DNA of 64,000 bases from Pseudozobellia thermophila. GTDB taxonomy: Bacteria > Bacteroidota > Bacteroidia > Flavobacteriales > Flavobacteriaceae. The position numbers were made by a program, and so were the translations under genes. The notes below the pieces were generated by a model. That model saw nothing but the letters and a program-made list of their open reading frames with translations. It did no database searches and was not told the DNA's origin. Positions 1 through 64,000 of the stretch are shown one piece after another; the first letter of the stretch is position 1, and each line of letters opens with the position of its first letter. The stretch lies in the NCBI RefSeq assembly GCF_900141855.1, contig NZ_FQYU01000003.1, positions 62,001 through 126,000 on the forward strand, read 5' to 3'.

Positions 1-1707
1 CGTATTTGCGACGATACCCCTGTTAACGGCGGCACCAATGGTCTGGGGGTCGACGATTTTAGCGGTGCCGAATCGAGCGGATGTTTGGAACAGGCCATAG
101 ACGGAACCATAGAATCGAACTCTGCATGGTACCGTTTTAGAACAGGGGCCTCGGGCCAATTGGGCTTTAATATCGGCGTGGATACCAGTGAGGATTGGGA
201 CTTTGCCCTGTACAGAAGCGATGATTGCCAGAATTTGGGAGAACCGGTCCGATGCAATTTTTTCGATAACCAAGATCAAAATTCCTTTATCGGGGTAGGG
301 GAAGACCCCTCTGGCGAAGAGACGAACGTACAGTATGAGGAGTGGCTTCAAGTGGAGCCGGGCGAAGACTACTATTTATTGATCAACAATTTTAGCAACA
401 ACAATTCGGGGTTTTCAATTCAATTCTCGGGGCATATCTTTGAGACCAATCCCTACGATGCCCTCGATTGTTCGATAATCGACAATCTTCTGGGGCCCCC
501 GATATCGGCTTGTGAAGGGGATACCGTTGTATTGGACGCTACTACCCAAGATGCTACGGCCTATAATTGGTATATGGATCCGGGCAATGGTTACCAAGTG
601 ATCAGTGGTGAGAACAACGCTACCTTGCAGGTCGCCGCTTCGGCCAACTACCGCGTTGAAGTGGTAAGGCCCATGGGCGCTATTTACAGTGATGTACAGG
701 TGCATTTTTCGCCCGTTCCGGTCGCCCATCCCGTTTCGGACGATGCTTCTTGCTCGGGGCTTGGCGTGTACGACCTTTCGCAGAAGGATACCGAGGCATT
801 GGGTGCCCAAAGCGATGCCGATTTTATGGTAAGCTACCACCTTTCCCTTTCCGATGCCGTCAGCGGGGCGAACAGCCTGCCCAGGCAATACTCGATGGAA
901 GTGGGCGCGCAGACCCTTTATATTCGGGTAAGTTCGGTCGACAACCCTAGTTGTTTTGATGCTTCGCAAAGTTTTCAACTCATAAATGGGGCATCGCCCT
1001 TGTCGGAATTTGCCACGGAAGCGTATTTGTGCGGGTCCCATACGGCCACCATTGGCGAGGATCGGCCCAATACCGATTTTTCCTATCTGTGGAACAACGG
1101 TGAAACCACGCCCACAATAACCGTAAGCGAACCCGGTGAATATACCTTGACCGCTACGGACAATCAGTCCGGATTGGGGTGCAGTGATTCGCGAACCGTT
1201 ACGGTAATCCGATCAAACCCGCCCCAAATATTGGATATTCAGATAGAAGACCTTCAAAACAATAATACGGTAACCGTTGTTGCCAATGAAACGGGCCTTT
1301 TTGAGTTTCGTTTGGACGATGGTCCCTTTCAGGAGGGAAACAAGTTTTACGGCGTCAGTCCCGGCCTACATACGGTAACCGTAAATGATCCCGAGGGTTG
1401 TGGGTCTGTCAGCGAGGAAATAGTGGTAGTCGGCTTTCCGAGGTTCTTTACGCCAAATGCGGATGGGGCCAACGATTATTGGCATGTCGAGGGTATCGAG
1501 ACCCTGAAGGCACCGGTTGTGCATATCTTCGATCGTTTTGGCAAGCTGTTGGCCCAACTGGGCGCCGTCGATCAGGGATGGGACGGCCGGTTCAACGGCG
1601 AGCCTCTGCCGGAAACCGATTACTGGTTCAAGCTTACTTACACCGACGACGATGGCCAGACCCTTACCGTCAAGTACATCAATAACCACTTCTCCCTAAA
1701 ACGCTGA
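1..1707 (+). CDS. T9SS type B cargo protein (gliding motility-associated C-terminal domain), 5'-truncated by window
   Basis: The reading frame is open from the first base, so the gene starts left of the window; 568 residues are visible. The last ~85 residues carry the type B sorting domain of type IX secretion (FFTPNADGANDYWHVEGIE, then IFDRFGKLLAQL, a W-DG-NG segment, and final FSLKR). By family knowledge this directs export across the outer membrane and surface attachment or release. The upstream part contains an N-terminal beta domain shared with the next gene (SAWYRFRTGASGQLGFNI; DWDFALYRSDDC) and Ig/PKD-like segments. It is a tandem paralogue of the gene at 1875. The specific function is unknown; adhesin-like or matrix roles are guesses. 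No recognisable enzyme motif is visible. Confidence 0.85.
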   Translation, partial: RICDDTPVNGGTNGLGVDDFSGAESSGCLEQAIDGTIESNSAWYRFRTGASGQLGFNIGVDTSEDWDFALYRSDDCQNLGEPVRCNFFDNQDQNSFIGVGEDPSGEETNVQYEEWLQVEPGEDYYLLINNFSNNNSGFSIQFSGHIFETNPYDALDCSIIDNLLGPPISACEGDTVVLDATTQDATAYNWYMDPGNGYQVISGENNATLQVAASANYRVEVVRPMGAIYSDVQVHFSPVPVAHPVSDDASCSGLGVYDLSQKDTEALGAQSDADFMVSYHLSLSDAVSGANSLPRQYSMEVGAQTLYIRVSSVDNPSCFDASQSFQLINGASPLSEFATEAYLCGSHTATIGEDRPNTDFSYLWNNGETTPTITVSEPGEYTLTATDNQSGLGCSDSRTVTVIRSNPPQILDIQIEDLQNNNTVTVVANETGLFEFRLDDGPFQEGNKFYGVSPGLHTVTVNDPEGCGSVSEEIVVVGFPRFFTPNADGANDYWHVEGIETLKAPVVHIFDRFGKLLAQLGAVDQGWDGRFNGEPLPETDYWFKLTYTDDDGQTLTVKYINNHFSLKR

Positions 1708-1874
1708 TCGGTCTTGGAGCTGCGACCATCTGTTTTTTGAATTTGTAAATTTCGACGAACGGCAATCCAGAGGGCTGTTTTTCATCGATAAACGGCTCAT
1801 TTCTTAGGTTAAAACATACTAAATTGGGTCGTATAGAGTTATTAAGTACAAGTCTATTCATAGCCTCAGATCTT

Positions 1875-3299
1875 ATGCGACTTCTATTTGCCCTAAGTTG
1901 TGCGTTTCTCTTCGGATGGGGGATGCACGCCCAAAACTCCCCAGACTGTCGAACCGCCATACCGGTATGTGCCGACGCCCCTATTTTAGGACGGGCCGAC
2001 GGAGGTGGGTCTATCGACGATTTCGACCCCGAGGTCATCACGGAAACCGGATGTTTGGAAAAGGGGAGCGTAAGTAGTGCCAATATTGAAAACAACACTT
2101 CATGGTATGTGTTTCGCGCGGGTACGGGCGGCCAAATAGGTTTTGATATCGAAGCCTTACCGGTTCCGGGCTCTAGCACTATTACCGCTGAATGGGATTT
2201 TGCCGTTTATGGGCCCGATGTAGATTGCAGTGCGATCAGTTCGGGGGAGGTACAGCCGATCCGTTGTAACTATGAAGTAAACGGTACCCGGTTTACCGGC
2301 TTGGGCGTTAACCCCGAAGACGGGCAGGTAGGCGTGCCCTCGACCACGCAAAACCTGAATACCTACGATGAATATTTAGATGTGCTGCCCGGGGAGGTGT
2401 ACTACATCCTTATTAATAATTTCAACACCAATTTTGATGACGAGCCCGAAGAATTCATGCTCACGTTTACGGGCAGTGCCGTGGATGCCGATCCGAACAA
2501 TGCCCTCGATTGTACCTTGAGGGACGAGTTTCTCGGCTTGGACATCACCGCCTGCGAGGGCGACCCCGATATTGTCTTAAGCGCACTGAACTCGCCCGCC
2601 GGACCCGATATCGTAAATGTGGCCTGGTCCGTCGACTACGACGACGACGGTACGATCGACCAAACCCTGGGCTCGGGTCCGTCGGCTACCCAATTTACAG
2701 TGCCCAGTCCCGAATCGGGAAGGTACTATGTAGAAATTACGACCAGTGACCCCAATAATCCCGTTACCGACGATATCCTGATTACGTTTTACGGTACTCC
2801 CGTATTGGATCGGGTCGAATTGTTGAACTCCAACCTGTCCCTTGATCCCGATAGGAACAATATCGAGGTTTTTGTCGATGGTGATGGGGATTACGAATAC
2901 GCCATCAACGATGGGGAGTTTCAAGACGATCCCGTGTTTAACGATGTCCCCCCGGGCATCAATACGGTGGTCATCAACGATAAGAACGGATGCGGCACAT
3001 CGGAACCCGAAGAGTTTTTGGTGTTGGGCTATCCCAAATTCTTTACGCCCAATGCCGATGGTGTCAACGACACCTGGAACATTAAGGGAATCGAAAGGTT
3101 GGACAACCCTGTGGTTTTTATTTTCGACCGTTATGGCAAGCTCTTGGCCCAATTGGATTCGACAACCGACTGGGACGGTACCTACAACGGAAAGGCCATG
3201 CCTTCGTCCGATTACTGGTTCAGGCTCGAATACCAAGAAGACGACAACGGTGTTGTGGTCGCCAAAAACACCAAGGCCAATTTCTCCTTAAAACGGTAA
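1875..3299 (+). CDS. T9SS type B cargo protein, paralogue of the preceding gene
   Basis: A 474-residue protein with a Sec signal peptide (MRLLFALSCAFLFGWGMHAQ), which is why I choose the ATG at 1875 over an upstream TTG. The N-terminal ~200 residues repeat the domain of the preceding gene (TSWYVFRAGTGGQIGFDIE, EWDFAVYGPDVDC, GEVYYILINNF). A short Asp-rich beta segment follows, then the C-terminal gliding-motility/type B sorting domain (FFTPNADGVNDTWNIKGIE, IFDRYGKLLAQL, SDYWFRLEY, ending FSLKR). The preceding gene has an extra Ig-like stretch in the middle that this one lacks, so the pair looks like a duplication followed by internal gain or loss. It is predicted to be extracellular or surface-bound. 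Substrate or partner is not predictable. Confidence 0.85.
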   Translation: MRLLFALSCAFLFGWGMHAQNSPDCRTAIPVCADAPILGRADGGGSIDDFDPEVITETGCLEKGSVSSANIENNTSWYVFRAGTGGQIGFDIEALPVPGSSTITAEWDFAVYGPDVDCSAISSGEVQPIRCNYEVNGTRFTGLGVNPEDGQVGVPSTTQNLNTYDEYLDVLPGEVYYILINNFNTNFDDEPEEFMLTFTGSAVDADPNNALDCTLRDEFLGLDITACEGDPDIVLSALNSPAGPDIVNVAWSVDYDDDGTIDQTLGSGPSATQFTVPSPESGRYYVEITTSDPNNPVTDDILITFYGTPVLDRVELLNSNLSLDPDRNNIEVFVDGDGDYEYAINDGEFQDDPVFNDVPPGINTVVINDKNGCGTSEPEEFLVLGYPKFFTPNADGVNDTWNIKGIERLDNPVVFIFDRYGKLLAQLDSTTDWDGTYNGKAMPSSDYWFRLEYQEDDNGVVVAKNTKANFSLKR

Positions 3300-3345
3300 G
3301 CTTCCCGCCTTCGGTCAAACCCCGTTCCTTCTTCGAAACAGGGGC

Positions 3346-4860
3346 CTAGAAGTTGAGGGTATAGCTCAAGGTAACATTGGTGTTCACTTGGGTCAATACG
3401 GCTGGTGTGGTAATACCTGTAGAGAAGAAGTACTGCAATACATCCTGCTCTGAACGGTTGACCGCCAAATCGAGTTTACTGGCGCCGAAGTTGATGCCGA
3501 TACCTCCCGATAGGGCCGTAAGGTCGCCTACGTAGTTACCATCGGCATAGGGACTTTGTTCAAACCTGTATCCGCCCCGTAAGCTGACCCGTTTTATCTT
3601 GTATTCGCCACCGACCCTAAAGGAGGATACGCCCCCGAGCGCTTCCGAGATATATAGGTTTTCGTCGGCAAAAGCCGCATCGCTGGTGGGTCTTAGCTCC
3701 GCTTTCGACATGTCTTGGTACGAATAATCGAAACTGAGCAGTCCGTTTAGGCCGAACACCGCGGCAATGCTTCCCGTAAGTTTTGAAGGGGTCTTTATTT
3801 GATAATCGAACAGGTTAAAATCGTTTAGGCCAAGATAGCTAAAACTGGCGTCCTTGTTCGGGTAATTGGAATCGATGCCCTGCGAGAACGAATCACTAAG
3901 CCGATACCATGTAGGTGATTGATAGCTGGCGCCCAATCTTATGGCGTGGTTGATCTTGGCAATGGCCCCTGCGCTAAAGGAGAACCCGGTGCCTTCGGTG
4001 CGCAATAGTTCGTCGAAGTAGAGGGTCCGCAATTCGTTATCGGTCGTAAAATAGTCCTCCCTGTACCGGTTCAGCCTATCGTATAGAACGGTATGGAAGT
4101 TCAAGGAGGCCCCCATATAAAGATTGTCGCCATACTGCGTTGAACCATTGACCACGAACTTGCTGTTGTAACCGCTTGCGGTCTGACGGAAATCTTGGTT
4201 CAATTCGCTATATGAGGCATTGGAATAATACGCCGTATTCTCGTTTTCGTCCGCCACGGGTTCGATAATGCCTGCCTGAAAGCCTAAAAATGCCTGCTGG
4301 CCGGCATAGCCGAGGCCGTTGGTGGCCCCGATATCCAAATAAGCGTTGCCTATGGTTTCATTGGCCCGTAACTTGAGGGGTTCAAGGGGTATTCCGTCGG
4401 CATAATCCAAGAAGTAATTATCTATGCCTTCGGTTCCCAGACCGCCCGAAATGGAAAAGCCCTCAAAATTTTGGACGAGGTCGTAGTTGACGGCTACGGA
4501 GAATTTTCTCCAATTGGAGTCGGTGTTGCTGTTCTTAAAGACCAAGGCTCCCCCGATCTGATTGATGTCGAGGGTATTTGAATCGGCGCTGTTGAGGCTT
4601 CCTCGGTAATCGGAATCCGAATTTTCGTGAAAATAGGTTGCGGAAAAGGTAAGTAGGCTGTTGTTGAAAACGGAACTCCCCGCCGGGTTGATGTTCAGCG
4701 ACGACATGTCGCCCCCCAGTGCGCCGAAGGCACCGCCCATTGCTTGAAACCGTGCGGACCCCTGAAGGTTCTCCGTTCCGTAACGCAATACATCGTCAAT
4801 GTTTTGGCCATTTGAAAAAAAGCATGCCAATAGCCCCATGAAAGTGAATACTCTTTTCAT
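3346..4860 (-). CDS. Outer-membrane beta-barrel protein, OmpP1/FadL-like
   Basis: A 504-residue protein beginning at the ATG whose product starts MKRVFTFMGLLACFFSNGQ, a Sec signal peptide; a longer reading from 4908 would overlap the neighbouring gene. After the signal comes the segment GSARFQAMGGAFGALGGD followed by SSLNINPAGSSVF, typical of OmpP1/FadL/TodX-family barrels of Bacteroidetes. The rest alternates beta strands and turns, and the protein ends in an aromatic residue (TLSYTLNF), as barrel proteins do. By family it is probably a channel for hydrophobic compounds in the outer membrane; the substrate is unknown. It lies 47 bases downstream of the Ser/Arg-rich lipoprotein gene on the same strand, so the two are likely co-transcribed. 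Confidence 0.75.
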   Translation of the reverse strand: MKRVFTFMGLLACFFSNGQNIDDVLRYGTENLQGSARFQAMGGAFGALGGDMSSLNINPAGSSVFNNSLLTFSATYFHENSDSDYRGSLNSADSNTLDINQIGGALVFKNSNTDSNWRKFSVAVNYDLVQNFEGFSISGGLGTEGIDNYFLDYADGIPLEPLKLRANETIGNAYLDIGATNGLGYAGQQAFLGFQAGIIEPVADENENTAYYSNASYSELNQDFRQTASGYNSKFVVNGSTQYGDNLYMGASLNFHTVLYDRLNRYREDYFTTDNELRTLYFDELLRTEGTGFSFSAGAIAKINHAIRLGASYQSPTWYRLSDSFSQGIDSNYPNKDASFSYLGLNDFNLFDYQIKTPSKLTGSIAAVFGLNGLLSFDYSYQDMSKAELRPTSDAAFADENLYISEALGGVSSFRVGGEYKIKRVSLRGGYRFEQSPYADGNYVGDLTALSGGIGINFGASKLDLAVNRSEQDVLQYFFSTGITTPAVLTQVNTNVTLSYTLNF

Positions 4861-4907
4861 TTCGAGATATTTAGGTGATAAGAAATAGGTTGCAATAGTT
4901 TCGGGCA

Positions 4908-6080
4908 TTAGTTTCTTCTGCTACTTGAAGAACTCGATCTCGAAACACCCCCGCTTGATCTACTTGAGCTGCTGCTTCTACTGGGGCTATAGCTCGATGA
5001 CCTACTGGTGCTTCCCGAAGATCTGTAAGTACTGGTACGGGGAGTCGAGCTCCTGTAGCTCTGTGAACTTCTTGAGCTCGAACTTCTATAGGTGTTGCTT
5101 CGGCTGGTGGCCGAGCTGCTTCGATACGTACTGGTTCGGGGTGTGGAGCTCCTATAGGTAGAGCTGCTTCTCGACGAGCTGTTGTAATTGGGCGTAACCC
5201 TACTGCTTCTACTGGTCCTATACGAACGGTTTTGGTCGACACCTACGGTGCGTCTTGAAGTCGTTGTATTGGTACCGCTATACCTTCTGGAGGTGGCGGT
5301 TCTGCTTACGCCTGTCCGTGTGGTCCCGGTAGAGCGGGAGGTGGCTACCCTGTTCCGGTTGTTGGCTGTCAGGGAATAACGCGAACTGCTTCCGGCCATG
5401 GCATTGGTGTACCCCCTACGCGTACTGTTGTAGGCATAGTTTCTTCGGCCGTATCTATAATGGTTATAGCCATAGGGGGGGTACCAGGTTCCATAGCCTC
5501 CCCAGCCATAATATCCGTACAATCCTGCGTATCCGAAGCCGTAATAACCGCCCCAGCCCCAAGGTCTGTATCTATAGCGCCAAGGGCTGTAGTAGCCCCA
5601 TCCACCGTAGTAGGGGCCCCAGCCCCAGCCGCTGTAAAGCCAAGGGGAACCCCAGCCCCATCCGGCCCAGCCGTAGTTGTAATCGTGGATGTGGATATTG
5701 ACATCGGTACTGTTGTCGCCCCAAGCGGCATAGCCCGAATAATCGTTTTGGTTGTCGTAGTAGTCGGTCAACTGGCCCTCGGGAATACTATCGTTTTCTA
5801 CCGAATCGCTGCTGTACGAGTCGATATCGGTAAAAATTTCCCCTTCAAGTAGTTCGGCCTGTTGACCGAAATAATTGGCGTAGACATCGCTACTTTCTTC
5901 CTCTTTCTCTTGCGATGGCCGTACAGGTCTCTCGGCACCCACTTGATAATCATTGGAGTAAATACCATCGTTGTCGTAGTACGAGGCCGATTGGTACGAA
6001 CCGCAAGACGCCAATAGCAGTCCCGAAAGACCGATAAAGGCAAGTGCGCGCAATTTTCGAAGGGGTAACGAATATATCAT
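4908..6080 (-). CDS. Low-complexity Tyr/Gly/Trp- then Ser/Arg-rich lipoprotein
   Basis: A 390-residue protein with a lipoprotein signal (LLASC, lipidated Cys26). Residues ~30-125 are acidic and Tyr/Asp rich. Residues ~130-210 are an unusual Trp/Gly/Tyr run (repeated WGWG, YYGGWGYY, YGYYGWGGYG). Residues ~225-390 are almost purely Ser, Arg, Thr and Tyr, with a repeated unit YRSSTPRTSTYRSS and a terminus of SSSSSRRN. The basic, disordered tail resembles SR-type low-complexity sequence and could bind polyanions, but that is inference. It is encoded upstream of the OmpP1-like barrel gene on the same strand and divergent from proS. No enzymatic domain is seen. Internal DNA repeats at ~4990-5180 mirror the protein repeats. 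Confidence 0.75.
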   Translation of the reverse strand: MIYSLPLRKLRALAFIGLSGLLLASCGSYQSASYYDNDGIYSNDYQVGAERPVRPSQEKEEESSDVYANYFGQQAELLEGEIFTDIDSYSSDSVENDSIPEGQLTDYYDNQNDYSGYAAWGDNSTDVNIHIHDYNYGWAGWGWGSPWLYSGWGWGPYYGGWGYYSPWRYRYRPWGWGGYYGFGYAGLYGYYGWGGYGTWYPPYGYNHYRYGRRNYAYNSTRRGYTNAMAGSSSRYSLTANNRNRVATSRSTGTTRTGVSRTATSRRYSGTNTTTSRRTVGVDQNRSYRTSRSSRVTPNYNSSSRSSSTYRSSTPRTSTYRSSSATSRSNTYRSSSSRSSQSYRSSTPRTSTYRSSGSTSRSSSYSPSRSSSSSRSSGGVSRSSSSSSRRN

Positions 6081-6175
6081 GGTTGCAATTTTTATTGTTG
6101 AACATAGTAAAAATAACTAGTTTTACCCAATTATTTCGATAACATAGACACAAGTTTTGTGCCAAACTACAGAGA

Positions 6176-7651
6176 ATGGGTAAAAAATTGACCAAGCGTA
6201 AGGACGACTACTCCAAGTGGTATAACGAATTAGTGGTAGGTGCCGATTTGGCCGAAAATTCCGGTGTCCGGGGCTGTATGGTAATCAAGCCGTATGGTTT
6301 CGCCATTTGGGAAAAAATGCAAGCGGCACTTGATAAAATGTTTAAGGATACGGGTCATGAAAATGCCTATTTTCCGTTGTTTATCCCCAAGTCCTATCTC
6401 AGCAAGGAAGCAAGCCATGTCGAGGGCTTTGCCAAGGAATGTGCGGTGGTGACCCATTATCGGTTAAAGAATGCCGATGACGGAAGCGGGATTATCGTAG
6501 ACCCTGATGCCAAGTTGGAAGAGGAACTGATCGTAAGGCCGACCTCCGAAACCATCATTTGGGATACCTATCGTCGATGGATCCAGTCGTATCGCGACTT
6601 GCCCCTTTTGATCAACCAATGGGCCAATGTGGTACGATGGGAAATGCGGACCCGTCTTTTTCTTCGCACGGCCGAGTTCCTGTGGCAAGAAGGGCATACC
6701 GCCCACGCCACGAAAGAGGAGGCCATCGAGGAAGCCGAGCAGATGATGAACGTTTATGCCGAGTTTGCCGAAAAGCATATGGCCATGCCGGTCATAAGGG
6801 GACTGAAGACGGAGACCGAGCGATTTGCCGGGGCCGTTGAAACGTATTGTATAGAAGCCTTGATGCAAGACGGAAAGGCCTTGCAGGCGGGTACCTCGCA
6901 TTTTCTGGGCCAGAATTTTGCCAAGGCATTCGATGTCAAGTTCGCTAACAAGGAAGGAAAACAAGAATATGTATGGGCCACCTCGTGGGGGGTCTCTACC
7001 CGATTGATGGGCGCCTTGATCATGAGCCATAGCGACGATAACGGATTGGTACTGCCTCCCAAACTGGCCCCTATACAAGTGGTAATAGTTCCCATTTACA
7101 AGGGCTTGGAGCAACTCGATGCCATATCGGAAAAGGTAGGTCCTTTGGTGAAGGAACTCAGGGCCAAGGGGATTTCGGTAAAATATGACGATCGCGATAC
7201 CCAGAAGCCGGGCTTTAAATTCAATGAATATGAATTGAAGGGAGTGCCCGTACGATTGGCCATCGGACAACGCGATTTGGCCAATGGTACCTATGAGGTG
7301 GCACGGCGCGATACCTTGCAGAAAGAAATTGTACCTATGGACAAGGTGGTGGAAAAAATCGAATTCCTGTTGGAGGATATCCAGAAGAATATTTACCAAA
7401 AAGCGTTGGATTTTAAAGCATCGCATATTACCGAAGTAAATTCGTATGACGAGTTTAAGACCGTGCTGGAAGAAAAGGGAGGCTTTATTTCCGCGCATTG
7501 GGACGGGACCCCGGAGACCGAAAACAGGATAAAGGAAGAGACCAAGGCAACCATACGGTGCATTCCCATAGATGGAAAAAATGAGGCCGGAACCTGCATG
7601 GTAACGGGAAAAACGTCAAATAAAAGGGTATTATTTGCAAAAGCTTATTAA
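6176..7651 (+). CDS. proS: Prolyl-tRNA synthetase (archaeal/eukaryotic type)
   Basis: A 491-residue class II aminoacyl-tRNA synthetase that charges tRNA-Pro with proline in the cytoplasm. Length and sequence match the short ProS type 3 without the bacterial editing insertion. The start [20 protein letters not shown] is typical. Class II motif 2 is seen as [20 protein letters not shown] and motif 3 near the [12 protein letters not shown] segment. The anticodon-binding domain begins around residue 300 ([12 protein letters not shown]), and the C-terminal domain ends [16 protein letters not shown]-like, as in other Bacteroidetes members. It is divergent from the Ser/Arg-rich lipoprotein gene. Complete and intact. 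Confidence 0.97.
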
Positions 7652-7665
7652 AAAAGAATAATCAG

Positions 7666-7698
7666 TTGTTGCGATAGTAAAAAATAATTGTATTTTTG
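7666..7698 (+). promoter_or_regulatory. Bacteroidetes-type promoter of the tRNA-Glu pair
   Basis: TTGTTG at 7666-7671 (-33 region) and TATTTTTG at 7691-7698 (perfect fit to -7 TAnnTTTG) are separated by 19 bases and lie 23 bases before the first tRNA-Glu. This matches the known sigma-ABfr promoter pattern of Bacteroidetes. Confidence 0.65.
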
Positions 7699-7721
7699 CA
7701 TCCGCAATTGCACAAAGCAAT

Positions 7722-7793
7722 GGCCCGTTCGTCTAGGGGTTAGGACGCCAGGTTTTCATCCTGGTAACAGGGGTTCGATTCCCCTACGGGCTA
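7722..7793 (+). tRNA. tRNA-Glu (anticodon TTC)
   Basis: The 72-base cloverleaf starts GGCCCGTTCG and ends ACGGGCTA. The acceptor arms pair (with a G-U at position 1/72), the anticodon stem CCAGG/CCTGG encloses TTTTCAT giving anticodon TTC, and the T arm AGGGGTTCGATTCCCCT is canonical. CCA is not encoded. Confidence 0.97.
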
Positions 7794-7866
7794 CAAAGTA
7801 ATTTTAACTAGTGCATTTGGGTTTTTGATAGGGCCGTTATCGGTCTAGTTTCGGAACCTACATTTT

Positions 7867-7938
7867 GGCCCGTTCGTCTAGGGGTTAGGACGCCAGGTTT
7901 TCATCCTGGTAACAGGGGTTCGATTCCCCTACGGGCTA
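7867..7938 (+). tRNA. tRNA-Glu (anticodon TTC), identical second copy
   Basis: This gene is base-for-base identical to the copy at 7722-7793 across all 72 bases, with a 73-base spacer between them. The same anticodon stem-loop gives TTC. No strong promoter is visible in the spacer, so the pair is probably one transcript processed into two tRNAs. Confidence 0.97.
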
Positions 7939-8003
7939 CAAGAAGTTCGAAGAGGTTTGGCGAAGTAGGATTTTTAAAAAAACATTATAACAAGTTAAGT
8001 AAG

Positions 8004-8255
8004 ATGGCAAATCACAAGTCAGCATTAAAAAGAATCAGAAGAAACGAGGCGGTTCGTCTTCGTAACCGTTACCAGCACAAAACGACTCGTAATGCAATCA
8101 AAAAATTGCGTTTGGAGGAGAACAAGAAGGATGCTGAGGCCCTATTGCCCAGTGTGGTTAGTATGATCGACAGGTTGGCCAAGCGAAATATTATACACGA
8201 TAACAAAGCAGCTAACTTAAAAAGCAAATTGGCTAAACATGTAGCTGCCTTGTAA
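8004..8255 (+). CDS. rpsT: 30S ribosomal protein S20
   Basis: An 83-residue basic, helical protein beginning MANHKSALKRIRRNEAVRLR, the hallmark start of S20, which binds the 5' domain of 16S rRNA in the small subunit. The length is standard for the family. It follows two tRNA-Glu genes by 65 bases and is followed by a strong hairpin terminator. Intact; no frameshift or unusual start. Confidence 0.97.
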   Translation: MANHKSALKRIRRNEAVRLRNRYQHKTTRNAIKKLRLEENKKDAEALLPSVVSMIDRLAKRNIIHDNKAANLKSKLAKHVAAL

Positions 8256-8272
8256 TAAGGTTATTGTTGTTA

Positions 8273-8311
8273 AAAAAAAGCCCCGGTGAAATTTTCGCCG
8301 GGGCTTTTTTT
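8273..8311. terminator. Bidirectional intrinsic terminator between rpsT and proA
   Basis: AGCCCCGG at 8279-8286 pairs with CCGGGGCT at 8298-8305, extended inward by near-complementary TGAAA/TTTTCG. There is an A run before and a T run after, so it can act for rpsT on the plus strand and for the proCBA operon on the minus strand. Confidence 0.85.
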
Positions 8312-8336
8312 ATGGCCTATGGGGCGCGGGGTATCG

Positions 8337-9536
8337 CTATACCCTTACCTGTCCGTTTCCAAATACGTAGTATTTATTGGTCACCAACTGTTCCAGGCCT
8401 AGGGGTCCCCTGTGGTGCAGTTTGTCCGTGCTTATGGCCAATTCTGCACCGACCCCCATTGCCCCTCCGTCCGTAAAACGCGTGGACGCATTATGGTATA
8501 CGGCGGCGGAATCGACCTGTTCCATAAACCTCAATGCCTTATCGTTATCCTTGGTCATTATGGTAGACGAATGCCCGCCCGAAAAGGTATTTATCTTTTC
8601 AATGGCCTCGTCGAGGCTTCCTACGCTTCCTATGCAGCATTTCATGGCCAGGAATTCTTCGTGCCAGATGGCTTCGTCCTTAATTGTTTCCGCGTTTGGT
8701 AAGACATCGGCCACCTTATTGTCCACATAGACGAGAACACCTTTCGCCCTTAGTGTGTTGTACAGCTCTTTTAGTTTGTCTTCAAAACCGGGGACGGCCG
8801 AATCGATCAAGATTTTATCCAAGGCGTTACAGGCCGATATTTTATGGGTCTTGGCATTTAGGATAACCGCAATGCTTCTTTCCCAATCGGCATCCCTAGC
8901 TACATATAAAAAGTTATTTCCCCTTCCACTGACCAGCACGGCGCATTGGGCGTGCTCCCTTGTGAAGGAAATCAATCTTTCACCGCCCCGGGGTACAATT
9001 AGATCCAATTTTTCGGGCGGTCTTTTCAAAAACCTTTGCGTTTCCTCCCTGTTCATGTGAAGCAACCGTATCCATCGGGTGTCCAACCCATTTTCCTTCA
9101 GGGCCTTGTGCCAACAGGCCTCCAATGCCTTGTTGCTGTTGAATGCTTCCTTGCCGCCTTTCAAAAGAATTTTGTTATTGGCCTTAAAGGCCAGTACGGA
9201 GGCTTCTACAGTAACATCCGGCCGGGACTCATAGATGATCATAATGGTTCCAAAAGGTGCCGTTCTGTTTTCAACGAGCAGGCCATTTTCCAAGCTTCTT
9301 TTAGACTTGATCTTTGCAATAGGATCTTCTTGTGACCTTACTTCCCTTACGGATGTGATCATGCCATCTATCTTTTTGTTGTCTACCACCAAGCGATCGT
9401 ACATGGCCCGGTCGTCCTTGGAAAAAAGGCTGCAATCCTTTCTATTGGCCTCCAGTATTTTGTTCCGGTCGTTGTCCAAAATGGAAATCATTGATTCCAA
9501 GACCTTGTTTTTAATTTTCGTGTCCAGTAATTTCAT
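8337..9536 (-). CDS. proA: Gamma-glutamyl phosphate reductase
   Basis: A 399-residue NADPH-dependent enzyme reducing gamma-glutamyl phosphate to glutamate 5-semialdehyde, the second step of proline synthesis. The aldehyde-dehydrogenase fold is recognisable by YESRPDVTVEASVLAFKANN and KGGKEAFNSNKALE, and by the catalytic Cys in KISACNALDKILID. The C-terminal HHRGPLGLEQLVTNKYYVFG is also characteristic. It is the last gene of the proC-proB-proA operon, 27 bases after proB. Intact length for the family. Confidence 0.96.
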   Translation of the reverse strand: MKLLDTKIKNKVLESMISILDNDRNKILEANRKDCSLFSKDDRAMYDRLVVDNKKIDGMITSVREVRSQEDPIAKIKSKRSLENGLLVENRTAPFGTIMIIYESRPDVTVEASVLAFKANNKILLKGGKEAFNSNKALEACWHKALKENGLDTRWIRLLHMNREETQRFLKRPPEKLDLIVPRGGERLISFTREHAQCAVLVSGRGNNFLYVARDADWERSIAVILNAKTHKISACNALDKILIDSAVPGFEDKLKELYNTLRAKGVLVYVDNKVADVLPNAETIKDEAIWHEEFLAMKCCIGSVGSLDEAIEKINTFSGGHSSTIMTKDNDKALRFMEQVDSAAVYHNASTRFTDGGAMGVGAELAISTDKLHHRGPLGLEQLVTNKYYVFGNGQVRV

Positions 9537-9563
9537 GCTGTTGTTTTAATGTTGCGATGTGAT

Positions 9564-10334
9564 TTATGCCGTTACCTGGGTGCCTACGTTTTTGCCCCTT
9601 GCGATATCCATGATGACATTCTCTTTTTTGCCATTGGCGATATAGGTAGGTATGTTCTTGGCCGCGGTCTGCTTGGCCACGCTCAATTTGGAGCCCATGC
9701 CGCCACGGCCTTCGGCTTCACCCTTTTTAATTTGTTTTACATATTGCTCTACATTTTCGTTTACGGCCACCTTTGATATGACTTCCGAGTCGTCGTCGTC
9801 GGGGTGCCCCGTATACAGTCCGTCGATATCGGTTAAGATGATCAGCTTATCCGCTTTTATCAGTTCGGCGACCAAACTGGCCAATTCATCATTGTCCGAA
9901 AACATGGAATGGGTTACCGATACGGCGTCGTCTTCATTTGCAATGGGAATAACCCCTTCCGATAATAGGCCTTCATAGCAACTGATCATGTTTTCGCGGT
10001 GGATCCCGGGATTGAAATCGCGTTTTGTGGCAAGAACCTGGGCGCATTTCATCCCGTAGTCCCTAAAGATATTATAGTAGAGCCTCATCATACGGGGTTG
10101 CCCTATCGACGAATACACTTGCCGTCTCATGGTCTTGTCTTCAATGTGGCTTTCGCCAAGGACTTCCATGCCGGCAATAACGGATCCGGAGGAGACCAAG
10201 ACGGTCATTACATTGTCTTCATACAAATCGGCTATTTGTCTGACCAATTTTTTGAGAATAGGCCTTACGATCCTATTGTCCTTGTTGGTCATTACGTTGG
10301 TGCCCACTTTTACAACTATTCTTTGTTGGTACAT
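9564..10334 (-). CDS. proB: Glutamate 5-kinase, short form without PUA domain
   Basis: A 256-residue amino-acid kinase phosphorylating L-glutamate to gamma-glutamyl phosphate, the first and usually feedback-inhibited step of proline synthesis. Visible motifs are KVGTNV (phosphate loop), VSSGSVIAG, IANEDDAVS with SDNDELASLVAELI, LTDIDGLYTGHP, and GGMGSKLSVAKQTA. Many ProB proteins are ~370 residues with a C-terminal PUA domain; here the protein ends right after the kinase fold. The gene starts 2 bases after proC and precedes proA by 27 bases, so the operon order is C-B-A. Regulation by proline may differ from PUA-containing enzymes (inference). Confidence 0.95.
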   Translation of the reverse strand: MYQQRIVVKVGTNVMTNKDNRIVRPILKKLVRQIADLYEDNVMTVLVSSGSVIAGMEVLGESHIEDKTMRRQVYSSIGQPRMMRLYYNIFRDYGMKCAQVLATKRDFNPGIHRENMISCYEGLLSEGVIPIANEDDAVSVTHSMFSDNDELASLVAELIKADKLIILTDIDGLYTGHPDDDDSEVISKVAVNENVEQYVKQIKKGEAEGRGGMGSKLSVAKQTAAKNIPTYIANGKKENVIMDIARGKNVGTQVTA

Positions 10335-10336
10335 AT

Positions 10337-11140
10337 TTATTGTTTTCCTAGTTCGACCGCCCTGTCAAAAGCGGCATATGCGGCTTCTTTGATAAGTTCG
10401 TCAACATTGTTGTTTTCCATTGAGTCGAGGGCGGCCCTGGTGGTACCTCCTTTTGAGGCAACCTTGTCCATCCACGATAGGGGTGACAGGTCCGATTGAT
10501 TGAAAAGTTCAACAGCCCCTTCGAAGGTCTGGCTTACCAAGACTTTTGAATCGTTGGCGGAAAAGCCCATTTTTAATGCTGCTTCCATCATGCTTTGCAT
10601 AAAATAAAATACATAGGCAGGTCCGCTACCCGAAATTCCGGTACTGGCGTCAATGTAATTCTCCGAACTTACCCGAATCGATTTTCCTGTGGTATCAAGT
10701 AAGTTCTGCACCGTTAAAAGTTCAATTCTGCTTACCTCCCCGGAAGGGATAAAAGAAGTAAGTCCCTTGCCTACTTGGGCGGGTAGGTTGGGCATGGCCC
10801 TTACTACCTTTTCGATGCCCAAAGCGTTCTGTATGGTCTTGATAGTGACCCCGGCCATAATGCTTATCGCTATTTGTCCCTTGTTGAGCAGGGGCCTCAT
10901 CTTGGTAAATAGGTCGTTCGAGTGGTAGGGTTTAACGGCTATAAACACCAAATCGGCTTGTGGAAGACAGTCTTCCAAGTTTTCAAAGACGTCAAATTGC
11001 GAATTCTTTTTTAGGGAGAGGATTTTTTCGGGCGAGCTGTCAAGGATCATGACATTGCGCTTCTTAAGCTGTTTTGAACGCGACATGGCCTTGGCGTACG
11101 TTAGTCCCATGTTTCCCGCTCCAATTACGAGTACTTTCAT
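10337..11140 (-). CDS. proC: Pyrroline-5-carboxylate reductase
   Basis: A 267-residue NAD(P)H-dependent reductase converting pyrroline-5-carboxylate to L-proline, the last step of the pathway. I start at the ATG giving MKVLVIGAGNMGLTYAKAM, because the Rossmann GxGxMG motif should sit at the N terminus; an upstream in-frame start adds 20 unrelated residues. Further signatures are VFIAVKPYH, ISIMAGVTI, VVRAMPNLPAQVGKGLT, and the family segment ASTGISGSGPAYVFYFMQSM. It is the first gene of proCBA on this strand and abuts proB. Confidence 0.95.
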   Translation of the reverse strand: MKVLVIGAGNMGLTYAKAMSRSKQLKKRNVMILDSSPEKILSLKKNSQFDVFENLEDCLPQADLVFIAVKPYHSNDLFTKMRPLLNKGQIAISIMAGVTIKTIQNALGIEKVVRAMPNLPAQVGKGLTSFIPSGEVSRIELLTVQNLLDTTGKSIRVSSENYIDASTGISGSGPAYVFYFMQSMMEAALKMGFSANDSKVLVSQTFEGAVELFNQSDLSPLSWMDKVASKGGTTRAALDSMENNNVDELIKEAAYAAFDRAVELGKQ

Positions 11141-11376
11141 TTGTTTTAATTTTAAATTATCTATTGCCCCATAGGCGACAAGAACCGTGCGGAATGACAA
11201 AAGGTCCTATAGAGTTTGGTTCTTGTAAACAAATAGGTATAGGTAATATCTATTCTTTTGGGGTGAGCGCAACGATAATGGCGATTTGTCCAATGGAAAA
11301 TGCGGCGGTAGTCCATTTTGAAAAACCCTTGCGTGGGGGCAAGCTGCAAATACGACAGGCAAAACTGTCAGGATGG

Positions 11377-12060
11377 TTACCTGGGCAACCTTTTTTTCAA
11401 TTTGACAAAACCTACGGTTATTACGGCGTACATGGCGATGATCAGGCCATAGTGGACCAGTCTTACATATGGGGCCTCCGTTGTTCCGTCGATGGCATTA
11501 ATGAACCTCGAAACCTTAATGGGCAAATAGCCCGTGTAAAAAATAAACAGGCCAAGGCTTATCCAAACCAGTAAGTGGTTTTTCAACCTGATTGTATTGC
11601 CGTGTTTTGCTTGTTCATTTAGGTATAGGCAGATATATGCCAATAAAAAAATGCCTCCAACTACATAGGTGGCCGTTTGCGCGCTCAAGAGAAAGTTTTG
11701 AAAAAAAGGATTGGAGAGGGCCACCGCTATAAAGATCATCGTGCCGTAGTCGACGGCCCTTTGATTTGCCTTTTGCCGAATATGATGCTTGTAAATAAAG
11801 AAAAAATAGAGATAGAAAATAACATTGTAGATGTTGTAAATGACCATATTTCGGTTGGCTATCGACTCGCGGTCGAAGAAGCCAAACTGCGGCATGTAGG
11901 CGGTCATGTATCCCAACACCTCATTGAGCAGCGTATAGCAAAAGACTATGGGCAGATATTTTAGCCGGGTGTCGTAGTATTTGGGGTAGCGGTAAAGCGA
12001 TGCCATTAGGGCCAGGGCATACATGAACAAGAACAAGTGCTCCAAGATGGATCTCAGCAT
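11377..12060 (-). CDS. Seven-transmembrane protein of unknown function (paralogue B)
   Basis: A 227-residue, very hydrophobic protein with seven predicted membrane segments, around residues 5-22, 36-53, 70-90, 105-120, 128-148, 160-180 and 198-216. It shares diagnostic blocks with its upstream neighbour: RYPKYYDT, YNIYNVIFYLYF, NPFFQNF, GYLPIKVSRF and a KKRLPR terminus. It lies last in a lipoprotein/7-TM/7-TM run and is followed by a 236-base gap to proC. I do not recognise a named family. The 7-TM layout could be a membrane sensor, but there is no visible signalling domain. Confidence 0.75.
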   Translation of the reverse strand: MLRSILEHLFLFMYALALMASLYRYPKYYDTRLKYLPIVFCYTLLNEVLGYMTAYMPQFGFFDRESIANRNMVIYNIYNVIFYLYFFFIYKHHIRQKANQRAVDYGTMIFIAVALSNPFFQNFLLSAQTATYVVGGIFLLAYICLYLNEQAKHGNTIRLKNHLLVWISLGLFIFYTGYLPIKVSRFINAIDGTTEAPYVRLVHYGLIIAMYAVITVGFVKLKKRLPR

Positions 12061-12166
12061 TTTGTTGCGGATTGGGCCGAGAGGGGTCTAATTTGAAAAG
12101 GGGAAAATCATGCGTATTGGCTTTCTATGGTAACTGATCGTTAAGTTAGTTTATTTTAATTTGTTT

Positions 12167-12859
12167 TTATCGAATCAGGCGTTTTTTCATTCGTAAAAAA
12201 CCGATGATGATCAAGGAATACATGATCAGGATCAATATCAGGTGTATACGCCTGAGCCATGGGTTCTCCAAAAGTCCCATGATCCCATTGCAATACCGTA
12301 TGGCCTTTATGGGCAAATAGCAGATATGGTAAATCAACAATCCCGTGCCTATAAAGAAAAGGACGTTCATGGTCTTTAGGCCGGCCTTGATGTTTTTGTA
12401 ATCCTCATAGAGGTAGCGACTGATGCAGATAATAATGAAAATGGAACCCACAAAAAAGGTCAGGTACTGGTATTCTAGAAAAAAATCTTGAAAAAAGGGA
12501 TTGATAAGCGACACGATCAAAAAAACCAGGGCCGCATGTTTTATCCATTTTCTAAATCGTCTACTTTCTATATAATTTCTAAATAGGTAGAGAAAATATA
12601 GAAAGAAGACGATGTTGTAAATGTTGTAGATGACGAAATAATAATCGTTGTATAGATCGTTGAAGGCCAAGCTAAAAGAGTCGTATCTATAGATCAGGTC
12701 GCCCAAAAGATCGTTCAAAAACGTATAGAGCAATAGGATGGGAAAATACCTTAACGAAGTGTCAAAATATTTTGGGTACCTGACCATGGCGACAACCAAT
12801 GTAATGCCATAGATAGGTACAAAAGAGTTCTCTAAAAATACATCTAGGCTAAGCTTCAT
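12167..12859 (-). CDS. Seven-transmembrane protein of unknown function (paralogue A)
   Basis: A 230-residue integral membrane protein with seven hydrophobic segments and the same signature blocks as the next gene (RYPKYFDTSLRYFPI, VIYNIYNIVFFLYF, NPFFQDFFL, CYLPIKAIRYCN, KKRLIR terminus), so the two are tandem duplicates. The conserved Asn/Tyr-rich third helix and the Pro-containing sixth helix are the best candidates for functional sites. It follows the lipoprotein gene by 47 bases and precedes its paralogue by 106 bases on the same strand. No family name can be given from sequence alone. Confidence 0.75.
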   Translation of the reverse strand: MKLSLDVFLENSFVPIYGITLVVAMVRYPKYFDTSLRYFPILLLYTFLNDLLGDLIYRYDSFSLAFNDLYNDYYFVIYNIYNIVFFLYFLYLFRNYIESRRFRKWIKHAALVFLIVSLINPFFQDFFLEYQYLTFFVGSIFIIICISRYLYEDYKNIKAGLKTMNVLFFIGTGLLIYHICYLPIKAIRYCNGIMGLLENPWLRRIHLILILIMYSLIIIGFLRMKKRLIR

Positions 12860-12906
12860 TAATCAAATATTGGCTATTTGTGGGATTAAGGGGCTGGCTT
12901 TGATTT

Positions 12907-13632
12907 TTATGAGGGAGGCCTAAGTCCGCCTTCGTTGCCGTAAAGGCTTTGTTGGTTTATGGCGGGCAATGGGGCCTTCAGGGGCTTGGGCATGCTGGTG
13001 GGAATCAAGGATGCTTTTTCCTTTTCGCCTCCGCCTACCGCCTCGCCTGTGTCTTCCAGGTCTTCATTGAGCAAAAAGGCTTTTCTACGGCCGTCTTTGG
13101 AGTCGTCGGCGGTATAAAAGGCGAAGTCCTTATCCCCTCTTTTGACCGTGGGAACCATCATAACACTGTTCCTCCTCGGATTTTTGACCTTTCTCCCGTC
13201 CTTGAACTCTTTCTTATTGGGATAATTGGTCAGGTAGACACGCAGATTGGTAATATCGACATGGGCATCGCCCGCTTCTTGTTCGATAAACTTCATATAG
13301 TTTTGGAGTTCTTGGAAATCGAACTCAACATATCGAGTGGGGACAAAGGAAGCGGCTTCCTCGGGCGAGGATTCTTGGGCCTTTTGTCCGTCTTGTTGCC
13401 GGTCGTCATAGCCTTTGGGCCTGTTCAACGAGTCTTCGTAGTTCCTTATCAGTCCCACCCGTCTTTTGCCGTAGGTGTCGTAAAGTTCTTTGGCCTCGTC
13501 AATGGGGATGATCATTTTTTTGGGTTCTTCGACCCGAACCGTCTCCCGTTTTTCTTTATTGCAGCTCATAATGGTCAGGAAAAGAAAAAGGACGAGGGGC
13601 GTTTTAAACGCCGATTGATTTGAATTTTTCAT
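12907..13632 (-). CDS. Lipoprotein of unknown function
   Basis: A 241-residue protein with a lipoprotein signal (FLFLTIMSC, Cys24) and a long charged, probably flexible region (REEPKK-type, EAKELYDTYGKRR). It then carries a compact segment, VEFDFQELQNYMKFIEQEA, followed by DVDITNLRVYLTNYPN and RRNSVMMVPTV, which resembles a small globular domain found next to 7-TM proteins in flavobacteria (impression only). It ends with a Pro/Gly-rich tail. It is first in a three-gene run with two 7-TM paralogues, so a membrane-associated partner role is plausible. No enzyme motif is seen. Confidence 0.65.
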   Translation of the reverse strand: MKNSNQSAFKTPLVLFLFLTIMSCNKEKRETVRVEEPKKMIIPIDEAKELYDTYGKRRVGLIRNYEDSLNRPKGYDDRQQDGQKAQESSPEEAASFVPTRYVEFDFQELQNYMKFIEQEAGDAHVDITNLRVYLTNYPNKKEFKDGRKVKNPRRNSVMMVPTVKRGDKDFAFYTADDSKDGRRKAFLLNEDLEDTGEAVGGGEKEKASLIPTSMPKPLKAPLPAINQQSLYGNEGGLRPPS

Positions 13633-13807
13633 GTCATAAGTGATTTAATTTCTACTTGTTTTCAACACGCAAAATTCGGGGGTCTAAGGTTTTTGCCCTA
13701 TAAAGATATTTGAAAATACGGATATTTCACCTTTTTTGCCAAAAATTCATTGTTTCCGGTGGATCGGGGGCTTTGGTTGGAAGAAGGCTAGGGAAGGGGG
13801 CTGGAAC

Positions 13808-13848
13808 AAAAAAATCCCGAAATCCAGGGCAACTGGATTTCGGGATTT
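13808..13848 (-). terminator. Intrinsic terminator of rho
   Basis: A perfect 16-base stem (13812-13827 with 13833-13848) surrounds a 5-base loop and ends in a T run on the minus strand (A7 at 13808-13814 on the plus strand). It lies 22 bases after the rho stop codon. Confidence 0.9.
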
Positions 13849-13869
13849 ATATCATCGTTTTATAATGGC

Positions 13870-15516
13870 TTACTGGTTCATCGTAAGCAAAAACTCTTCG
13901 TTGTTCTTGGTTTGTTTTATGCGCTGTTCTATAAACTCCATGGCTTCTACCGGGTTCATGTCCGCCAGGTATTTGCGAAGTATCCACATGCGTTGGATCG
14001 TGTTTTCGTCCAGTAAAAGATCGTCCCTTCGTGTGCTGGACGACGTAAGGTCGATGGCGGGGAATATTCTTCGGTTGGATATCTTACGGTCTAGTTGAAG
14101 CTCCATATTGCCCGTACCCTTGAATTCTTCAAAGATGACCTCGTCCATTTTGGATCCCGTCTCGGTCAAGGCCGTGGCAATGATCGAAAGCGATCCGCCA
14201 TCCTCGATGTTCCGTGCCGCTCCGAAGAAGCGTTTCGGTTTGTGAAGGGCATTGGCGTCTACACCCCCGCTCAATACTTTTCCGGAGGCGGGCTGTACGG
14301 TGTTGTACGCCCTGGCCAAACGGGTTATCGAATCCAATAGGATGACCACATCGTGGCCGCACTCGACGAGTCGTTTTGCCTTTTCAAGAACGATATTGGC
14401 CACTCGAACGTGCTCCGATGCCTCCTTGTCAAAGGTAGAGGCCACCACTTCGCCACGTACGTTGCGCTGCATATCGGTAACCTCCTCGGGGCGTTCATCG
14501 ATCAATAGGATGATCTGGTAAACCTCGGGGTGGTTGGCCGCAATGGCATTTGCCACGGCCTTCAATAGCATGGTTTTACCCGTTTTGGGCTGCGATACGA
14601 TCATCCCCCTCTGTCCTTTCCCGATCGGGGAGAACAAATCGATGATACGTGTAGATATATTGCTTTGCTTATCGGCAAGGTTGAACTTTTCTTGGGGAAA
14701 AAGTGGCGTTAAATGCTCGAACGAAACGCGGTCGCGGACCACTTGGGGGTCTATGCCGTTTATTTTGTTGACCTTGATCAACGGAAAATACTTCTCGCCT
14801 TCCTTCGGCGGGCGGACGTTTCCTAGTACCGTATCCCCGGTCTTTAGTCCGAACAAGCGAATTTGCGATTGGGAAACGTATATGTCATCCGGTGACGACA
14901 GATAGTTGTAGTCGGAAGAGCGGAGAAAACCGTATCCGTCCTGCATTATGTCGAGTACCCCTTCGCTTTCTATGATACTGTCAAATTCGTACTCGGGTTC
15001 CTTGTAGCGGTTTTTGAGGTCTTTGTCAAAATTGCTCTTGTCGTGCCCGTTTTTTTGGTGCCTGTGGCTCTTGTTTTGACTGTTGTTTTGGTTGTTGTTC
15101 TGACTCTTGTGGCCTTGGTTTTGGGCCTGATTGCCCTTTTGTTCTTTCTTGGCCGTATTGGCGCTGTTTTGGGGGCGTGGCCTGGGTTTTTTCTGTTCGC
15201 TTTCTTTTTTCTCGGGCTCTGTGGGCGTCGGTACCGAAGGTTCGGGTGCGGGTGAGGGTGAAGGTGCTTCCGCTTTCTTGCTCGCTGTGGTAGTTCTTTT
15301 TCTCGGAGCTCGGGTTTTGGGTTTTTCCTGGCTTTTTTCTTCGCTCTTCGTTCCGGCTACCTCGGCGACTACCTTGGGGTTGGAGGCTTGTACATCAAGA
15401 ATTTGGTATACCAAGTCCAATTTTTTAAGGGACTTGTATTTGGGTACGTTAAGGCCCTTGGCAATTTCCTGAAGTTCAGGCAGCTTTTTTGCTTTTAAAT
15501 CTGAAATCTCAAACAT
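13870..15516 (-). CDS. rho: Transcription termination factor Rho with disordered insert
   Basis: A 548-residue hexameric RNA helicase that ends transcription. Residues 1-~50 form the N-terminal SAP-like helix bundle ([20 protein letters not shown]). Residues ~55-165 are a low-complexity Lys/Glu/Pro then Gln/Asn/Lys/His-rich insert. After that comes the cold-shock-like RNA-binding domain ([20 protein letters not shown]), then the ATPase with P-loop [14 protein letters not shown], Walker [17 protein letters not shown] and the [20 protein letters not shown] region. The insert makes it ~130 residues longer than E. coli Rho. Such inserts are known in Bacteroidetes Rho; in Bacteroides thetaiotaomicron the insert supports phase separation. 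Divergent from the DUF4293 gene. Confidence 0.97.
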
Positions 15517-15679
15517 TAAGTATGGTATAAATTATAAGTCTATGTATAATAGTAAGAAGTGTATCGTTATGTGGGTATTACTCGGAACAGATGTTCCTTC
15601 AGGTAAGTGCTATAACTAATAACGCGACAATATTACAAATTATTTTCAAAACAACACTGCTTTTTTGCAAAAAGACCCT

Positions 15680-15687
15680 TATTTTTG
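15680..15687 (+). promoter_or_regulatory. Probable -7 promoter element of the DUF4293 gene
   Basis: TATTTTTG at 15680-15687 matches -7 TAnnTTTG and lies 22 bases before the ATG at 15710. No convincing -33 TTG at the expected spacing is seen. Confidence 0.45.
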
Positions 15688-15709
15688 CCACTGATTATGC
15701 CATTTTGCA

Positions 15710-16120
15710 ATGATTCAGAGGATACAGACCGTTTATTTGTTGATAGTTGTACTAATTTCGGGCCTTTTGCCGTTTTGGGTAAACCTTTGGTCAGATGCCA
15801 AGGGAAACGAAATTTACGCTACAAATGAAATTTTAGTGTCTATCGTTTTTTATGCCTCGGCGGTGTTGGCCATGATAGCCATTTTGTTGTTTAAAAATAG
15901 AAAGAACCAATTTATATTGAACAGGCTGAACCTGTTATTGAACCTTTTTTTACTAGGATTTTTCGTTTACCGATCGCTAAATTTATCTGGAGGGACCTCG
16001 GTCTCGGAGAAGGGTATTGGGATGCTGATTCCTGTAATTTCTATCGTTTTTCTAGTCCTGGCCAACAGGGCAATCAAAAAGGATGAAGATCTTGTAAAAT
16101 CTGTTGATCGTTTGCGTTAA
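15710..16120 (+). CDS. DUF4293 family membrane protein
   Basis: A 136-residue protein with four hydrophobic segments (about residues 8-25, 43-60, 73-92, 103-120) and the family start MIQRIQTVYLLIVVL, which identifies DUF4293, a Bacteroidetes-specific membrane family. The short C-terminal tail is charged (RAIKKDEDLVKSVDRLR). It lies divergently from rho, an arrangement I recall as common in flavobacteria. The function is unknown. A clear terminator hairpin follows at 16151. Confidence 0.85.
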   Translation: MIQRIQTVYLLIVVLISGLLPFWVNLWSDAKGNEIYATNEILVSIVFYASAVLAMIAILLFKNRKNQFILNRLNLLLNLFLLGFFVYRSLNLSGGTSVSEKGIGMLIPVISIVFLVLANRAIKKDEDLVKSVDRLR

Positions 16121-16150
16121 ACCTAACATCTTAGTAGTATTAGTGCGTTA

Positions 16151-16176
16151 AACCCGGGGTAGTGTCCGGGTTTTTT
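16151..16176 (+). terminator. Intrinsic terminator after the DUF4293 gene
   Basis: AACCCGG at 16151-16157 pairs with CCGGGTT at 16166-16172 and is followed by a T run. It lies 30 bases downstream of the stop codon. Confidence 0.85.
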
Positions 16177-16260
16177 GCGTTTTGTACCCACCCGTGGCCA
16201 CTTGGGCGCCCCTATTCCTACGTTTCAAATAATGGTTGGCCGTGGAGGGAAGGGTAGCCT

Positions 16261-16755
16261 CTAGCGCTTGCCGAGTTCGATAACCTCTAAATCCCTGATG
16301 TCGTCGCCGTCAATGACAAACCGCAACATGGTCCTTACCTGATGGAAGCCGTGCTTCCCGCAAGCACCGGGGTTCATGTGGAGCACCTTGAGCTTCTTGT
16401 CCATCATCACCTTTAAAATATGCGAATGCCCACAGATGAATAATTTTGGCGGGTTTTCCTGTATTTCTTTTCGGGTTCTCGAATTGTACTTGGGAGGGTA
16501 TCCGCCAATGTGGGTCATCAGTACATCGACCCCCTCGCAATAAAAGCGGTCGTTCAAGGGGAATTCCTTTTGAATGATATGGTCGTCGATATTGCCATAG
16601 ACCGCACGCAAGGGCTTTATCTTGCCCAGGGCGTCGGTTACGGCGAGGTCTCCTATGTCGCCCGCATGCCAAATCTCATCGGCTTGGCGGGCGTATTTGA
16701 GTATGGCTTCATCGATATGGGAGTGGGTGTCGGAAAGCAACAATATTTTGGTCAT
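16261..16755 (-). CDS. Metallophosphoesterase, YfcE/MJ0936-type phosphodiesterase
   Basis: A 164-residue calcineurin-like phosphoesterase. The five metal-binding blocks are all present: SDTHSH, HAGDIGD, YGNIDD, a His in MTHIGG, and CGHSH. The length matches single-domain YfcE/MJ0936 family members, which hydrolyse phosphodiester bonds using a two-metal centre; the natural substrate is generally unknown. It converges with the DUF4293 gene and is divergent from truA, with no operon partner. Confidence 0.9.
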   Translation of the reverse strand: MTKILLLSDTHSHIDEAILKYARQADEIWHAGDIGDLAVTDALGKIKPLRAVYGNIDDHIIQKEFPLNDRFYCEGVDVLMTHIGGYPPKYNSRTRKEIQENPPKLFICGHSHILKVMMDKKLKVLHMNPGACGKHGFHQVRTMLRFVIDGDDIRDLEVIELGKR

Positions 16756-16910
16756 ACTAACGATTACGTATTATGCGGAATACAAAAATGGCACCATGGC
16801 TAAGGCTTATGGCTATCGCCTACGTGCGATAAGGCCGCCTTTTCTTTATTTCGAATTCGTTTTTGGCCAAAGAGGGTTATCTTTGGGCATTACAAAACTA
16901 AGGTTTACGA

Positions 16911-17663
16911 TTGAGATATTTCGTTGAGTTTTCATACTTCGGTAAGCGGTACCACGGCTGGCAGAACCAACCCAATGCCCTTACCGTACAGCAGGTGTTG
17001 GAAGAAACGTTTTCCACGTTTTTTAGGCGCCCTATAGCCTTGGTCGGTGCGGGGAGGACCGATGCGGGGGTACATGCCAAACAAATGTTCGCCCATTTTG
17101 ATTGCGATGAAATCGAAAATATCGAAAATGTCGTTTACCGGTTGAACGCCTTTTTGCCCGAAGATATAGCCCTTTGTTCCCTTTTTAAGGTACCCGAAGA
17201 GGCCCATGCCCGTTTCGATGCATTGGAACGTACCTATGAATACTGGGTGGTACGGAAAAAAAATCCTTTCTATTCCGATTTTGCCCATCTCGTTAAGCGT
17301 CCGTTAAACATCGCAGCGATGAACGAAGCGGCATCGGTTTTGATGCAGTACGAAGATTTCGAGTGTTTCTCCAAATCCAATACCGACGTAAAAACCTATT
17401 TGTGCAACATAAGAAGGGCCTTTTGGGAAGTCCGGGAAGATCGTTGGGTATTTACAATAAGCGCGGACCGGTTTTTGAGGAATATGGTCCGTGCCGTGGT
17501 CGGAACCCTGCTGGAGGTCGGAACGGGAAAAACGGATGTGGGCCATGTTAAATCGGTCATAAATAGCAGGGACCGCCGTATGGCCGGTCCTTCGGTACCT
17601 GCAAAAGGGTTATATTTGACCTCTGTTCTATACCCCGAAAAGATAACTGGAAAAGATGGATAA
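16911..17663 (+). CDS. truA: tRNA pseudouridine synthase A (TTG start)
   Basis: A 250-residue enzyme forming pseudouridine at positions 38-40 in the anticodon arm of many tRNAs. The catalytic Asp51 lies in GAGRTDAGVHA. Other signatures are YHGWQNQPNALTVQQVLEE and RFLRNMVRAVVGTLLEVG. The start codon is TTG at 16911: it gives the normal N terminus (M)RYFVEFSYFGKRY, and no in-frame ATG lies close by. The last 8 bases overlap the start of the ABC exporter gene, suggesting translational coupling. Confidence 0.95.
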   Translation: MRYFVEFSYFGKRYHGWQNQPNALTVQQVLEETFSTFFRRPIALVGAGRTDAGVHAKQMFAHFDCDEIENIENVVYRLNAFLPEDIALCSLFKVPEEAHARFDALERTYEYWVVRKKNPFYSDFAHLVKRPLNIAAMNEAASVLMQYEDFECFSKSNTDVKTYLCNIRRAFWEVREDRWVFTISADRFLRNMVRAVVGTLLEVGTGKTDVGHVKSVINSRDRRMAGPSVPAKGLYLTSVLYPEKITGKDG

Positions 17664-19422
17664 AAATTCCGGAAAAGCATTTGACATTCGACTTTTCAGA
17701 CGCCTATTGGCGCATACACGCCCGTACAGGCTTACCTTTTACGGGGTTGCCTTGGCCGCCATACTCTTGTCGGTCTTTGCGGCCATCGGGCCCTATATTC
17801 TGCGGATAATCGTCGATGAGGCCATCGTGGTGGCCGATGGGGAGAAGCTATTGAACCTGTCCGTTATCATGCTGGTCGTTCTATTGGCGCAGGTAATCAG
17901 TCAATTGCTGTTCAACTATTACGCCAACTGGTTGGGCGAGTCGGTCATTAAGGATGTTCGGATCAACCTTTTCAAACACATGCTGGGCTTTCGTATGAAA
18001 TACTTCGATAATTCGTCCCTCGGTGTTTTGGTTACCCGCGCAGTGGCCGATATGCAGCGAATCGGTGAGATTTTTAGCCAGGGCTTTTTCGTTATCGTGG
18101 CCGATTTGCTCAAGATGATCGCGGCGGCGGGCATGATGCTCTATCTGAATTGGCGACTGGCATTGATCGTTTTTGCCATACTTCCCGTTATTCTATATGC
18201 CACACGATTGTTTCAAAAAGCAATGAAGGTGGCCTTTATCGACGTGCGGGCCCAAGTCTCCAACCTGAACTCCTTTGTTCAGGAGCGCATTACGGGTATG
18301 AAGGTGGTCCAGCTTTTTACGCGTGAAAGGACGGAGAGCGAAAACTTTAGAAAAATTAACGAAAAACACCAGAATGCCTGGTTGAAAACGGTTTGGTACA
18401 ACTCCATATTCTTTCCCATTGCCGAAATCGTCTCGTCGGTAGCCATAGGCTTGGTCGTTTGGTACGGCGGACTCCAAAACGTGGCCAATATCAGTGTCGA
18501 TATTGCCGGGACCATTTTTGCCTTTATTATGTATATCGAAATCCTGTTTCGTCCCCTAAGGCAGATCGCCGATAAGTTCAATACCCTTCAGATGGGTATG
18601 GTGGCGGCCAATAGGGTTTTTAAGATATTGGATACCGAGAGCAATATTCAAGATAGGGGTACGGTCGTCAAAGAGGATGTTAGGGGAGACCTCAAGTTCT
18701 CCAACGTCCGTTTCGGTTATGTAGAGGATGAGGAGGTGCTGCACGGGATCTCTTTCGAGGTGAAGGCCGGGCAGACCGTGGCCATTGTAGGCGCCACGGG
18801 TGCGGGCAAGTCTACGATCATCAATCTGTTGAACCGGTTTTACGAAATCGATTCGGGAAGCATTTTGGTCGACGATGTCGATATAAAGGACTTTAAGTTG
18901 GCTTCCTTGAGGTCTAAAATTGCCGTGGTGCTCCAAGATGTCTTTTTGTTTGCCGATACCATTGCAAATAACATTTCGCTAAAAAATCCTTCGGTCACCC
19001 TCGATCATATTAAGGCAGCTGCCAAGGAAATCGGTGTAGATGAATTTATTTCGAGTCTTCCCGGGGGCTACCAGTACAACGTGAAGGAAAGGGGGACCAT
19101 GCTTTCCAGCGGCCAGCGACAACTCGTTGCTTTCTTACGGGCCTATGTCAGCGACCCCAGTATTTTGGTATTGGACGAGGCTACGTCGTCGGTCGATACC
19201 TATTCCGAACAATTGATCCAGAAGGCCACCGACAAGATTACGGAGGGGCGTACGTCGATAATTATTGCGCACCGCTTGGCAACCATAAAAAAGGCCGATA
19301 AGATCATTGTTATGGATGCCGGCAATATTGTGGAGACGGGCACCCATAAAGAACTTTTGAAACGGGGAGGCTATTACCGCAAGTTGTACGAGGCCCAGTT
19401 TATGGCCGAAGAGGTGGCCTAG
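17656..19422 (+). CDS. ABC exporter half-transporter (MsbA/lipid- or multidrug-type)
   Basis: A 588-residue fused membrane/ATPase protein. Residues ~15-310 hold six transmembrane helices (for example FYGVALAAILLSVFAAIGPYI). Residues ~340-580 are the nucleotide-binding domain with Walker A VGATGAGKSTIINLL, signature LSSGQRQLVAFLRAY, Walker B ILVLDEATSSVD and H-loop IIIAHRLAT. It works as a homodimer or with a partner in the inner membrane. Sequence type resembles MsbA/MdlB exporters (lipid, lipid A or drugs); the substrate is not determinable. It overlaps truA by 8 bases. Confidence 0.92.
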   Translation: MDKNSGKAFDIRLFRRLLAHTRPYRLTFYGVALAAILLSVFAAIGPYILRIIVDEAIVVADGEKLLNLSVIMLVVLLAQVISQLLFNYYANWLGESVIKDVRINLFKHMLGFRMKYFDNSSLGVLVTRAVADMQRIGEIFSQGFFVIVADLLKMIAAAGMMLYLNWRLALIVFAILPVILYATRLFQKAMKVAFIDVRAQVSNLNSFVQERITGMKVVQLFTRERTESENFRKINEKHQNAWLKTVWYNSIFFPIAEIVSSVAIGLVVWYGGLQNVANISVDIAGTIFAFIMYIEILFRPLRQIADKFNTLQMGMVAANRVFKILDTESNIQDRGTVVKEDVRGDLKFSNVRFGYVEDEEVLHGISFEVKAGQTVAIVGATGAGKSTIINLLNRFYEIDSGSILVDDVDIKDFKLASLRSKIAVVLQDVFLFADTIANNISLKNPSVTLDHIKAAAKEIGVDEFISSLPGGYQYNVKERGTMLSSGQRQLVAFLRAYVSDPSILVLDEATSSVDTYSEQLIQKATDKITEGRTSIIIAHRLATIKKADKIIVMDAGNIVETGTHKELLKRGGYYRKLYEAQFMAEEVA

Positions 19423-19488
19423 CCGGTTTGGGGGAAGACGGAACCCGCTTTCCCGGCCGGGCATTTTTTCCCCCACTGATACCAGTAA

Positions 19489-20283
19489 CTAATCGATATC
19501 GATAAGGTCGTCCTTGACGGCGGCGGTCAGTTCCTCCAAATCCTTGTAATCGGTAAATTCGCCGTTTTTAATATAGGAAATGTTCCCTGTCTCTTCACTG
19601 ACCACCAAGGCCAGGGCATCCGTTTTTTCGGTAATTCCGACCGCCGCCCGATGCCTGAGGCCGAATCTCAGGGGAATGTTTCTCTTGTTCGATACCGGTA
19701 AGATTACCCGGGTGGCTACCACGTAATTTCCGTCTATGACCACGGCACCGTCGTGCAAGGGGCTGTTCTTGTAGAATATGCTTTCGAGAATGGGTTGGTT
19801 GACCTCGGCATTCATCTTGTCGCCGGTAGATTTGATAAAGTCCAGCGAGTTGTTGCGTTCGATTACGATAATGGCCCCTGTTTTGGTCGAGCTCATTTTG
19901 TCACAGGCCGAGATGATGGCATCTACATTGGTGTTCGAACTGAGGCCGTCTTCACGCAGAAACTTAAAATGCTTCAGGAACTTCCGCTTGTTCGAAAAGT
20001 TGGTTGACCCGATCATCAAAAGAAATTTTCGGATTTCCTGCTGGAACACAATGATCAGGGCGATAAGTCCTACCTGCATAAAAGCACCGACCAAGCTGCT
20101 TATCATTTCCATTTCCAAAAGCTCGGTCAATTTCCAAAAACCCCAAACGATCACGATACCGATAAAGATGTTGATGGCTGCAGAGCCCCGAACCAGTTTG
20201 TAGACATAATACAGGAGGACGGCCACCAGAATGATGTCGAGTAAATCGGTTACGTTAAATTCCAGAAAGTCGAGAAAATCCAA
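19489..20283 (-). CDS. cdaA: Diadenylate cyclase CdaA (c-di-AMP synthase)
   Basis: A 264-residue membrane-anchored enzyme making c-di-AMP from two ATP. Three N-terminal transmembrane helices cover about residues 14-75. The DisA_N catalytic domain (~105-250) carries the diagnostic DGA motif in SPLHDGAVVIDG and the RHR motif in FGLRHRAAVG, so the active site is intact. It lies 20 bases downstream of folP on the same strand; this folP-cdaA pairing is recurrent in Bacteroidetes. c-di-AMP commonly controls potassium and osmolyte transport. Confidence 0.95.
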   Translation of the reverse strand: MDFLDFLEFNVTDLLDIILVAVLLYYVYKLVRGSAAINIFIGIVIVWGFWKLTELLEMEMISSLVGAFMQVGLIALIIVFQQEIRKFLLMIGSTNFSNKRKFLKHFKFLREDGLSSNTNVDAIISACDKMSSTKTGAIIVIERNNSLDFIKSTGDKMNAEVNQPILESIFYKNSPLHDGAVVIDGNYVVATRVILPVSNKRNIPLRFGLRHRAAVGITEKTDALALVVSEETGNISYIKNGEFTDYKDLEELTAAVKDDLIDID

Positions 20284-20303
20284 TGGGAAGTGTTTTTGTA
20301 AAA

Positions 20304-21140
20304 TTAGGAAAATATTTCACTCTTCATCTGTTCTGCCAGTTTAACGCATTCCATGGCTTCCTTAACGTCGTGAACGCGTAGAATATTGGCTCCCTTTAAC
20401 AAGGCGGCCATATTTAAGGCGGTAGTACCGTTCAAGGCGTTTTGGGGATCGGTATCCAAAAGCCGATAGATCATCGATTTTCGGCTTAGCCCGACCAGTA
20501 AGGGGCGGCCCAGGTTCTTGAACAGCTCGAGATGCGAAAGCAGCCCGTAGTTCTGTTCCAGTGTTTTTGAAAAACCGAATCCCGGGTCTATGATCACGTC
20601 TGCCATGCCCAAGGCCTTGGTTTCGGCGATCCGCTCCGAAAAATATTTTAGGACGTCGACGATAAGGTTGTCATAATCCGTACGCCCTTGCATCGTTCTG
20701 GGGTTGCCCCGCATATGCATCATCACATAGGGTACCCGAAGTCGGGCCACCGTCGGAAGCATGGTTTCATCGAGCAAGCCGGCCGAAATATCGTTGACCA
20801 TGGCGGCCCCGGCCTGAACACATTCGCGGGCGACCTTGCCCCTAAAAGTATCAATGGACAGCAATAGGTCGGGAAACCGCCTAAGCAGCGATTCGACTGC
20901 CGGCATAATGCGTTGAAGCTCTTGCTCTTCGGATACGTCGTCGGCACCCGGGCGCGAACTGTAGGCCCCTATATCGATAAAGGTGGCGCCTGCCATGAGC
21001 ATTTTTTCGGTTTGTTCGAGAACTTGTTGCCCACCGGTAAGGTTTCCCCCGTCGTAGAACGAATCGGGGGTAACGTTTAGAATACCCATTACCTTGGGGG
21101 ATGATAGGTCGACGAGCTGGCCTTTGCAGTTGATTGTCAT
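20304..21140 (-). CDS. folP: Dihydropteroate synthase
   Basis: A 278-residue TIM-barrel enzyme condensing p-aminobenzoate with the pterin diphosphate to 7,8-dihydropteroate in folate synthesis; it is the sulfonamide target. The signature blocks are present in order: VMGILNVTPDSFYDGG, FIDIGAYSSRPGADDVSEE, MVNDISAG, PYVMMHMRGNP, IDPGFGFSKTLEQN, VGLSRKSMI and LRVHDV. Standard family length. First gene of a folP-cdaA unit and divergent from the DUF1599 gene. Confidence 0.95.
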   Translation of the reverse strand: MTINCKGQLVDLSSPKVMGILNVTPDSFYDGGNLTGGQQVLEQTEKMLMAGATFIDIGAYSSRPGADDVSEEQELQRIMPAVESLLRRFPDLLLSIDTFRGKVARECVQAGAAMVNDISAGLLDETMLPTVARLRVPYVMMHMRGNPRTMQGRTDYDNLIVDVLKYFSERIAETKALGMADVIIDPGFGFSKTLEQNYGLLSHLELFKNLGRPLLVGLSRKSMIYRLLDTDPQNALNGTTALNMAALLKGANILRVHDVKEAMECVKLAEQMKSEIFS

Positions 21141-21246
21141 TTGATGTAAAGTTGATACGGTATCATTTGAAAAACCAAGTTTAAAACACGAACTTTGAGC
21201 AATTCAAAATTTTGTGTGAAATTTACGCAAATTAGAAACGATATCC

Positions 21247-21795
21247 ATGCCGGAAACTTCTGAACAATACGATGAGGTAATCAAGATTTGCCGCGAGCTG
21301 TTTAAAAATAAAATGAGGGACTACGGTAGTGCATGGAGAATACTGCGGCTTCCTTCATTGACCGATCAAATCTATATAAAGGCACAGCGCATTCGAAGCC
21401 TGCAAGAGAATGAGGTACGCAAGGTGGACGAAGGGGAGCGTTCCGAGTTCATCGGTATCATCAATTATTCGATCATGGCCCTTATCCAAATCGAAAAAGG
21501 GGTCGCCGAGCAGCCCGATTTGGATACCGAAGAGGCCGTGGCATTGTATGACAAGCATACGGCCGCCACCAAACAGCTTATGGAGAACAAAAACCACGAT
21601 TACGGCGAAGCTTGGCGCGATATGCGGGTAAGCTCGTTGACCGACCTTATTCTTCAAAAACTGCTCAGGGTAAAACAGATCGAGGACAACCAGGGCAAGA
21701 CCTTGGTCAGTGAGGGTATCGATGCCAATTATCAGGATATGGTCAATTATGCCGTCTTTGCAATGATCCACCTTAACCAAAATAGCGCATCGTAA
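21247..21795 (+). CDS. DUF1599 (nucleotide modification-associated domain) protein with two internal copies
   Basis: A 182-residue soluble protein made of two homologous halves. Residues ~8-85 contain LFKNKMRDYGSAWRILRLPS and residues ~100-180 contain LMENKNHDYGEAWRDMRVSS, each followed by SLTDxI and a Lys/Arg-Gln-rich helix. The KxxDYGxAWR motif is the mark of DUF1599, a helical domain related to nucleotide-modification proteins of phages. In Bacteroidetes it is a chromosomal gene near folP. Its role is unknown. One base separates its stop codon from the start of the next gene, so the two are co-transcribed. Confidence 0.85.
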   Translation: MPETSEQYDEVIKICRELFKNKMRDYGSAWRILRLPSLTDQIYIKAQRIRSLQENEVRKVDEGERSEFIGIINYSIMALIQIEKGVAEQPDLDTEEAVALYDKHTAATKQLMENKNHDYGEAWRDMRVSSLTDLILQKLLRVKQIEDNQGKTLVSEGIDANYQDMVNYAVFAMIHLNQNSAS

Positions 21796-21796
21796 C

Positions 21797-22891
21797 ATGA
21801 AATATCTCGTTGGTCTTAGTCGAATTTTAGTAGGGGTCCTTTTTATTGTCAGTGGCTTTATAAAGCTGAACGATCCGGTAGGCTTTTCGTTTAAACTTGA
21901 GGAGTATTTTAGCCAAGGGGTATTGAACCTTCCGATTTTCGAGCCCCATGCCTTGGCCATCAGCATTTTTGTGGTGGTTTTCGAGGTCTTGTTGGGGGTT
22001 ATGCTCTTGGTAGGGTTTCGGGCAAGGGTGACCGTATGGTCCCTTTTGCTGATGATCATTGGTTTTACCTTCCTGACCTTTTATTCGGCCTACTTCAATA
22101 AGGTAACCGACTGCGGATGTTTCGGCGATGCCATTAAACTGACCCCGTGGGAGTCGTTTACCAAAGATGTAATTCTGTTGGTTCTTATCATTGTTCTTTT
22201 TGTGGGCCAAAAACATATTAAACCTTTGTTCTACGGTAACGGCAATCGCATTATAGTGGTGGCGACCATACTTTTATGCGGTTTCTATTGCAACCATGTA
22301 CTCAATCATTTACCGGTGATCGATTTTAGACCCTATAAGATAGGGGCCAATATCATTGAGGGTATGAGTGTGCCGGACGATGCGCCCAAGCCCATTTACG
22401 ATTATGCGTGGAAGTTCAACATAAACGGTGAGGAAAAAATAATCGTTACCCAGGGCGATTACCCCCAGGTAGACGGTGAGTTTGTCGATGTTGAGACCAC
22501 CGAGGTACAAAAGGGCTACGAGCCGCCGATACACGATTTTACCATCGAACAGAATGGGGAGGACTTTACACCCACCCTAATGGAAGAGCCCAAATTGCTC
22601 ATGGTGGTCGCCTATGACTTGAGAAAAACGAGCAAGGAGGCTTATGGTGAATTGAAGACGGTAACCGACCAGGCCATCGAAAAGGGGTATAAGGTAATCG
22701 GTATGTCGGCCTCCAATTCGGAGCAGACCGGCGAATTGGTGGCCGACCACCAGTTGAATTTCGACTTTTACTTTACCGACGAGACCACCTTGAAGACCAT
22801 CGTGCGCTCCAATCCGGGGGCATTGGTCGTGAAAAAAGGAACCATAGAACAAAAAGTACATTATAACGATTTGGAAGACTTAAGACTGTAG
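21797..22891 (+). CDS. BT_3928-like DoxX/MauE membrane protein with C-terminal periplasmic domain
   Basis: A 364-residue protein. The N-terminal ~140 residues are a four-helix DoxX/MauE-type membrane domain (LVGVLFIVSGFIKLNDPVGF) with conserved Cys pair DCGCFGD, a site typical of MauE-like redox partners. A fifth hydrophobic segment lies at ~153-170 (RIIVVATILLCGFYCNHVL). The remaining ~190 residues look like a thioredoxin-fold-like domain (LLMVVAYDLRKTSKEAY, KVIGMSASNSEQ) but lack an obvious CxxC. It lies between the DUF1599 gene and tpiA on the same strand. Probable role in envelope thiol or quinone redox chemistry (inference). Confidence 0.8.
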   Translation: MKYLVGLSRILVGVLFIVSGFIKLNDPVGFSFKLEEYFSQGVLNLPIFEPHALAISIFVVVFEVLLGVMLLVGFRARVTVWSLLLMIIGFTFLTFYSAYFNKVTDCGCFGDAIKLTPWESFTKDVILLVLIIVLFVGQKHIKPLFYGNGNRIIVVATILLCGFYCNHVLNHLPVIDFRPYKIGANIIEGMSVPDDAPKPIYDYAWKFNINGEEKIIVTQGDYPQVDGEFVDVETTEVQKGYEPPIHDFTIEQNGEDFTPTLMEEPKLLMVVAYDLRKTSKEAYGELKTVTDQAIEKGYKVIGMSASNSEQTGELVADHQLNFDFYFTDETTLKTIVRSNPGALVVKKGTIEQKVHYNDLEDLRL

Positions 22892-22957
22892 GGCCCGATT
22901 TTAGGGTCGGGCTTACACAGTGATCTTCTTCCCAACAAATACTAAACAAAAGAGAAA

Positions 22958-23707
22958 ATGAGAAGTAAAATAGTAGCAGGTAACTGGAAAATGAATAAAA
23001 ATGCCGCCGAAACCGAAGCTTTGTTGACCGAGTTGTCGGCCAAGCTGCCCGATACGCAGGCCGAGGTGATGGTGGCCCCTACCTTCGTGAATTTGTCGAG
23101 CGCCGTGCGTACCTTGGAATCGTCGGCCATAGAGGTCATCGCGCAGAACATGCACTTTGCCGAGAGCGGTGCCTATACGGGCGAGATTTCGGCCGATATG
23201 CTGCTTAGCATCGGTGTCGATACCGTAATTATAGGCCATTCCGAACGTAGGGCCTATTTTGGCGAGACCGATGAGATCTTGGCCAAAAAGGTAAAGGCGG
23301 CCTTGGCGAAAAATATGAGGGTGATGTTCTGCTTTGGCGAAGAACTCGAAGACCGCAAATCGGAAAACCATTTTAAGGTGGTTGAAAGCCAGTTGAAAAA
23401 TGCCCTTTTCTCGTTGGATGCCTCGGATTGGGGCAAGATCATCTTGGCCTACGAACCGGTTTGGGCCATTGGGACCGGTGAGACCGCATCGCCCGAGCAA
23501 GCCCAAGAGATGCATGCCTTTATCCGCAAGACCATCGCCGATGCCTACGACACTTCCGTGGCCAATAAGGTGTCCATTTTATATGGAGGGAGTGTAAAAC
23601 CCGGAAATGCAAAGGAGATATTCGGTAAGCCGGATGTCGATGGTGGTTTGATCGGGGGCGCATCCTTGGTGGCCGACGACTTTGTGGCCATTATCGAATC
23701 TATATAG
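22958..23707 (+). CDS. tpiA: Triose-phosphate isomerase
   Basis: A 249-residue TIM-barrel enzyme interconverting dihydroxyacetone phosphate and glyceraldehyde 3-phosphate in glycolysis and gluconeogenesis. The active site is intact: Lys in VAGNWKMNKN, His in IIGHSERRAYFGE, and Glu in AYEPVWAIGTGETASPEQ, plus the phosphate-binding YGGSVKPGNAKEIF. A short hairpin (GCCCGA/TCGGGC around 22,896-22,914) precedes it without a T run. Same strand as its neighbours. Confidence 0.97.
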   Translation: MRSKIVAGNWKMNKNAAETEALLTELSAKLPDTQAEVMVAPTFVNLSSAVRTLESSAIEVIAQNMHFAESGAYTGEISADMLLSIGVDTVIIGHSERRAYFGETDEILAKKVKAALAKNMRVMFCFGEELEDRKSENHFKVVESQLKNALFSLDASDWGKIILAYEPVWAIGTGETASPEQAQEMHAFIRKTIADAYDTSVANKVSILYGGSVKPGNAKEIFGKPDVDGGLIGGASLVADDFVAIIESI

Positions 23708-23781
23708 GCAAAGGTAAAAGGTACCGGAACCTTTTGTATAATGGGCGTCTTTTTTTTAGATGTGTTCCAAAAAATGTTGCA

Positions 23782-24618
23782 ATGGCCAATACCATTTATA
23801 TCGAATATGATTTTACCGTATCGCCCCTACAGCCCGCGTCGGATATCCTGATCGCCGAGCTGGGGGAAGCGGGCTTTGAAAGTTTCGTGGAGAACGAGAC
23901 CGGTGTACTGGCCTATGTTCAAAAGGACGAATGGTCGGAAAAATGTATGGATTTCATAGCCATTTTGAAAAATCCCGAATTTACCTTTGAATACAAGGTA
24001 AGGGAAATAGAGCAGGAGAACTGGAACGCAACCTGGGAACGGAACTTCAGCCCGATCCAAGTGGGGGATCAATGCGTGGTTCGGGCCCCTTTTCACGAAA
24101 AACCCGAGGTAGCGTACGACATTGTCATCGAACCGAAAATGAGCTTTGGCACGGGGCATCACGAAACCACACATATGATGTTACAGTTTGTCCTTGAACA
24201 CGATTTTAAGGAAAAGACCGTTTTGGATATGGGCAGTGGTACCGGGGTACTCGCCATTTTGGCGGCCATGAAGGGGGCCAAAAAGGTCGATGCCATAGAT
24301 ATCGATAATTGGTGCTACCTGAACGCCAAGGAAAATGTTGAAAGGAACGGGGTAGGGCAGGTATCGGTCTTTGAAGGTGATGCCCAACTTCTGGGCGGTA
24401 CGGCCTACGACATTATTTTGGCCAATATCAACAGGAACATTTTATTGGAGGATATCCCGAAATATGTCCAAAACCTGGCCCCGAACGGTATACTTTTTGT
24501 TAGTGGGTTTTATAAAGACGATATTTCTATCATATCCGAAAAATGTAAGGCCTGTGGATTAAAATTTGAGAAAAATCTGCAGCGAAACGATTGGGTAGCG
24601 GTAAAATACGTATTTTAG
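23782..24618 (+). CDS. prmA: Ribosomal protein L11 methyltransferase
   Basis: A 278-residue SAM-dependent methyltransferase that trimethylates ribosomal protein L11. I choose the ATG at 23782 (MANTIYIEYDFTVSPLQPAS); an upstream TTG would add a non-homologous leader. After the N-terminal substrate-recognition domain comes the linker PKMSFGTGHHETT, then the SAM-binding motif VLDMGSGTGVLAILAA and the catalytic-type ILANINRNIL. It is directly followed by clpS (31-base gap), a common pairing. Confidence 0.93.
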   Translation: MANTIYIEYDFTVSPLQPASDILIAELGEAGFESFVENETGVLAYVQKDEWSEKCMDFIAILKNPEFTFEYKVREIEQENWNATWERNFSPIQVGDQCVVRAPFHEKPEVAYDIVIEPKMSFGTGHHETTHMMLQFVLEHDFKEKTVLDMGSGTGVLAILAAMKGAKKVDAIDIDNWCYLNAKENVERNGVGQVSVFEGDAQLLGGTAYDIILANINRNILLEDIPKYVQNLAPNGILFVSGFYKDDISIISEKCKACGLKFEKNLQRNDWVAVKYVF

Positions 24619-24649
24619 AAAGACTTGTACGAACCTAAAACGATTAGCT

Positions 24650-24925
24650 ATGGGTACAAAGGAAAAAATTGCTGAAGAGCTGCTTTTAGAGGAAGAGGTC
24701 GTAAAACAAAATGAAATCGTCCTGTTCAACGACGATGTAAACACTTTCGACCATGTGATCGAGACCTTGATGGATGTGTGCGACCATACCCCCGAACAGG
24801 CAGAGCAATGTTCGATCATCGTGCATTACAAAGGGAAGTGTACGGTTAAAACCGGGGAATACAGCGACTTGGAACCCCGATGCAGCAAACTTCTCCAAGC
24901 GGGACTAAGTGCTGAGATTGTCTGA
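24650..24925 (+). CDS. clpS: ATP-dependent Clp protease adaptor ClpS
   Basis: A 91-residue adaptor that delivers N-degron substrates to ClpAP/ClpCP. After a flexible acidic N terminus, the family core is seen as VLFNDDVNTFDHVIETLM, then a Cys/His-containing helix (CDHTPEQAEQCSIIVHYKGK) and CTVKTGEYSDLEPRCSKL. The conserved NDDxN(T/H)F motif lines the N-degron pocket. Normal length. It is the last gene of a plus-strand run and converges with the YeeE pair. Confidence 0.95.
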   Translation: MGTKEKIAEELLLEEEVVKQNEIVLFNDDVNTFDHVIETLMDVCDHTPEQAEQCSIIVHYKGKCTVKTGEYSDLEPRCSKLLQAGLSAEIV

Positions 24926-24947
24926 TGTCTATGGCCGTTATGGACTT

Positions 24948-25361
24948 CTAATGGGGCAATCGGGGCTTAAGGAGTCCGTATACGAAAGTGCCCAATAAGG
25001 CCCCGCCGATCACGATCAACATGCTGTACACGCCCGTGCCCAGTAAAATGTACATGGGGCCGGGGCAGGCACCCGCCAGTGCCCAGCCCAATCCGAAAAT
25101 GGAGCCTCCCAACAAATAGCGGACCACACCCTTGTCCTTAGGGGCGAGCTGTACCTCACGTCCTTCGATGGTCTTGGCTTTCGATTTCTTTAAAAACCAC
25201 AACGAACTTGCGCCAAGAATGACGGCCGAACCGATAATGCCGTACATGTGAAAGGATTGGAACCTGAACATTTCGTAAATACGGTACCATGAGACCGCTT
25301 CGGATTTGACAAGAACAATACCGAAAAATATACCGACAAACAAAAACTTTAAAAACTTCAT
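24948..25361 (-). CDS. YeeE/YedE-family membrane protein, small half (DUF6691-type)
   Basis: A 137-residue protein with about four transmembrane segments. The signature GLGWALAGACPGPMYILLG includes the GACPGP motif (Cys) of the C-terminal half of YeeE/YedE sulfur-compound transporters. Together with the following upstream gene it forms the two-protein version of this channel, as in PmpA/PmpB-type systems associated with sulfide or thiosulfate handling. The downstream end converges with clpS. It starts 1 base after the stop codon of its partner, indicating translational coupling. Confidence 0.85.
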   Translation of the reverse strand: MKFLKFLFVGIFFGIVLVKSEAVSWYRIYEMFRFQSFHMYGIIGSAVILGASSLWFLKKSKAKTIEGREVQLAPKDKGVVRYLLGGSIFGLGWALAGACPGPMYILLGTGVYSMLIVIGGALLGTFVYGLLKPRLPH

Positions 25362-25362
25362 T

Positions 25363-25920
25363 TTAAAATATTAGGGGTAACACTAAATGGGTCATGATCA
25401 AGCCTCCGACAAAGAAACCGATGACGGCTATCAGGGAGGGGAGCTGCAGGTTGCTCAGTCCGGTAATGGCGTGGCCCGAGGTACAGCCACCGGCATAACG
25501 GGTGCCGAAACCGACCAAAAAGCCAGCACCGATCAATAGGGCCAAACCTTTTAGGCTAGTGATGCTGTCCCAGCCGTATATTTCTTGGGGCAACAAGGTA
25601 CTTCCCACATTTTCAAATCCCATTTGGTTCAGTTCGGCCACGGTTTTCGGGTTCAATGCCATTTGCGAACCGTCCGATAGAAAGTGGACGGCGACAAAGC
25701 CCCCGATGATGGCCCCAAGTACCACGGTAAGGTTCCACCGCTGGGCCTTCCAGTCAAAACGGAAAAAATCGGCATACTTTCCGGCGCCGCCCATGCTGCA
25801 CAGGGTCCTGAGGTTGGAAGACATGCCAAAGGTCTTTCCGAAATAAACCAGCAAGACCATCACTAAGGTAATCAAAGGCCCGGATACATACCAAGGCCAT
25901 GGTTTTAGTATATTTTCCAT
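25363..25920 (-). CDS. YeeE/YedE-family membrane protein, large half
   Basis: A 185-residue protein, started at the ATG giving [16 protein letters not shown]; an in-frame TTG at 25995 would add 25 residues that do not look like a signal or helix. It has about four transmembrane segments and the signature [21 protein letters not shown], whose Cys is the sulfur-relay residue in the YeeE/TsuA family. The partner gene follows immediately. Function by family: uptake of thiosulfate or related sulfane-sulfur species across the inner membrane. It neighbours a sulfatase-rich PUL, but a functional link is speculative. Confidence 0.85.
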
Positions 25921-26115
25921 TGCGTCATTATTTGTGGCAAAGTTAACCCTATTCATCATGTGTTTTGTAATAAAAGTTACAATGCCATACCGCAATTATA
26001 CAGGCATGGCAAAAAACAGTGTAGGGTTTTGGGCTTATCTTAAAAAGCGGGGTATGCGCCGATCCGGTCGGTTAAATTCCATATTTTTGGAGCCGAACCA
26101 AACCACTTGCTTCCT

Positions 26116-27198
26116 ATGCTTGCCAAAACCGTTTTTATCAAAAACCGAAGACAGGGTATGCTCTTACTTGCCTTTTTGCTGTTTGTCTCGTTCGGGGCGG
26201 CCCAATCGGCTCCCCGTACTTACGCGGTCCAAAGAACGATCGATACGATCCGCGTCGATGGTTTGGACCGTGAGGCCTCTTGGCGAAAGGCAACATGGAG
26301 TGCCGATTACATCGACATTGAGGGAGATAAGGTGCCCAAGTACCGGACGCGTATGAAAATGCTCTACGACGACGTCTATCTGTATTTTTTTGCCCAAATG
26401 GAAGAACCCCATGTTTGGGGCGACTTGCAACAGCGGGATACCGTTATCTTCTACAACAACGATTTTGAGATTTTTATCGATCCCGACGGGGATACCCACA
26501 ATTATTACGAGTTTGAAATGAATGCCCTAAATACGGTGTGGGACCTATTTCTTACCAAGCCGTATCGAAATCACGGAAAGGTGATCGACAGCTGGGACAT
26601 TCAAGGCCTGAAGACTGCGGTACACATCGATGGCACCCTGAACAGCCCCGACGATACCGATAAAGGATGGAGTGTCGAGATTGCCATACCCTGGAAGGTA
26701 ATTACCGAAGCGAGCAATGCCAATCGCCTTCCCAAAAACGAGTTTTGGCGGATTAACTTTTCACGGGTCAATTGGGACTACGAACTGAAGAACGGCAAAT
26801 ACGCCCGAAAAAGGGACGAACACGGAAAATTTCTGCCCGAGTACAATTGGGTTTGGTCTCCGCAAGGGGTAATTAATATGCACGAGCCCGAACACTGGGG
26901 CTATTTGTACGTGTCCGACACCAAAGTGGGGGAGAAGGTCGATTTTGTAATCCCGAAGGACGAATATATTAAGTGGCATCTTTATGCCCAGTATAGGAGG
27001 TTGCTACATGCCGGTGACGCCTTTAAGAAGGTGAAAAATGAAATTGATGGGGCGCAAGCCGAGATATTGGACCGTGTTGTGCAAGTAAGGGTAGTGGAGT
27101 GCGGTTACGGATGGTACCTTGCCGCCGAAAGTCCGTTTACGAAAGAAACATTGGTCATTAAGGAAGATGGGAAATTTATGGCCTACGATTCAAAATAA
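26116..27198 (+). CDS. Secreted carbohydrate-binding family 9-like protein
   Basis: A 360-residue protein with a signal region (LLLAFLLFVSFGAAQS). A perfect -7 element TATTTTTG at 26082-26089 lies 26 bases before the ATG at 26116, which favours this start over the ATG at 26158. Residues ~35-270 read as a CBM9-like domain: IDTIRVDGLDREASWRKA, RMKMLYDDVYLYFFAQMEEP, FEIFIDPDGDTHNYYEFEMN, WSVEIAIPWKVI and EFWRINFSRVNWDY. A ~70-residue helical tail follows. CBM9-like proteins bind sugars or reducing ends; here it may act in the periplasm with the neighbouring PUL, or independently. Confidence 0.82.
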   Translation: MLAKTVFIKNRRQGMLLLAFLLFVSFGAAQSAPRTYAVQRTIDTIRVDGLDREASWRKATWSADYIDIEGDKVPKYRTRMKMLYDDVYLYFFAQMEEPHVWGDLQQRDTVIFYNNDFEIFIDPDGDTHNYYEFEMNALNTVWDLFLTKPYRNHGKVIDSWDIQGLKTAVHIDGTLNSPDDTDKGWSVEIAIPWKVITEASNANRLPKNEFWRINFSRVNWDYELKNGKYARKRDEHGKFLPEYNWVWSPQGVINMHEPEHWGYLYVSDTKVGEKVDFVIPKDEYIKWHLYAQYRRLLHAGDAFKKVKNEIDGAQAEILDRVVQVRVVECGYGWYLAAESPFTKETLVIKEDGKFMAYDSK

Positions 27199-27259
27199 GA
27201 TCGGTGGCCCCTTTACCCCATACTTTGGCTATTTCTGTGCACCAGTGGGGCCTATAAGG

Positions 27260-28765
27260 TTAGAACGAGGTGCTGGTGGTGCCCTTGACCATGTCGCCAA
27301 AGGCCGGGTGTCGGCTCCATTCCTTTCTTCTTAGCGGGTCGAAGTCGGGATTGTCGGTCGGCATGGCCGCTTTTACCTGTTTTCGCCACTGGCTGAGAAG
27401 ATGGTACAGTTCGTCCCTCTTTTCGGTTTCCGAATCGGCCAGGTTGCGGGTCTCCCCGATATCGTTTCCAAGATGATAAAGTTCCAATCGGTCGTCATCC
27501 ATAAAATGGATCAGTTTCCAATCGCCCTGCCTCACCGCACTGGCCGGCTCGGAATGGTGATAAACGGGATAGTGCCAAAAAACCGTCCGGTCTTGGCCTT
27601 CTTCGGCGCCCCTCAATTGGGGTACGAAACTCTTACCGTCCACCACCTGGTTTTTCGGTAATTCGGCCTTGGCCATTTGGGCGAAGGTCGGAAACAGGTC
27701 TATGCCACAGACAATGGCCTCTGACCGGCTTCCTTTCTTTACGGTTCCGGGCCATTTGACAATGAGGGGCTCTCTAATGCCCCCTTCGTAAACGGTGCCT
27801 TTTTCGGCCCGTAAGGGCTTGTTCGAAGAGGCTATGTATTGAAGGCTGTCCCCTTCGTAATAGGTTAACTTGCTTTGGGCCAACAGGGGAATTTCATCAA
27901 AACGGCTGACCAGGCCCCCATTGTCGGAAAAAAAGACGATGATGGTATCGTCGTCGAGGCCTAGGGCCTCGAGCTTTGTCATAATTCGTCCCACACTGAT
28001 ATCTATATTTTGGACCATAGCGGCATAAACGGCGTTCGACGGATAGCCTTCTACCTTAGGCTTTTTCATGAACTTTTCGATTTGGTCGTTGTGCGCATCG
28101 AGCTGTACGTGTACATCGTAATGTGCCAGGAACAGAAAAAAGGGTTTGTTGCGGTTGGTTTCGATAAAATCGACCCCCATGTCGGTAAGGGCTTCGGAGA
28201 GGATTTTATCGTCCGGAAATTCGGTTGTGGGGGCCATGTCATCATTGTAATTGAAAAATTTACCGCCCCGGTGCACTACGCTGGTATCGTATCCCTGGTT
28301 TTTCGGATGATGCTTTTCCGTCCTGCCCAGATGCCATTTGCCAAAATACCCCGTGGTATAACCGGCGCGTTTTAGCGTCTCACCGATGGTTTCGTAGCTT
28401 AGGGGGAGGAACTGGGTCTTGTTCATGGGTACTTTTAGCTTTTCGTAGGGCCTCCAGTGGCCGGGCAGAAAATCGTTTATTCCTATTCGGGCCGGGTACT
28501 GACCCGTTTGTATGCTGGCCCTTGATGGGGAACAGACGGGATTGGCCGCATAGGCGTTTTCGAAGACCATGCCTTGCCGGGCCAGTGCGGTAATGTTTGG
28601 GGCCTCGTTGAACCGGTTGCCGTATAGGGGCAGGTCGGCCCATCCAAGGTCGTCGGCAAGAATGAACACGATATTGGGCGGCTGCGAAACGGAGGTTTTG
28701 GTTTCTACGGAACGGCAACCTCCAAGGGCAATGAGGGCTAAAGCGTAAAAGGAAATGTACTTCAT
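27260..28765 (-). CDS. Sulfatase (S1 family) lipoprotein, CSPSR motif
   Basis: A 501-residue type I sulfatase hydrolysing sulfate esters on carbohydrates. It has a lipoprotein signal (LIALGGC, Cys17), the metal-site segment NIVFILADDLGW, and the formylglycine motif Cys78-SPSR in NPVCSPSRASIQTGQYPARIG. Further family blocks are GYFGKWHLG, HYDVHVQLDAH, VFFSDNGG and DWKLIHFMDDD. Activity needs a formylglycine-generating enzyme or anSME encoded elsewhere. It converges with the CBM9-like gene. An ACAG-type operator and -7 element lie just upstream at 28782-28827. Its base composition resembles the core genome more than the sulfatases to its right. Confidence 0.93.
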   Translation of the reverse strand: MKYISFYALALIALGGCRSVETKTSVSQPPNIVFILADDLGWADLPLYGNRFNEAPNITALARQGMVFENAYAANPVCSPSRASIQTGQYPARIGINDFLPGHWRPYEKLKVPMNKTQFLPLSYETIGETLKRAGYTTGYFGKWHLGRTEKHHPKNQGYDTSVVHRGGKFFNYNDDMAPTTEFPDDKILSEALTDMGVDFIETNRNKPFFLFLAHYDVHVQLDAHNDQIEKFMKKPKVEGYPSNAVYAAMVQNIDISVGRIMTKLEALGLDDDTIIVFFSDNGGLVSRFDEIPLLAQSKLTYYEGDSLQYIASSNKPLRAEKGTVYEGGIREPLIVKWPGTVKKGSRSEAIVCGIDLFPTFAQMAKAELPKNQVVDGKSFVPQLRGAEEGQDRTVFWHYPVYHHSEPASAVRQGDWKLIHFMDDDRLELYHLGNDIGETRNLADSETEKRDELYHLLSQWRKQVKAAMPTDNPDFDPLRRKEWSRHPAFGDMVKGTTSTSF

Positions 28766-28781
28766 AGAGGCTGATTCTAAC

Positions 28782-28827
28782 TAAATATATGACTCTTGGG
28801 GGTGTTGACCATCCTGTTCTGTGCTGT
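28782..28827 (-). promoter_or_regulatory. PUL operator-promoter: ACAG triple repeat plus -7, reverse-strand sulfatase
   Basis: Reading the minus strand, ACAGC-ACAGA-ACAGG spans 28827-28813. After 23 bases comes TATATTTA at 28789-28782, one base off TAnnTTTG. The spacing is identical to the four other copies in the PUL. The sulfatase ATG is 16 bases downstream. Confidence 0.65.
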
Positions 28828-29024
28828 TGCCCTGTATGTGGTCGGGGATGGTGATGGTGGGGGGAGGCCGGTAGGTAAAACAGAATTAAGTTACCGGTGT
28901 AATTTTAGGTAAATTATGGTAATGAAACCTTAAAAATTTATTCCTAAGGCGATGGTCGATCTTTACAAGGTTCTTGATATCCGGTCGTTCGATAGGTGTT
29001 TTAATTATCATTGACGGTGGAGAC

Positions 29025-32000
29025 CTAGGAAAATTTCTTAATATACTGGGAAGGCGTCATGTTATACTTCTTTTGAAAACATTTGCTAAAGTATTTTGGG
29101 TTGTTGAATCCTACCTTGTAACTGATCTCGGAGATATTCATATTGCTTGTTTCAAAATAGACAGCAGCCTTTTTTAGTCTCAGTTCGTTTATAAATTCAT
29201 TGGGTGTATGATTGGTCCACGCTTTAATTTTAGTAAATAACATGGTACGGCTTACACCTAATTCTTTGGCAAAACTGTTAATGTCGAATTGATGGTTTCC
29301 CAAATTGGTTTCCACAATATGCATTGCTTTGGTGAGCAGTTTTTCATCCAACGAGGTTATGGTAAGTTCGCTGGGTACTACACTGGGCTCTTTAGTGAAT
29401 TTTTCTCTTAAACGACGGGACGAATCCAATAAGTTCTTAATTCTCAATTTAAACTCCCTTAAGTGAAACGGCTTACTTATATAATCATCCGCGCCACTTT
29501 CGAGTCCTTTAAACTTATAAAAAAGAGATGTTCTTGCGGTGAGGAGAATAATGGGAATGTGGCTGGTTTTTAAATTATGCTTTAGTTGGGCGCACAATTC
29601 GGTACCTGCCATCTTGGGCATCATTACATCACTGATTACAAGGTCGGGAAGAAATTGTAAAGCCTTACTAAGCCCAATTTCACCGTCTTCGGCTTCCATA
29701 ATATTGTATTCCCCACTTAATAGGTTTTTAAAGAACGCCCTCAGCTGGTCATTATCTTCAACGATTAAAATTGTGGGCAATTCCTTTTTAATGGTAAAGT
29801 TGTCCGTTGTCGTTAAAAGTGTTTTACGCTCAATATCCGTCAGATGATTTGTATATTGGGTAATGTCGTCACTGAATTTAAAGTTGGGTATAATCTCATC
29901 AGGTTTAAGATGATTTTTGCCCAAAGGTAAACTTATGGTAAATACCGAACCTTCTGACAGCTTACTACTGACCTTAATGCTGCCTTTATGAAGGTCGATG
30001 ATATTTTTGACAATCGATAAACCTATTCCGGTTCCTTTATTGTAGACTTCATCAGGGCCGGTTGAATGGGGCACTTCAAAAAAACGATTAAATATTTGTT
30101 CTAAATATTCTTTTTTTATGCCAATGCCCGAGTCTTGAATTTTGAAATAAATATTGCTTTGATCTAAATCGATGGTTATAGAAATTTCCCCTCCCTCAGG
30201 AGTGTATTTAAACGCGTTGGATAGTAAGTTATAGAAAACCTGCTCTAGTTTTGGGCGATCATAAAACACCAATATTTCATCTCTACTGCTTTTAAAGGTA
30301 TAGTTATAACCTTTGCCTTTGGCAAATTCCGTAAAAGAGAGGAATATTTCATTTACAAATTTTACAATATTGCCTTCTGCTACCTGCAGCTTCGATTGGT
30401 TATCTTCGAGTTTGCGGAATTCCATTAACCTATTGATCAAATGCAGTAAGTGATTGGCACTGCTCTCGATTACCAATAGTTTCTTGTATACAATGCTGCT
30501 TCCCTTGTAATTATTAAGTATTTGCTGTAAGGGTCCCAGAATAAGTGTCAATGGAGTACGAAAATCATGACTGATGTTGGTAAAGAACCTCAATTTGGCC
30601 TCATGGTTTTCTTCTTTCCTTTTGTTTTCCAGCTGCTCCCATCTTAAATCTTGTTTTAATTTGGCCCTAGATTTTAATATGTTATAGAAATAATACATGG
30701 TCACCCCCCCCAATATTCCGTAAAGCATAAATGCCCATATACTTTTCCAAGGTGCCGGAAGAACCGTAATTTTCAATGAGGTAGGGCTTTCGTTCCAGAT
30801 ACCATCATTATTGGCTCCTTTTACTTCAAATAGGTATTCGCCCGGTTTTTGTAGGGTATAATAGGCTTCCGTGTGACTGGTATAGGTCCATGAATCGTCA
30901 AGGCCGACCAAGCGATATGCGTATTGGTTATTTTTGGAATTGATGTAGCTGGGCATGGCAAAATGCAAAGAGAAGTTAGCATTGTCATGACTTAGGGTGA
31001 TTTCATCGGTATATGAAATAGATTTTGACAGAATGTTATTTGCGGCATCGACCGTTACCGAGTTATTTTTAAGTTGCAAATCGGATAGGATAACTGGGGG
31101 CGCATCCATATTTTTGACCAGTTTTTTGGGATTAAAAAGTGTTAGGCCTTCGTTACCCCCAAAATAGATGTTACCGTCATCTTGAATAATACCGGCGTTG
31201 GGACTAAAATCGTTACTGCTCAGAATATTGCGCTGGTCGTATATCGTGGTTTTGTGCGTGTCTCTGTTATATCTAACTATACCTTTGTCGCTACTTAACC
31301 AAATGTGGCCTTCCGCATCTTCCAGTATCGTATGAATGGTAGATATAGGATTTTCTTCATTTAGGTTTACGTGCTCGAACTCACTACCATTAAATCTATA
31401 TAGCCCCAAGGTTTTTGTTCCGACCCAGATAATTCCATGCCGATCCTCATAAACTGTTTTTATATCGTTACCTGAAAAAGCATCGATAAAAAAATGAAAC
31501 ACCTCATAATCGTCTTTTTCTTCATTACGGAATTTTAATAAGTTCAGACCGCCAAGACCTCCCGCCCAGATATTTCCAAATTGGTCAACACAAATGGTTT
31601 TAATAATGTTTGACGAAAGCTTTGGTTTGTTTTCGGTCCATTTGCCATAGACCCGAAATTGTTCAGTGCCGGAATCATAACGAACCAGTCCCTTTCCAAA
31701 AGTTCCGATCCAATAAATTCCATGGGCTCCCTGCTTTATAGAAAAGACCCCTGTTGTTTTTAAATACTCCATGAGTTTATGGGGAATGAAATCCTCAACT
31801 ATCTGATTGGACCTCAGGTCAAATGCTAAAAGGCCATAATTAAGTACTCCTGCCCATAATAAATTGTCATCGACTAGAAATAAGGTTTGAATGCTGTTGG
31901 GTATAAGATTCTCTTTATCCGATAAGCTATAGACCTTTGAAGTACTTTTCTTATGGTTAAGTATGGCAACATCGCCTCCTTCCGTGCCATAGATAAGGTT

Positions 32001-33098
32001 TGAACGTTTGTCCGAAATTATTGCGGTTACCACCGAGTTGGCTAGTTTGGAGTTTTTTAGGTGGTTGAAATTTTCATTGGATGGATCCCAGATATTGACC
32101 CCTCCACTATAGGTGCCCAACCAAATAGTACCATGTTTATCTTTATATATGGCTTTGATGAAGTTTTGGCTTAATGAGGATTCATTCGATTTTATATCGA
32201 AAATTTCATTTTCGGAACCAATGATTCGAACACCTTGGGTCGTTCCCAGCCAGATAGATTTGTCATTTGCTTGCTGTAATACCCTTACATCGGCCGAAAT
32301 CGGTAGTACGGAGTTGGGGGATGAAATATACTTTTCTTTTTGGGTATCGAACAGAACGTAACCGTTGTACTTGGTGGCCAGGCCCAAAACGTTGCTAGAG
32401 GTTTCTATGATATCTTGAATAAATAGGTCTTCTTCGCTATCTTGAAACGGATACTGTTTGAATATGAAGTCGTTTTTTACCCTTTTTTCCAATTTGGCCA
32501 AACCGCCGGCCGTGGCAATCCAAATTTGATTCTTGTGGTCGGAAAAAATTCGTTGAATGTTTCTGAAAGGCAGACCCGTTGAACTACCTTCTTCATAGGG
32601 TATGGTCGTAAAGTTATCATGGGCCCTGTGGTAAATGGCAATTCCATTGGCCGTGCCAAACCAAATTTCACCGTTGGGCATTTCCCTGCTGCAAATAATT
32701 ACATTGTTGCATAATGAATTTGGCTTGTTGTTTTGGTAGTATCTCTTAAAGGAATTTTTGATTGGATCGTATCTATTCAGACCTCTGTACGTACCTACCC
32801 AGATATACCCCTCACTATCTTCATTTATGGTTAGTATGTCGTTGTTGCTGAGGCTGGTAGTGTCTCCGGGGATGTGGGTGAAAACCTTAAATTCGGTGCC
32901 GTTATAAAGGTTCAGTCCATTTCTGGTACCGAACCACATTTGGCCCAATTTATCCTGCTCGATTGCGATTACCGAGTTGTTGGAGAGACCGTCTTTAACG
33001 GATAAATGTCTAAAATTATAGTTCTTTTTCTGCGCAACCGATACCTCCGCAATGAGCAGAAATAATAGAGTCGCCGATGTAAGTCTCGTTTTAAACAT
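29025..33098 (-). CDS. Hybrid two-component system sensor/regulator (HTCS)
   Basis: A 1357-residue one-protein two-component system, the usual PUL regulator in Bacteroidetes. A signal peptide (to ~22) is followed by a periplasmic two-bladed beta-propeller of Reg_prop repeats (~30-720; many IWVGT/IWLGT blades) and a Y_Y_Y domain (~735-800). A membrane helix (~805-825) leads to the histidine kinase (His844 in FTNISHDFRTPLTLILGPL; ATPase NAFKYTPEGGEI, GTGIGLSIVKNIIDLH), a receiver (Asp1157 in DLVISDVMMPKMAG) and a C-terminal AraC-type HTH (SRTMLFTKIKAWTN; VGFNNPKYFSKCFQKKY). It senses a breakdown oligosaccharide in the periplasm and activates PUL promoters. Most likely regulator of the ACAG-repeat promoters in this window (inference). 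A+T-rich relative to the genes left of it. Confidence 0.95.
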   Translation of the reverse strand: MFKTRLTSATLLFLLIAEVSVAQKKNYNFRHLSVKDGLSNNSVIAIEQDKLGQMWFGTRNGLNLYNGTEFKVFTHIPGDTTSLSNNDILTINEDSEGYIWVGTYRGLNRYDPIKNSFKRYYQNNKPNSLCNNVIICSREMPNGEIWFGTANGIAIYHRAHDNFTTIPYEEGSSTGLPFRNIQRIFSDHKNQIWIATAGGLAKLEKRVKNDFIFKQYPFQDSEEDLFIQDIIETSSNVLGLATKYNGYVLFDTQKEKYISSPNSVLPISADVRVLQQANDKSIWLGTTQGVRIIGSENEIFDIKSNESSLSQNFIKAIYKDKHGTIWLGTYSGGVNIWDPSNENFNHLKNSKLANSVVTAIISDKRSNLIYGTEGGDVAILNHKKSTSKVYSLSDKENLIPNSIQTLFLVDDNLLWAGVLNYGLLAFDLRSNQIVEDFIPHKLMEYLKTTGVFSIKQGAHGIYWIGTFGKGLVRYDSGTEQFRVYGKWTENKPKLSSNIIKTICVDQFGNIWAGGLGGLNLLKFRNEEKDDYEVFHFFIDAFSGNDIKTVYEDRHGIIWVGTKTLGLYRFNGSEFEHVNLNEENPISTIHTILEDAEGHIWLSSDKGIVRYNRDTHKTTIYDQRNILSSNDFSPNAGIIQDDGNIYFGGNEGLTLFNPKKLVKNMDAPPVILSDLQLKNNSVTVDAANNILSKSISYTDEITLSHDNANFSLHFAMPSYINSKNNQYAYRLVGLDDSWTYTSHTEAYYTLQKPGEYLFEVKGANNDGIWNESPTSLKITVLPAPWKSIWAFMLYGILGGVTMYYFYNILKSRAKLKQDLRWEQLENKRKEENHEAKLRFFTNISHDFRTPLTLILGPLQQILNNYKGSSIVYKKLLVIESSANHLLHLINRLMEFRKLEDNQSKLQVAEGNIVKFVNEIFLSFTEFAKGKGYNYTFKSSRDEILVFYDRPKLEQVFYNLLSNAFKYTPEGGEISITIDLDQSNIYFKIQDSGIGIKKEYLEQIFNRFFEVPHSTGPDEVYNKGTGIGLSIVKNIIDLHKGSIKVSSKLSEGSVFTISLPLGKNHLKPDEIIPNFKFSDDITQYTNHLTDIERKTLLTTTDNFTIKKELPTILIVEDNDQLRAFFKNLLSGEYNIMEAEDGEIGLSKALQFLPDLVISDVMMPKMAGTELCAQLKHNLKTSHIPIILLTARTSLFYKFKGLESGADDYISKPFHLREFKLRIKNLLDSSRRLREKFTKEPSVVPSELTITSLDEKLLTKAMHIVETNLGNHQFDINSFAKELGVSRTMLFTKIKAWTNHTPNEFINELRLKKAAVYFETSNMNISEISYKVGFNNPKYFSKCFQKKYNMTPSQYIKKFS

Positions 33099-33326
33099 TT
33101 TTACCGTTTCAGTAGATCGGATGATATACCTACCTTACACTTGGTTGGACAAAGCAAACGTATTTTGTGCGTCTTTTCGATTTGGCCCTTTCCCATATGA
33201 GATCAAGATTATCAATTTAAAAAGAACGATAAAAGTCACTTATCCCTTAACTAAATTTAGTGAAATGTAATTAATAGGCTACACGGGTCTTATTGGTAAA
33301 GTTAATACGTTCGTATAAAAAGTGTA

Positions 33327-33372
33327 TCGGGACAGTACAGGACACTAACCTTGTTTATGAACTTTATTTTTG
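33327..33372 (+). promoter_or_regulatory. PUL operator-promoter upstream of the sulfatase row (ahead of a sulfatase remnant)
   Basis: TCGGG-ACAGT-ACAGG (33327-33341; the first 5-mer is degenerate) is followed after 23 bases by a perfect -7 element TATTTTTG at 33365-33372. Spacing matches the other copies. The next sequence downstream is a sulfatase C-terminal remnant (33475), and the first intact sulfatase gene starts at 33722. Confidence 0.65.
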
Positions 33373-33474
33373 AAAACAAGTGCGATCCGTTGGATTGTGT
33401 GATAGAATTGCACTACACATTCCCTTTTTGTGTTTGTTAAATGATCTTTAGGGTTAGGTTTTGATTTTTAATGA

Positions 33475-33690
33475 TTTAGGACGGGGCGGATGAGGGCGCC
33501 TGTATGTCACATCGTTACTGTGAAAGCCTATAAGCTAATAGTACTTGATCCGGTAAGAAAGCCATATGAAAAAATTCAACTCTACCCTGTTCATGAAGAT
33601 ATCTTTGAGAGGAGGAATATAGCTGATCAAAATCCCGGGACGGTAACGATAATTACTGAAATTATGGGAAACAAGTATTTGAAACCCTAA
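33475..33690 (+). pseudogene. C-terminal remnant of a lost sulfatase
   Basis: A 71-codon open stretch ends at a TAA and lacks any N-terminal domain. Its translation contains AYKLIVLDPV, EKIQLYPVHEDIFERRNIA and NPGTVTIITEIMG, the pattern that closes sulfatases (K-L-I, then E/Q-L-Y-D/P-x-x-x-D, N-I-A-D-x-x-P-x-x-V). The same pattern ends the intact sulfatases nearby, for example ELYSLSEDIGETTDL. An in-frame stop lies immediately upstream (33472-33474). It sits between an ACAG-type promoter (33327) and the intact sulfatase at 33722, suggesting deletion of a whole sulfatase gene that once headed the operon. Could be chance, but motif order argues against it. Confidence 0.6.
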
Positions 33691-33721
33691 GTGTTCACCT
33701 TAGAAGAAAACGAGTAAATCA

Positions 33722-35119
33722 ATGAGATATATCCTTGGCCTTCTAATAGTGCTTGCTGTATGTATTGGTTCATGTAGTGTAATAGATAAGAAAAAATCTA
33801 TACCAAATATAATAATCATAAACGTAGACGATCTGGGTTGGAAAGACCTTGGCTTTATGGGTAGCCAATACTATGAAACACCAAATATAGATTATCTCGC
33901 TGGCCAAGGTATGGTCTTTACCAATGGTTATGCTTCAGCCTCCAATTGCGCCCCAAGTAGGGCATGCCTTATGACAGGGCAGTGGACACCCCGGCACGGC
34001 ATATATACGGTATCGCCATCTACCCGCGGAAAATCTGAAGACCGAAAGCTGGTTCCAGTAAAGAACACCCACACCCTGGATAAAAAACATAAGATATTGC
34101 CAGCAGTTTTACAAGAAAACGGGTATGTCACCTGTCATGCCGGGAAATGGCATTTGAGTGACAACCCCATGGAATATGGGTTTGATCTGAATATAGGGGG
34201 CGGGCATAATGGCCTTCCCAAGAGTTATTATCCGCCTTATAAAAATGTAACCATAGAAAAAGGTAGTGCTGAATACCTCACAGATTTGATCATGGAAAAA
34301 GCATTGCAATTTGTAGACACCGTACAAAAGCCGTTTTACTTAAATTACTCGCCCTACGCCGTTCACGTACCCATAATGCCCGTGGATAGTTTATTGGGAA
34401 AATATAGGTCTAAAACCCCTTGGAACGGACAAGGCGATCCCGAATATGCTACTATGGTGGAGAATTTGGACAGGAATATAGGGTTGTTGCTATCCAAATT
34501 AAAAGAACGGAATCTTTTCCACAATACCTTAATTGTTTTTACTTCGGATAATGGAGGTTTATATGGCATAACGAAACAAAAGCCTTTAAGAGCGGGAAAA
34601 GGAAGTTATTATGAGGGTGGAATAAGAGTGCCGTTTTTCTTTGTCTTAATGGATCAAATTGATCCAAGTAGTAAAACGGATGTTCCCATAACCAATTTGG
34701 ATATATTCCCAACGGTATTGGATTATGTTGGGATCAAAGATAGTTCATTGCAATTGGACGGTAATAGTCTAAAACCTTTGCTTGAAAAGAATGTTGGGCA
34801 TATGGTACGCCCACTATATTGGCATTTTCCCATTTACCTCGAAGCTTATAAGGTCGAGGATAATGAAAATAGGGACCCTTTGTTCAGGACCCGTCCAGGA
34901 TCCGTTATCAGAAAAGGCGATTGGAAGCTTCATTATTATTTTGAGGATAACGGCATAGAACTATACAGCTTATCGGAAGATATTGGTGAGACAACCGACC
35001 TGGTTAAAAGATATCCGGAAAAAACCAATGAGCTTCTGGGGCTTTTGCAAACGTGGTGGACAGAAACGGATGCACCAATACCCACCACGTTTAACCCTGA
35101 ATATACCAATAAGAATTAA
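33722..35119 (+). CDS. Sulfatase (S1 family) lipoprotein, CAPSR motif
   Basis: A 465-residue sulfatase with a lipoprotein-like signal (VCIGSC, Cys18), metal-site IIINVDDLGWKDLGFMG and formylglycine Cys76 in SASNCAPSRACLMTGQWTPR. Other family blocks are CHAGKWHL, YSPYAVHVPI, VFTSDNGGLYGITKQKPLRAGKGSYYEGGIRVPF-type segment (read in parts), and DWKLHYYFEDNGIELYSL. The second Cys within the motif (CLM) is not unusual. It is the first intact gene of a row of five plus-strand sulfatases. Nature of the sulfated sugar is not evident from sequence. Confidence 0.93.
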   Translation: MRYILGLLIVLAVCIGSCSVIDKKKSIPNIIIINVDDLGWKDLGFMGSQYYETPNIDYLAGQGMVFTNGYASASNCAPSRACLMTGQWTPRHGIYTVSPSTRGKSEDRKLVPVKNTHTLDKKHKILPAVLQENGYVTCHAGKWHLSDNPMEYGFDLNIGGGHNGLPKSYYPPYKNVTIEKGSAEYLTDLIMEKALQFVDTVQKPFYLNYSPYAVHVPIMPVDSLLGKYRSKTPWNGQGDPEYATMVENLDRNIGLLLSKLKERNLFHNTLIVFTSDNGGLYGITKQKPLRAGKGSYYEGGIRVPFFFVLMDQIDPSSKTDVPITNLDIFPTVLDYVGIKDSSLQLDGNSLKPLLEKNVGHMVRPLYWHFPIYLEAYKVEDNENRDPLFRTRPGSVIRKGDWKLHYYFEDNGIELYSLSEDIGETTDLVKRYPEKTNELLGLLQTWWTETDAPIPTTFNPEYTNKN

Positions 35120-35475
35120 GTTGAAAAGTTTATGTTCAAGACCTTGTGCACTATGGGTGGTTTTGTATCCGATAGAGCCTTATTTAACAGTCCGGGTTAA
35201 TTGGGAGGGGCTAGGTAACAGTTTCCCAACCGCTATAATCGTCACCTTATAATAGGTATGCTGTGGAGTGTTGGCTGGTTAACCTACGGATTAGGGGGTA
35301 CCATATAGATAAAAATCTTTGGAGAATTATCCAGTACTGGAATATTCTTGACATTTTGAAGCTGGTCTTATCAGTGGGATTGGAATTTTCCTCGGGGTAG
35401 TTTGCAAATTACCTTAAGACAAAACGCGAAAGAAGTTTTGACCACATGGGCCCAATGGGTAAAATTTAAATAAAA
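35120..35475. other. 356-base intergenic stretch with no supported gene
   Basis: The stretch lies between two sulfatases. The plus strand has a 38-codon open stretch ending at 35472 (contains QITLRQNAKEVLTTWAQW), too short to distinguish a gene remnant from chance. No hairpin terminator, ACAG operator or clean -7/-33 pair is seen. Confidence 0.5.
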
Positions 35476-36957
35476 ATGAAAAAAAAATATGCAATTCTGT
35501 TTTTGTTGGCGATTGGTGCGATCAACCTTTTAGGTTGTTTTGGCAATGCCCAAACACACTCCAAAAAGCAGGGGTCTCTTGCTTTAGGGAACAAACGCCC
35601 CAATATTATTTTCTATTTGGCAGATGACCAAGATGTTTACGATTACGGATGTTACGGCAATGATAAGGTGACTACGCCCGCTGTAGACCGTTTGGCAAAA
35701 GAAGGTATGCTATTTACAAATGCTTTTACGGGACAAGCGATTTGTGCGCCAAGTCGGTCTCAGTTGTTTACAGGAAAATATCCGCTTAAAAATGGCTGTT
35801 TTGCCAACCATACGGCAACAAAGCCAAGCATTGAAAGTGTTACGGAACACATGGGGAGATTAGGATATGAAGTCATTCTGGCAGGAAAAAGTCATGTAAA
35901 ACCTTCTAAGGTATATCAATGGGATAGGGCCTGGGAACCAGTGCCAAAAAAGAATGTTCCCAGAGACTATATTCCGTTGGATAGTATTGAACATTATTTG
36001 AAAAACTCAAATAAACCATTTTGTATGTTCATCACATCGAAATATCCACACGGAAAATATTTTGACGTTGATGACCCAAAAGCAGAGAATATTAAGTTTT
36101 ACCCCTTTAATGAGGATAAAAAGATTGCCCCCGAATATGTAAAAACCAAAGCAGGTTATTATAGAAGTATAGAAGAGGATAATACCCAACTCGAAAGTGT
36201 TCTGAAATTAGTGGATACCTATTTAACCGACAATACACTTTTTATCTACAGTGCAGATCATGGTGTTTCCGGAAAATTTACCGTGAAGGATATCGGACTT
36301 AAAGTACCCTTTGTAGCACGCTGGCCAACAGTCATAAAGGCTGGATCGGTCTCCGATCAACTTATTCATTATACAGATGTATTGCCTACCTTCTTGGAAA
36401 TTGCCGGAGGTAAAGCTACACCGGATATGGATGGTAAAAGCTTCCTCCGATTACTTCAAGGTAAAGATGTTGAAATAAACGAATATGTATATGGGGTAAG
36501 AACCAATCAGAATATATTGAATTCTGAAATTTTTCCTTCACGGATGATACGTGATAAACGTTACAAGTATATAAGGAACTTTAATGCTTTAGAAGTGGTT
36601 GAGCGCAATCTCACGGGAAAACCAAATGTAGATTATTTTATAAAAAGGGGGGCATATGCGTTTAGAAACGAACCTTATGAAGAGTTGTACGACATGCGCA
36701 AGGATCCTTTTGAACAACATAATTTGGCCAATGAGCCCGAATTAAGGGCAATTAAAGAAACACTTTCAAAAAAGATGTTTAGTTGGATGAGTCGGCAGGG
36801 CGATATTCTTAGTGACATCCCAGGTAGAATACCCATTGTTGCCCCTGGAGGGAATAAAGGATTTAAACTGGACCAAGACACGCCGACACGCCAAATTCCA
36901 GATTCTATTAAGAACACCTTGGGCAAAGAAGATTATACCATTATAGAGCATTGGTGA
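35476..36957 (+). CDS. Sulfatase (S1 family) lipoprotein, CAPSR motif
   Basis: A 493-residue sulfatase. Signal with lipobox-like INLLGC (Cys21), metal-site IIFYLADDQDVYDYGCYGND, formylglycine Cys90 in GQAICAPSRSQLFTGKYP. Additional conserved parts are LAGKSHVKP (Lys/His), FITSKYPHGKYFD, IYSADHGVSGKFTVKD (the usual D-N is replaced by D-H, which occurs in some subfamilies), and KYKYIRNF-type C-terminal beta domain. The active-site region YLADDQD and the pattern FTGKYP resemble sulfatases acting on heparan- or ulvan-like chains, but I cannot assign an S1 subfamily. 19 bases before the next sulfatase; likely same transcript. Confidence 0.92.
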   Translation: MKKKYAILFLLAIGAINLLGCFGNAQTHSKKQGSLALGNKRPNIIFYLADDQDVYDYGCYGNDKVTTPAVDRLAKEGMLFTNAFTGQAICAPSRSQLFTGKYPLKNGCFANHTATKPSIESVTEHMGRLGYEVILAGKSHVKPSKVYQWDRAWEPVPKKNVPRDYIPLDSIEHYLKNSNKPFCMFITSKYPHGKYFDVDDPKAENIKFYPFNEDKKIAPEYVKTKAGYYRSIEEDNTQLESVLKLVDTYLTDNTLFIYSADHGVSGKFTVKDIGLKVPFVARWPTVIKAGSVSDQLIHYTDVLPTFLEIAGGKATPDMDGKSFLRLLQGKDVEINEYVYGVRTNQNILNSEIFPSRMIRDKRYKYIRNFNALEVVERNLTGKPNVDYFIKRGAYAFRNEPYEELYDMRKDPFEQHNLANEPELRAIKETLSKKMFSWMSRQGDILSDIPGRIPIVAPGGNKGFKLDQDTPTRQIPDSIKNTLGKEDYTIIEHW

Positions 36958-36976
36958 AAAGCAGAAGAATTGAAAA

Positions 36977-38410
36977 ATGAGTAGATTTCTATATATCCTA
37001 GTGGTGGTGACGCCCTTATTGTTTTCCTGTAAAGATGAACATGATAAAACTGAAGTACATCAAGAACAAAAGCCAAAAAACATACTGTTCATTGCCGTTG
37101 ATGATCTGCGCCCGGAGCTTAATTTTTATGGTGCCAAACACATACAATCCCCATATTTGGATAAACTGGCAAGCGAAAGTTTAGTCTTTAACCGTGCGTA
37201 TTGCAATATTCCGGTCTGCGGTGCATCAAGAGCGAGCCTGCTTACCGGTATTAGACCCACCAGAAAACGTTTTATGGACTATAGTACAAGGGCGGATGTG
37301 GATGTTCCCCATGCTATTTCATTGCCCAAGTTTCTTAAACAGAATGGGTATACCACAAGGTCAAATGGTAAAATTTACCATCAAATAGATGATGATAGTT
37401 TAGCTTGGGATGTTATTTGGTTCCCCAAGGGGAACATTCGCAATTATCAACTCAAAAAGAATATAGAGGAAAATGGCAATGCCAATTTGGCCGTTGCGGG
37501 AGCTGCTGCATTTGAAATGGCCGAAGTGGTCGATACCGCCTATTTTGATGGTAAAATTGCCCAAAGAGGAATAGCCGATCTAAAAAAGTTGAAAAATGGA
37601 AAACAGCCTTTTTTCTTGGCTCTAGGTTTTATGAAGCCACACCTTCCTTTTAATGCCCCCAAAAAATACTGGGATCTGTACGATAGAAACCAAATTAAAT
37701 TACCAAAAAATTACGTTCAACCGAAAACTACCCCAACGGAAGCCTTTCACAATTATGGGGAATTGCGCAATTATGGCAACATCCCCGGAAAGGGAGATAT
37801 TCCGGACGATTTGGCCAAGGAACTCATACATGGCTATTACGCTTGCGTAAGTTATGTTGATGCGCAAATTGGTCTGGTCTTGGACGAATTGAAACGTTTG
37901 GATCTAGAGGATGATACTATAGTTGTTCTTTGGGGTGACCATGGTTGGAATTTGGGCGACCATAAATTATGGTGCAAACACGTCACTTTTGAAACTGCTT
38001 TAAGAACGCCTTTAATACTAAAAGTACCTGGAAAGACCAACGGACAAACAACGGATGCTATTACCGAGTATATAGATATTTATCCAAGCTTGGCAGAACT
38101 TGTTGGTCTCAAGGGTGTTCCGGAAACCGTGGAGGGTAAAAGTTTTGTGCCGCTCTTAAATGGGGAAAAACCTAAAAAAGATTGGGCCGTAAGTAAGTTC
38201 AAGGATGCGGTTACCTTGATCAAGGGCGATCTTTTTTACACAGAATGGACCAAAGATGATGGCGTAGCCTATGCGCGTATGTTGTTTGACCACTCCACAG
38301 ACCCTCTAGAGCTTGACAATTTGGCGGAGAAACCCGAATATAGGGAAAAGGTGGAGTCGCTTTCAAAAGAGTTGAGGGAAAAATGGGGCAAGGGCTTTTT
38401 AAGCGAATGA
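36977..38410 (+). CDS. Sulfatase, iduronate-2-sulfatase-like, CGASR variant motif
   Basis: A 477-residue lipoprotein (PLLFSC, Cys18). Metal site [15 protein letters not shown] and VWHP-like regions match the iduronate-2-sulfatase-like branch (S1_7-like): [41 protein letters not shown] and [21 protein letters not shown]. The modified Cys81 lies in [16 protein letters not shown], so the +2 residue is Ala instead of Pro. Serine-type or anSME-matured sulfatases tolerate Ala here. Spacing of 19 and 24 bases to neighbours indicates one operon. Substrate by analogy: 2-O- or 3-O-sulfated uronic acid or rhamnose (inference). Confidence 0.93.
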
Positions 38411-38434
38411 TAGAATAACCGAAGTTTACTAACA

Positions 38435-39874
38435 ATGAAAAATAATACGGTTTTATGTGTTCTATTATTGATGGTAACACTACATAGTATAAAGGCTCAG
38501 GAGAAGCAAAATGTGCTCGTTTTTTTAATCGACGATTTAAGAACAGAATTGGGCTGTTACGGAAACGATGTGGTCAAGAGCCCTAATATTGACAAGTTGG
38601 CCAGTGAGGGTACACTATTTACCCGTGCCTATAGTCAACAAGGGATTTGTGCTCCATCTCGAATAAGTATCTTAACGGGCTTACGTCCCGAAACCGTTGG
38701 TATTTATGATTTGTTTACCCCGCTTAGGTCGGTACATAAGGAGATGTTGACAGTGCCCAAATATTTTAAGGAAAATGGCTATAAAACCATTAGTATTGGT
38801 AAAGTTTACCATCATGGGAGGGACGATGTAGAAAGCTGGACCAATTTTTATCAAAAGGAACCCAACTCATGGGTGAGCCAAACCAATCTGGAGCTAATCG
38901 AAAAATTTAAAAAGGAAGGCCGTGAAAACACAAGAGGGCCTGCTCTTGAAAGTGCCGATGTGGCGGACGAAGGTTATAAGGATGGCAGGACAACCCAACA
39001 TGCCATACAAACCTTAAAGGAACTTAAGAACGATAATTTTGTGATGTTCGTAGGGTTTACAAAGCCGCACCTACCGTTTAATGCACCTAAAAAGTATTGG
39101 GATCTATACGATAAGGACACGTTCTTGGTGCCATCTAGGAATGAGCCCATAAACATGTACAAGAATGCCCTCACCAACTGGAACGAGCTACGGGCCTATT
39201 ACGGTATTCCACGGGAAGGCACGTTAGACGATAATCTTACAAGAGATTTAATACATGGCTATTATGCATCAATTAGTTATATGGATGCTCAAGTTGGTAA
39301 AATAATGGCAACGCTGGATGATTTGGACCTCAGAAAAAATACCCTTGTTGTTTTTATGAGCGACCACGGTTATAAAATCGGCGAGTATGGTGCTTGGTGT
39401 AAGCACACCAATTTTGAGTTGGATGTAAGGGTCCCTCTGATTATAAGTAACAATTACGACAGTAGCGCCCCTAAAGAAAAACAAGTTTCGGAAGCCTTGG
39501 TTGAGAATGTTGATTTGTTTCCCACCCTTGTGGAGGCCTGTGGCCTAAAAATGCCGGATTTGGACGGAAAAAGTTTATTGCCATTGCTTCAAGACCCTGA
39601 TATGGCATGGAGTGATGGCGCCTACAGTTTATATCCAAGAGGTAAAGACACCATGGGGTGCACCGTTACGGACGGCTCATGGCGGTATACCGAATGGCGG
39701 GATAGCAAAACGCAGCAGGTCAGGGCAATAGAGCTTTATGACCATAGCAACGACAATCCAATAGCCGTGGAGAATCTTGCAGGTAATGCCCAATATGGGC
39801 AGGTTGAAGCGAGAATGAGAGGGTTGCTCATAAAAAAATTCCCTAGAACCACCTATTCGTTTTATAGGCAATAA
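38435..39874 (+). CDS. Sulfatase, iduronate-2-sulfatase-like, CAPSR motif
   Basis: A 479-residue secreted sulfatase with a Sec signal ending near residue 21 ([13 protein letters not shown]) and no lipobox. Metal-site [17 protein letters not shown] and formylglycine Cys72 in [20 protein letters not shown]. It shares with its upstream neighbour the blocks [35 protein letters not shown] and [21 protein letters not shown], so the two belong to the same subfamily and are probably an old duplication with different motif (CAPSR here, CGASR there). It lies 24 bases downstream of that gene. A 127-base gap follows before the next sulfatase. Confidence 0.93.
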
Positions 39875-40001
39875 GCAATTAACGAAAATGGCGAGTCGGT
39901 GCGTATGGAACAAAGTGTATTTGACATTGGTACAAAATCAAAGCCCAGGCTTTAAGGTTCGAGCCAAAACAATATATTAATCAAAATAAATCATTTCGAG
40001 T

Positions 40002-41777
40002 ATGATTCCGCTGAAGCCGATTTTTAAACTTTTTTCTTTATCCCTTTTTCTTGTAGGAGGCCTACTAATGGTAGGTTGTCAAACGAAGGCGAAACAAGGT
40101 ACGGGCAAGCCCATGGCAAAGCCCGATTTACAAATGTCCGAACGTCCCAATATTCTATGGTTGGTAACGGAAGATATGGGACCTTACATTCCTCCATTCG
40201 GTGATTCTACTATCGTTACTCCCAATTTAAGCCGGTTGGCGGCAGAGGGAGTGGTTTATACCAACCTATTCTCTACCTCCGGGGTATGTGCCCCAAGCCG
40301 TGCGGCCATTATTATGGGTATGTACCCTTCAAGTATTGGTGCTAACCACATGCGAACCACGTCGTATACAGAGGTCACCGGCTTACCTGAATATGGTGCC
40401 GTTCCTCCACCTGATGCCCGCATGGTAAGTGAACTTTTGCGTATGAACGGGTATTATTGTTCCAATAATTATAAAGAAGATTACCAATTTACGGCTCCCA
40501 AAACCGGTTGGGATGAAAGTAGCCCCTATGCCCATTGGCGCAACCGGGACAAAAATCAACCCTTTTTTTCCGTGTTCAATTTTACCGAGACCCACGAGTC
40601 GGGTCTCTTTGAACCTTATGGTTTTAGGGAGATTGAAACCAGGCACTACCATTCGGGCAATCGAGATTATAAATGGGAAAATTTTGGAACCTCGCACGCC
40701 AAAAACAGAATGGCCGAGGAAGAAACGCCCGTACATCTACCTAAAGACACAAAATTTGATATTCCCCCATATTTGCCCGATACTCCGAAAGTCCGTCGTG
40801 ATATGTGGAAGCTGTACAATAACATAGCCGAAATGGACGGACAAGTGGGAGCCATACTGAAACAACTTGAGGAAGATGGACTGTTGGAGAATACCATTAT
40901 TTTCTTTTATGGTGACCACGGAGGCCCTTTACCGAGGGAAAAAAGGTTGATTTACGATTCCGGCTTGAATACCCCCCTTATTATCAGGTTCCCCAATAAA
41001 CAACACGCCGGAACTAGAAATAATGAATTACTCAGTTTCGTGGATTTTGCGCCCACCTTACTATCATTGATCGGGGCAGAACCTCCCCAATATATGCAAG
41101 GCCAAGCTTTTCTAGGCAAGTACAGGTCGAAGAACGAACGCAAATATATACATGCGGCGGCCGACCGTTTCGATGGGTTTACCGATGCCATCCGCGCCGT
41201 TCGTGACTCTCGATTCAAGTACATTAGAAACTACCGGCCCGAACAAGGGTACTACCTGCCGGTAGCTTATCGGGAACAAATTCCCACTATGCAAGAATTG
41301 TTGCGATTACGTGATGCAGGAAAGTTAAACGAAGCGCAATTGCAATGGTTTCGGCAAAAAAAACCTAAAGAGGAACTCTTCGATTGCACTGTTGATCCCT
41401 ACGAATTGAACAATCTTGCCGAAAACCCTCAATACCAGGAAAAACTGGTGGAGTTGCGGACCGAGATGGACCGATGGCTGAAGGAAATAGGAGATGTACC
41501 CGACCTGCCAGAGAAAAAACTGATAGCAAAGCTTTGGAAGGGGGGGCATACCCAGCCTGTTACCGCAGCACCCGAAATAAACGTTTTAAACGGAAAAGTT
41601 GCCATCTCTTGTAATACTGAGGGGGCTTCCATCGGGTATAAGATAATTGATTCCAACGGTAAAATGCCTGACCCTTGGTCCATCTACCGGGAACCCATCG
41701 CTCTAGGAGAAAATGAAAAGATAATTTGCCAAGCTTATAGAATCGGATTTTTACCGAGTAAAGTGGTAGGGAAATAA
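40002..41777 (+). CDS. Sulfatase lipoprotein with C-terminal CHB_HEX_C-like beta domain
   Basis: A 591-residue sulfatase. Lipobox LLMVGC (Cys26), metal-site ILWLVTEDMG (Glu-Asp instead of Asp-Asp, as in sulfohydrolase-like members), formylglycine Cys96 in STSGVCAPSRAAIIMGMYP. Further blocks are ETHESGLFEPY, IFFYGDHGGPLPREKR and RFPNKQHAGTRNNEL. Residues ~520-591 (PVTAAPEINVLNG through IICQAYRIGFLPSKVVG) form an extra beta sandwich like the chitobiase C-terminal (CHB_HEX_C) domain, found here and there on such sulfatases. The first part is closest to sulfohydrolases of heparan-type chains, but in a marine PUL the substrate is more likely algal. Confidence 0.92.
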   Translation: MIPLKPIFKLFSLSLFLVGGLLMVGCQTKAKQGTGKPMAKPDLQMSERPNILWLVTEDMGPYIPPFGDSTIVTPNLSRLAAEGVVYTNLFSTSGVCAPSRAAIIMGMYPSSIGANHMRTTSYTEVTGLPEYGAVPPPDARMVSELLRMNGYYCSNNYKEDYQFTAPKTGWDESSPYAHWRNRDKNQPFFSVFNFTETHESGLFEPYGFREIETRHYHSGNRDYKWENFGTSHAKNRMAEEETPVHLPKDTKFDIPPYLPDTPKVRRDMWKLYNNIAEMDGQVGAILKQLEEDGLLENTIIFFYGDHGGPLPREKRLIYDSGLNTPLIIRFPNKQHAGTRNNELLSFVDFAPTLLSLIGAEPPQYMQGQAFLGKYRSKNERKYIHAAADRFDGFTDAIRAVRDSRFKYIRNYRPEQGYYLPVAYREQIPTMQELLRLRDAGKLNEAQLQWFRQKKPKEELFDCTVDPYELNNLAENPQYQEKLVELRTEMDRWLKEIGDVPDLPEKKLIAKLWKGGHTQPVTAAPEINVLNGKVAISCNTEGASIGYKIIDSNGKMPDPWSIYREPIALGENEKIICQAYRIGFLPSKVVGK

Positions 41778-41815
41778 TATAGGTTTCATTAATTTTTGTT
41801 TCGGTGATTCCCTAG

Positions 41816-41861
41816 CAGTACAGAGCAGGACACTCTTACATCGAACAATACCTAATTTTGG
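41816..41861 (+). promoter_or_regulatory. PUL operator-promoter of the GMC oxidoreductase operon
   Basis: GCAGT-ACAGA-GCAGG at 41816-41830 (two A-to-G changes from the ACAGN-ACAGN-ACAGG pattern) is followed after 23 bases by a perfect -7 TAATTTTG at 41854-41861. The ATG of the GMC gene is 86 bases downstream. Confidence 0.65.
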
Positions 41862-41947
41862 ATGTTCTCTAAGTAGGGTATGCCGGTAATTGCAGTGGGG
41901 CAACCAGCTTTCGATGTTTGATAATTAAAAAAAAAGAAAAGAACGGT

Positions 41948-43648
41948 ATGGTTAAAGGACCAAATACGAATACCTTCGACGCTATTGTTGTCGGGACTGG
42001 AATTAGTGGAGGTTGGGCGGCAAAGGAACTTTGTGAGAATGGACTGAAGACCTTGGTGTTGGAGCGTGGAAGAATGGTACGGCACGTGGTAGATTATCCA
42101 ACTATGCATTTGGACCCCTGGGATTTGCCAAATGCTGGTAAGACCTCTGCGAAAATCAAAGAAAAATATCCAAAACAATCCCGTTGGGGCTTTGATGAAA
42201 CTACACGCCATTTTTTCAACGATGATTCTAAATATGACTATGACGAAGACAAACGTTTTGATTGGATCCGTGGCACCCAAGTAGGCGGTCGGTCGTTGAT
42301 ATGGGGCAAACAGACCTATCGGTGGTCCGATCTCGATTTTGAGGCCAATGCCAAAGAGGGTATAGGGGTAGATTGGCCGATTAGGTACAATGATATAAAA
42401 CCTTGGTATGAATATGTGGAAAAACATGTAGGAATAAGCGGTGAAGCCCTAGGTTTACCCCATTTGCCTGACAGTATTTTTCTAAAACCTATGGAACTCA
42501 ACTGTGTTGAAGAGCATTTTAGAAAAGGAATAAGTAAAAAGTATGGAGATCGGGTGCTTACCATAGGTAGGGTGGCCCATATTACCGAAGGCTCAAAGCC
42601 CGGTGCCGGTAGAGGTACCTGCCAATACAGAAACCGTTGTAAACGTGGTTGTCCGTATGGAGGGTATTTCAGTTCCAATTCATCTACACTTCCCATGGCG
42701 GAGGCTACCGGAAATATGACGCTGAGACCCAACTCTATTGTTTGTGAAGTCTTGTATGACAAGGATAAAAGGAGGGCTACAGGCGTTAAGATTGTAGATG
42801 CCGAAACCGAGGAAGTCATCGAGTTCAAATCTAAAATCGTCTTCCTTTGTGCCTCTTCCATGGCATCAACGGCTATTCTAATGCAATCAAAGTCCGATGT
42901 CTTCCCTAACGGTATGGGCAACGGTAGTGGTGAGTTGGGACACAATGTAATGGACCACCAATTAGGGGGTGGTGCTACGGGAAAAATTGATGGTTATGAC
43001 GATAAATATTACAAAGGTAGAAGGCCTAATGGATTTTATATACCGAGATTTAGAAATATTGGTCCTACTTCGGAAAAAGTAGATTTTATTAGAGGCTATG
43101 GATACCAGGGAAGCGCGGGACGTAACGATTATAGTACCCTGATTCCGGAATATGCCTATGGCGAAGAGCTTAAAGCTGCCATGTTAAAGCCCGGCGATTG
43201 GCGTATCAACCTGCTTGGTTTTGGTGAAGTATTGCCTTATCATGAAAATCGCATGTACCTCAACTATGATAAATTAGATCCTTACGGGTTGCCTACCATT
43301 GTTTTTGACGCCGAATTTAAGGAGAATGAACTTCGGATGAGAAAAGATTGGATAGAACAGGCCCAGGAAATGCTTGAAAATGCCGGGTTCAAAGATGTAC
43401 GCCCCACCTACAGAAAAGCTGTTATGGGAGGCGGGATCCATGAAATGGGCACCGCGAGAATGGGTAAAGACCCAAAAACTTCCGTTTTGAACAAATACAA
43501 CCAACTGCACGAAGTACCCAATGTGTATGTTACGGACGGAGCCTGTATGACATCTTCAGGTTGCCAAAACCCCTCATTGACCTATATGGCCCTAACGGCA
43601 AGAGCCGCGAATCACGCGGTTGGAGAATTGAAAAAAATGAATCTTTAA
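41948..43648 (+). CDS. GMC-family FAD oxidoreductase (sugar dehydrogenase large subunit)
   Basis: A 566-residue glucose-methanol-choline oxidoreductase, started at ATG 41948 (MVKGPNTNTFDAIVVGTG) rather than an upstream TTG. The FAD-binding Rossmann motif is VVGTGISGGWAAKELCEN. A Cys-rich segment, CQYRNRCKRGCPYGGY, and the C-terminal GMC block TDGACMTSSGCQNPSLTYMA, with His in GGIHEMGTARMG, complete the family pattern. There is no signal peptide; its partner, encoded 3 bases downstream, has a twin-arginine signal and may carry it out. Such two-part dehydrogenases oxidise gluconate or the C-3 hydroxyl of glycosides. Here the likely substrate is a sugar released from the polysaccharide. Confidence 0.92.
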   Translation: MVKGPNTNTFDAIVVGTGISGGWAAKELCENGLKTLVLERGRMVRHVVDYPTMHLDPWDLPNAGKTSAKIKEKYPKQSRWGFDETTRHFFNDDSKYDYDEDKRFDWIRGTQVGGRSLIWGKQTYRWSDLDFEANAKEGIGVDWPIRYNDIKPWYEYVEKHVGISGEALGLPHLPDSIFLKPMELNCVEEHFRKGISKKYGDRVLTIGRVAHITEGSKPGAGRGTCQYRNRCKRGCPYGGYFSSNSSTLPMAEATGNMTLRPNSIVCEVLYDKDKRRATGVKIVDAETEEVIEFKSKIVFLCASSMASTAILMQSKSDVFPNGMGNGSGELGHNVMDHQLGGGATGKIDGYDDKYYKGRRPNGFYIPRFRNIGPTSEKVDFIRGYGYQGSAGRNDYSTLIPEYAYGEELKAAMLKPGDWRINLLGFGEVLPYHENRMYLNYDKLDPYGLPTIVFDAEFKENELRMRKDWIEQAQEMLENAGFKDVRPTYRKAVMGGGIHEMGTARMGKDPKTSVLNKYNQLHEVPNVYVTDGACMTSSGCQNPSLTYMALTARAANHAVGELKKMNL

Positions 43649-43651
43649 TTA

Positions 43652-44296
43652 ATGGATGTGGAAAGAAGAAAAGCATTAAAGAATATCGGTTTATCATTGG
43701 GGGCCATCACCCTATCATCTTCGGTGGTCGCCTTGCTTCAAAGTTGTGCCGAAGAAAGGACCCTGGCGTGGACCCCTCAATTCTTTACCCCGGATGAGGT
43801 GTTCATAACTCAAATTACCTTGGATGTCATGATACCGGCAACCCCTAATATCCCTGGGGCAACCGAGCTGAACCTTACACAGTTCATAGACGGTTATTTG
43901 TACTCCATTGCCACAGAAAAAGAAAAATCCGCATTCAAGGTAGGTATCGAGCAATATTTGTCATCTACCCTGCAAGAAAGTAATAAGAAGAAAGCCGCCG
44001 ATTTATCTGAAACCGATATTGACCATAGATTGGCCTATTATTTTAAGGCCGAAAGATCGGAGCAACAAAAATGGGGCCGTGAAGTAGACGTTTCTAAAAA
44101 AGACAATGCGGGGTTACCATCGGTAGATGCCGTTAACTTCTCCGTCCTAAAATCACTACGTACAATGGCCATAGAAGCTTTTAAAGTATGTGAATTGATC
44201 GGCGAGAAAATATTGGCCTATGACCCCATACCGGGATCACACGCTGGTTGTGTGGATCTTCAAGAACTAACACAGGGTAAAGCTTGGTCTTTGTAA
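43652..44296 (+). CDS. Gluconate 2-dehydrogenase subunit 3 family protein (Tat-exported small subunit)
   Basis: A 214-residue protein starting MDVERRKALKNIGLSLGAITL, a twin-arginine-type signal (RRKALK) with hydrophobic run and SC near position 31. The mature part matches the gluconate-2-dehydrogenase subunit-3 family (FTPDEVFITQITLDVMIPAT; PGATELNLTQFIDGYL). It starts 3 bases after the GMC gene, so the pair is translationally coupled. By family the small subunit helps export and stabilise the flavoprotein in the periplasm; a heme subunit, if any, is not encoded here. Confidence 0.9.
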   Translation: MDVERRKALKNIGLSLGAITLSSSVVALLQSCAEERTLAWTPQFFTPDEVFITQITLDVMIPATPNIPGATELNLTQFIDGYLYSIATEKEKSAFKVGIEQYLSSTLQESNKKKAADLSETDIDHRLAYYFKAERSEQQKWGREVDVSKKDNAGLPSVDAVNFSVLKSLRTMAIEAFKVCELIGEKILAYDPIPGSHAGCVDLQELTQGKAWSL

Positions 44297-44319
44297 AAAC
44301 GCAGGTTGTTTGAAGTAAT

Positions 44320-44634
44320 TTAGGCCAGGTGAAAGACTTCGGTCAGTTCTAAAGAGACCGGGCTGTCATCAGGATTTGTTTCCATTAAATCGGCCATATA
44401 TTTCCACCATTTTTGGCATATTTCGGTCTGTGCGATCGCATTCCATTGATTTTCTGAAACAGTTTCCACATATGCGAAAAGACAATTGCTTTGGGGGTCT
44501 ATAAAAATGCTGTAATTGTTGGTCCCGTGTTCCTTAAGGGCCGTTTCAAGTTCTGGCCATATAGGATTATGCCGGCGGATGTATTCGGCAACCTGCTCCG
44601 AATATACCTTCATTTTAAATGCTTTTCTAATCAT
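44320..44634 (-). CDS. rhaM: L-rhamnose mutarotase
   Basis: A 104-residue RhaM-type enzyme interconverting alpha and beta anomers of L-rhamnose. Recognisable blocks are [53 protein letters not shown] and [13 protein letters not shown] with the usual Trp-rich ICQKWWKYM. Length is standard. It is encoded 12 bases downstream of the alpha-L-rhamnosidase gene on the same strand, so the two act together: rhamnose release, then anomer conversion before isomerisation. This pair is the main evidence that rhamnose is a component of the PUL substrate. Confidence 0.93.
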
Positions 44635-44646
44635 GGGTTGAGGTGT

Positions 44647-47427
44647 TTAATGGTTCAAAACAGAATTTAAATCGCTTACGGGATATGTAAAGGTATAATT
44701 ACCCGATCCCAACTTAAGTTGAAGCCCATCAACGTTTTTGGTCACATTCTTTTGTTTTATCATTTTTCCCATCTGATTGTCAATCATCAGGTTTTCGGTC
44801 TTTGCCCCCGGTAGTGTTACGGTTGCCGTTGTGTTTGGAGGAATGCGGATTTCATATTCAAAAAGGCTGTCTTTAATTTTCCAGTTAGATTGTATTTTTC
44901 CATAGAGGGAATTAAATTCTGTATTGGCCAAAGTTAGTCCGCCCCCGGGGTGGGGGTCAAAAATAATGTGTTTATAACCTGGGTTTTCGGGATCTGTACG
45001 TAAGCCACCGACATGGGTATAGAGCCACTCGCCAATAGCTCCGTAGGAGTAGTGGTTAAAACTGTTCATGCCTTCGATAATGGTTCCGTCTGGTTTTTGG
45101 GTATCCCAACGCTCCCAAATGGTGGTGGCGCCCATGGTAATAGGGTAGAGCCAAGAAGGAAACTCTTTGCGGTTCAATAGCATAAAAGCGAGGTCGTCCC
45201 TACCTATTTTTGAAAGTGTCTTACATAGCAAGGGGGTACCTAAAAAGCCTGTGGTCAAATGCCCGAACCTTTTAACGTCCTGGGCAAGATATGATGCCGA
45301 TTTTTCGATTAAATGTTCGGGTATCAAATCAAAAGAGAGCGCCATGGCGTATGCTGTTTGGGTGTGTGACACCAAACGGCCATTAGGGGTAATATATTCC
45401 TGAACGAAGGCCTCTTTGATATTTTTAGCCAGATCAGCATATTTATTGGCATCATCGTATTTGCCCAGTACCGAAGCAATTTTACTGAACAAAGTGGTTG
45501 AGTAGTAGGCATAGGCGGTTGCTATTAAATCTTTTTCGGTAACCGATCCATTATAGGCCGGGCTGTTGGCATCGTACGCCAGCCAGTCTCCCCAGTGCCA
45601 ATGTTTGGAGTTGTTCCAGAGGTAATCCTCTCCAGATTGCCAAGCCATGTAATCGACCCACCCCTTCATACTGCTATACTGTTCTTCCAGTATTCTTTTA
45701 TCCCCATACGATTGATATACCGTCCAAGGAATAATGACCGCTGCATCGGCCCAACCCGTTGCCCCGCCCTTGGCGGCAACTCCTTTTGCTCTGCTTAAGA
45801 TGTCTGGTATGACATTGGGTACCAGTCCATTGTCGTGTTGGTCCAAGGCCAAATCCTTTAGCCATTTCGTGTAAAAAGTGGCGACTTCAAAATTAAAGGC
45901 GGCTGTCATGCTAAAGACTTGGGCATCACCCGTCCAACCTGCCCGTTCGTCACGTTGAGGGCAATCGGTAGGAATATCTAAAAAGTTGCCGCGTTGCCCC
46001 CATTGGATATTGCTCTGTAATTGATTGATCATAGGGTCCGATGTGCTGAAGCTTCCGGTCGGGGCAATGTCGGAATGAACGACTATGCCCGTAATATTTT
46101 CAAGCTTGAGGTCTCCAGGAAAATCGATTACCTGAATATATCGGAAGCCATGGAAGGTGAAATGTGGTTCAAAAACTTCTTCGCCCTTCCCTTTTAAAAT
46201 ATAACTGTCGGTAGCTTTCGCGGCACGTAAGTTCTTGGTGTAAAAATTACCATCCTTATCTAGAACTTCGGCAAATTTGAGGGTCACCTTATGTCCCTTG
46301 GGGCCTTGGATTTTCATTCGGGCCCATCCAACTATATTTTGGCCCAGGTCCAATACGGTTTCACCCTTAGGGGTAATAATTAATTCTTTGGGTTTGATTT
46401 CTTCTATAGCCTTTACAGGTGGCCCTTGGGGAGCTACTAGAATATCTTTTGAATGGTTTAGGATTTCTACTTGTTGCCATGCACTGTCGTCAAATCCGTG
46501 CTTTGACCACCCCGTCATTTCCAAACGGGCATCGTACTTCTCACCATTGTACATATCAGATTCTAAGATAGGCCCATAAGAAGCCTTCCAATCTTTATTG
46601 GTAATGACGGTTTCACTGGTGCCGTCGATATAGGTGATCTGCAATTGGACCAAGAGGGCCAATTGTTTTCCGTAATGCGCGTAATCACCCATCCAACCGA
46701 TATTGCCGCGGTACCAACCATCGCCGACAATAGCCCCGATGGCATTGTTGTCTTTTAGCATTTCGGTAACGTCGTAAGTTTGATATTGCAGCCTGTTGTG
46801 ATATGAGGTAAAACCCGGTGTAAAAAGCTCATCTCCCACTTTTTGTCCGTTGAGATAAAGTTCATACAGACCAAGGGAAGTAGCTTGAACCCGGGCCGAT
46901 CTGATTGCTTTTTTTGTCTTGAATTCCGTTCTAAAGTACTGGGAAGGATGCGATTTTTTTTCGGAAGTAATATCGTTCATGGCTATGTAGTTAGCGGTCC
47001 AAAGGGCCTTATCCAAAATACCCATTTCCCAAAAAGCGGGTTCGCTCCACCTAGATACACGTCTCTTGTGGTCCCAAATGCGTACCTGCCAATATACTCG
47101 TGACATGGATTTTAACTCGGGGCCTTCATAGACTACATTGACGGATTGGTCGCTCTCTATCTTTCCGGTACTCCAGATTAAGTTTTTTCCTAATAGTACC
47201 TCTTCTTTTGAACCTGCCACGCGAATTTCATAGGCTGTTTGCAGCACGTTCTTTTCATCTGATTGCAATTGCCAGCTTAATCTGGGTTTTTGGATATCAA
47301 TACCAATTGGATTGGTTTTGTATTCGGTAACCAAATTGCGAACCCCTGTTTCTTTTGATACGAAAGAACTTAATCCGGTACTTAAGACTACCAAGAGTAC
47401 AATTATTTTTTTTGCTTTCATTTTCAA
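44647..47427 (-). CDS. Alpha-L-rhamnosidase (GH78)
   Basis: A 926-residue secreted enzyme removing terminal alpha-L-rhamnose. A signal peptide (MKMKAKKIIVLLVVLSTGLSSF) is followed by an Ig-like N-terminal domain (~30-150), the Bac_rhamnosid_N beta domain (RSARVQATSLGLYELYLNG), the CBM67-type/second beta domain (GETVLDLGQNIVGWARMKI; FTFHGFRYIQVI) and the (alpha/alpha)6 barrel. The GH78 acid is the Glu in CPQRDERAGWTGDAQVF and the second catalytic Glu in TTIWERWD. A C-terminal beta domain closes the protein. Intact length. It is the first gene of a two-gene unit with rhaM. Confidence 0.95.
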   Translation of the reverse strand: MKMKAKKIIVLLVVLSTGLSSFVSKETGVRNLVTEYKTNPIGIDIQKPRLSWQLQSDEKNVLQTAYEIRVAGSKEEVLLGKNLIWSTGKIESDQSVNVVYEGPELKSMSRVYWQVRIWDHKRRVSRWSEPAFWEMGILDKALWTANYIAMNDITSEKKSHPSQYFRTEFKTKKAIRSARVQATSLGLYELYLNGQKVGDELFTPGFTSYHNRLQYQTYDVTEMLKDNNAIGAIVGDGWYRGNIGWMGDYAHYGKQLALLVQLQITYIDGTSETVITNKDWKASYGPILESDMYNGEKYDARLEMTGWSKHGFDDSAWQQVEILNHSKDILVAPQGPPVKAIEEIKPKELIITPKGETVLDLGQNIVGWARMKIQGPKGHKVTLKFAEVLDKDGNFYTKNLRAAKATDSYILKGKGEEVFEPHFTFHGFRYIQVIDFPGDLKLENITGIVVHSDIAPTGSFSTSDPMINQLQSNIQWGQRGNFLDIPTDCPQRDERAGWTGDAQVFSMTAAFNFEVATFYTKWLKDLALDQHDNGLVPNVIPDILSRAKGVAAKGGATGWADAAVIIPWTVYQSYGDKRILEEQYSSMKGWVDYMAWQSGEDYLWNNSKHWHWGDWLAYDANSPAYNGSVTEKDLIATAYAYYSTTLFSKIASVLGKYDDANKYADLAKNIKEAFVQEYITPNGRLVSHTQTAYAMALSFDLIPEHLIEKSASYLAQDVKRFGHLTTGFLGTPLLCKTLSKIGRDDLAFMLLNRKEFPSWLYPITMGATTIWERWDTQKPDGTIIEGMNSFNHYSYGAIGEWLYTHVGGLRTDPENPGYKHIIFDPHPGGGLTLANTEFNSLYGKIQSNWKIKDSLFEYEIRIPPNTTATVTLPGAKTENLMIDNQMGKMIKQKNVTKNVDGLQLKLGSGNYTFTYPVSDLNSVLNH

Positions 47428-47557
47428 TTTATTTGTTGTTTTAACTAACGGAAGACCTCCGTCTTGTTCATAGTATTGATATTTTCCACTTCACAATTTA
47501 GGCGCAATAGCGTTTTAGGCGAACGTGCTTGTTGTTAAATTAAATAGAGCATGGTTT

Positions 47558-48961
47558 TTATTCGGTAGCTTCAAAATTTCGCAGACCGGGTGTAATCTTT
47601 ATATGCAATTTAGAGTTGTTGGCAGGCCATTTTAAGACAATCAATTGTTGGTTGTAATCGTCCCAAATGAAATCGTCGGGATTTGCGTTCATGGGTGATT
47701 TAAAGACCTCTAGCCCCATTTTTTTCAGTGGGTCGTGGTATAACACGAAATCATCGTTGATCAGAATGGAGAAGCCGTCAGGGTAATGTCGATCGGCACC
47801 GACAAAAATTCTGGAAGCTCCTTTATTATTGTCCGATTGAAGTTCCAAATCCAATGTGCGGGTGGCAAAATCAAAAAAGAAAGAATGTATATCGCCCGCT
47901 ATGACTTGTGGAAAAGGCCTTGCGATTACATCGGTAATGTATTTTCGTTCAACGGTACCGGCATCGGTTTGATCGCTGAAAATGGCCCAGGTCGAGGGGC
48001 CGCCCGGAAGAAAATTCTGCATACTTCTATTCCCTAAAAACCAAGCTTTTATAGAACCTACACCCATGCGATCAAAAACTTCGGCCGTTTTTATGTAAAG
48101 CTCCCTATACTCTAGTTGACCCAGGCGACCAGATGTAAGGGTGTCTGTTGTTGCAAAGGTGGGGAAGCCCCATTCCCCTATTAAAATCGGGGCTTTCAAC
48201 AACTCAGATTCAGTGTCGAACCGATCCATAACGGGCTTGATGTAATCGATTTTATTTTGATAGATATGGGGTGCAAAGATGATGTTGTCGCGGTTGATGG
48301 GCGTGGCAATCTCTGCATATTGATTGTTGTCAATGGCCTCCCCTTTGTTCATGAATATGGATTGCAGCAAAATCTTTTTATCGGGACCAATTTTTTGACA
48401 CTCGTCAATTATTTTTTGGTAAAGGGGAATCAAGTAGTTCTTGGTCAATGCATCATAAGAAATATCCATCGTTAATTTCCTTGGCTCGTTTACAACGTCA
48501 TAGCCAAGCACCCACTTGTTGTGCGCATACCTCTTCCATATCGCCTTCCAAGCATCGATATATGTTTTTTGCTCGTTTTTCCTGTTTTTCCAAAAAGCCT
48601 CCCATGAAAAGCCCTTAACCCCATAAACGGTTAATTTAAAAATGGTCTGTATTCCCACGTTTCTTCCCAACATTACGAGCGAGTCTAGTTTTTTTAAGTA
48701 GATTGGATCCAAATTCCCGTCGTCGAACGTGCTCAATTTGCCCAATTCCAAGCGTACTACTTGCGTATTTGCACCCATGCGTACCATTCTTTGATAATCA
48801 TTGGAATTGAAGAAGACTTCGCCTTTATGGTCATTGGTGTTAACAACGAAGCCTCGGGCAATTAGGTGTCTGCCTAACTCGTCTCTAAGGCCGTGTTTTA
48901 TTTGGGATGTGATACTCGATGAACTTAAGAGCAGTACCCATAGCCAAATTTTGAAATGCAT
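47558..48961 (-). CDS. GH5-like glycoside hydrolase with C-terminal beta domain
   Basis: A 467-residue protein, started at ATG 48961 (MHFKIWLWVLLLSSSSITSQ, a Sec signal); a TTG 15 bases upstream is less likely. The TIM barrel shows the clan GH-A acid/base Glu in LGYDVVNEPR and nucleophile Glu in APILIGEWGF, with the N-terminal GANTQVVRLELG strand. About 90 residues at the end form a beta domain (RTLDLELQSDNNKGAS, WDDYNQQLIVLKWP), like endoglycoceramidase-type GH5 enzymes. The substrate (for instance an internal beta-link of the target chain) is not predictable. An AGTACAGG sequence sits at 49039-49046 on its strand, upstream, without the phased -7. Confidence 0.82.
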   Translation of the reverse strand: MHFKIWLWVLLLSSSSITSQIKHGLRDELGRHLIARGFVVNTNDHKGEVFFNSNDYQRMVRMGANTQVVRLELGKLSTFDDGNLDPIYLKKLDSLVMLGRNVGIQTIFKLTVYGVKGFSWEAFWKNRKNEQKTYIDAWKAIWKRYAHNKWVLGYDVVNEPRKLTMDISYDALTKNYLIPLYQKIIDECQKIGPDKKILLQSIFMNKGEAIDNNQYAEIATPINRDNIIFAPHIYQNKIDYIKPVMDRFDTESELLKAPILIGEWGFPTFATTDTLTSGRLGQLEYRELYIKTAEVFDRMGVGSIKAWFLGNRSMQNFLPGGPSTWAIFSDQTDAGTVERKYITDVIARPFPQVIAGDIHSFFFDFATRTLDLELQSDNNKGASRIFVGADRHYPDGFSILINDDFVLYHDPLKKMGLEVFKSPMNANPDDFIWDDYNQQLIVLKWPANNSKLHIKITPGLRNFEATE

Positions 48962-49207
48962 AAATTCGGTTTGCAATTTGTAGGTTTTATTATGGGGTCA
49001 AATTACAATACCCAATGTTTGAATCTGTCTGGTACTATCCTGTACTTCGAACAGTTTTATAAATATTTTAAGGCTGTCAAAAGGCGGACAGTAAAAATAG
49101 AGCCCCCGAAGTTAGTTAAGAAACAATGGCTCTCCATATTTCATTGTCAATGATTAAATCGGTGAGATGGGAGGTATTTTAAACGTGAAGGCTTGGGTGC
49201 CTTGAAT

Positions 49208-49780
49208 TCACATTTCGGTGAGCTTCCTTAATGCGGAAAGAATTTCATTTATTCCCAATCGTTGGGTATAATCGGCTTCTACATGGGCCACTTCTATTTT
49301 TCGGTCAGAATTTACAATGAATGTAGCAGGTACCGGAAGCGTTTTGGAACCATCTCCATTTAGCTGGGTCAAGTCTCTTCTGTTGTGGTAATCAATTCCT
49401 GGGTCAAACTGAAGACGATAGGCCTTAATGACCTGTTGGTCGATATCGCTCAGCACCGGATACGCCAAGGCGTTCTTTTCCTTGATGGTTAAGGCGTCGT
49501 CCGGTTTTTGGGGGCTTATGGCAAGAATCGTAGCCCCATATGATTTAATTTCCGGCAATTTTGCCTGGGTTTCCCGAAGATCTAAATTACAAATGGGGCA
49601 CCATTCCCCTCTGTAAAACTTAATGATTACCCTACCTTGTTTTAAGGTTTCCGATAGGGTCACGGGCCTACCCAAGGCATCAGGCAAGGTAAAATCAGGT
49701 GCTATATCGCCCTTGCGTAACCCTTCTACATGAGAAGCGTTTGTTATTACCAATTTCTGAAAGTCTTTTAATTTGCCCAT
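49208..49780 (-). CDS. Peroxiredoxin-like AhpC/TSA protein
   Basis: A 190-residue thioredoxin-fold protein, started at ATG 49780 (MGKLKDFQKLV). The redox site is FYRGEWCPICNLDLRE, with a WCxxC arrangement, and TLPDALGRPVTLSE and LAISPQKPDDAL are typical of peroxiredoxin-like proteins of the AhpC/TSA group. It likely reduces peroxides or disulfides in the cytoplasm (no signal peptide). The gene stands alone between the GH5-like gene and the gene-free tract. It may counter oxidants formed by the GMC oxidoreductase (speculative). Confidence 0.82.
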   Translation of the reverse strand: MGKLKDFQKLVITNASHVEGLRKGDIAPDFTLPDALGRPVTLSETLKQGRVIIKFYRGEWCPICNLDLRETQAKLPEIKSYGATILAISPQKPDDALTIKEKNALAYPVLSDIDQQVIKAYRLQFDPGIDYHNRRDLTQLNGDGSKTLPVPATFIVNSDRKIEVAHVEADYTQRLGINEILSALRKLTEM

Positions 49781-51118
49781 AATTGTAATTGTTTCTTGTT
49801 TCAACTCTGACTCGGCAATCGGATTTAAATACTTGGAGGTGGTCTTTTGGTTTCAGCCTACAGAGGGTTTCGAAAGCATTCCAAACGGTTTACAAAGCTT
49901 TCTGCCCCTCTTTACTCGTTAAAGGAGACCGGCCTAGTAGATAGCTTTTCCATTTACAATTTCAAGATGGGCGAAAAAATCGCTCTGGTCATTATGATCG
50001 CTTAAAAATACTCATAGCCCGACCATTACTATAGGGCACCACTATCGCAGTACTTAAGTCGGTATTTTCATGGCGTTGCCAATAACTTGTCCACGTATGG
50101 CGCTGGTTTACCTTAATTTCTCCGTACTTTATGTAAGGGGCCGCCCAGCAGATATGATACTGGTCTTATTATTGGTATTTCAAATCTCGACAAATTACTT
50201 CTAAAATCCAACGAAATACACTTAGGTTCTGAAATATTGGCACCCTTATTGTCCCAATCGATATAAGTTAGAGTAGAGAAGGTAGTCGCGGGCCGGTGCT
50301 TTGGGCTTTTCATGTTTTTAATCCATATTATCAATGACGGAATAATTTACCCGCTTTTGCCACGACTCTATAACGCCGGATAAGGGGCCTTGCTTAAAAC
50401 TTTCTTTTTTTGTGCGGTTGGGCCATAGGTGAGAAAGGCGATCGATCCTATTGTTGTTGGATGGGTTTTTATCGCTACGCCCCGTTACAAAGCGTGAAAT
50501 AGCAGTCCTTGGCGATACTATCCGTTTATAATGCCGGACCCCTTTTAATATATTTAAATTTCTTGATGTGTCTTTTGGGATTTTTCGGCCACTTCTGGCT
50601 GAAAAAGCAAAACGCCCGTAGTTCGATTTCCACTAGTATAACCTTTTGTGAAACTACATTGGCTCCTGTGGATCTATCGCTAAATACTATTTTACACCAA
50701 TTTGGTATTCAGTAGATACGGCTTCCAATGGTTTGGCAACGGTTTCACAAACCCTTTATATTTTAGGGGAAAATCCCCACCGTTATGGCCACTGAATATT
50801 TTTCTTTCTCATATTGGTTTAAATACAAATGGTAGCCTTGCAGAAGATAGTTCAACTACTACATATATACTTGGTTGTTCAATTAGGTAGTATCGCTATC
50901 TTAAGTCTTCGATTGAAACGATATCCACATCGTTGTTCTTGCCGGTCGTACTCCATGTAAAACTTTATTTGGAAGTGCCAACGTCTTAAGGGGGTATAGT
51001 TTGTCCTGTATTTCAAAAGCCTTTGCTCGTTGGGTTTGGTAAGAAATACACACCTTTAGCAGTTGTATGAATTTAGCGGTGTCAAAAGGGTCGGTATCTT
51101 AAATGGTAAATCGAATAA
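49781..51118 (-). pseudogene. 1.3-kb tract with no intact gene; possible decayed gene on the minus strand
   Basis: No ORF here looks like an intact gene. Reading the minus strand, coding-like pieces follow one another in different frames from just after the GntR stop codon (51,110) to ~49,990: FEIQDKLYPLKTLALPNK, then KNNDVDIVSIEDLR, a ~104-codon stop-free stretch (50,635-50,325; includes NYGRFAFSARSGRKIP and IESWQKRVNYSVIDNMD), then TLTYIDWDNKGANISEPK and YGEIKVNQRHTWTSYWQRH. Several in-frame stops and frame changes would be needed to join them. Open stretches of this length can arise by chance in 1.3 kb, so this is only suggestive. I recognise no family. Confidence 0.3.
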
Positions 51119-52165
51119 TTACAAAGAATTTCTGTCAATAAGCCTAAACGGATTTTTGATTTTACCTTTAGTCTTCTCTAAGATCATTTTAGCGGCCATT
51201 TCACCCATTTCTTGAAAATCGGTCGAAATACAGGTAATGCCCAATAACTGCTTTAAAGGGGTGTCGTTGTAGGAAATCACGCCTATTTCTTCCCCTAATT
51301 TAAATTCTTGGTTTCTAATCTGGTTGACCAACACTACCAAATCCGATTCATTGATAGTAATAAATAAATCCCCGCTTTTGAGAATCATGTCATCATAAAT
51401 CTCGTTAAGAATTTCAAACTCAAGATCAAACTCTACGCAAAACTTTCTGAAGCCGTGCAATATTCGTTTCGGGTAGGGGTATACCGAATTTTGCGGATAG
51501 GCGATAAAAAGCTTGTTATATTTGGAAATTTTGGGGAGGCCTTCTTTCAATGCAGAATAGATATCATTTTCAAAATCTTGATATATTTCGATGTAAGGCC
51601 CTTCTAATTCCCTAATAGCATTATCCATAATTATTAATTGGTCTTTCGGTATTTTTTGAATGGCCTGGATGACCTTTGGAGTTACCGTGATGTGTTTTAA
51701 ACTTTCGGTCTTAAAATGGGGCATTATAATATAGTAGTCATAAGCGTTGAGGTTCTTTTCGAGGATATTCAAAAAAAGCTCTTCTTCACAGTGATAGATA
51801 TGTAAGTGCGTGTGCGACATGCTGGCCATTCTTGCAATGAAAGAGTTATAGACACGCATTTTATAGGAACTGAGTTTATTGATCAAAAACAGGATGTTGA
51901 CCTTGGATATCAATTTAGTCCGGGAAATATAAAAGCCCTTGCCCCGTATGGATGTAATTATTTTTCGCTCCCTCAATATTCCGTAAGCCTTCTCTACCGT
52001 ATCGCGTGAAAGGATATACTCTTCGCTAAAACTATTGATGGAAGGGATTTTATCGTCGATTTTTAGGTTTCCTACCGAAATATTATGGATGATCGAATCA
52101 ACGATTTGTTGGTATTTAGGGATTCTTGAATTTTCATCAATCTTGATATAATCGAATATTTCCAT
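51119..52165 (-). CDS. GntR-family regulator with LacI-like sugar-binding domain
   Basis: A 348-residue repressor/activator. The N-terminal winged helix of GntR type spans ~8-75 (RIPKYQQIVDSIIHNISVGN; SEEYILSRDTVEKAYGILRE; IRGKGFYI). Residues ~85-340 form a periplasmic-binding-protein-like ligand domain (VNILFLINKLSSYKM; EEIGVISYNDTPLKQLLGITCISTDFQEMG). This architecture is known in Bacteroidetes for regulators of deoxy-sugar use such as the fucose regulator FucR, fitting a rhamnose-type ligand here. It is divergent from the first susC gene, sharing a 321-base intergenic region. Confidence 0.9.
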   Translation of the reverse strand: MEIFDYIKIDENSRIPKYQQIVDSIIHNISVGNLKIDDKIPSINSFSEEYILSRDTVEKAYGILRERKIITSIRGKGFYISRTKLISKVNILFLINKLSSYKMRVYNSFIARMASMSHTHLHIYHCEEELFLNILEKNLNAYDYYIIMPHFKTESLKHITVTPKVIQAIQKIPKDQLIIMDNAIRELEGPYIEIYQDFENDIYSALKEGLPKISKYNKLFIAYPQNSVYPYPKRILHGFRKFCVEFDLEFEILNEIYDDMILKSGDLFITINESDLVVLVNQIRNQEFKLGEEIGVISYNDTPLKQLLGITCISTDFQEMGEMAAKMILEKTKGKIKNPFRLIDRNSL

Positions 52166-52319
52166 AATTAATTTATTGTTCCAATACTAAATATTGAATA
52201 GATGGTTCCCTTTTAGAGAATTGATGGTTAGTGCAACACAGAGACTTTAGACAATTTTAATCTAATATTAACCAGGTTATCACACTAAGAGGGGTATCAT
52301 CGTACAATAAAGGAGTAAA

Positions 52320-52386
52320 AAAGTACAAAACCATTGAAAGACAGCACAGTACAGGTAAGTATCGTGCCTAAAGAACATTATAATTG
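52320..52386 (+). promoter_or_regulatory. PUL operator-promoter of the first susCD operon (bipartite)
   Basis: Upstream box AAAGTACAAAACC at 52320-52332, 8-base spacer, ACAGC-ACAGT-ACAGG at 52341-52355, 23 bases, then TATAATTG at 52379-52386 (one base off TAnnTTTG). Box, spacer length and offset are identical to the second susC promoter. ATG of susC lies 100 bases after the -7 element. Confidence 0.72.
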
Positions 52387-52486
52387 TCTAATGTTAAGAA
52401 AATGTAAAAGCGATTTGAATTGGCCTAATCGAATATTGATAATCGGTTGTACTTCTTTCTTATTTAACTCAACTAAATTTTAAGTA

Positions 52487-55400
52487 ATGATTAAACATGA
52501 TTCGTTAAGATGTTGGAAAGTCTTTATGATTTTCTGTTCAATATTTACAGGTCTGCACAGTGTTTACGGGCAATCGGAGCAAATTACGGGCACGGTGTCA
52601 GACGACCAAGGCGTACCCATACCAGGGGTCAACATAGTGCAAAAAAATACTTCCAACGGGGCAGTGACGGACTTTGATGGCAATTTTTCCATTGAACTTG
52701 CATCAGGTCAGGATATTCTTGTTTTTACGTATATAGGTTATCAAACGAGAGAGGTAAGATTAGAAGGTCAAACCGTATTGAATATTACCTTACAAGAAGA
52801 TACACAAGCGCTGGACGAGGTAGTTGTTGTAGGTTATGGAACAACCACAAAATCGGACTTGACGGGTTCTGTTGCCTCTGTAAGTTCCGAGGAAATTACT
52901 CAAGTCCCCTCTTCAAGGGTCGACCAGGTATTACAAGGTAGGGCGGCCGGTGTTCAAGTCACCCAAACTAGTGGGGCACCAGGGGCCGGTACCGTGATTC
53001 GGGTTAGGGGAGGTAATTCCATAACGGGAAGCAACGAACCTTTATGGGTAATCGATGGAATCGTCGTGGGAACCAACTTCAACCTAAACAATATAAATGC
53101 GAACGACATCAAATCGATTGAGATTTTAAAAGATGCCTCATCGATTGCTATTTATGGCTCCCGCGGCGCCAATGGTGTGGTTTTGGTCACCACTAAAAAC
53201 GGCGTTGGCGCGGGCTATGGGAAGCCTCAAATCAATATAGGGCTTTATACCGGAATGCAATTGGTACCTGAACAACCTGACATGCTAACACAGGCCGAGC
53301 AGATTGCATTTACCAATGAAAGTGCCGAGTTCAGGGGGGCGGCCGTTCCCTTTCCCAATGACCCCTCTACTTATCCCAATAACGATTGGTATGACCTTTT
53401 AATGGGAGCTTCGCCGATTTACAATGCTGATATTTCCATTGCAGGCTCTTCTGAAAACGGAAATGTAAATTATTACAATTCATTGAACTATTTTAACCAA
53501 GATGGTCTAATAATCAGCTCGGGCATAGAAAAATACATATTTAGGTCGAATATCGATATCAAGCTTAACGACAAGTTAAAAACTGGTTTTCGGTTCAACT
53601 ATTCCAGAATCAATCAAGATAACGGGGTTGTAGGTTTCGGTAATGTATTCGCCAATTTACCAACTCAACCCATTTATAATGAAGATGGTACTTATAACGG
53701 TTTTGATGAGGTAATAGGCTCACCGTGGTCGAACCCCATAGCCAATGCAAAATTAAATACCAATGAAACCTTTACAAACAACTTATTGGCCACGGTTTAT
53801 TTGGAATACAGTCCTTGGCCCCAATGGAACATTAGGTCGACATTCAGCCCTGAGTTCAATAATATAAAACAGAATAGGTTCATTTCAAGCCAAAGTCCCG
53901 ATTTATTGGTCGTGGGCGATTTGGGAAGGGCAAGTGTACGAACTGTTTCGGGCACCAGTTGGAACAATGAGAATACGATTCAGTACAATGGCGATTTTGG
54001 TGAAAACCATAGTTTGACCTTGCTGGCGGGCGCTTCTTTTCAGAAGGTGGCCAACGAAATCGTAGAATCGGAGGCCTTTGGTATTACGAGCGATGCAACG
54101 GGCTTTGATAATTTGGGTTTTTCAGATCCCACACGGTCGGTAGTATCAAGTGATTTTAATGGCTTTCAAATCGCTTCTTTTTTTGGAAGGATAAATTATA
54201 GTTACAAGGATAAATACCTGCTTACCCTGGTAGGTAGAACAGATGGAAGCTCTGTTTTTTCAGAAGGTAACAAGTACGAGTTCTACCCTTCAATAGCAGG
54301 TGCATGGAAGATTAGTGAAGAATCTTTTATGCAGGATCAAAACCTGTTTAAGGAATTGAAACTAAGGGCCAGTTACGGTAAGTCAGGCAACCAGGCCATC
54401 GATCCATACAGAACTCTGGGTTTATTGACAGAGGCAAATACTACACTCAATGGTGTTGAGGTACCTGGTTTAACCCTGGGTAGGCCTGCAAACCCGAATT
54501 TGAAGTGGGAAACTACCACATCGCTCGATATTGCCTTGGAGGCGTCTATGTTTAACGGAAGGCTTTTTACCGAATTCAACTATTATCATAAAGAAACGAA
54601 CGACTTGTTGCTAGATGTGACCATACCAAGGCAATCCGGCTTTACCAGTCAATTACAGAATGTAGGTTCATTGGAGAATAAAGGTTGGGAGTTTTTACTT
54701 AATTCTACCAATATTGTTAATGACAACTTCAGTTGGAAGTCGACGCTTACCTTATCATCGAACAATAACAAAATCCTTGATCTTGGTGGGGTGGATTTTA
54801 TCGATGTAACCGTAGACGCCATTTTGGGATCGGGCAATACCCGGCTTATAGTTGGCGAACCGGTACCTGTATTCACTGGGGTTCGCTATTTGGGTACATG
54901 GAAAAGCCAAGAAGAAATAGATGCTTCGGGCCTTACCGATCCCCAAGTGGTCGGAGGGGCGCGATTTGAGGACTTAAATGGCGACGGAATTATTTCTACG
55001 GAAGATAATGTGGTTTTGGGAGACCCGACACCCGATTTAATTTTTGGTCTTGAAAATACGTTTTCGTACAAGAACCTGGATTTCTCCTTTTATTTTCAAG
55101 GTACTGAAGGTAATGAGGTATATAACCTAAGAACGCGTAATCACTATTTTAACAGGGGTGAAACCACAAAATTTGGTGATATCAGAAACCGATGGACGGT
55201 GGACAACCAAAATTCGGACATTCCAAGGGCCGGTGGCGATTCGGTAACCAATACCCCAAGTAATTCGGAATATGTTGAAGATGGATCGCACATCCGTTTG
55301 AAAACAGCTCGAATCGGGTACAACTTTCCCGTTGAGAAAATAGGTTGGGATGGTGTAAGGAATATGAATATTTACGTGTCGGGTAGTAACCTGCTTCTAT

Positions 55401-55537
55401 TCTCAAACTTCAGGTTGATCGATCCCGAGACTAGTAGTTTCGGTAGAAACGGATTAGGTAATATAGCCCAAGGGTACTCTAATGGTGAGTACCCCAATCC
55501 ACGTACGATTACCCTAGGTCTAAATGTAACTTTTTAA
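52487..55537 (+). CDS. SusC/RagA-type TonB-linked outer-membrane transporter
   Basis: A 1016-residue SusC homologue importing oligosaccharides across the outer membrane with its SusD lid. A signal peptide precedes the carboxypeptidase-like domain (ITGTVSDDQGVPIPGVNIVQ, ~residues 33-115), then the TonB box-containing linker (DEVVVVGYGTTTKSDLTGSV), plug domain (PGAGTVIRVRGGNSITGSNE; IYGSRGANGVVLVTTK) and a long beta barrel ending RTITLGLNVTF. Ten bases separate it from the SusD gene. The ACAG-type promoter lies upstream at 52320-52386. Confidence 0.96.
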   Translation: MIKHDSLRCWKVFMIFCSIFTGLHSVYGQSEQITGTVSDDQGVPIPGVNIVQKNTSNGAVTDFDGNFSIELASGQDILVFTYIGYQTREVRLEGQTVLNITLQEDTQALDEVVVVGYGTTTKSDLTGSVASVSSEEITQVPSSRVDQVLQGRAAGVQVTQTSGAPGAGTVIRVRGGNSITGSNEPLWVIDGIVVGTNFNLNNINANDIKSIEILKDASSIAIYGSRGANGVVLVTTKNGVGAGYGKPQINIGLYTGMQLVPEQPDMLTQAEQIAFTNESAEFRGAAVPFPNDPSTYPNNDWYDLLMGASPIYNADISIAGSSENGNVNYYNSLNYFNQDGLIISSGIEKYIFRSNIDIKLNDKLKTGFRFNYSRINQDNGVVGFGNVFANLPTQPIYNEDGTYNGFDEVIGSPWSNPIANAKLNTNETFTNNLLATVYLEYSPWPQWNIRSTFSPEFNNIKQNRFISSQSPDLLVVGDLGRASVRTVSGTSWNNENTIQYNGDFGENHSLTLLAGASFQKVANEIVESEAFGITSDATGFDNLGFSDPTRSVVSSDFNGFQIASFFGRINYSYKDKYLLTLVGRTDGSSVFSEGNKYEFYPSIAGAWKISEESFMQDQNLFKELKLRASYGKSGNQAIDPYRTLGLLTEANTTLNGVEVPGLTLGRPANPNLKWETTTSLDIALEASMFNGRLFTEFNYYHKETNDLLLDVTIPRQSGFTSQLQNVGSLENKGWEFLLNSTNIVNDNFSWKSTLTLSSNNNKILDLGGVDFIDVTVDAILGSGNTRLIVGEPVPVFTGVRYLGTWKSQEEIDASGLTDPQVVGGARFEDLNGDGIISTEDNVVLGDPTPDLIFGLENTFSYKNLDFSFYFQGTEGNEVYNLRTRNHYFNRGETTKFGDIRNRWTVDNQNSDIPRAGGDSVTNTPSNSEYVEDGSHIRLKTARIGYNFPVEKIGWDGVRNMNIYVSGSNLLLFSNFRLIDPETSSFGRNGLGNIAQGYSNGEYPNPRTITLGLNVTF

Positions 55538-55547
55538 TTTAATTAAG

Positions 55548-57131
55548 ATGAGAACAACACATAAAATTTTTAGCTTCTTATTAATTTTTTCGCTTTTTGG
55601 CTGTGAAAAATTCTTAGAGGAGGAACCACGGTCCTTAATTGCACCAGAGAACTTTTTTAAGTCGGAGAATGATGTTAGGCAGGCGGTAAATGGTATTTAT
55701 GCCATTCTCAAGAACAATTCAATTTACGGGCAAGTAGGTCTTGATCACTTTTACGATAATGGAGCTGATATTATTGAGCCCAACCGATCCGCAAATTTTG
55801 TTGAACCCATTGGCAACTATTCAATGAATGAGGCCTTGGCCGATGTATCCGTACAGAAAATGAGTGTTTCCGACACATGGAAAGATTTGTATAGGATCAT
55901 TTATAATGCGAACATCATTATTGACCAGGTATCGGACAATTCGGCCATAGGTAATGAAGTGCAAACTGAAATTATAGCAGAAACCAGGTTCATAAGGGCA
56001 CTGTGTTATTGGCATATAACCAACTTATGGGGAGATGCCCCCTATTATGTGGATCCTTTGTCGATTGATGAGGTAAACGTGCTTCCAAGAACTGATAAAG
56101 AAACCATTATTGCCGGTGTTTTAAGTGATTTACAGTTTGCCCAGCAACATTTGAAAAGTTCTTATGAAGAAGCTCAACGAGGGCGGGCCACAAAATGGGC
56201 AGCTGCCGTGGTTGAGGCTAAAATCCATATGCAAATGCAAAATTGGCGTGAAGGACTTAATAAATGCTTGGAAATAATCGATACTTCCCCTCACACTTTA
56301 ATGCCAACTTATGCTGAGGTGTTTGATCCCCAAAACGAATACAATGCAGAGATAATTTGGTCATTGGATTTTGCCAAGGACATTCGTGGCCAGTTTGAAG
56401 AAGGTACGGTAAGGGCCGATGGTTCACTACCTTCTGTTTTTGGCAATGGCAACTGGAGACCAAGTATGTTCAGTCCTCGTTTGCGGGATGAACCAAAGAA
56501 TTCCGACGAAAGAAGTGCCCTGGCAGCGGCCTTAAGCGAAAGGGGAGAGGCCTTTAACGGTACCGGTTTACAAGTGGCGTCTAAAGATTTTGCGGAAAAA
56601 TTCCCTGAGAACGACTTAAGAAGACAATTGAACATTGTAGACAATTATTTGGGCTTCGATTTGAATTTTCCCTATATGGCCAAAATTTGGAATTTGGATG
56701 TGGAAAACTCTCCACGCTTCAATCACTCGGATAATCGGATAGTATTCCGGCTGGCGGATGTTTACTTAATGGCCGCAGAATGTGAAAATGAGCTGAACGG
56801 TCCTGGTAATGCTTACCGGTATATTCACCCTATTCGTCAACGGGCCTATGAAACACAGGTAGAATGGGAGCTTACCGGTCTTAGTCAGCAAGAGTTTAGG
56901 GAAGCAATTTACGACGAAAGAAAATGGGAATTGGCCGGGGAGGCCCATAGAAGATATGATTTGATCAGATGGGGTATTCTTATGGATGTTGTTCAAAACC
57001 TTGAATATCGCTTTTGGACACCCAATGAAAATATAAAACCATACCACGTACTGTTGCCAATACCATTGCAAGAGTTGGAATTAAACCCCAATTTGTTGGA
57101 GTCCGATCCCACAAATAATGGTTATCGTTAA
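55548..57131 (+). CDS. SusD/RagB-type surface glycan-binding lipoprotein
   Basis: A 527-residue lipoprotein (lipobox FSLFGC, Cys19) that closes the SusC barrel from outside and binds the glycan. Family blocks are FLEEEPRSLIAPENFFKSEN, VRQAVNGIYAIL, ETRFIRALCYWHITNLWGDA and the C-terminal REAIYDERKWELAGEAHRRY, DLIRWG and LLPIPLQELELNPNL. The TPR-like helical core is intact. Substrate specificity is not readable. Directly downstream of susC (10-base gap); the next sequence on this strand belongs to a degraded, reverse-oriented gene. Confidence 0.95.
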   Translation: MRTTHKIFSFLLIFSLFGCEKFLEEEPRSLIAPENFFKSENDVRQAVNGIYAILKNNSIYGQVGLDHFYDNGADIIEPNRSANFVEPIGNYSMNEALADVSVQKMSVSDTWKDLYRIIYNANIIIDQVSDNSAIGNEVQTEIIAETRFIRALCYWHITNLWGDAPYYVDPLSIDEVNVLPRTDKETIIAGVLSDLQFAQQHLKSSYEEAQRGRATKWAAAVVEAKIHMQMQNWREGLNKCLEIIDTSPHTLMPTYAEVFDPQNEYNAEIIWSLDFAKDIRGQFEEGTVRADGSLPSVFGNGNWRPSMFSPRLRDEPKNSDERSALAAALSERGEAFNGTGLQVASKDFAEKFPENDLRRQLNIVDNYLGFDLNFPYMAKIWNLDVENSPRFNHSDNRIVFRLADVYLMAAECENELNGPGNAYRYIHPIRQRAYETQVEWELTGLSQQEFREAIYDERKWELAGEAHRRYDLIRWGILMDVVQNLEYRFWTPNENIKPYHVLLPIPLQELELNPNLLESDPTNNGYR

Positions 57132-57205
57132 AAATGTAGTAGTAGTTTAGTTAGATTGGCAAATGGGGTGATTATTATATTCGCCCCATTTTATTTGGGC
57201 AGGTC

Positions 57206-58239
57206 TTACTTTTCTTGGCGAATTAGTAGACTCTCCCTTTCCAAAATTAAAAACGATTGACAATTGTCGGGAATAGTTCTTATACCGCCAAATCGTCTAC
57301 CTCCATTTTGGACGTGGTATTTTTTTCTTTCAAGTTGGGCAAAGCCAAAGGTCAAAACACCCACGCGACCAACAAACATTAAAAGTATGATCACGGTCTT
57401 TCCAAAGAGCGACAGGTTTGCTGTGATTCCCGTACTTAATCCCATAGTGCCAAGTGCCGATGCCACTTCGAACAAAAGAGATTCAAGTTCGAATTCTTCT
57501 GAACATGTAAGTAAAAAAGTGGCTAGAAGAATAAACTGGTATAGAGTATGAACGTTGAGGTGCCTACATACATTAAAAACGTAATCAATAACAGGACGAA
57601 TGGTTTAGTTGCCCAATAGGTATTGTGTTGAAACCTACCGTCGTCATCGATGACATGGTTTGAAAGAAGGCTTCCGTTAACCTAGAACCTTAATTTTTGA
57701 TACTCGATTCATTGAAATACAGAAAAGTAGTACCAATCAATAACAGGAGGGTGAAGCCAGAAACCACAATTTTTGTAGTAAATGAAATTTCTTTTGACCG
57801 GTTCGTAAATCTATACCATAACTCGGTAATCACGATAAATCCGGGAGAAACGGCAATCGCAAGAATGGAAATGATGGTATTGATGAAATCTTTGATTTTT
57901 TATCGTTTTTGGCAATGTAATTTCAGTACCGATAACTTTGTGGTGCCAGTGGGTAATCCTATGCGCGGTAAACAAAATATAATAAGTGGTTAAGATCATA
58001 TATCCGATTCCACTGATTTGAAATAAGGCAATTATGATCAGTTGACCGCCAAAAGTATAGTGGTCGAATATATCAATTGTCACTAGTCCGGTCGTAGATA
58101 TAGCCGATGTGGCAACGAAAAGGTTGTTGATTAGTTCGATTTCCAATTTATGGAGAAAGGGCATGGTCAAAAGAAACAATCCGATAATGGTATAAAGAAA
58201 GAAGCCCCAGACTAAATTCATTTGTGGAGATTTACCCAC
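57206..58239 (-). pseudogene. Frameshifted KtrB/TrkH-type potassium transporter
   Basis: The minus strand begins with an intact-looking N terminus (MGKSPQMNLVWGFFLYTIIG; NNLFVATSAISTTGLVTIDIF with the first filter-like TTG) up to ~57,890, where a T-rich homopolymer shifts the frame. The next frame reads INTIISILAIAVSPGFIVIT, then around 57,640 SSMTTVGFNTIPIG, a third filter-type segment, with stops after it. The segment 57,475-57,206 gives [20 protein letters not shown], the last KtrB filter. The usual GGGIKTTT region is missing. At ~345 codons the locus is shorter than intact KtrB (~440-600). A clear pseudogene of a potassium or sodium-coupled uptake subunit, between two susCD pairs. Confidence 0.85.
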
Positions 58240-58670
58240 TTGAAATTTCTTGTACCGAAGAGGTAACTATTTTAATTTTTTAATAATCTATTCATAAGCT
58301 ATGTTTAAGACGGTCTTCAATGGCGTGTTAAGAATAGTATTATGCCATCGTTTTTCTACTTTCCATAAAAAAGACCTCAGGTATAATTTCGAACGAGATT
58401 GGTAGCCAGATGAATACGCAGACCGCATCCAAATCAGTGAATGTTGGCACGCGTGCTTAAACACTCTTGCGGGATGTGAAGGATATTTTCCTTAAAATGG
58501 CTTTACCTGTACTTCCCCGGTTCTCTCCGTTATAATCTGGAAATATCCTATCGGCAAAAGTTGTTTAAAGGCAGTTTGTCCAGAATCTTCCTTGAAAAAG
58601 TCAAAATTGGAGGTTTGTTTCCGTCCGTTTCAGTTTCCTAAAGTGAAAAATAATCCAACATAGGTACAAA
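58240..58670. other. Intergenic stretch upstream of the second susC promoter
   Basis: About 430 bases between the transporter pseudogene start and the operator of the second susC. It contains no ORF that resembles a known family and no strong hairpin. It probably holds the old promoter of the pseudogene and filler sequence. Confidence 0.45.
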
Positions 58671-58737
58671 AAAGTACAAAACCCTTTAGTAACAGGACAG
58701 TACAGGCAAGTGAATTTTACTTGAATTGGTAATATTG
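58671..58737 (+). promoter_or_regulatory. PUL operator-promoter of the second susCD operon (bipartite)
   Basis: AAAGTACAAAACC at 58671-58683, 8-base spacer, ACAGG-ACAGT-ACAGG at 58692-58706, 23 bases, TAATATTG at 58730-58737 (one base off TAnnTTTG). Same layout as the first susC promoter base for base in spacing. ATG of susC is 128 bases after the -7 element. Confidence 0.72.
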
Positions 58738-58865
58738 GGCAGTTGTTTTTACCGATGACCTCAATATTTTCCCAATATTTTGCGGTTTCCTAAAAAGGTA
58801 GCGGAACAACATTGTAATGCTGCCTTCTACTTCAAAAAAAAATCAACCAATATAAATCTAGCAAA

Positions 58866-61800
58866 ATGAAGAAAAACAGTCATGAACATTTTAAACGTCT
58901 TTTGGTGTTCTCATCGTTTCTACTGGTGGGTTATTTGGGCTGGGGACAGCAAGGTCCAACCATTACGGGAACGATCATAGCAGCCGATGGAATGCCGATT
59001 CCCGGTGTGAATATTTTGGAAAAGGGAACGGCCAATGGTGTTGTTTCCGACTTTGACGGAAATTATTCCATCACTTTGAGGGGAAACAACAAAACTCTTG
59101 TTTTCTCCTATATCGGATATAAAACCGTTGAAAGATCTATTGGCAGTACCAACCTTGTGAACATTACCCTTGAAGAAGATTCACAGAATTTAGACGAAGT
59201 TGTGGTTATCGGTTACGCCCCGGTCGAGAGAAAAAAGGTGCTGGGGTCTATCTCTACGGTAAAGGCCGAATCAATTGAACAGGCAACCCCGGTTCAAGCC
59301 TTTGATGCCGTTCAGGGTAAACTGGCCGGGGTCCAGATTTTAAGTAACAACGGTCCCGGTCAAGGGTTTGATATTCGCATACGTGGTGTTTCTACCTTTG
59401 GAAGCGGCACTTCGCCCTTATATGTGGTTGATGGGCAACAGTTGGATAATATTGATAATATCGATCCGAACGACATTGCATCCTTGGAAGTTTTAAAAGA
59501 TGGTGCTACGGCGGCCATATACGGTTCAAAAGCTGCCAATGGGGTGGTGCTTATTACCACTAAATCAGGTAAGTCTGGTGGCCTTACAATCGAGCTTTCG
59601 CAAACAACCGGTTTTAACACTTTGGTAGGCGATCTTCCAGTGGTCAATACCGAAGAGCGTTTTTTACTGGAAAAGAAAAGGTCGGGAGATTTGGAAAGCT
59701 TGCCGCGCCTGGAAAGGGATTCCCTAAGTTTGCTAAGAAGAAACGATTACGACCTGCAAGACCTGCTTACCAGGCCGGGTGTGCGAAATCAAACGAATAT
59801 TTCGGTAAGTGGGGGCAATGAGAAGGTCACTTTCTTTTGGAATACCGGTTACCTGAACGAGGAGGGAGTAGTTATCAATAGTAATTATAAGCGTATCAAT
59901 ACCCAATTAAAGCTAGATGCAAAGGTATCTAACAAACTAAAATTGGGCACTAGGGTATCGCTGACGCATCAAGACAAATCAGGATTGACTGAGGGGGGTG
60001 TTTTTACACATTTGGTGGAGCGCCTTCCATATCTACCCCTTTATCAACCTGACGGAACTTTCACCCCGACCATAGGAGGTCGTAAGAACCCTTTGGCGTT
60101 CGCAAATCTCCAGGTACGGGATGATCGCGATTATAGAATACAAACTTTTAATTACGCCCAATTGCAGTTGTTTCCAAACCTGACCCTAAAATCTACCTTG
60201 GGTATCAATTGGAGGTTCAGAAAGCAGGATGATTTTGATACAAGACTTATTGCGAACCGATACGATACCGGTTCCAACCAGGCTAGGGTGCGTCAAGATA
60301 TGACCTACGACATTCAACAAGAAAATTTTATTAATTATAAAAAGAATTGGGGCGATCATGACCTGGGCGCCTTTGCCGGGATGCAAATTCAAAAATACTT
60401 TATTGAGAACACCGATTTTAGGTCTAGAATACTTAATAACGAGTATGTACAAACCTTGAACAATGCGTCGCCTGGCTCCATAACCGGAGATAACAATCAA
60501 AATGAAAGGCACAATCTTTTTTCTCTTTTTGCCGGGTTTAACTACGATTTTTTAGATAAATACCTGATAGGGGGTACCATTCGTCGTGACGGTTCATCGC
60601 GTTTTGGGGATGAAAATGAATACGGAATCTTCCCTTCCGCAACTTTAGGTTGGCGAATAAGCAACGAAAACTTCCTGAAGGGCAGCACATTTTTGAACAA
60701 CCTTTTGGTTAGGGGAAGTTGGGGTGTTGTTGGAAATGAAAGAATAGGCAATTACCTCTTTACCGGAGCTTTGGAACCTGGGTACGCCTACGATGGTATA
60801 TCGGGTATTGCAGCCACCCGTTTGGGAAATCCCGAACTTTCTTGGGAAGAAACCGAATCTGTCAACCTGGGTGTTGATATGTCTTTCTTCAAAAACAGAT
60901 TGGAGATAAATCTTGATTTTTGGGAAAAGAATACCACGGGGCTTTTGGCAACTACCCCATTGCCAGAGGAGTCTGGTTTTACCGGAATTGTAAGAAACGT
61001 CGGGGCGGTGGACAACAAGGGTATTGATTTTAACATTTCTGGCACCATAATCGACTCAAAAAACTTTACCTGGAGCAGTAACTTTAATATCGGTTTCCTA
61101 GAAAATGAGGTAACCAAATTGGATGGAGGCACCGAGTTTTATCCGCAAGGGAGATATTTGGTCAGGGAAGGAGAACCCATTGGCAATATCTTCGGATACA
61201 AAAATCTGGGTGTGTACCAGTATAATGAATCCAATGCCTATTCAGATGACGGTGCCCGATTGACTCCAAACTTCGATTCAGGGGGTAATTTCACCAATTA
61301 TACCTTAAACGGTTCTGAATATAACGGAAATGTTAATCGGTTAACGGTAGGGGGTAGAACACCCGAAGGGGGTGATATCATCTGGGAAGATGTCGATGGT
61401 GATTTCAATATCACAGCCGATGACCGACAAATAATCGGTAATGGTTTGGCGACGACCTACGGTGGCTTTTCCCACGACATTCGCTACAAAAGCCTAAGCC
61501 TTAATTTCTTGTTCGACTTTAGCTTGAACCATGACATCTATAGCAGATGGGATGAAGATCGTAACGATTTGGCGGCAGGAGCTGAAAGTCCGGGCCCCGA
61601 AAGAGTCTATGGGGCATGGTTTGAACCTGGGGACGAAACCATCTACCCTAGGTTGGACAGGGTGCCACAAAACCGTCTAAAACCAAATAGTTTCTTCGTG
61701 TCTGACGGTAGCTTTATTAAATGGCGTTATGTTCGGTTCAATTATAAGTTCGATAAACAAGTGATTGACAAGATTCCGGGGGTTAAGGGAGCATCCTTGA

Positions 61801-61952
61801 ATCTTGCCGTCAACAATTTACTTACTTGGACAAACTATAATGGATATAACCCGGAACTAGGAAACAGGGGGAGTGCCCTAACCCCCAACATGGACCAGCT
61901 TCGGTATCCTAATGATAGAGAAATAATTATGGGCGTTAAACTTCAATTTTAA
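58866..61952 (+). CDS. SusC/RagA-type TonB-linked outer-membrane transporter (second pair)
   Basis: A 1028-residue SusC homologue with signal peptide, carboxypeptidase-like domain (ITGTIIAADGMPIPGVNILE), TonB-box linker (DEVVVIGYAPVERKKVLGSI), plug (GPGQGFDIRIRGVSTFGSG; IYGSKAANGVVLITTKSG) and beta barrel ending REIIMGVKLQF. It differs from the first SusC throughout the barrel loops and plug, so it probably takes up a different fragment of the same polysaccharide. Ten bases before its SusD partner. Complete. Confidence 0.96.
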   Translation: MKKNSHEHFKRLLVFSSFLLVGYLGWGQQGPTITGTIIAADGMPIPGVNILEKGTANGVVSDFDGNYSITLRGNNKTLVFSYIGYKTVERSIGSTNLVNITLEEDSQNLDEVVVIGYAPVERKKVLGSISTVKAESIEQATPVQAFDAVQGKLAGVQILSNNGPGQGFDIRIRGVSTFGSGTSPLYVVDGQQLDNIDNIDPNDIASLEVLKDGATAAIYGSKAANGVVLITTKSGKSGGLTIELSQTTGFNTLVGDLPVVNTEERFLLEKKRSGDLESLPRLERDSLSLLRRNDYDLQDLLTRPGVRNQTNISVSGGNEKVTFFWNTGYLNEEGVVINSNYKRINTQLKLDAKVSNKLKLGTRVSLTHQDKSGLTEGGVFTHLVERLPYLPLYQPDGTFTPTIGGRKNPLAFANLQVRDDRDYRIQTFNYAQLQLFPNLTLKSTLGINWRFRKQDDFDTRLIANRYDTGSNQARVRQDMTYDIQQENFINYKKNWGDHDLGAFAGMQIQKYFIENTDFRSRILNNEYVQTLNNASPGSITGDNNQNERHNLFSLFAGFNYDFLDKYLIGGTIRRDGSSRFGDENEYGIFPSATLGWRISNENFLKGSTFLNNLLVRGSWGVVGNERIGNYLFTGALEPGYAYDGISGIAATRLGNPELSWEETESVNLGVDMSFFKNRLEINLDFWEKNTTGLLATTPLPEESGFTGIVRNVGAVDNKGIDFNISGTIIDSKNFTWSSNFNIGFLENEVTKLDGGTEFYPQGRYLVREGEPIGNIFGYKNLGVYQYNESNAYSDDGARLTPNFDSGGNFTNYTLNGSEYNGNVNRLTVGGRTPEGGDIIWEDVDGDFNITADDRQIIGNGLATTYGGFSHDIRYKSLSLNFLFDFSLNHDIYSRWDEDRNDLAAGAESPGPERVYGAWFEPGDETIYPRLDRVPQNRLKPNSFFVSDGSFIKWRYVRFNYKFDKQVIDKIPGVKGASLNLAVNNLLTWTNYNGYNPELGNRGSALTPNMDQLRYPNDREIIMGVKLQF

Positions 61953-61962
61953 AAGTACTATT

Positions 61963-63549
61963 ATGTTGATATTTAAAAACTTGAATAAGATAAAGGGTTT
62001 TGGAATTCTTTTTTATTCCGTGGCCATATCGATAGCGGCCTGGTCATGTGATGATCTGGTCGACGAAGAACCCATCAGTGAAATTGGCCCTGCTTCGTTT
62101 TATGAAACCAATGATGACCTGTTAGCCGCGCTCATTGCCGTCTATGATGGAATGCAATCGTTCTACAAGGACCAATATTTTTATTGGGGTGAATTTCGAT
62201 CGGACAACCACTTGCCTACAGGAGCCAATTCATTTAACGACGAGATTGCCAATAATGTCATATCGGAGGGGAACGGGGCCGCTAGGTGGACAAACCTTTA
62301 CCTGACCATAAGTAGGGCCAACGAAGTGATCGTAAGCGCCCCCAACATAGCCGGACTTAATAAAAACTACCTGGCGGAAGCACTGGCGATTAGGGCCAAA
62401 TCATACTTCGATGCCATTAGGGTTTGGGGAGATGTGCCAGTATTCACCGAGCCGGTCAAGGATTTGGACGATGTGACCAGGCCGGTAACCGATGTGAACA
62501 CCATTGTCAATAATGTAATAATTCCAGATATGCTAAAGGCCCAAGAACTTAGTACGGTTTCATCAGATGAGTTCAGGTTTTCGAAATCGAGTATCTACGC
62601 CCTGCAGGCCGAGGTTTACATGTATTTGAAAGAATATGCGAAGGCCAAAACCGCAATTGAAAATTTGATTGTGCTCGGTACCCATGGTTTGGTGACCACG
62701 CCTGAGGCATGGAGGGATCTATTCTATAACAGTAATACCGATACCGAACCTTTTGGTAAAGTACAAAAGGGGCCGGAGTTGATTTTTTCCATTCGTTACG
62801 ATGCGGTCGGAGAGGAAGCAGGAACGGGTAACCCGAACCGTTCGGGAATATCGCAGTTGTTCCGTGGTGGTATACCTTCTTATCTAATGTCTCCAGAAAT
62901 GGAAATTAAATGGAAGGAAAAGTTTCCTACCGATTCCATTTCATGGGTAGAAAAATACCCTGATACAAATCCCGCCACCACCCGAACGGTAGTTGTGGAT
63001 AATGGAATGGGGGGTACCTTGGAAGAAGAACGCTTTAACTATGGCGATTGGAGGTTTTTCTATTCTAGGCAAAACGGATACAATGGATTGAGTAGTATTG
63101 AACCGGGCGAGGCGAAAACGGGTAAATGGGGAGATACGGTTTACCCTGCAAATGAAGACGAGACCGACGTAGTGGTCTATAGATATGCCGATATGATTCT
63201 GTTATTGGCCGAAATTGAAAATGAGTTGAACGCAGATGGTACCAGGGCACTTGAACTGGTAAATCAGATAAGGGCGGCAAGACTTTTGCCCCTTGTGGAC
63301 GAAGTGGAATTTGGCGCTACCAAAGCCGAAAGACTTGATTTTATTTTAGATGAACGCCATTTTGAACTCTATGGCGAGGCCAAAAGATGGTGGGATTTGG
63401 TTAGAAACGACAAGGCTATTGAGGTTATGTCGCCCATTATACAATCCCGAGGTGTTACCACACCCTTGACTGAAGAACGTTTGTTATGGCCGATACATAA
63501 CGATCATTTATTGGAAAACCCGCTGTTAAGTCAAAATGCAGGCTATTAA
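61963..63549 (+). CDS. SusD/RagB-type surface glycan-binding lipoprotein (second pair)
   Basis: A 528-residue lipoprotein (SIAAWSC, Cys29). Family features are VDEEPISEIGPASFYETNDD, LLAALIAVYDGMQ, YLTISRANEVIVSAPNIAG, YLAEALAIRAKSYFDAIRVW, and the C-terminal LDFILDERHFELYGEAKRWW, DLVRNDKAIEV and LLWPIHNDHLLENPLL. It pairs with the second SusC and lies 16 bases upstream of a further lipoprotein gene. Intact length for SusD. Confidence 0.95.
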   Translation: MLIFKNLNKIKGFGILFYSVAISIAAWSCDDLVDEEPISEIGPASFYETNDDLLAALIAVYDGMQSFYKDQYFYWGEFRSDNHLPTGANSFNDEIANNVISEGNGAARWTNLYLTISRANEVIVSAPNIAGLNKNYLAEALAIRAKSYFDAIRVWGDVPVFTEPVKDLDDVTRPVTDVNTIVNNVIIPDMLKAQELSTVSSDEFRFSKSSIYALQAEVYMYLKEYAKAKTAIENLIVLGTHGLVTTPEAWRDLFYNSNTDTEPFGKVQKGPELIFSIRYDAVGEEAGTGNPNRSGISQLFRGGIPSYLMSPEMEIKWKEKFPTDSISWVEKYPDTNPATTRTVVVDNGMGGTLEEERFNYGDWRFFYSRQNGYNGLSSIEPGEAKTGKWGDTVYPANEDETDVVVYRYADMILLLAEIENELNADGTRALELVNQIRAARLLPLVDEVEFGATKAERLDFILDERHFELYGEAKRWWDLVRNDKAIEVMSPIIQSRGVTTPLTEERLLWPIHNDHLLENPLLSQNAGY

Positions 63550-63565
63550 TTTAAAAAGAACAAGA

Positions 63566-64000
63566 ATGAAAAACATTATAAAAAGTACGGTTCTCTTGTG
63601 TTTAGGTATTTTTCTTAGTTCATGCGAACTAGAATTACAAGACACCTTTAATTTTAAAAGTGGAGCGGTATTTTCCGACCCTTATGAAAACAATACAGCA
63701 TGGGAATTTATTCGCTCCCTAAACGGTGTCAACGAAGATGGTACATTAGACGGTGAACACTTTCAGTATATGGAAGCAGCTATTCGAAAGGCTGATATGA
63801 TTGACGTTTTCAATCAAACAAAAGATACGCTAAGGACCTATTTATTGCTTAACAATAATGCTTTCACAGGTGAAGGTGATGTTATTGAAATTGTGACTGG
63901 ACTTACCGGGACCGATAGGGAAGAGGCCGAGCTGAATTTATCGCCTGAAGAGGTAATGGATCTGGTCGATACCCCGGAAAAAATGGAAAGTTTAAGAACA
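63566..64000 (+). CDS. Surface lipoprotein, possibly fasciclin-like (3'-truncated by window)
   Basis: 145 codons are visible, open to the edge. The product has a lipoprotein signal (LGIFLSSC, Cys20). The mature part, SDPYENNTAWEFIRSLNGVN, then HFQYMEAAIRKADMIDVFNQ and LRTYLLLNNNAFTGEGD, fits the FAS1/fasciclin pattern (F-I-x-S, a tandem helix, then T-Y/F-L-L-N-x-x-A-F) often seen in PUL lipoproteins after susCD. It follows SusD by 16 bases, so it belongs to the same operon. Because the protein is incomplete, the family call is tentative; it could also be a surface glycan-binding protein. Confidence 0.6.
   Translation, partial: MKNIIKSTVLLCLGIFLSSCELELQDTFNFKSGAVFSDPYENNTAWEFIRSLNGVNEDGTLDGEHFQYMEAAIRKADMIDVFNQTKDTLRTYLLLNNNAFTGEGDVIEIVTGLTGTDREEAELNLSPEEVMDLVDTPEKMESLRT

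Follow-up and report, generated by a model that had tools for sequence, protein, structure and literature searches.

HTCS regulons of Bacteroides thetaiotaomicron, as described in parts of PMC3878776, have direct-repeat sites. The locus described here resembles them in the AraC-type HTH of its HTCS, in its presumed SusC/SusD targets and in direct repeats with a period of ~21 bp. Unlike in those parts of PMC3878776, the predicted HTCS site is combined with, and lies upstream of, a predicted monosaccharide-regulator site. A second parallel is found in the RhaR regulons (PMC3870299, selected passages), in which one local regulator governs the genes of rha catabolism, RhaEW-type fusions among them, along with those for rhamnoside degradation. 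The RhaR regulators in those passages belong to the AraC, DeoR and LacI families, whereas the candidate here is a GntR/LacI chimera; neither "GntR" nor "flavobacter" occurs in the main text of PMC3870299. Third, in the class I/II scheme of MarA-like activators, in the portions consulted, AraC-type sites are opposite in orientation at distal versus core-proximal positions, as they appear to be here, with three opposite-orientation distal cases only, in two genomes. In contrast to that scheme, whose activators are not HTCSs, a second regulator's site would here separate the distal site from the core promoter. Titles, abstract openings and selected passages of the papers searched gave no account of the regulator or of the composite promoter. 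To our knowledge, the joining of outside oligosaccharide (HTCS) and inside monosaccharide signals in PULs is poorly resolved.

Architecture of the two susC promoters

The window, i.e. the whole 64-kb stretch of DNA analysed, carries two susC promoters in a presumed rhamnan locus (Table 1). Site sequences, distances, recurrence, specificity and gene context are direct observations.

Table 1. Features of the locus, in window coordinates
Feature	Position	Strand	Remarks
HTCS-type tandem site, susC1 (predicted)	52302..52332	+	31.7 bits, best of the window; matrix built without the window
Tandem repeats, susC1	GTACAATAAAGG 52302-52313; GTACAAAACC 52323-52332	+	21-bp period
Box of the initial annotation, susC1	52320-52332	+	right part of the HTCS-type tandem site
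Spacer, 8 bp, unconserved	52333..52340	+	identical to susC2 at 3/8, to G128 at 1/8
RhaR/GntR-type ACAG site, susC1	52341..52359	+	core GGTA, deviates from GGAY
-7 box TATAATTG, susC1	52379..52386	+	+38 from ACAG site start
susC1, TonB-dependent SusC-like receptor	52487..55537	+	Pfam; followed by susD1, 55548-57131
HTCS-type tandem site, susC2 (predicted)	58653..58683	+	25.8 bits, second best of the window
Tandem repeats, susC2	ATCCAACATAGG 58653-58664; GTACAAAACC 58674-58683	+	
Box of the initial annotation, susC2	58671-58683	+	
RhaR/GntR-type ACAG site, susC2	58692..58710	+	core GGCA
-7 box TAATATTG, susC2	58730..58737	+	+38
susC2	58866..61952	+	Pfam; followed by susD2, 61963-63549
RhaR-type site and -7 box	28782..28827	-	ahead of sulfatase 27260-28765; without HTCS site
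RhaR-type site and -7 box TATTTTTG	33327..33372	+	ahead of sulfatase genes from 33722; without HTCS site
RhaR-type site and -7 box TAATTTTG	41815..41860	+	ahead of GMC oxidoreductase 41918-43648; without HTCS site
HTCS, candidate to bind at the upstream site (Reg_prop sensor, Y_Y_Y, HisKA, HATPase, receiver, AraC-type HTH)	29025..33098	-	Pfam; orthologs
Regulator with GntR HTH and LacI-type sensor (Peripla_BP_3)	51119..52165	-	Pfam; divergent from susC1

The composite AAAGTACAAAACC-N8-ACAGnACAGTACAGG occurs at 52320 and 58671. As reported in the initial annotation, the box stands 8 bases ahead of the ACAG triplet at both susC promoters (coordinates, spacers and triplets all hold), its AGTACA (52322) returns 26 bases downstream (52348), and the other three ACAG sites all lack it. 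These three lie at 28827 (-), 33327 (+) and 41815 (+). Among the window's five ACAG sites, the additional element with its fixed geometry is limited to the two susC promoters. The box 13-mer has exactly two copies in the 5.04 Mb genome (reversed-pattern control: 0). With up to three mismatches the composite occurs twice in the window, never in 100 shuffles, and across 397 family genomes in its own genome only, the own genus and that of G128 being represented by one genome each.

Two features had been missed. The full element is longer, beginning at 52302 and 58653, with the box as its right-hand portion, and a -7 box, matching 5 or 6 of the 6 letters of TAnnTTTG, lies exactly 38 nt past the start of each of the five ACAG sites. 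The sequence lends no support to the suggestion that the three box-less sites may be weaker: their agreement with the ACAG-plus-minus-7 pattern (21, 20 and 21 of 22) is closer than that at susC1 and susC2 (19 and 19 of 22).

Between susC1 and susC2, the second box repeat is identical (10/10) and the ACAG site nearly so (17/19), while the spacers agree at 3/8 and 3/19 bases and the flanks at 19/60 and 18/60. The first spacer is nevertheless equal in length, and the layout recurs at the susC1 ortholog of G128, a genome of another genus, which supports the proposed selection on geometry. Chance, or a recent duplication of the upstream region, is scarcely credible as an explanation: susC1 and susC2 are indeed paralogs within one locus, but their likeness is confined to the elements, spacers and flanks have diverged, and the arrangement is preserved in G128.

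A predicted HTCS site upstream

The box looks like the right repeat of a longer, predicted HTCS-type tandem site with a 21-bp period. The matrix used was a motif from ten HTCS-susC intergenic regions of other genera, with the window and G128 excluded, and the HTCS orthologs behind it are 46-50% identical. Because two of the training regions (G151 and G114) precede susC2 orthologs, the matrix retains some dependence on susC2 ancestry. Over 64 kb it placed the susC1 site first and the susC2 site second, with or without a dropped column, which was permitted only after the orientation, position and 21-bp period of the site had been seen. None of 200 column-permuted matrices placed either site in the top two; their best score in the window was 15.7 on average, and 28.1 at most, in one case. 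The genome's other 12 rhamnose-type promoters reached at most 11.8 bits. A weak match at 50675-50708 (-), with 17.5 bits, is within noise.

Sixteen newly fetched HTCS loci served as a hold-out. All 11 HTCS-susC gaps among them, i.e. those with susC directly downstream, contained a match of at least 19.6 bits, nine of them of at least 23.4, and a twelfth gap, in G270, scored 26.6 bits. Among the five hold-out loci without susC directly downstream, L182 alone had a match downstream of the HTCS (20.0), L195 had one upstream of gntR-HTCS (22.6 bits), and the other three reached 18.4 bits at most. Weak members were G162 in the training set and L179 and L189 in the hold-out. Scores of ~20 bits are indecisive alone, as they also occurred in two of 30 rhaEW promoters (21.0 and 19.6) and in coding sequence (20.5, L179). 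Of 22 cases, 19 had TAnnTTTG at +21 from the HTCS site edge as a best placement, 14 of them as the only one.

With an ACAG site as described below, it is unlikely that the box serves as an A-tract/UP-like element or belongs to a regulator other than the HTCS. The box is A-rich, its assignment to the HTCS depends on likeness to motifs beside the orthologs named above, and scores near 20 bits arise at unrelated places too. Against this stand the first and second ranks of both places in 64 kb, which the permuted matrices never reproduced, and the scores of nine other susC1-homolog promoters (2.8-12.9 bits). The idea that susC promoters in general carry the box was rejected on the same nine promoters, and on a third susC of the own genome (C20, site 685678, minus strand), which has the ACAG site and no box.

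The period is 21 bp in the window, G128 and G270, and 22 bp in most others. In the window and G128, the predicted site is flipped compared with related genera, whose HTCS-only promoters have the consensus GTACAAAAATAGGGGTAAAAAAATAC, and lies ~25 bp further upstream. In the relatives, the HTCS site has its edge 21 nt away from the -7 box, a position taken here by the ACAG site.

The ACAG site and its candidate reader

Judged from promoter sequences, the ACAG triplet stands by itself as a rhamnose-regulon site, RCAGNACAGNACAGGAYR, whose start precedes a -7 box by exactly 38 nt. In 19 rhaEW promoters whose ACAG site was picked independently of the -7 box, +38 was a best placement of TAnnTTTG in all 19 and the sole best in 16. 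In a set of 30, picked by both scores and sharing 11 genomes with the former, 29 had at least 13 of 16 motif letters and at least 5 of 6 -7 letters. No conserved box was found upstream of the ACAG module in rhaEW promoters. The own genome holds 14 ACAG-plus-minus-7 composites (reversed control: 0), adjoining rhaEW, rhamnose mutarotase, sulfatase-rhamnosidase and GH88 genes, sulfatases and susC genes. One of them, at C25:814607, sits behind a GDSL esterase gene and points to GH88 and an ORF, incomplete at the edge of the examined piece, which is probably a GH106-type rhamnosidase.

Presence of the ACAG site tracks the GntR/LacI-type regulator across genomes. A GntR at least 50% identical was present in 41 of 199 genomes, all 41 with rhaEW, which occurred in 46 of the 199. 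In the five rhaEW genomes with a GntR of only 39-45% identity, the rhaEW-side site was altered (G107) or not found (four). The rhaEW side was inspected in 37 of the 41 (all except G002, G070, G109 and G172); in G126, the ACAG site lies 1.2 kb from rhaEW, adjoining the GntR gene. The regulator encoded at 51119..52165 (-) is 58% identical to the one beside rhaEW, and is a candidate for one of two paralogous readers of the ACAG site. The HTCS was rejected as its reader, since rhaEW promoters remote from this HTCS bear the triplet. GntR dimers typically use dyad-symmetric operators. The best dyad in the ACAG motif pairs 0.59 over five informative pairs, and direct repeats exceed any dyad (0.74 at period 10, seven pairs; 0.67 at period 5, 12 pairs). 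An attempt to identify a decayed gene at 49805-51118 gave nothing useful.

A single regulator, HTCS or GntR, binding box and ACAG triplet as tandem half-sites of one dimer is a very improbable reading. It was considered in a 26-bp register (AGTACA) and a 21-bp register (A.AG.ACA..AC); in the latter, box and triplet agree at 8/12 letters, and Bacteroides HTCS sites consist of directly repeated units (12+9, 16+5 or 14+6 bp) in the sections of PMC3878776 concerned. However, each module stands alone at many promoters, the box module occurring without the ACAG module where susC promoters adjoin an HTCS gene in other genera, and at 52302, 21 bp upstream, the box already has a partner. Furthermore, in G128, whose box reads AAAGTTCGAAACA, the 21-bp match drops to 4/12 and AGTACA is lost. 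The two registers were rejected on these grounds, and the AGTACA core that the initial annotation had assigned to two half-sites of one factor is not supported.

Two proposed signals at the importer promoters

Together, the HTCS-matrix ranking and the evidence for the rhamnose-type site indicate that both susC promoters most likely carry both sites. The promoters probably combine two separate signals, and there is a good likelihood that in each an HTCS site stands upstream of a RhaR-like site, in a fixed geometry. Assuming a start defined by the -7 box, the proximal ACAG site would span ~-49 to -31; its location at the place expected for a -33 element suggests class-II-type activation. It would be read by a RhaR-like GntR/LacI-type regulator reporting cytoplasmic rhamnose or a derivative. 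The upstream element, at ~-88 to -58, would be a tandem site with 21-bp period for the HTCS encoded in the locus, which would report oligosaccharide from outside the cytoplasm. Expression of the importers may thus integrate both signals, and the sulfatase and GMC promoters would answer to the rhamnose regulator alone. The binding protein at each site, activation over repression, AND-like logic and the ligands are what we infer.

More tentatively, the importer promoters may be AND-like, with the HTCS site flipped and moved one module upstream and a GntR/LacI rhamnose activator in the core-proximal place. If so, the importers would need both outside polysaccharide and inside rhamnose, and the degradative genes rhamnose only. 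A rhamnose regulon with an activating GntR/LacI chimera and a direct-repeat site would then exist in many genera of the family. As both predicted sites, the candidate regulators and single-input controls lie in one locus, the logic is directly testable. The analysis also yields predicted sites for the rhamnose regulon and the HTCS clade across many genera.

Occurrence in related genomes

Outside the own genome, one ortholog with the composite was found, susC1 of G128. It has the same box-ACAG geometry with 1/8 spacer bases in common, and its promoter is the best HTCS match in 60 kb (22.8 versus 15.4). Thirteen further susC1 orthologs (65-77% identity) scored 1.4-16.6 for the HTCS site and 15-21 for the RhaR-type site, and in the four other susC2 orthologs found the composite was absent. 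The HTCS, used as query for related loci, matched two distant ones (28% and 21%). G382, with an HTCS of 57-58% identity, has no close susC1 ortholog in 60 kb, the best susC1 match being 32%, and no ACAG site appeared among the matches listed for its susC2 homolog (46%). This homolog follows a gntR gene and has an HTCS-type match of 21.4 bits upstream.

Two predicted sites at the susC promoters

The 13-mer box AAAGTACAAAACC lies 8 bases ahead of the ACAG triplet in both susC promoters, at 52320-52332 and 58671-58683, just where the initial annotation had placed it. It occurs exactly twice in the whole 5.04 Mb genome. For the composite of box and triplet (up to three mismatches), the window gave two hits and 100 shuffles gave none. 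Conservation between the susC1 and susC2 promoters is limited to these elements. The AGTACA that had been read as a core common to box and triplet is most likely a coincidence. Instead, comparison with other genera identifies the box as the right repeat of a predicted tandem site of the HTCS (hybrid two-component regulator) type. Such direct repeats are known for HTCS in Bacteroides (PMC3878776).

The motif was derived from ten loci in other genera where an orthologous HTCS (46-50%) is directly followed by susC, an arrangement that the other HTCS loci compared at this step did not show. Expectation-maximization on the ten intergenic regions, excluding the window and genome G128 (another genus), returned GTACAAAAATAGGGGTAAAAAAATAC, mostly with a 22-bp period and on the strand opposite to susC. 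The matrix built from these ten sites could skip one column to accommodate a 21-bp period. Its top scores were 31.7 bits (52302-52335) and 25.8 (58653-58686), against 17.5 for the next independent place in the 64 kb, with the caveat that two of the training regions (G151, G114) precede susC2 orthologs. Without the dropped column the same places ranked first and second (susC2 18.8, susC1 13.8, versus 13.4). None of 200 column-permuted matrices placed either susC site in the top two, one reaching 28.1 elsewhere.

Sixteen further HTCS loci, unused for the matrix, served as hold-out; they came from searching the family of the window's genome (27 of 397 genomes), which its genes suggest is Flavobacteriaceae. 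All 11 gaps with susC directly downstream scored at least 19.6 bits, nine of them at least 23.4; two hold-out loci (L191, L192) share one genus. Among the other five, which lack a direct susC, one scored 20.0 downstream of HTCS (L182), one 22.6 upstream of a gntR-HTCS pair (L195), and the remaining three had nothing above 18.4 bits. In another genome, G270, the gap separating HTCS from susC scores 26.6 bits. Across these 22 promoters (training, hold-out and G270), a -7 box TAnnTTTG exactly 21 nt from the HTCS-site edge was among the best placements in 19 and the sole best in 14; in two it lay at 32 nt, and in one at neither distance.

The two kinds of promoter differ clearly in their medians. 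Thirty promoters of rhaEW, the aldolase-dehydrogenase fusion gene of rhamnose catabolism, have median scores of 7.2 bits for HTCS (shuffled 5.2) and 21 of 22 for the RhaR-type site plus -7 box, and the 11 hold-out promoters 27.6 bits and 13 (shuffled 12). No conserved sequence was found at the box position in rhaEW promoters, and the other 12 of 14 RhaR-type promoters of this genome score at most 11.8 bits for HTCS. Two rhaEW promoters do reach 21.0 (L110) and 19.6 bits (L109), so that scores near 20 are not decisive alone. They slightly lowered our confidence that an HTCS site stands upstream of a RhaR-like site at both susC promoters, which we still consider quite probable from sequence; susC1, susC2 (25.8) and the G128 susC1 promoter (22.8) all exceed them.

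The ACAG triplet as a rhamnose-regulon site

Genomic context indicates that the triplet belongs to a rhamnose regulon. In relaxed searches it turned up elsewhere in the genome, where a second regulator gene of the GntR/LacI type, sharing 58% identity with that of the window, lies in a stretch flanked by two perfect triplets and neighbors a rhamnose operon (rhaEW-like fusion, isomerase-like protein and FGGY kinase). With at most one mismatch, the triplet is present in 13 of 30 loci of this second regulator's orthologs, own genome included (control pattern 0). The motif RCAGNACAGNACAGGAYR stands upstream of rhaEW in 19/19 promoters from those loci (13-16 of 16 letters). Although the site was picked without regard to the -7 box, TAnnTTTG exactly 38 nt after its start ranked best or joint best in every one of the 19, and was the sole best in 16.

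In loci chosen by rhaEW (the best 30 of 47 places), with motif and -7 scores used together to pick the site, 29 of 30 had at least 13 of 16 motif and 5 of 6 -7 letters. The sets overlap in 11 genomes, and 37 of the 38 combined promoters carry a site. Of the 30, just two have a GntR as distant as ~45% identity, namely the promoter without the site (G036) and one with the reading ...ACAGAACA (G107); three genomes with distant GntRs (G019, G023, G063) had no site at rhaEW at the threshold used. In G126 (GntR 57%) the site adjoins the GntR gene, 1.2 kb from the rhaEW-like gene, and its -7 box matches less well (4/6). Counted by hand, a GntR of at least 50% identity occurs in 41 of 199 genomes, all with rhaEW (46/199 overall); in another 34 genomes the best match falls below that level, and five of these carry rhaEW.

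Own-genome searches with up to three mismatches yielded 14 RhaR-type sites with -7 box (reversed control 0), including five in the window, all with the box at +38. At the site C20:669589 no target gene was found. The ECF sigma/FecR/receptor genes represent a third kind of PUL regulator, which may be controlled by the rhamnose regulator. The window locus itself looks like a sulfated-rhamnan utilization locus, given its sulfatases, GH78 rhamnosidase, GH5, GMC oxidoreductase, two susC/susD pairs and regulators.

Features of the window and the genome (C, own-genome contig; L, fetched locus; target, next gene in the direction of a RhaR-type site)
Feature	Position	Strand	Remark
HTCS gene	29025-33098	minus	
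GntR/LacI-type regulator gene	51119-52165	minus	
Predicted HTCS-type site, susC1	52302, 52323		repeats 21 bp apart
Predicted HTCS-type site, susC2	58653, 58674		repeats 21 bp apart
Redoxin-like gene to GntR gene	49805-51118		~1.3 kb; longest internal ORF 73 aa; possibly decayed gene
Target: rhaEW			
Target: sulfatase	27260-28765		
Target: sulfatase	33722		
Target: GMC oxidoreductase			
Targets: susC1, susC2, third susC			third on C20
Target: rhamnose mutarotase			ORF start uncertain
Target: sulfatase-rhamnosidase fusion			
Sulfatase plus GH78-type rhamnosidase domains	L207:8954-12472	minus	one 1172-aa protein
Targets: two GH88 genes			one a 222-aa ORF
GH88-like ORF behind RhaR-type site	L027:12440-13108 (G000:C18:138440-139108)	minus	222 aa, ~half of family profile; may be truncated
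Target: ECF sigma factor, then FecR and TonB-dependent receptor			
RhaR-type site before ECF sigma/FecR/receptor genes	L033:7908-7953		genes at 8084-13369
Target: GH106-type rhamnosidase, then GH88			probable
HTCS paralog, 31% identical	G000:C20:686709-690689	minus	one in-frame TGA; ~1 kb upstream of RhaR-type site and susC gene (L206:2472-5576)

Modules joined and apart

The susC1 ortholog of G128, from another genus (86% identical), has the box with three mismatches at the same 8-base spacing, and its promoter is the best HTCS-matrix match in 60 kb; other ACAG promoters there lack the box. The locus is syntenic, with its HTCS (62% identical) directly upstream of susC1 and a close GntR gene on another contig. 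In 13 susC1 orthologs of 65-77% identity, RhaR-type site plus -7 box score 15-21 (12/13 above the shuffled maximum of 15) and the HTCS site 1.4-16.6. The susC2 orthologs of G151 and G114 have the HTCS-type site and no RhaR-type site. Both modules are combined in the window's susC1 and susC2 promoters and in G128 susC1. HTCS and GntR genes adjoin in G043, G070, G144, G151, G338, G373 and G382, as would be expected if they work together, although some of these cases involve other HTCS paralogs.

By convention, the transcription start is placed ~11 nt downstream of the TA in the -7 box. On that scale the RhaR-type site would span ~-49 to -31, with the HTCS site at ~-88 to -58. The HTCS sites of relatives have the opposite orientation and would end at ~-33. 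In the simplest model, RhaR, one of the two GntR paralogs, would hold the core-proximal position and HTCS would act from upstream. A similar rule of orientation and position, distal versus core-proximal, is described for MarA-type activators: at class I promoters they are reverse and distal, whereas at class II promoters they are forward and overlap -35 (PMC10268841). Described rhamnose regulators include AraC, DeoR and LacI types (PMC3870299); our literature search found no GntR/LacI-type rhamnose regulon of this kind and no composite HTCS-plus-RhaR promoter.

Only the susC1 and susC2 sites, 2 of 14 in the genome, lose the A of GGA[TC], which is invariant in 19/19 rhaEW sites. In both promoters the -7 box ends in ATTG. 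If the core is weaker as a result, the upstream element may make up for it.

Extended or tandem ACAG arrays such as GCAGCACAG-nn-CATAACGG-TAGTACAGGATA occur in several susC1-ortholog promoters of other genera (L067-L076), suggesting that importer promoters may repeatedly gain extra upstream elements of different kinds. A different element that resembles a palindrome, ACCAAATTGGT...ACCAAATATAC, lies upstream of susC genes in L174 (genome G162) and L189 (at +468 from the end of the HTCS) and may belong to another regulator.
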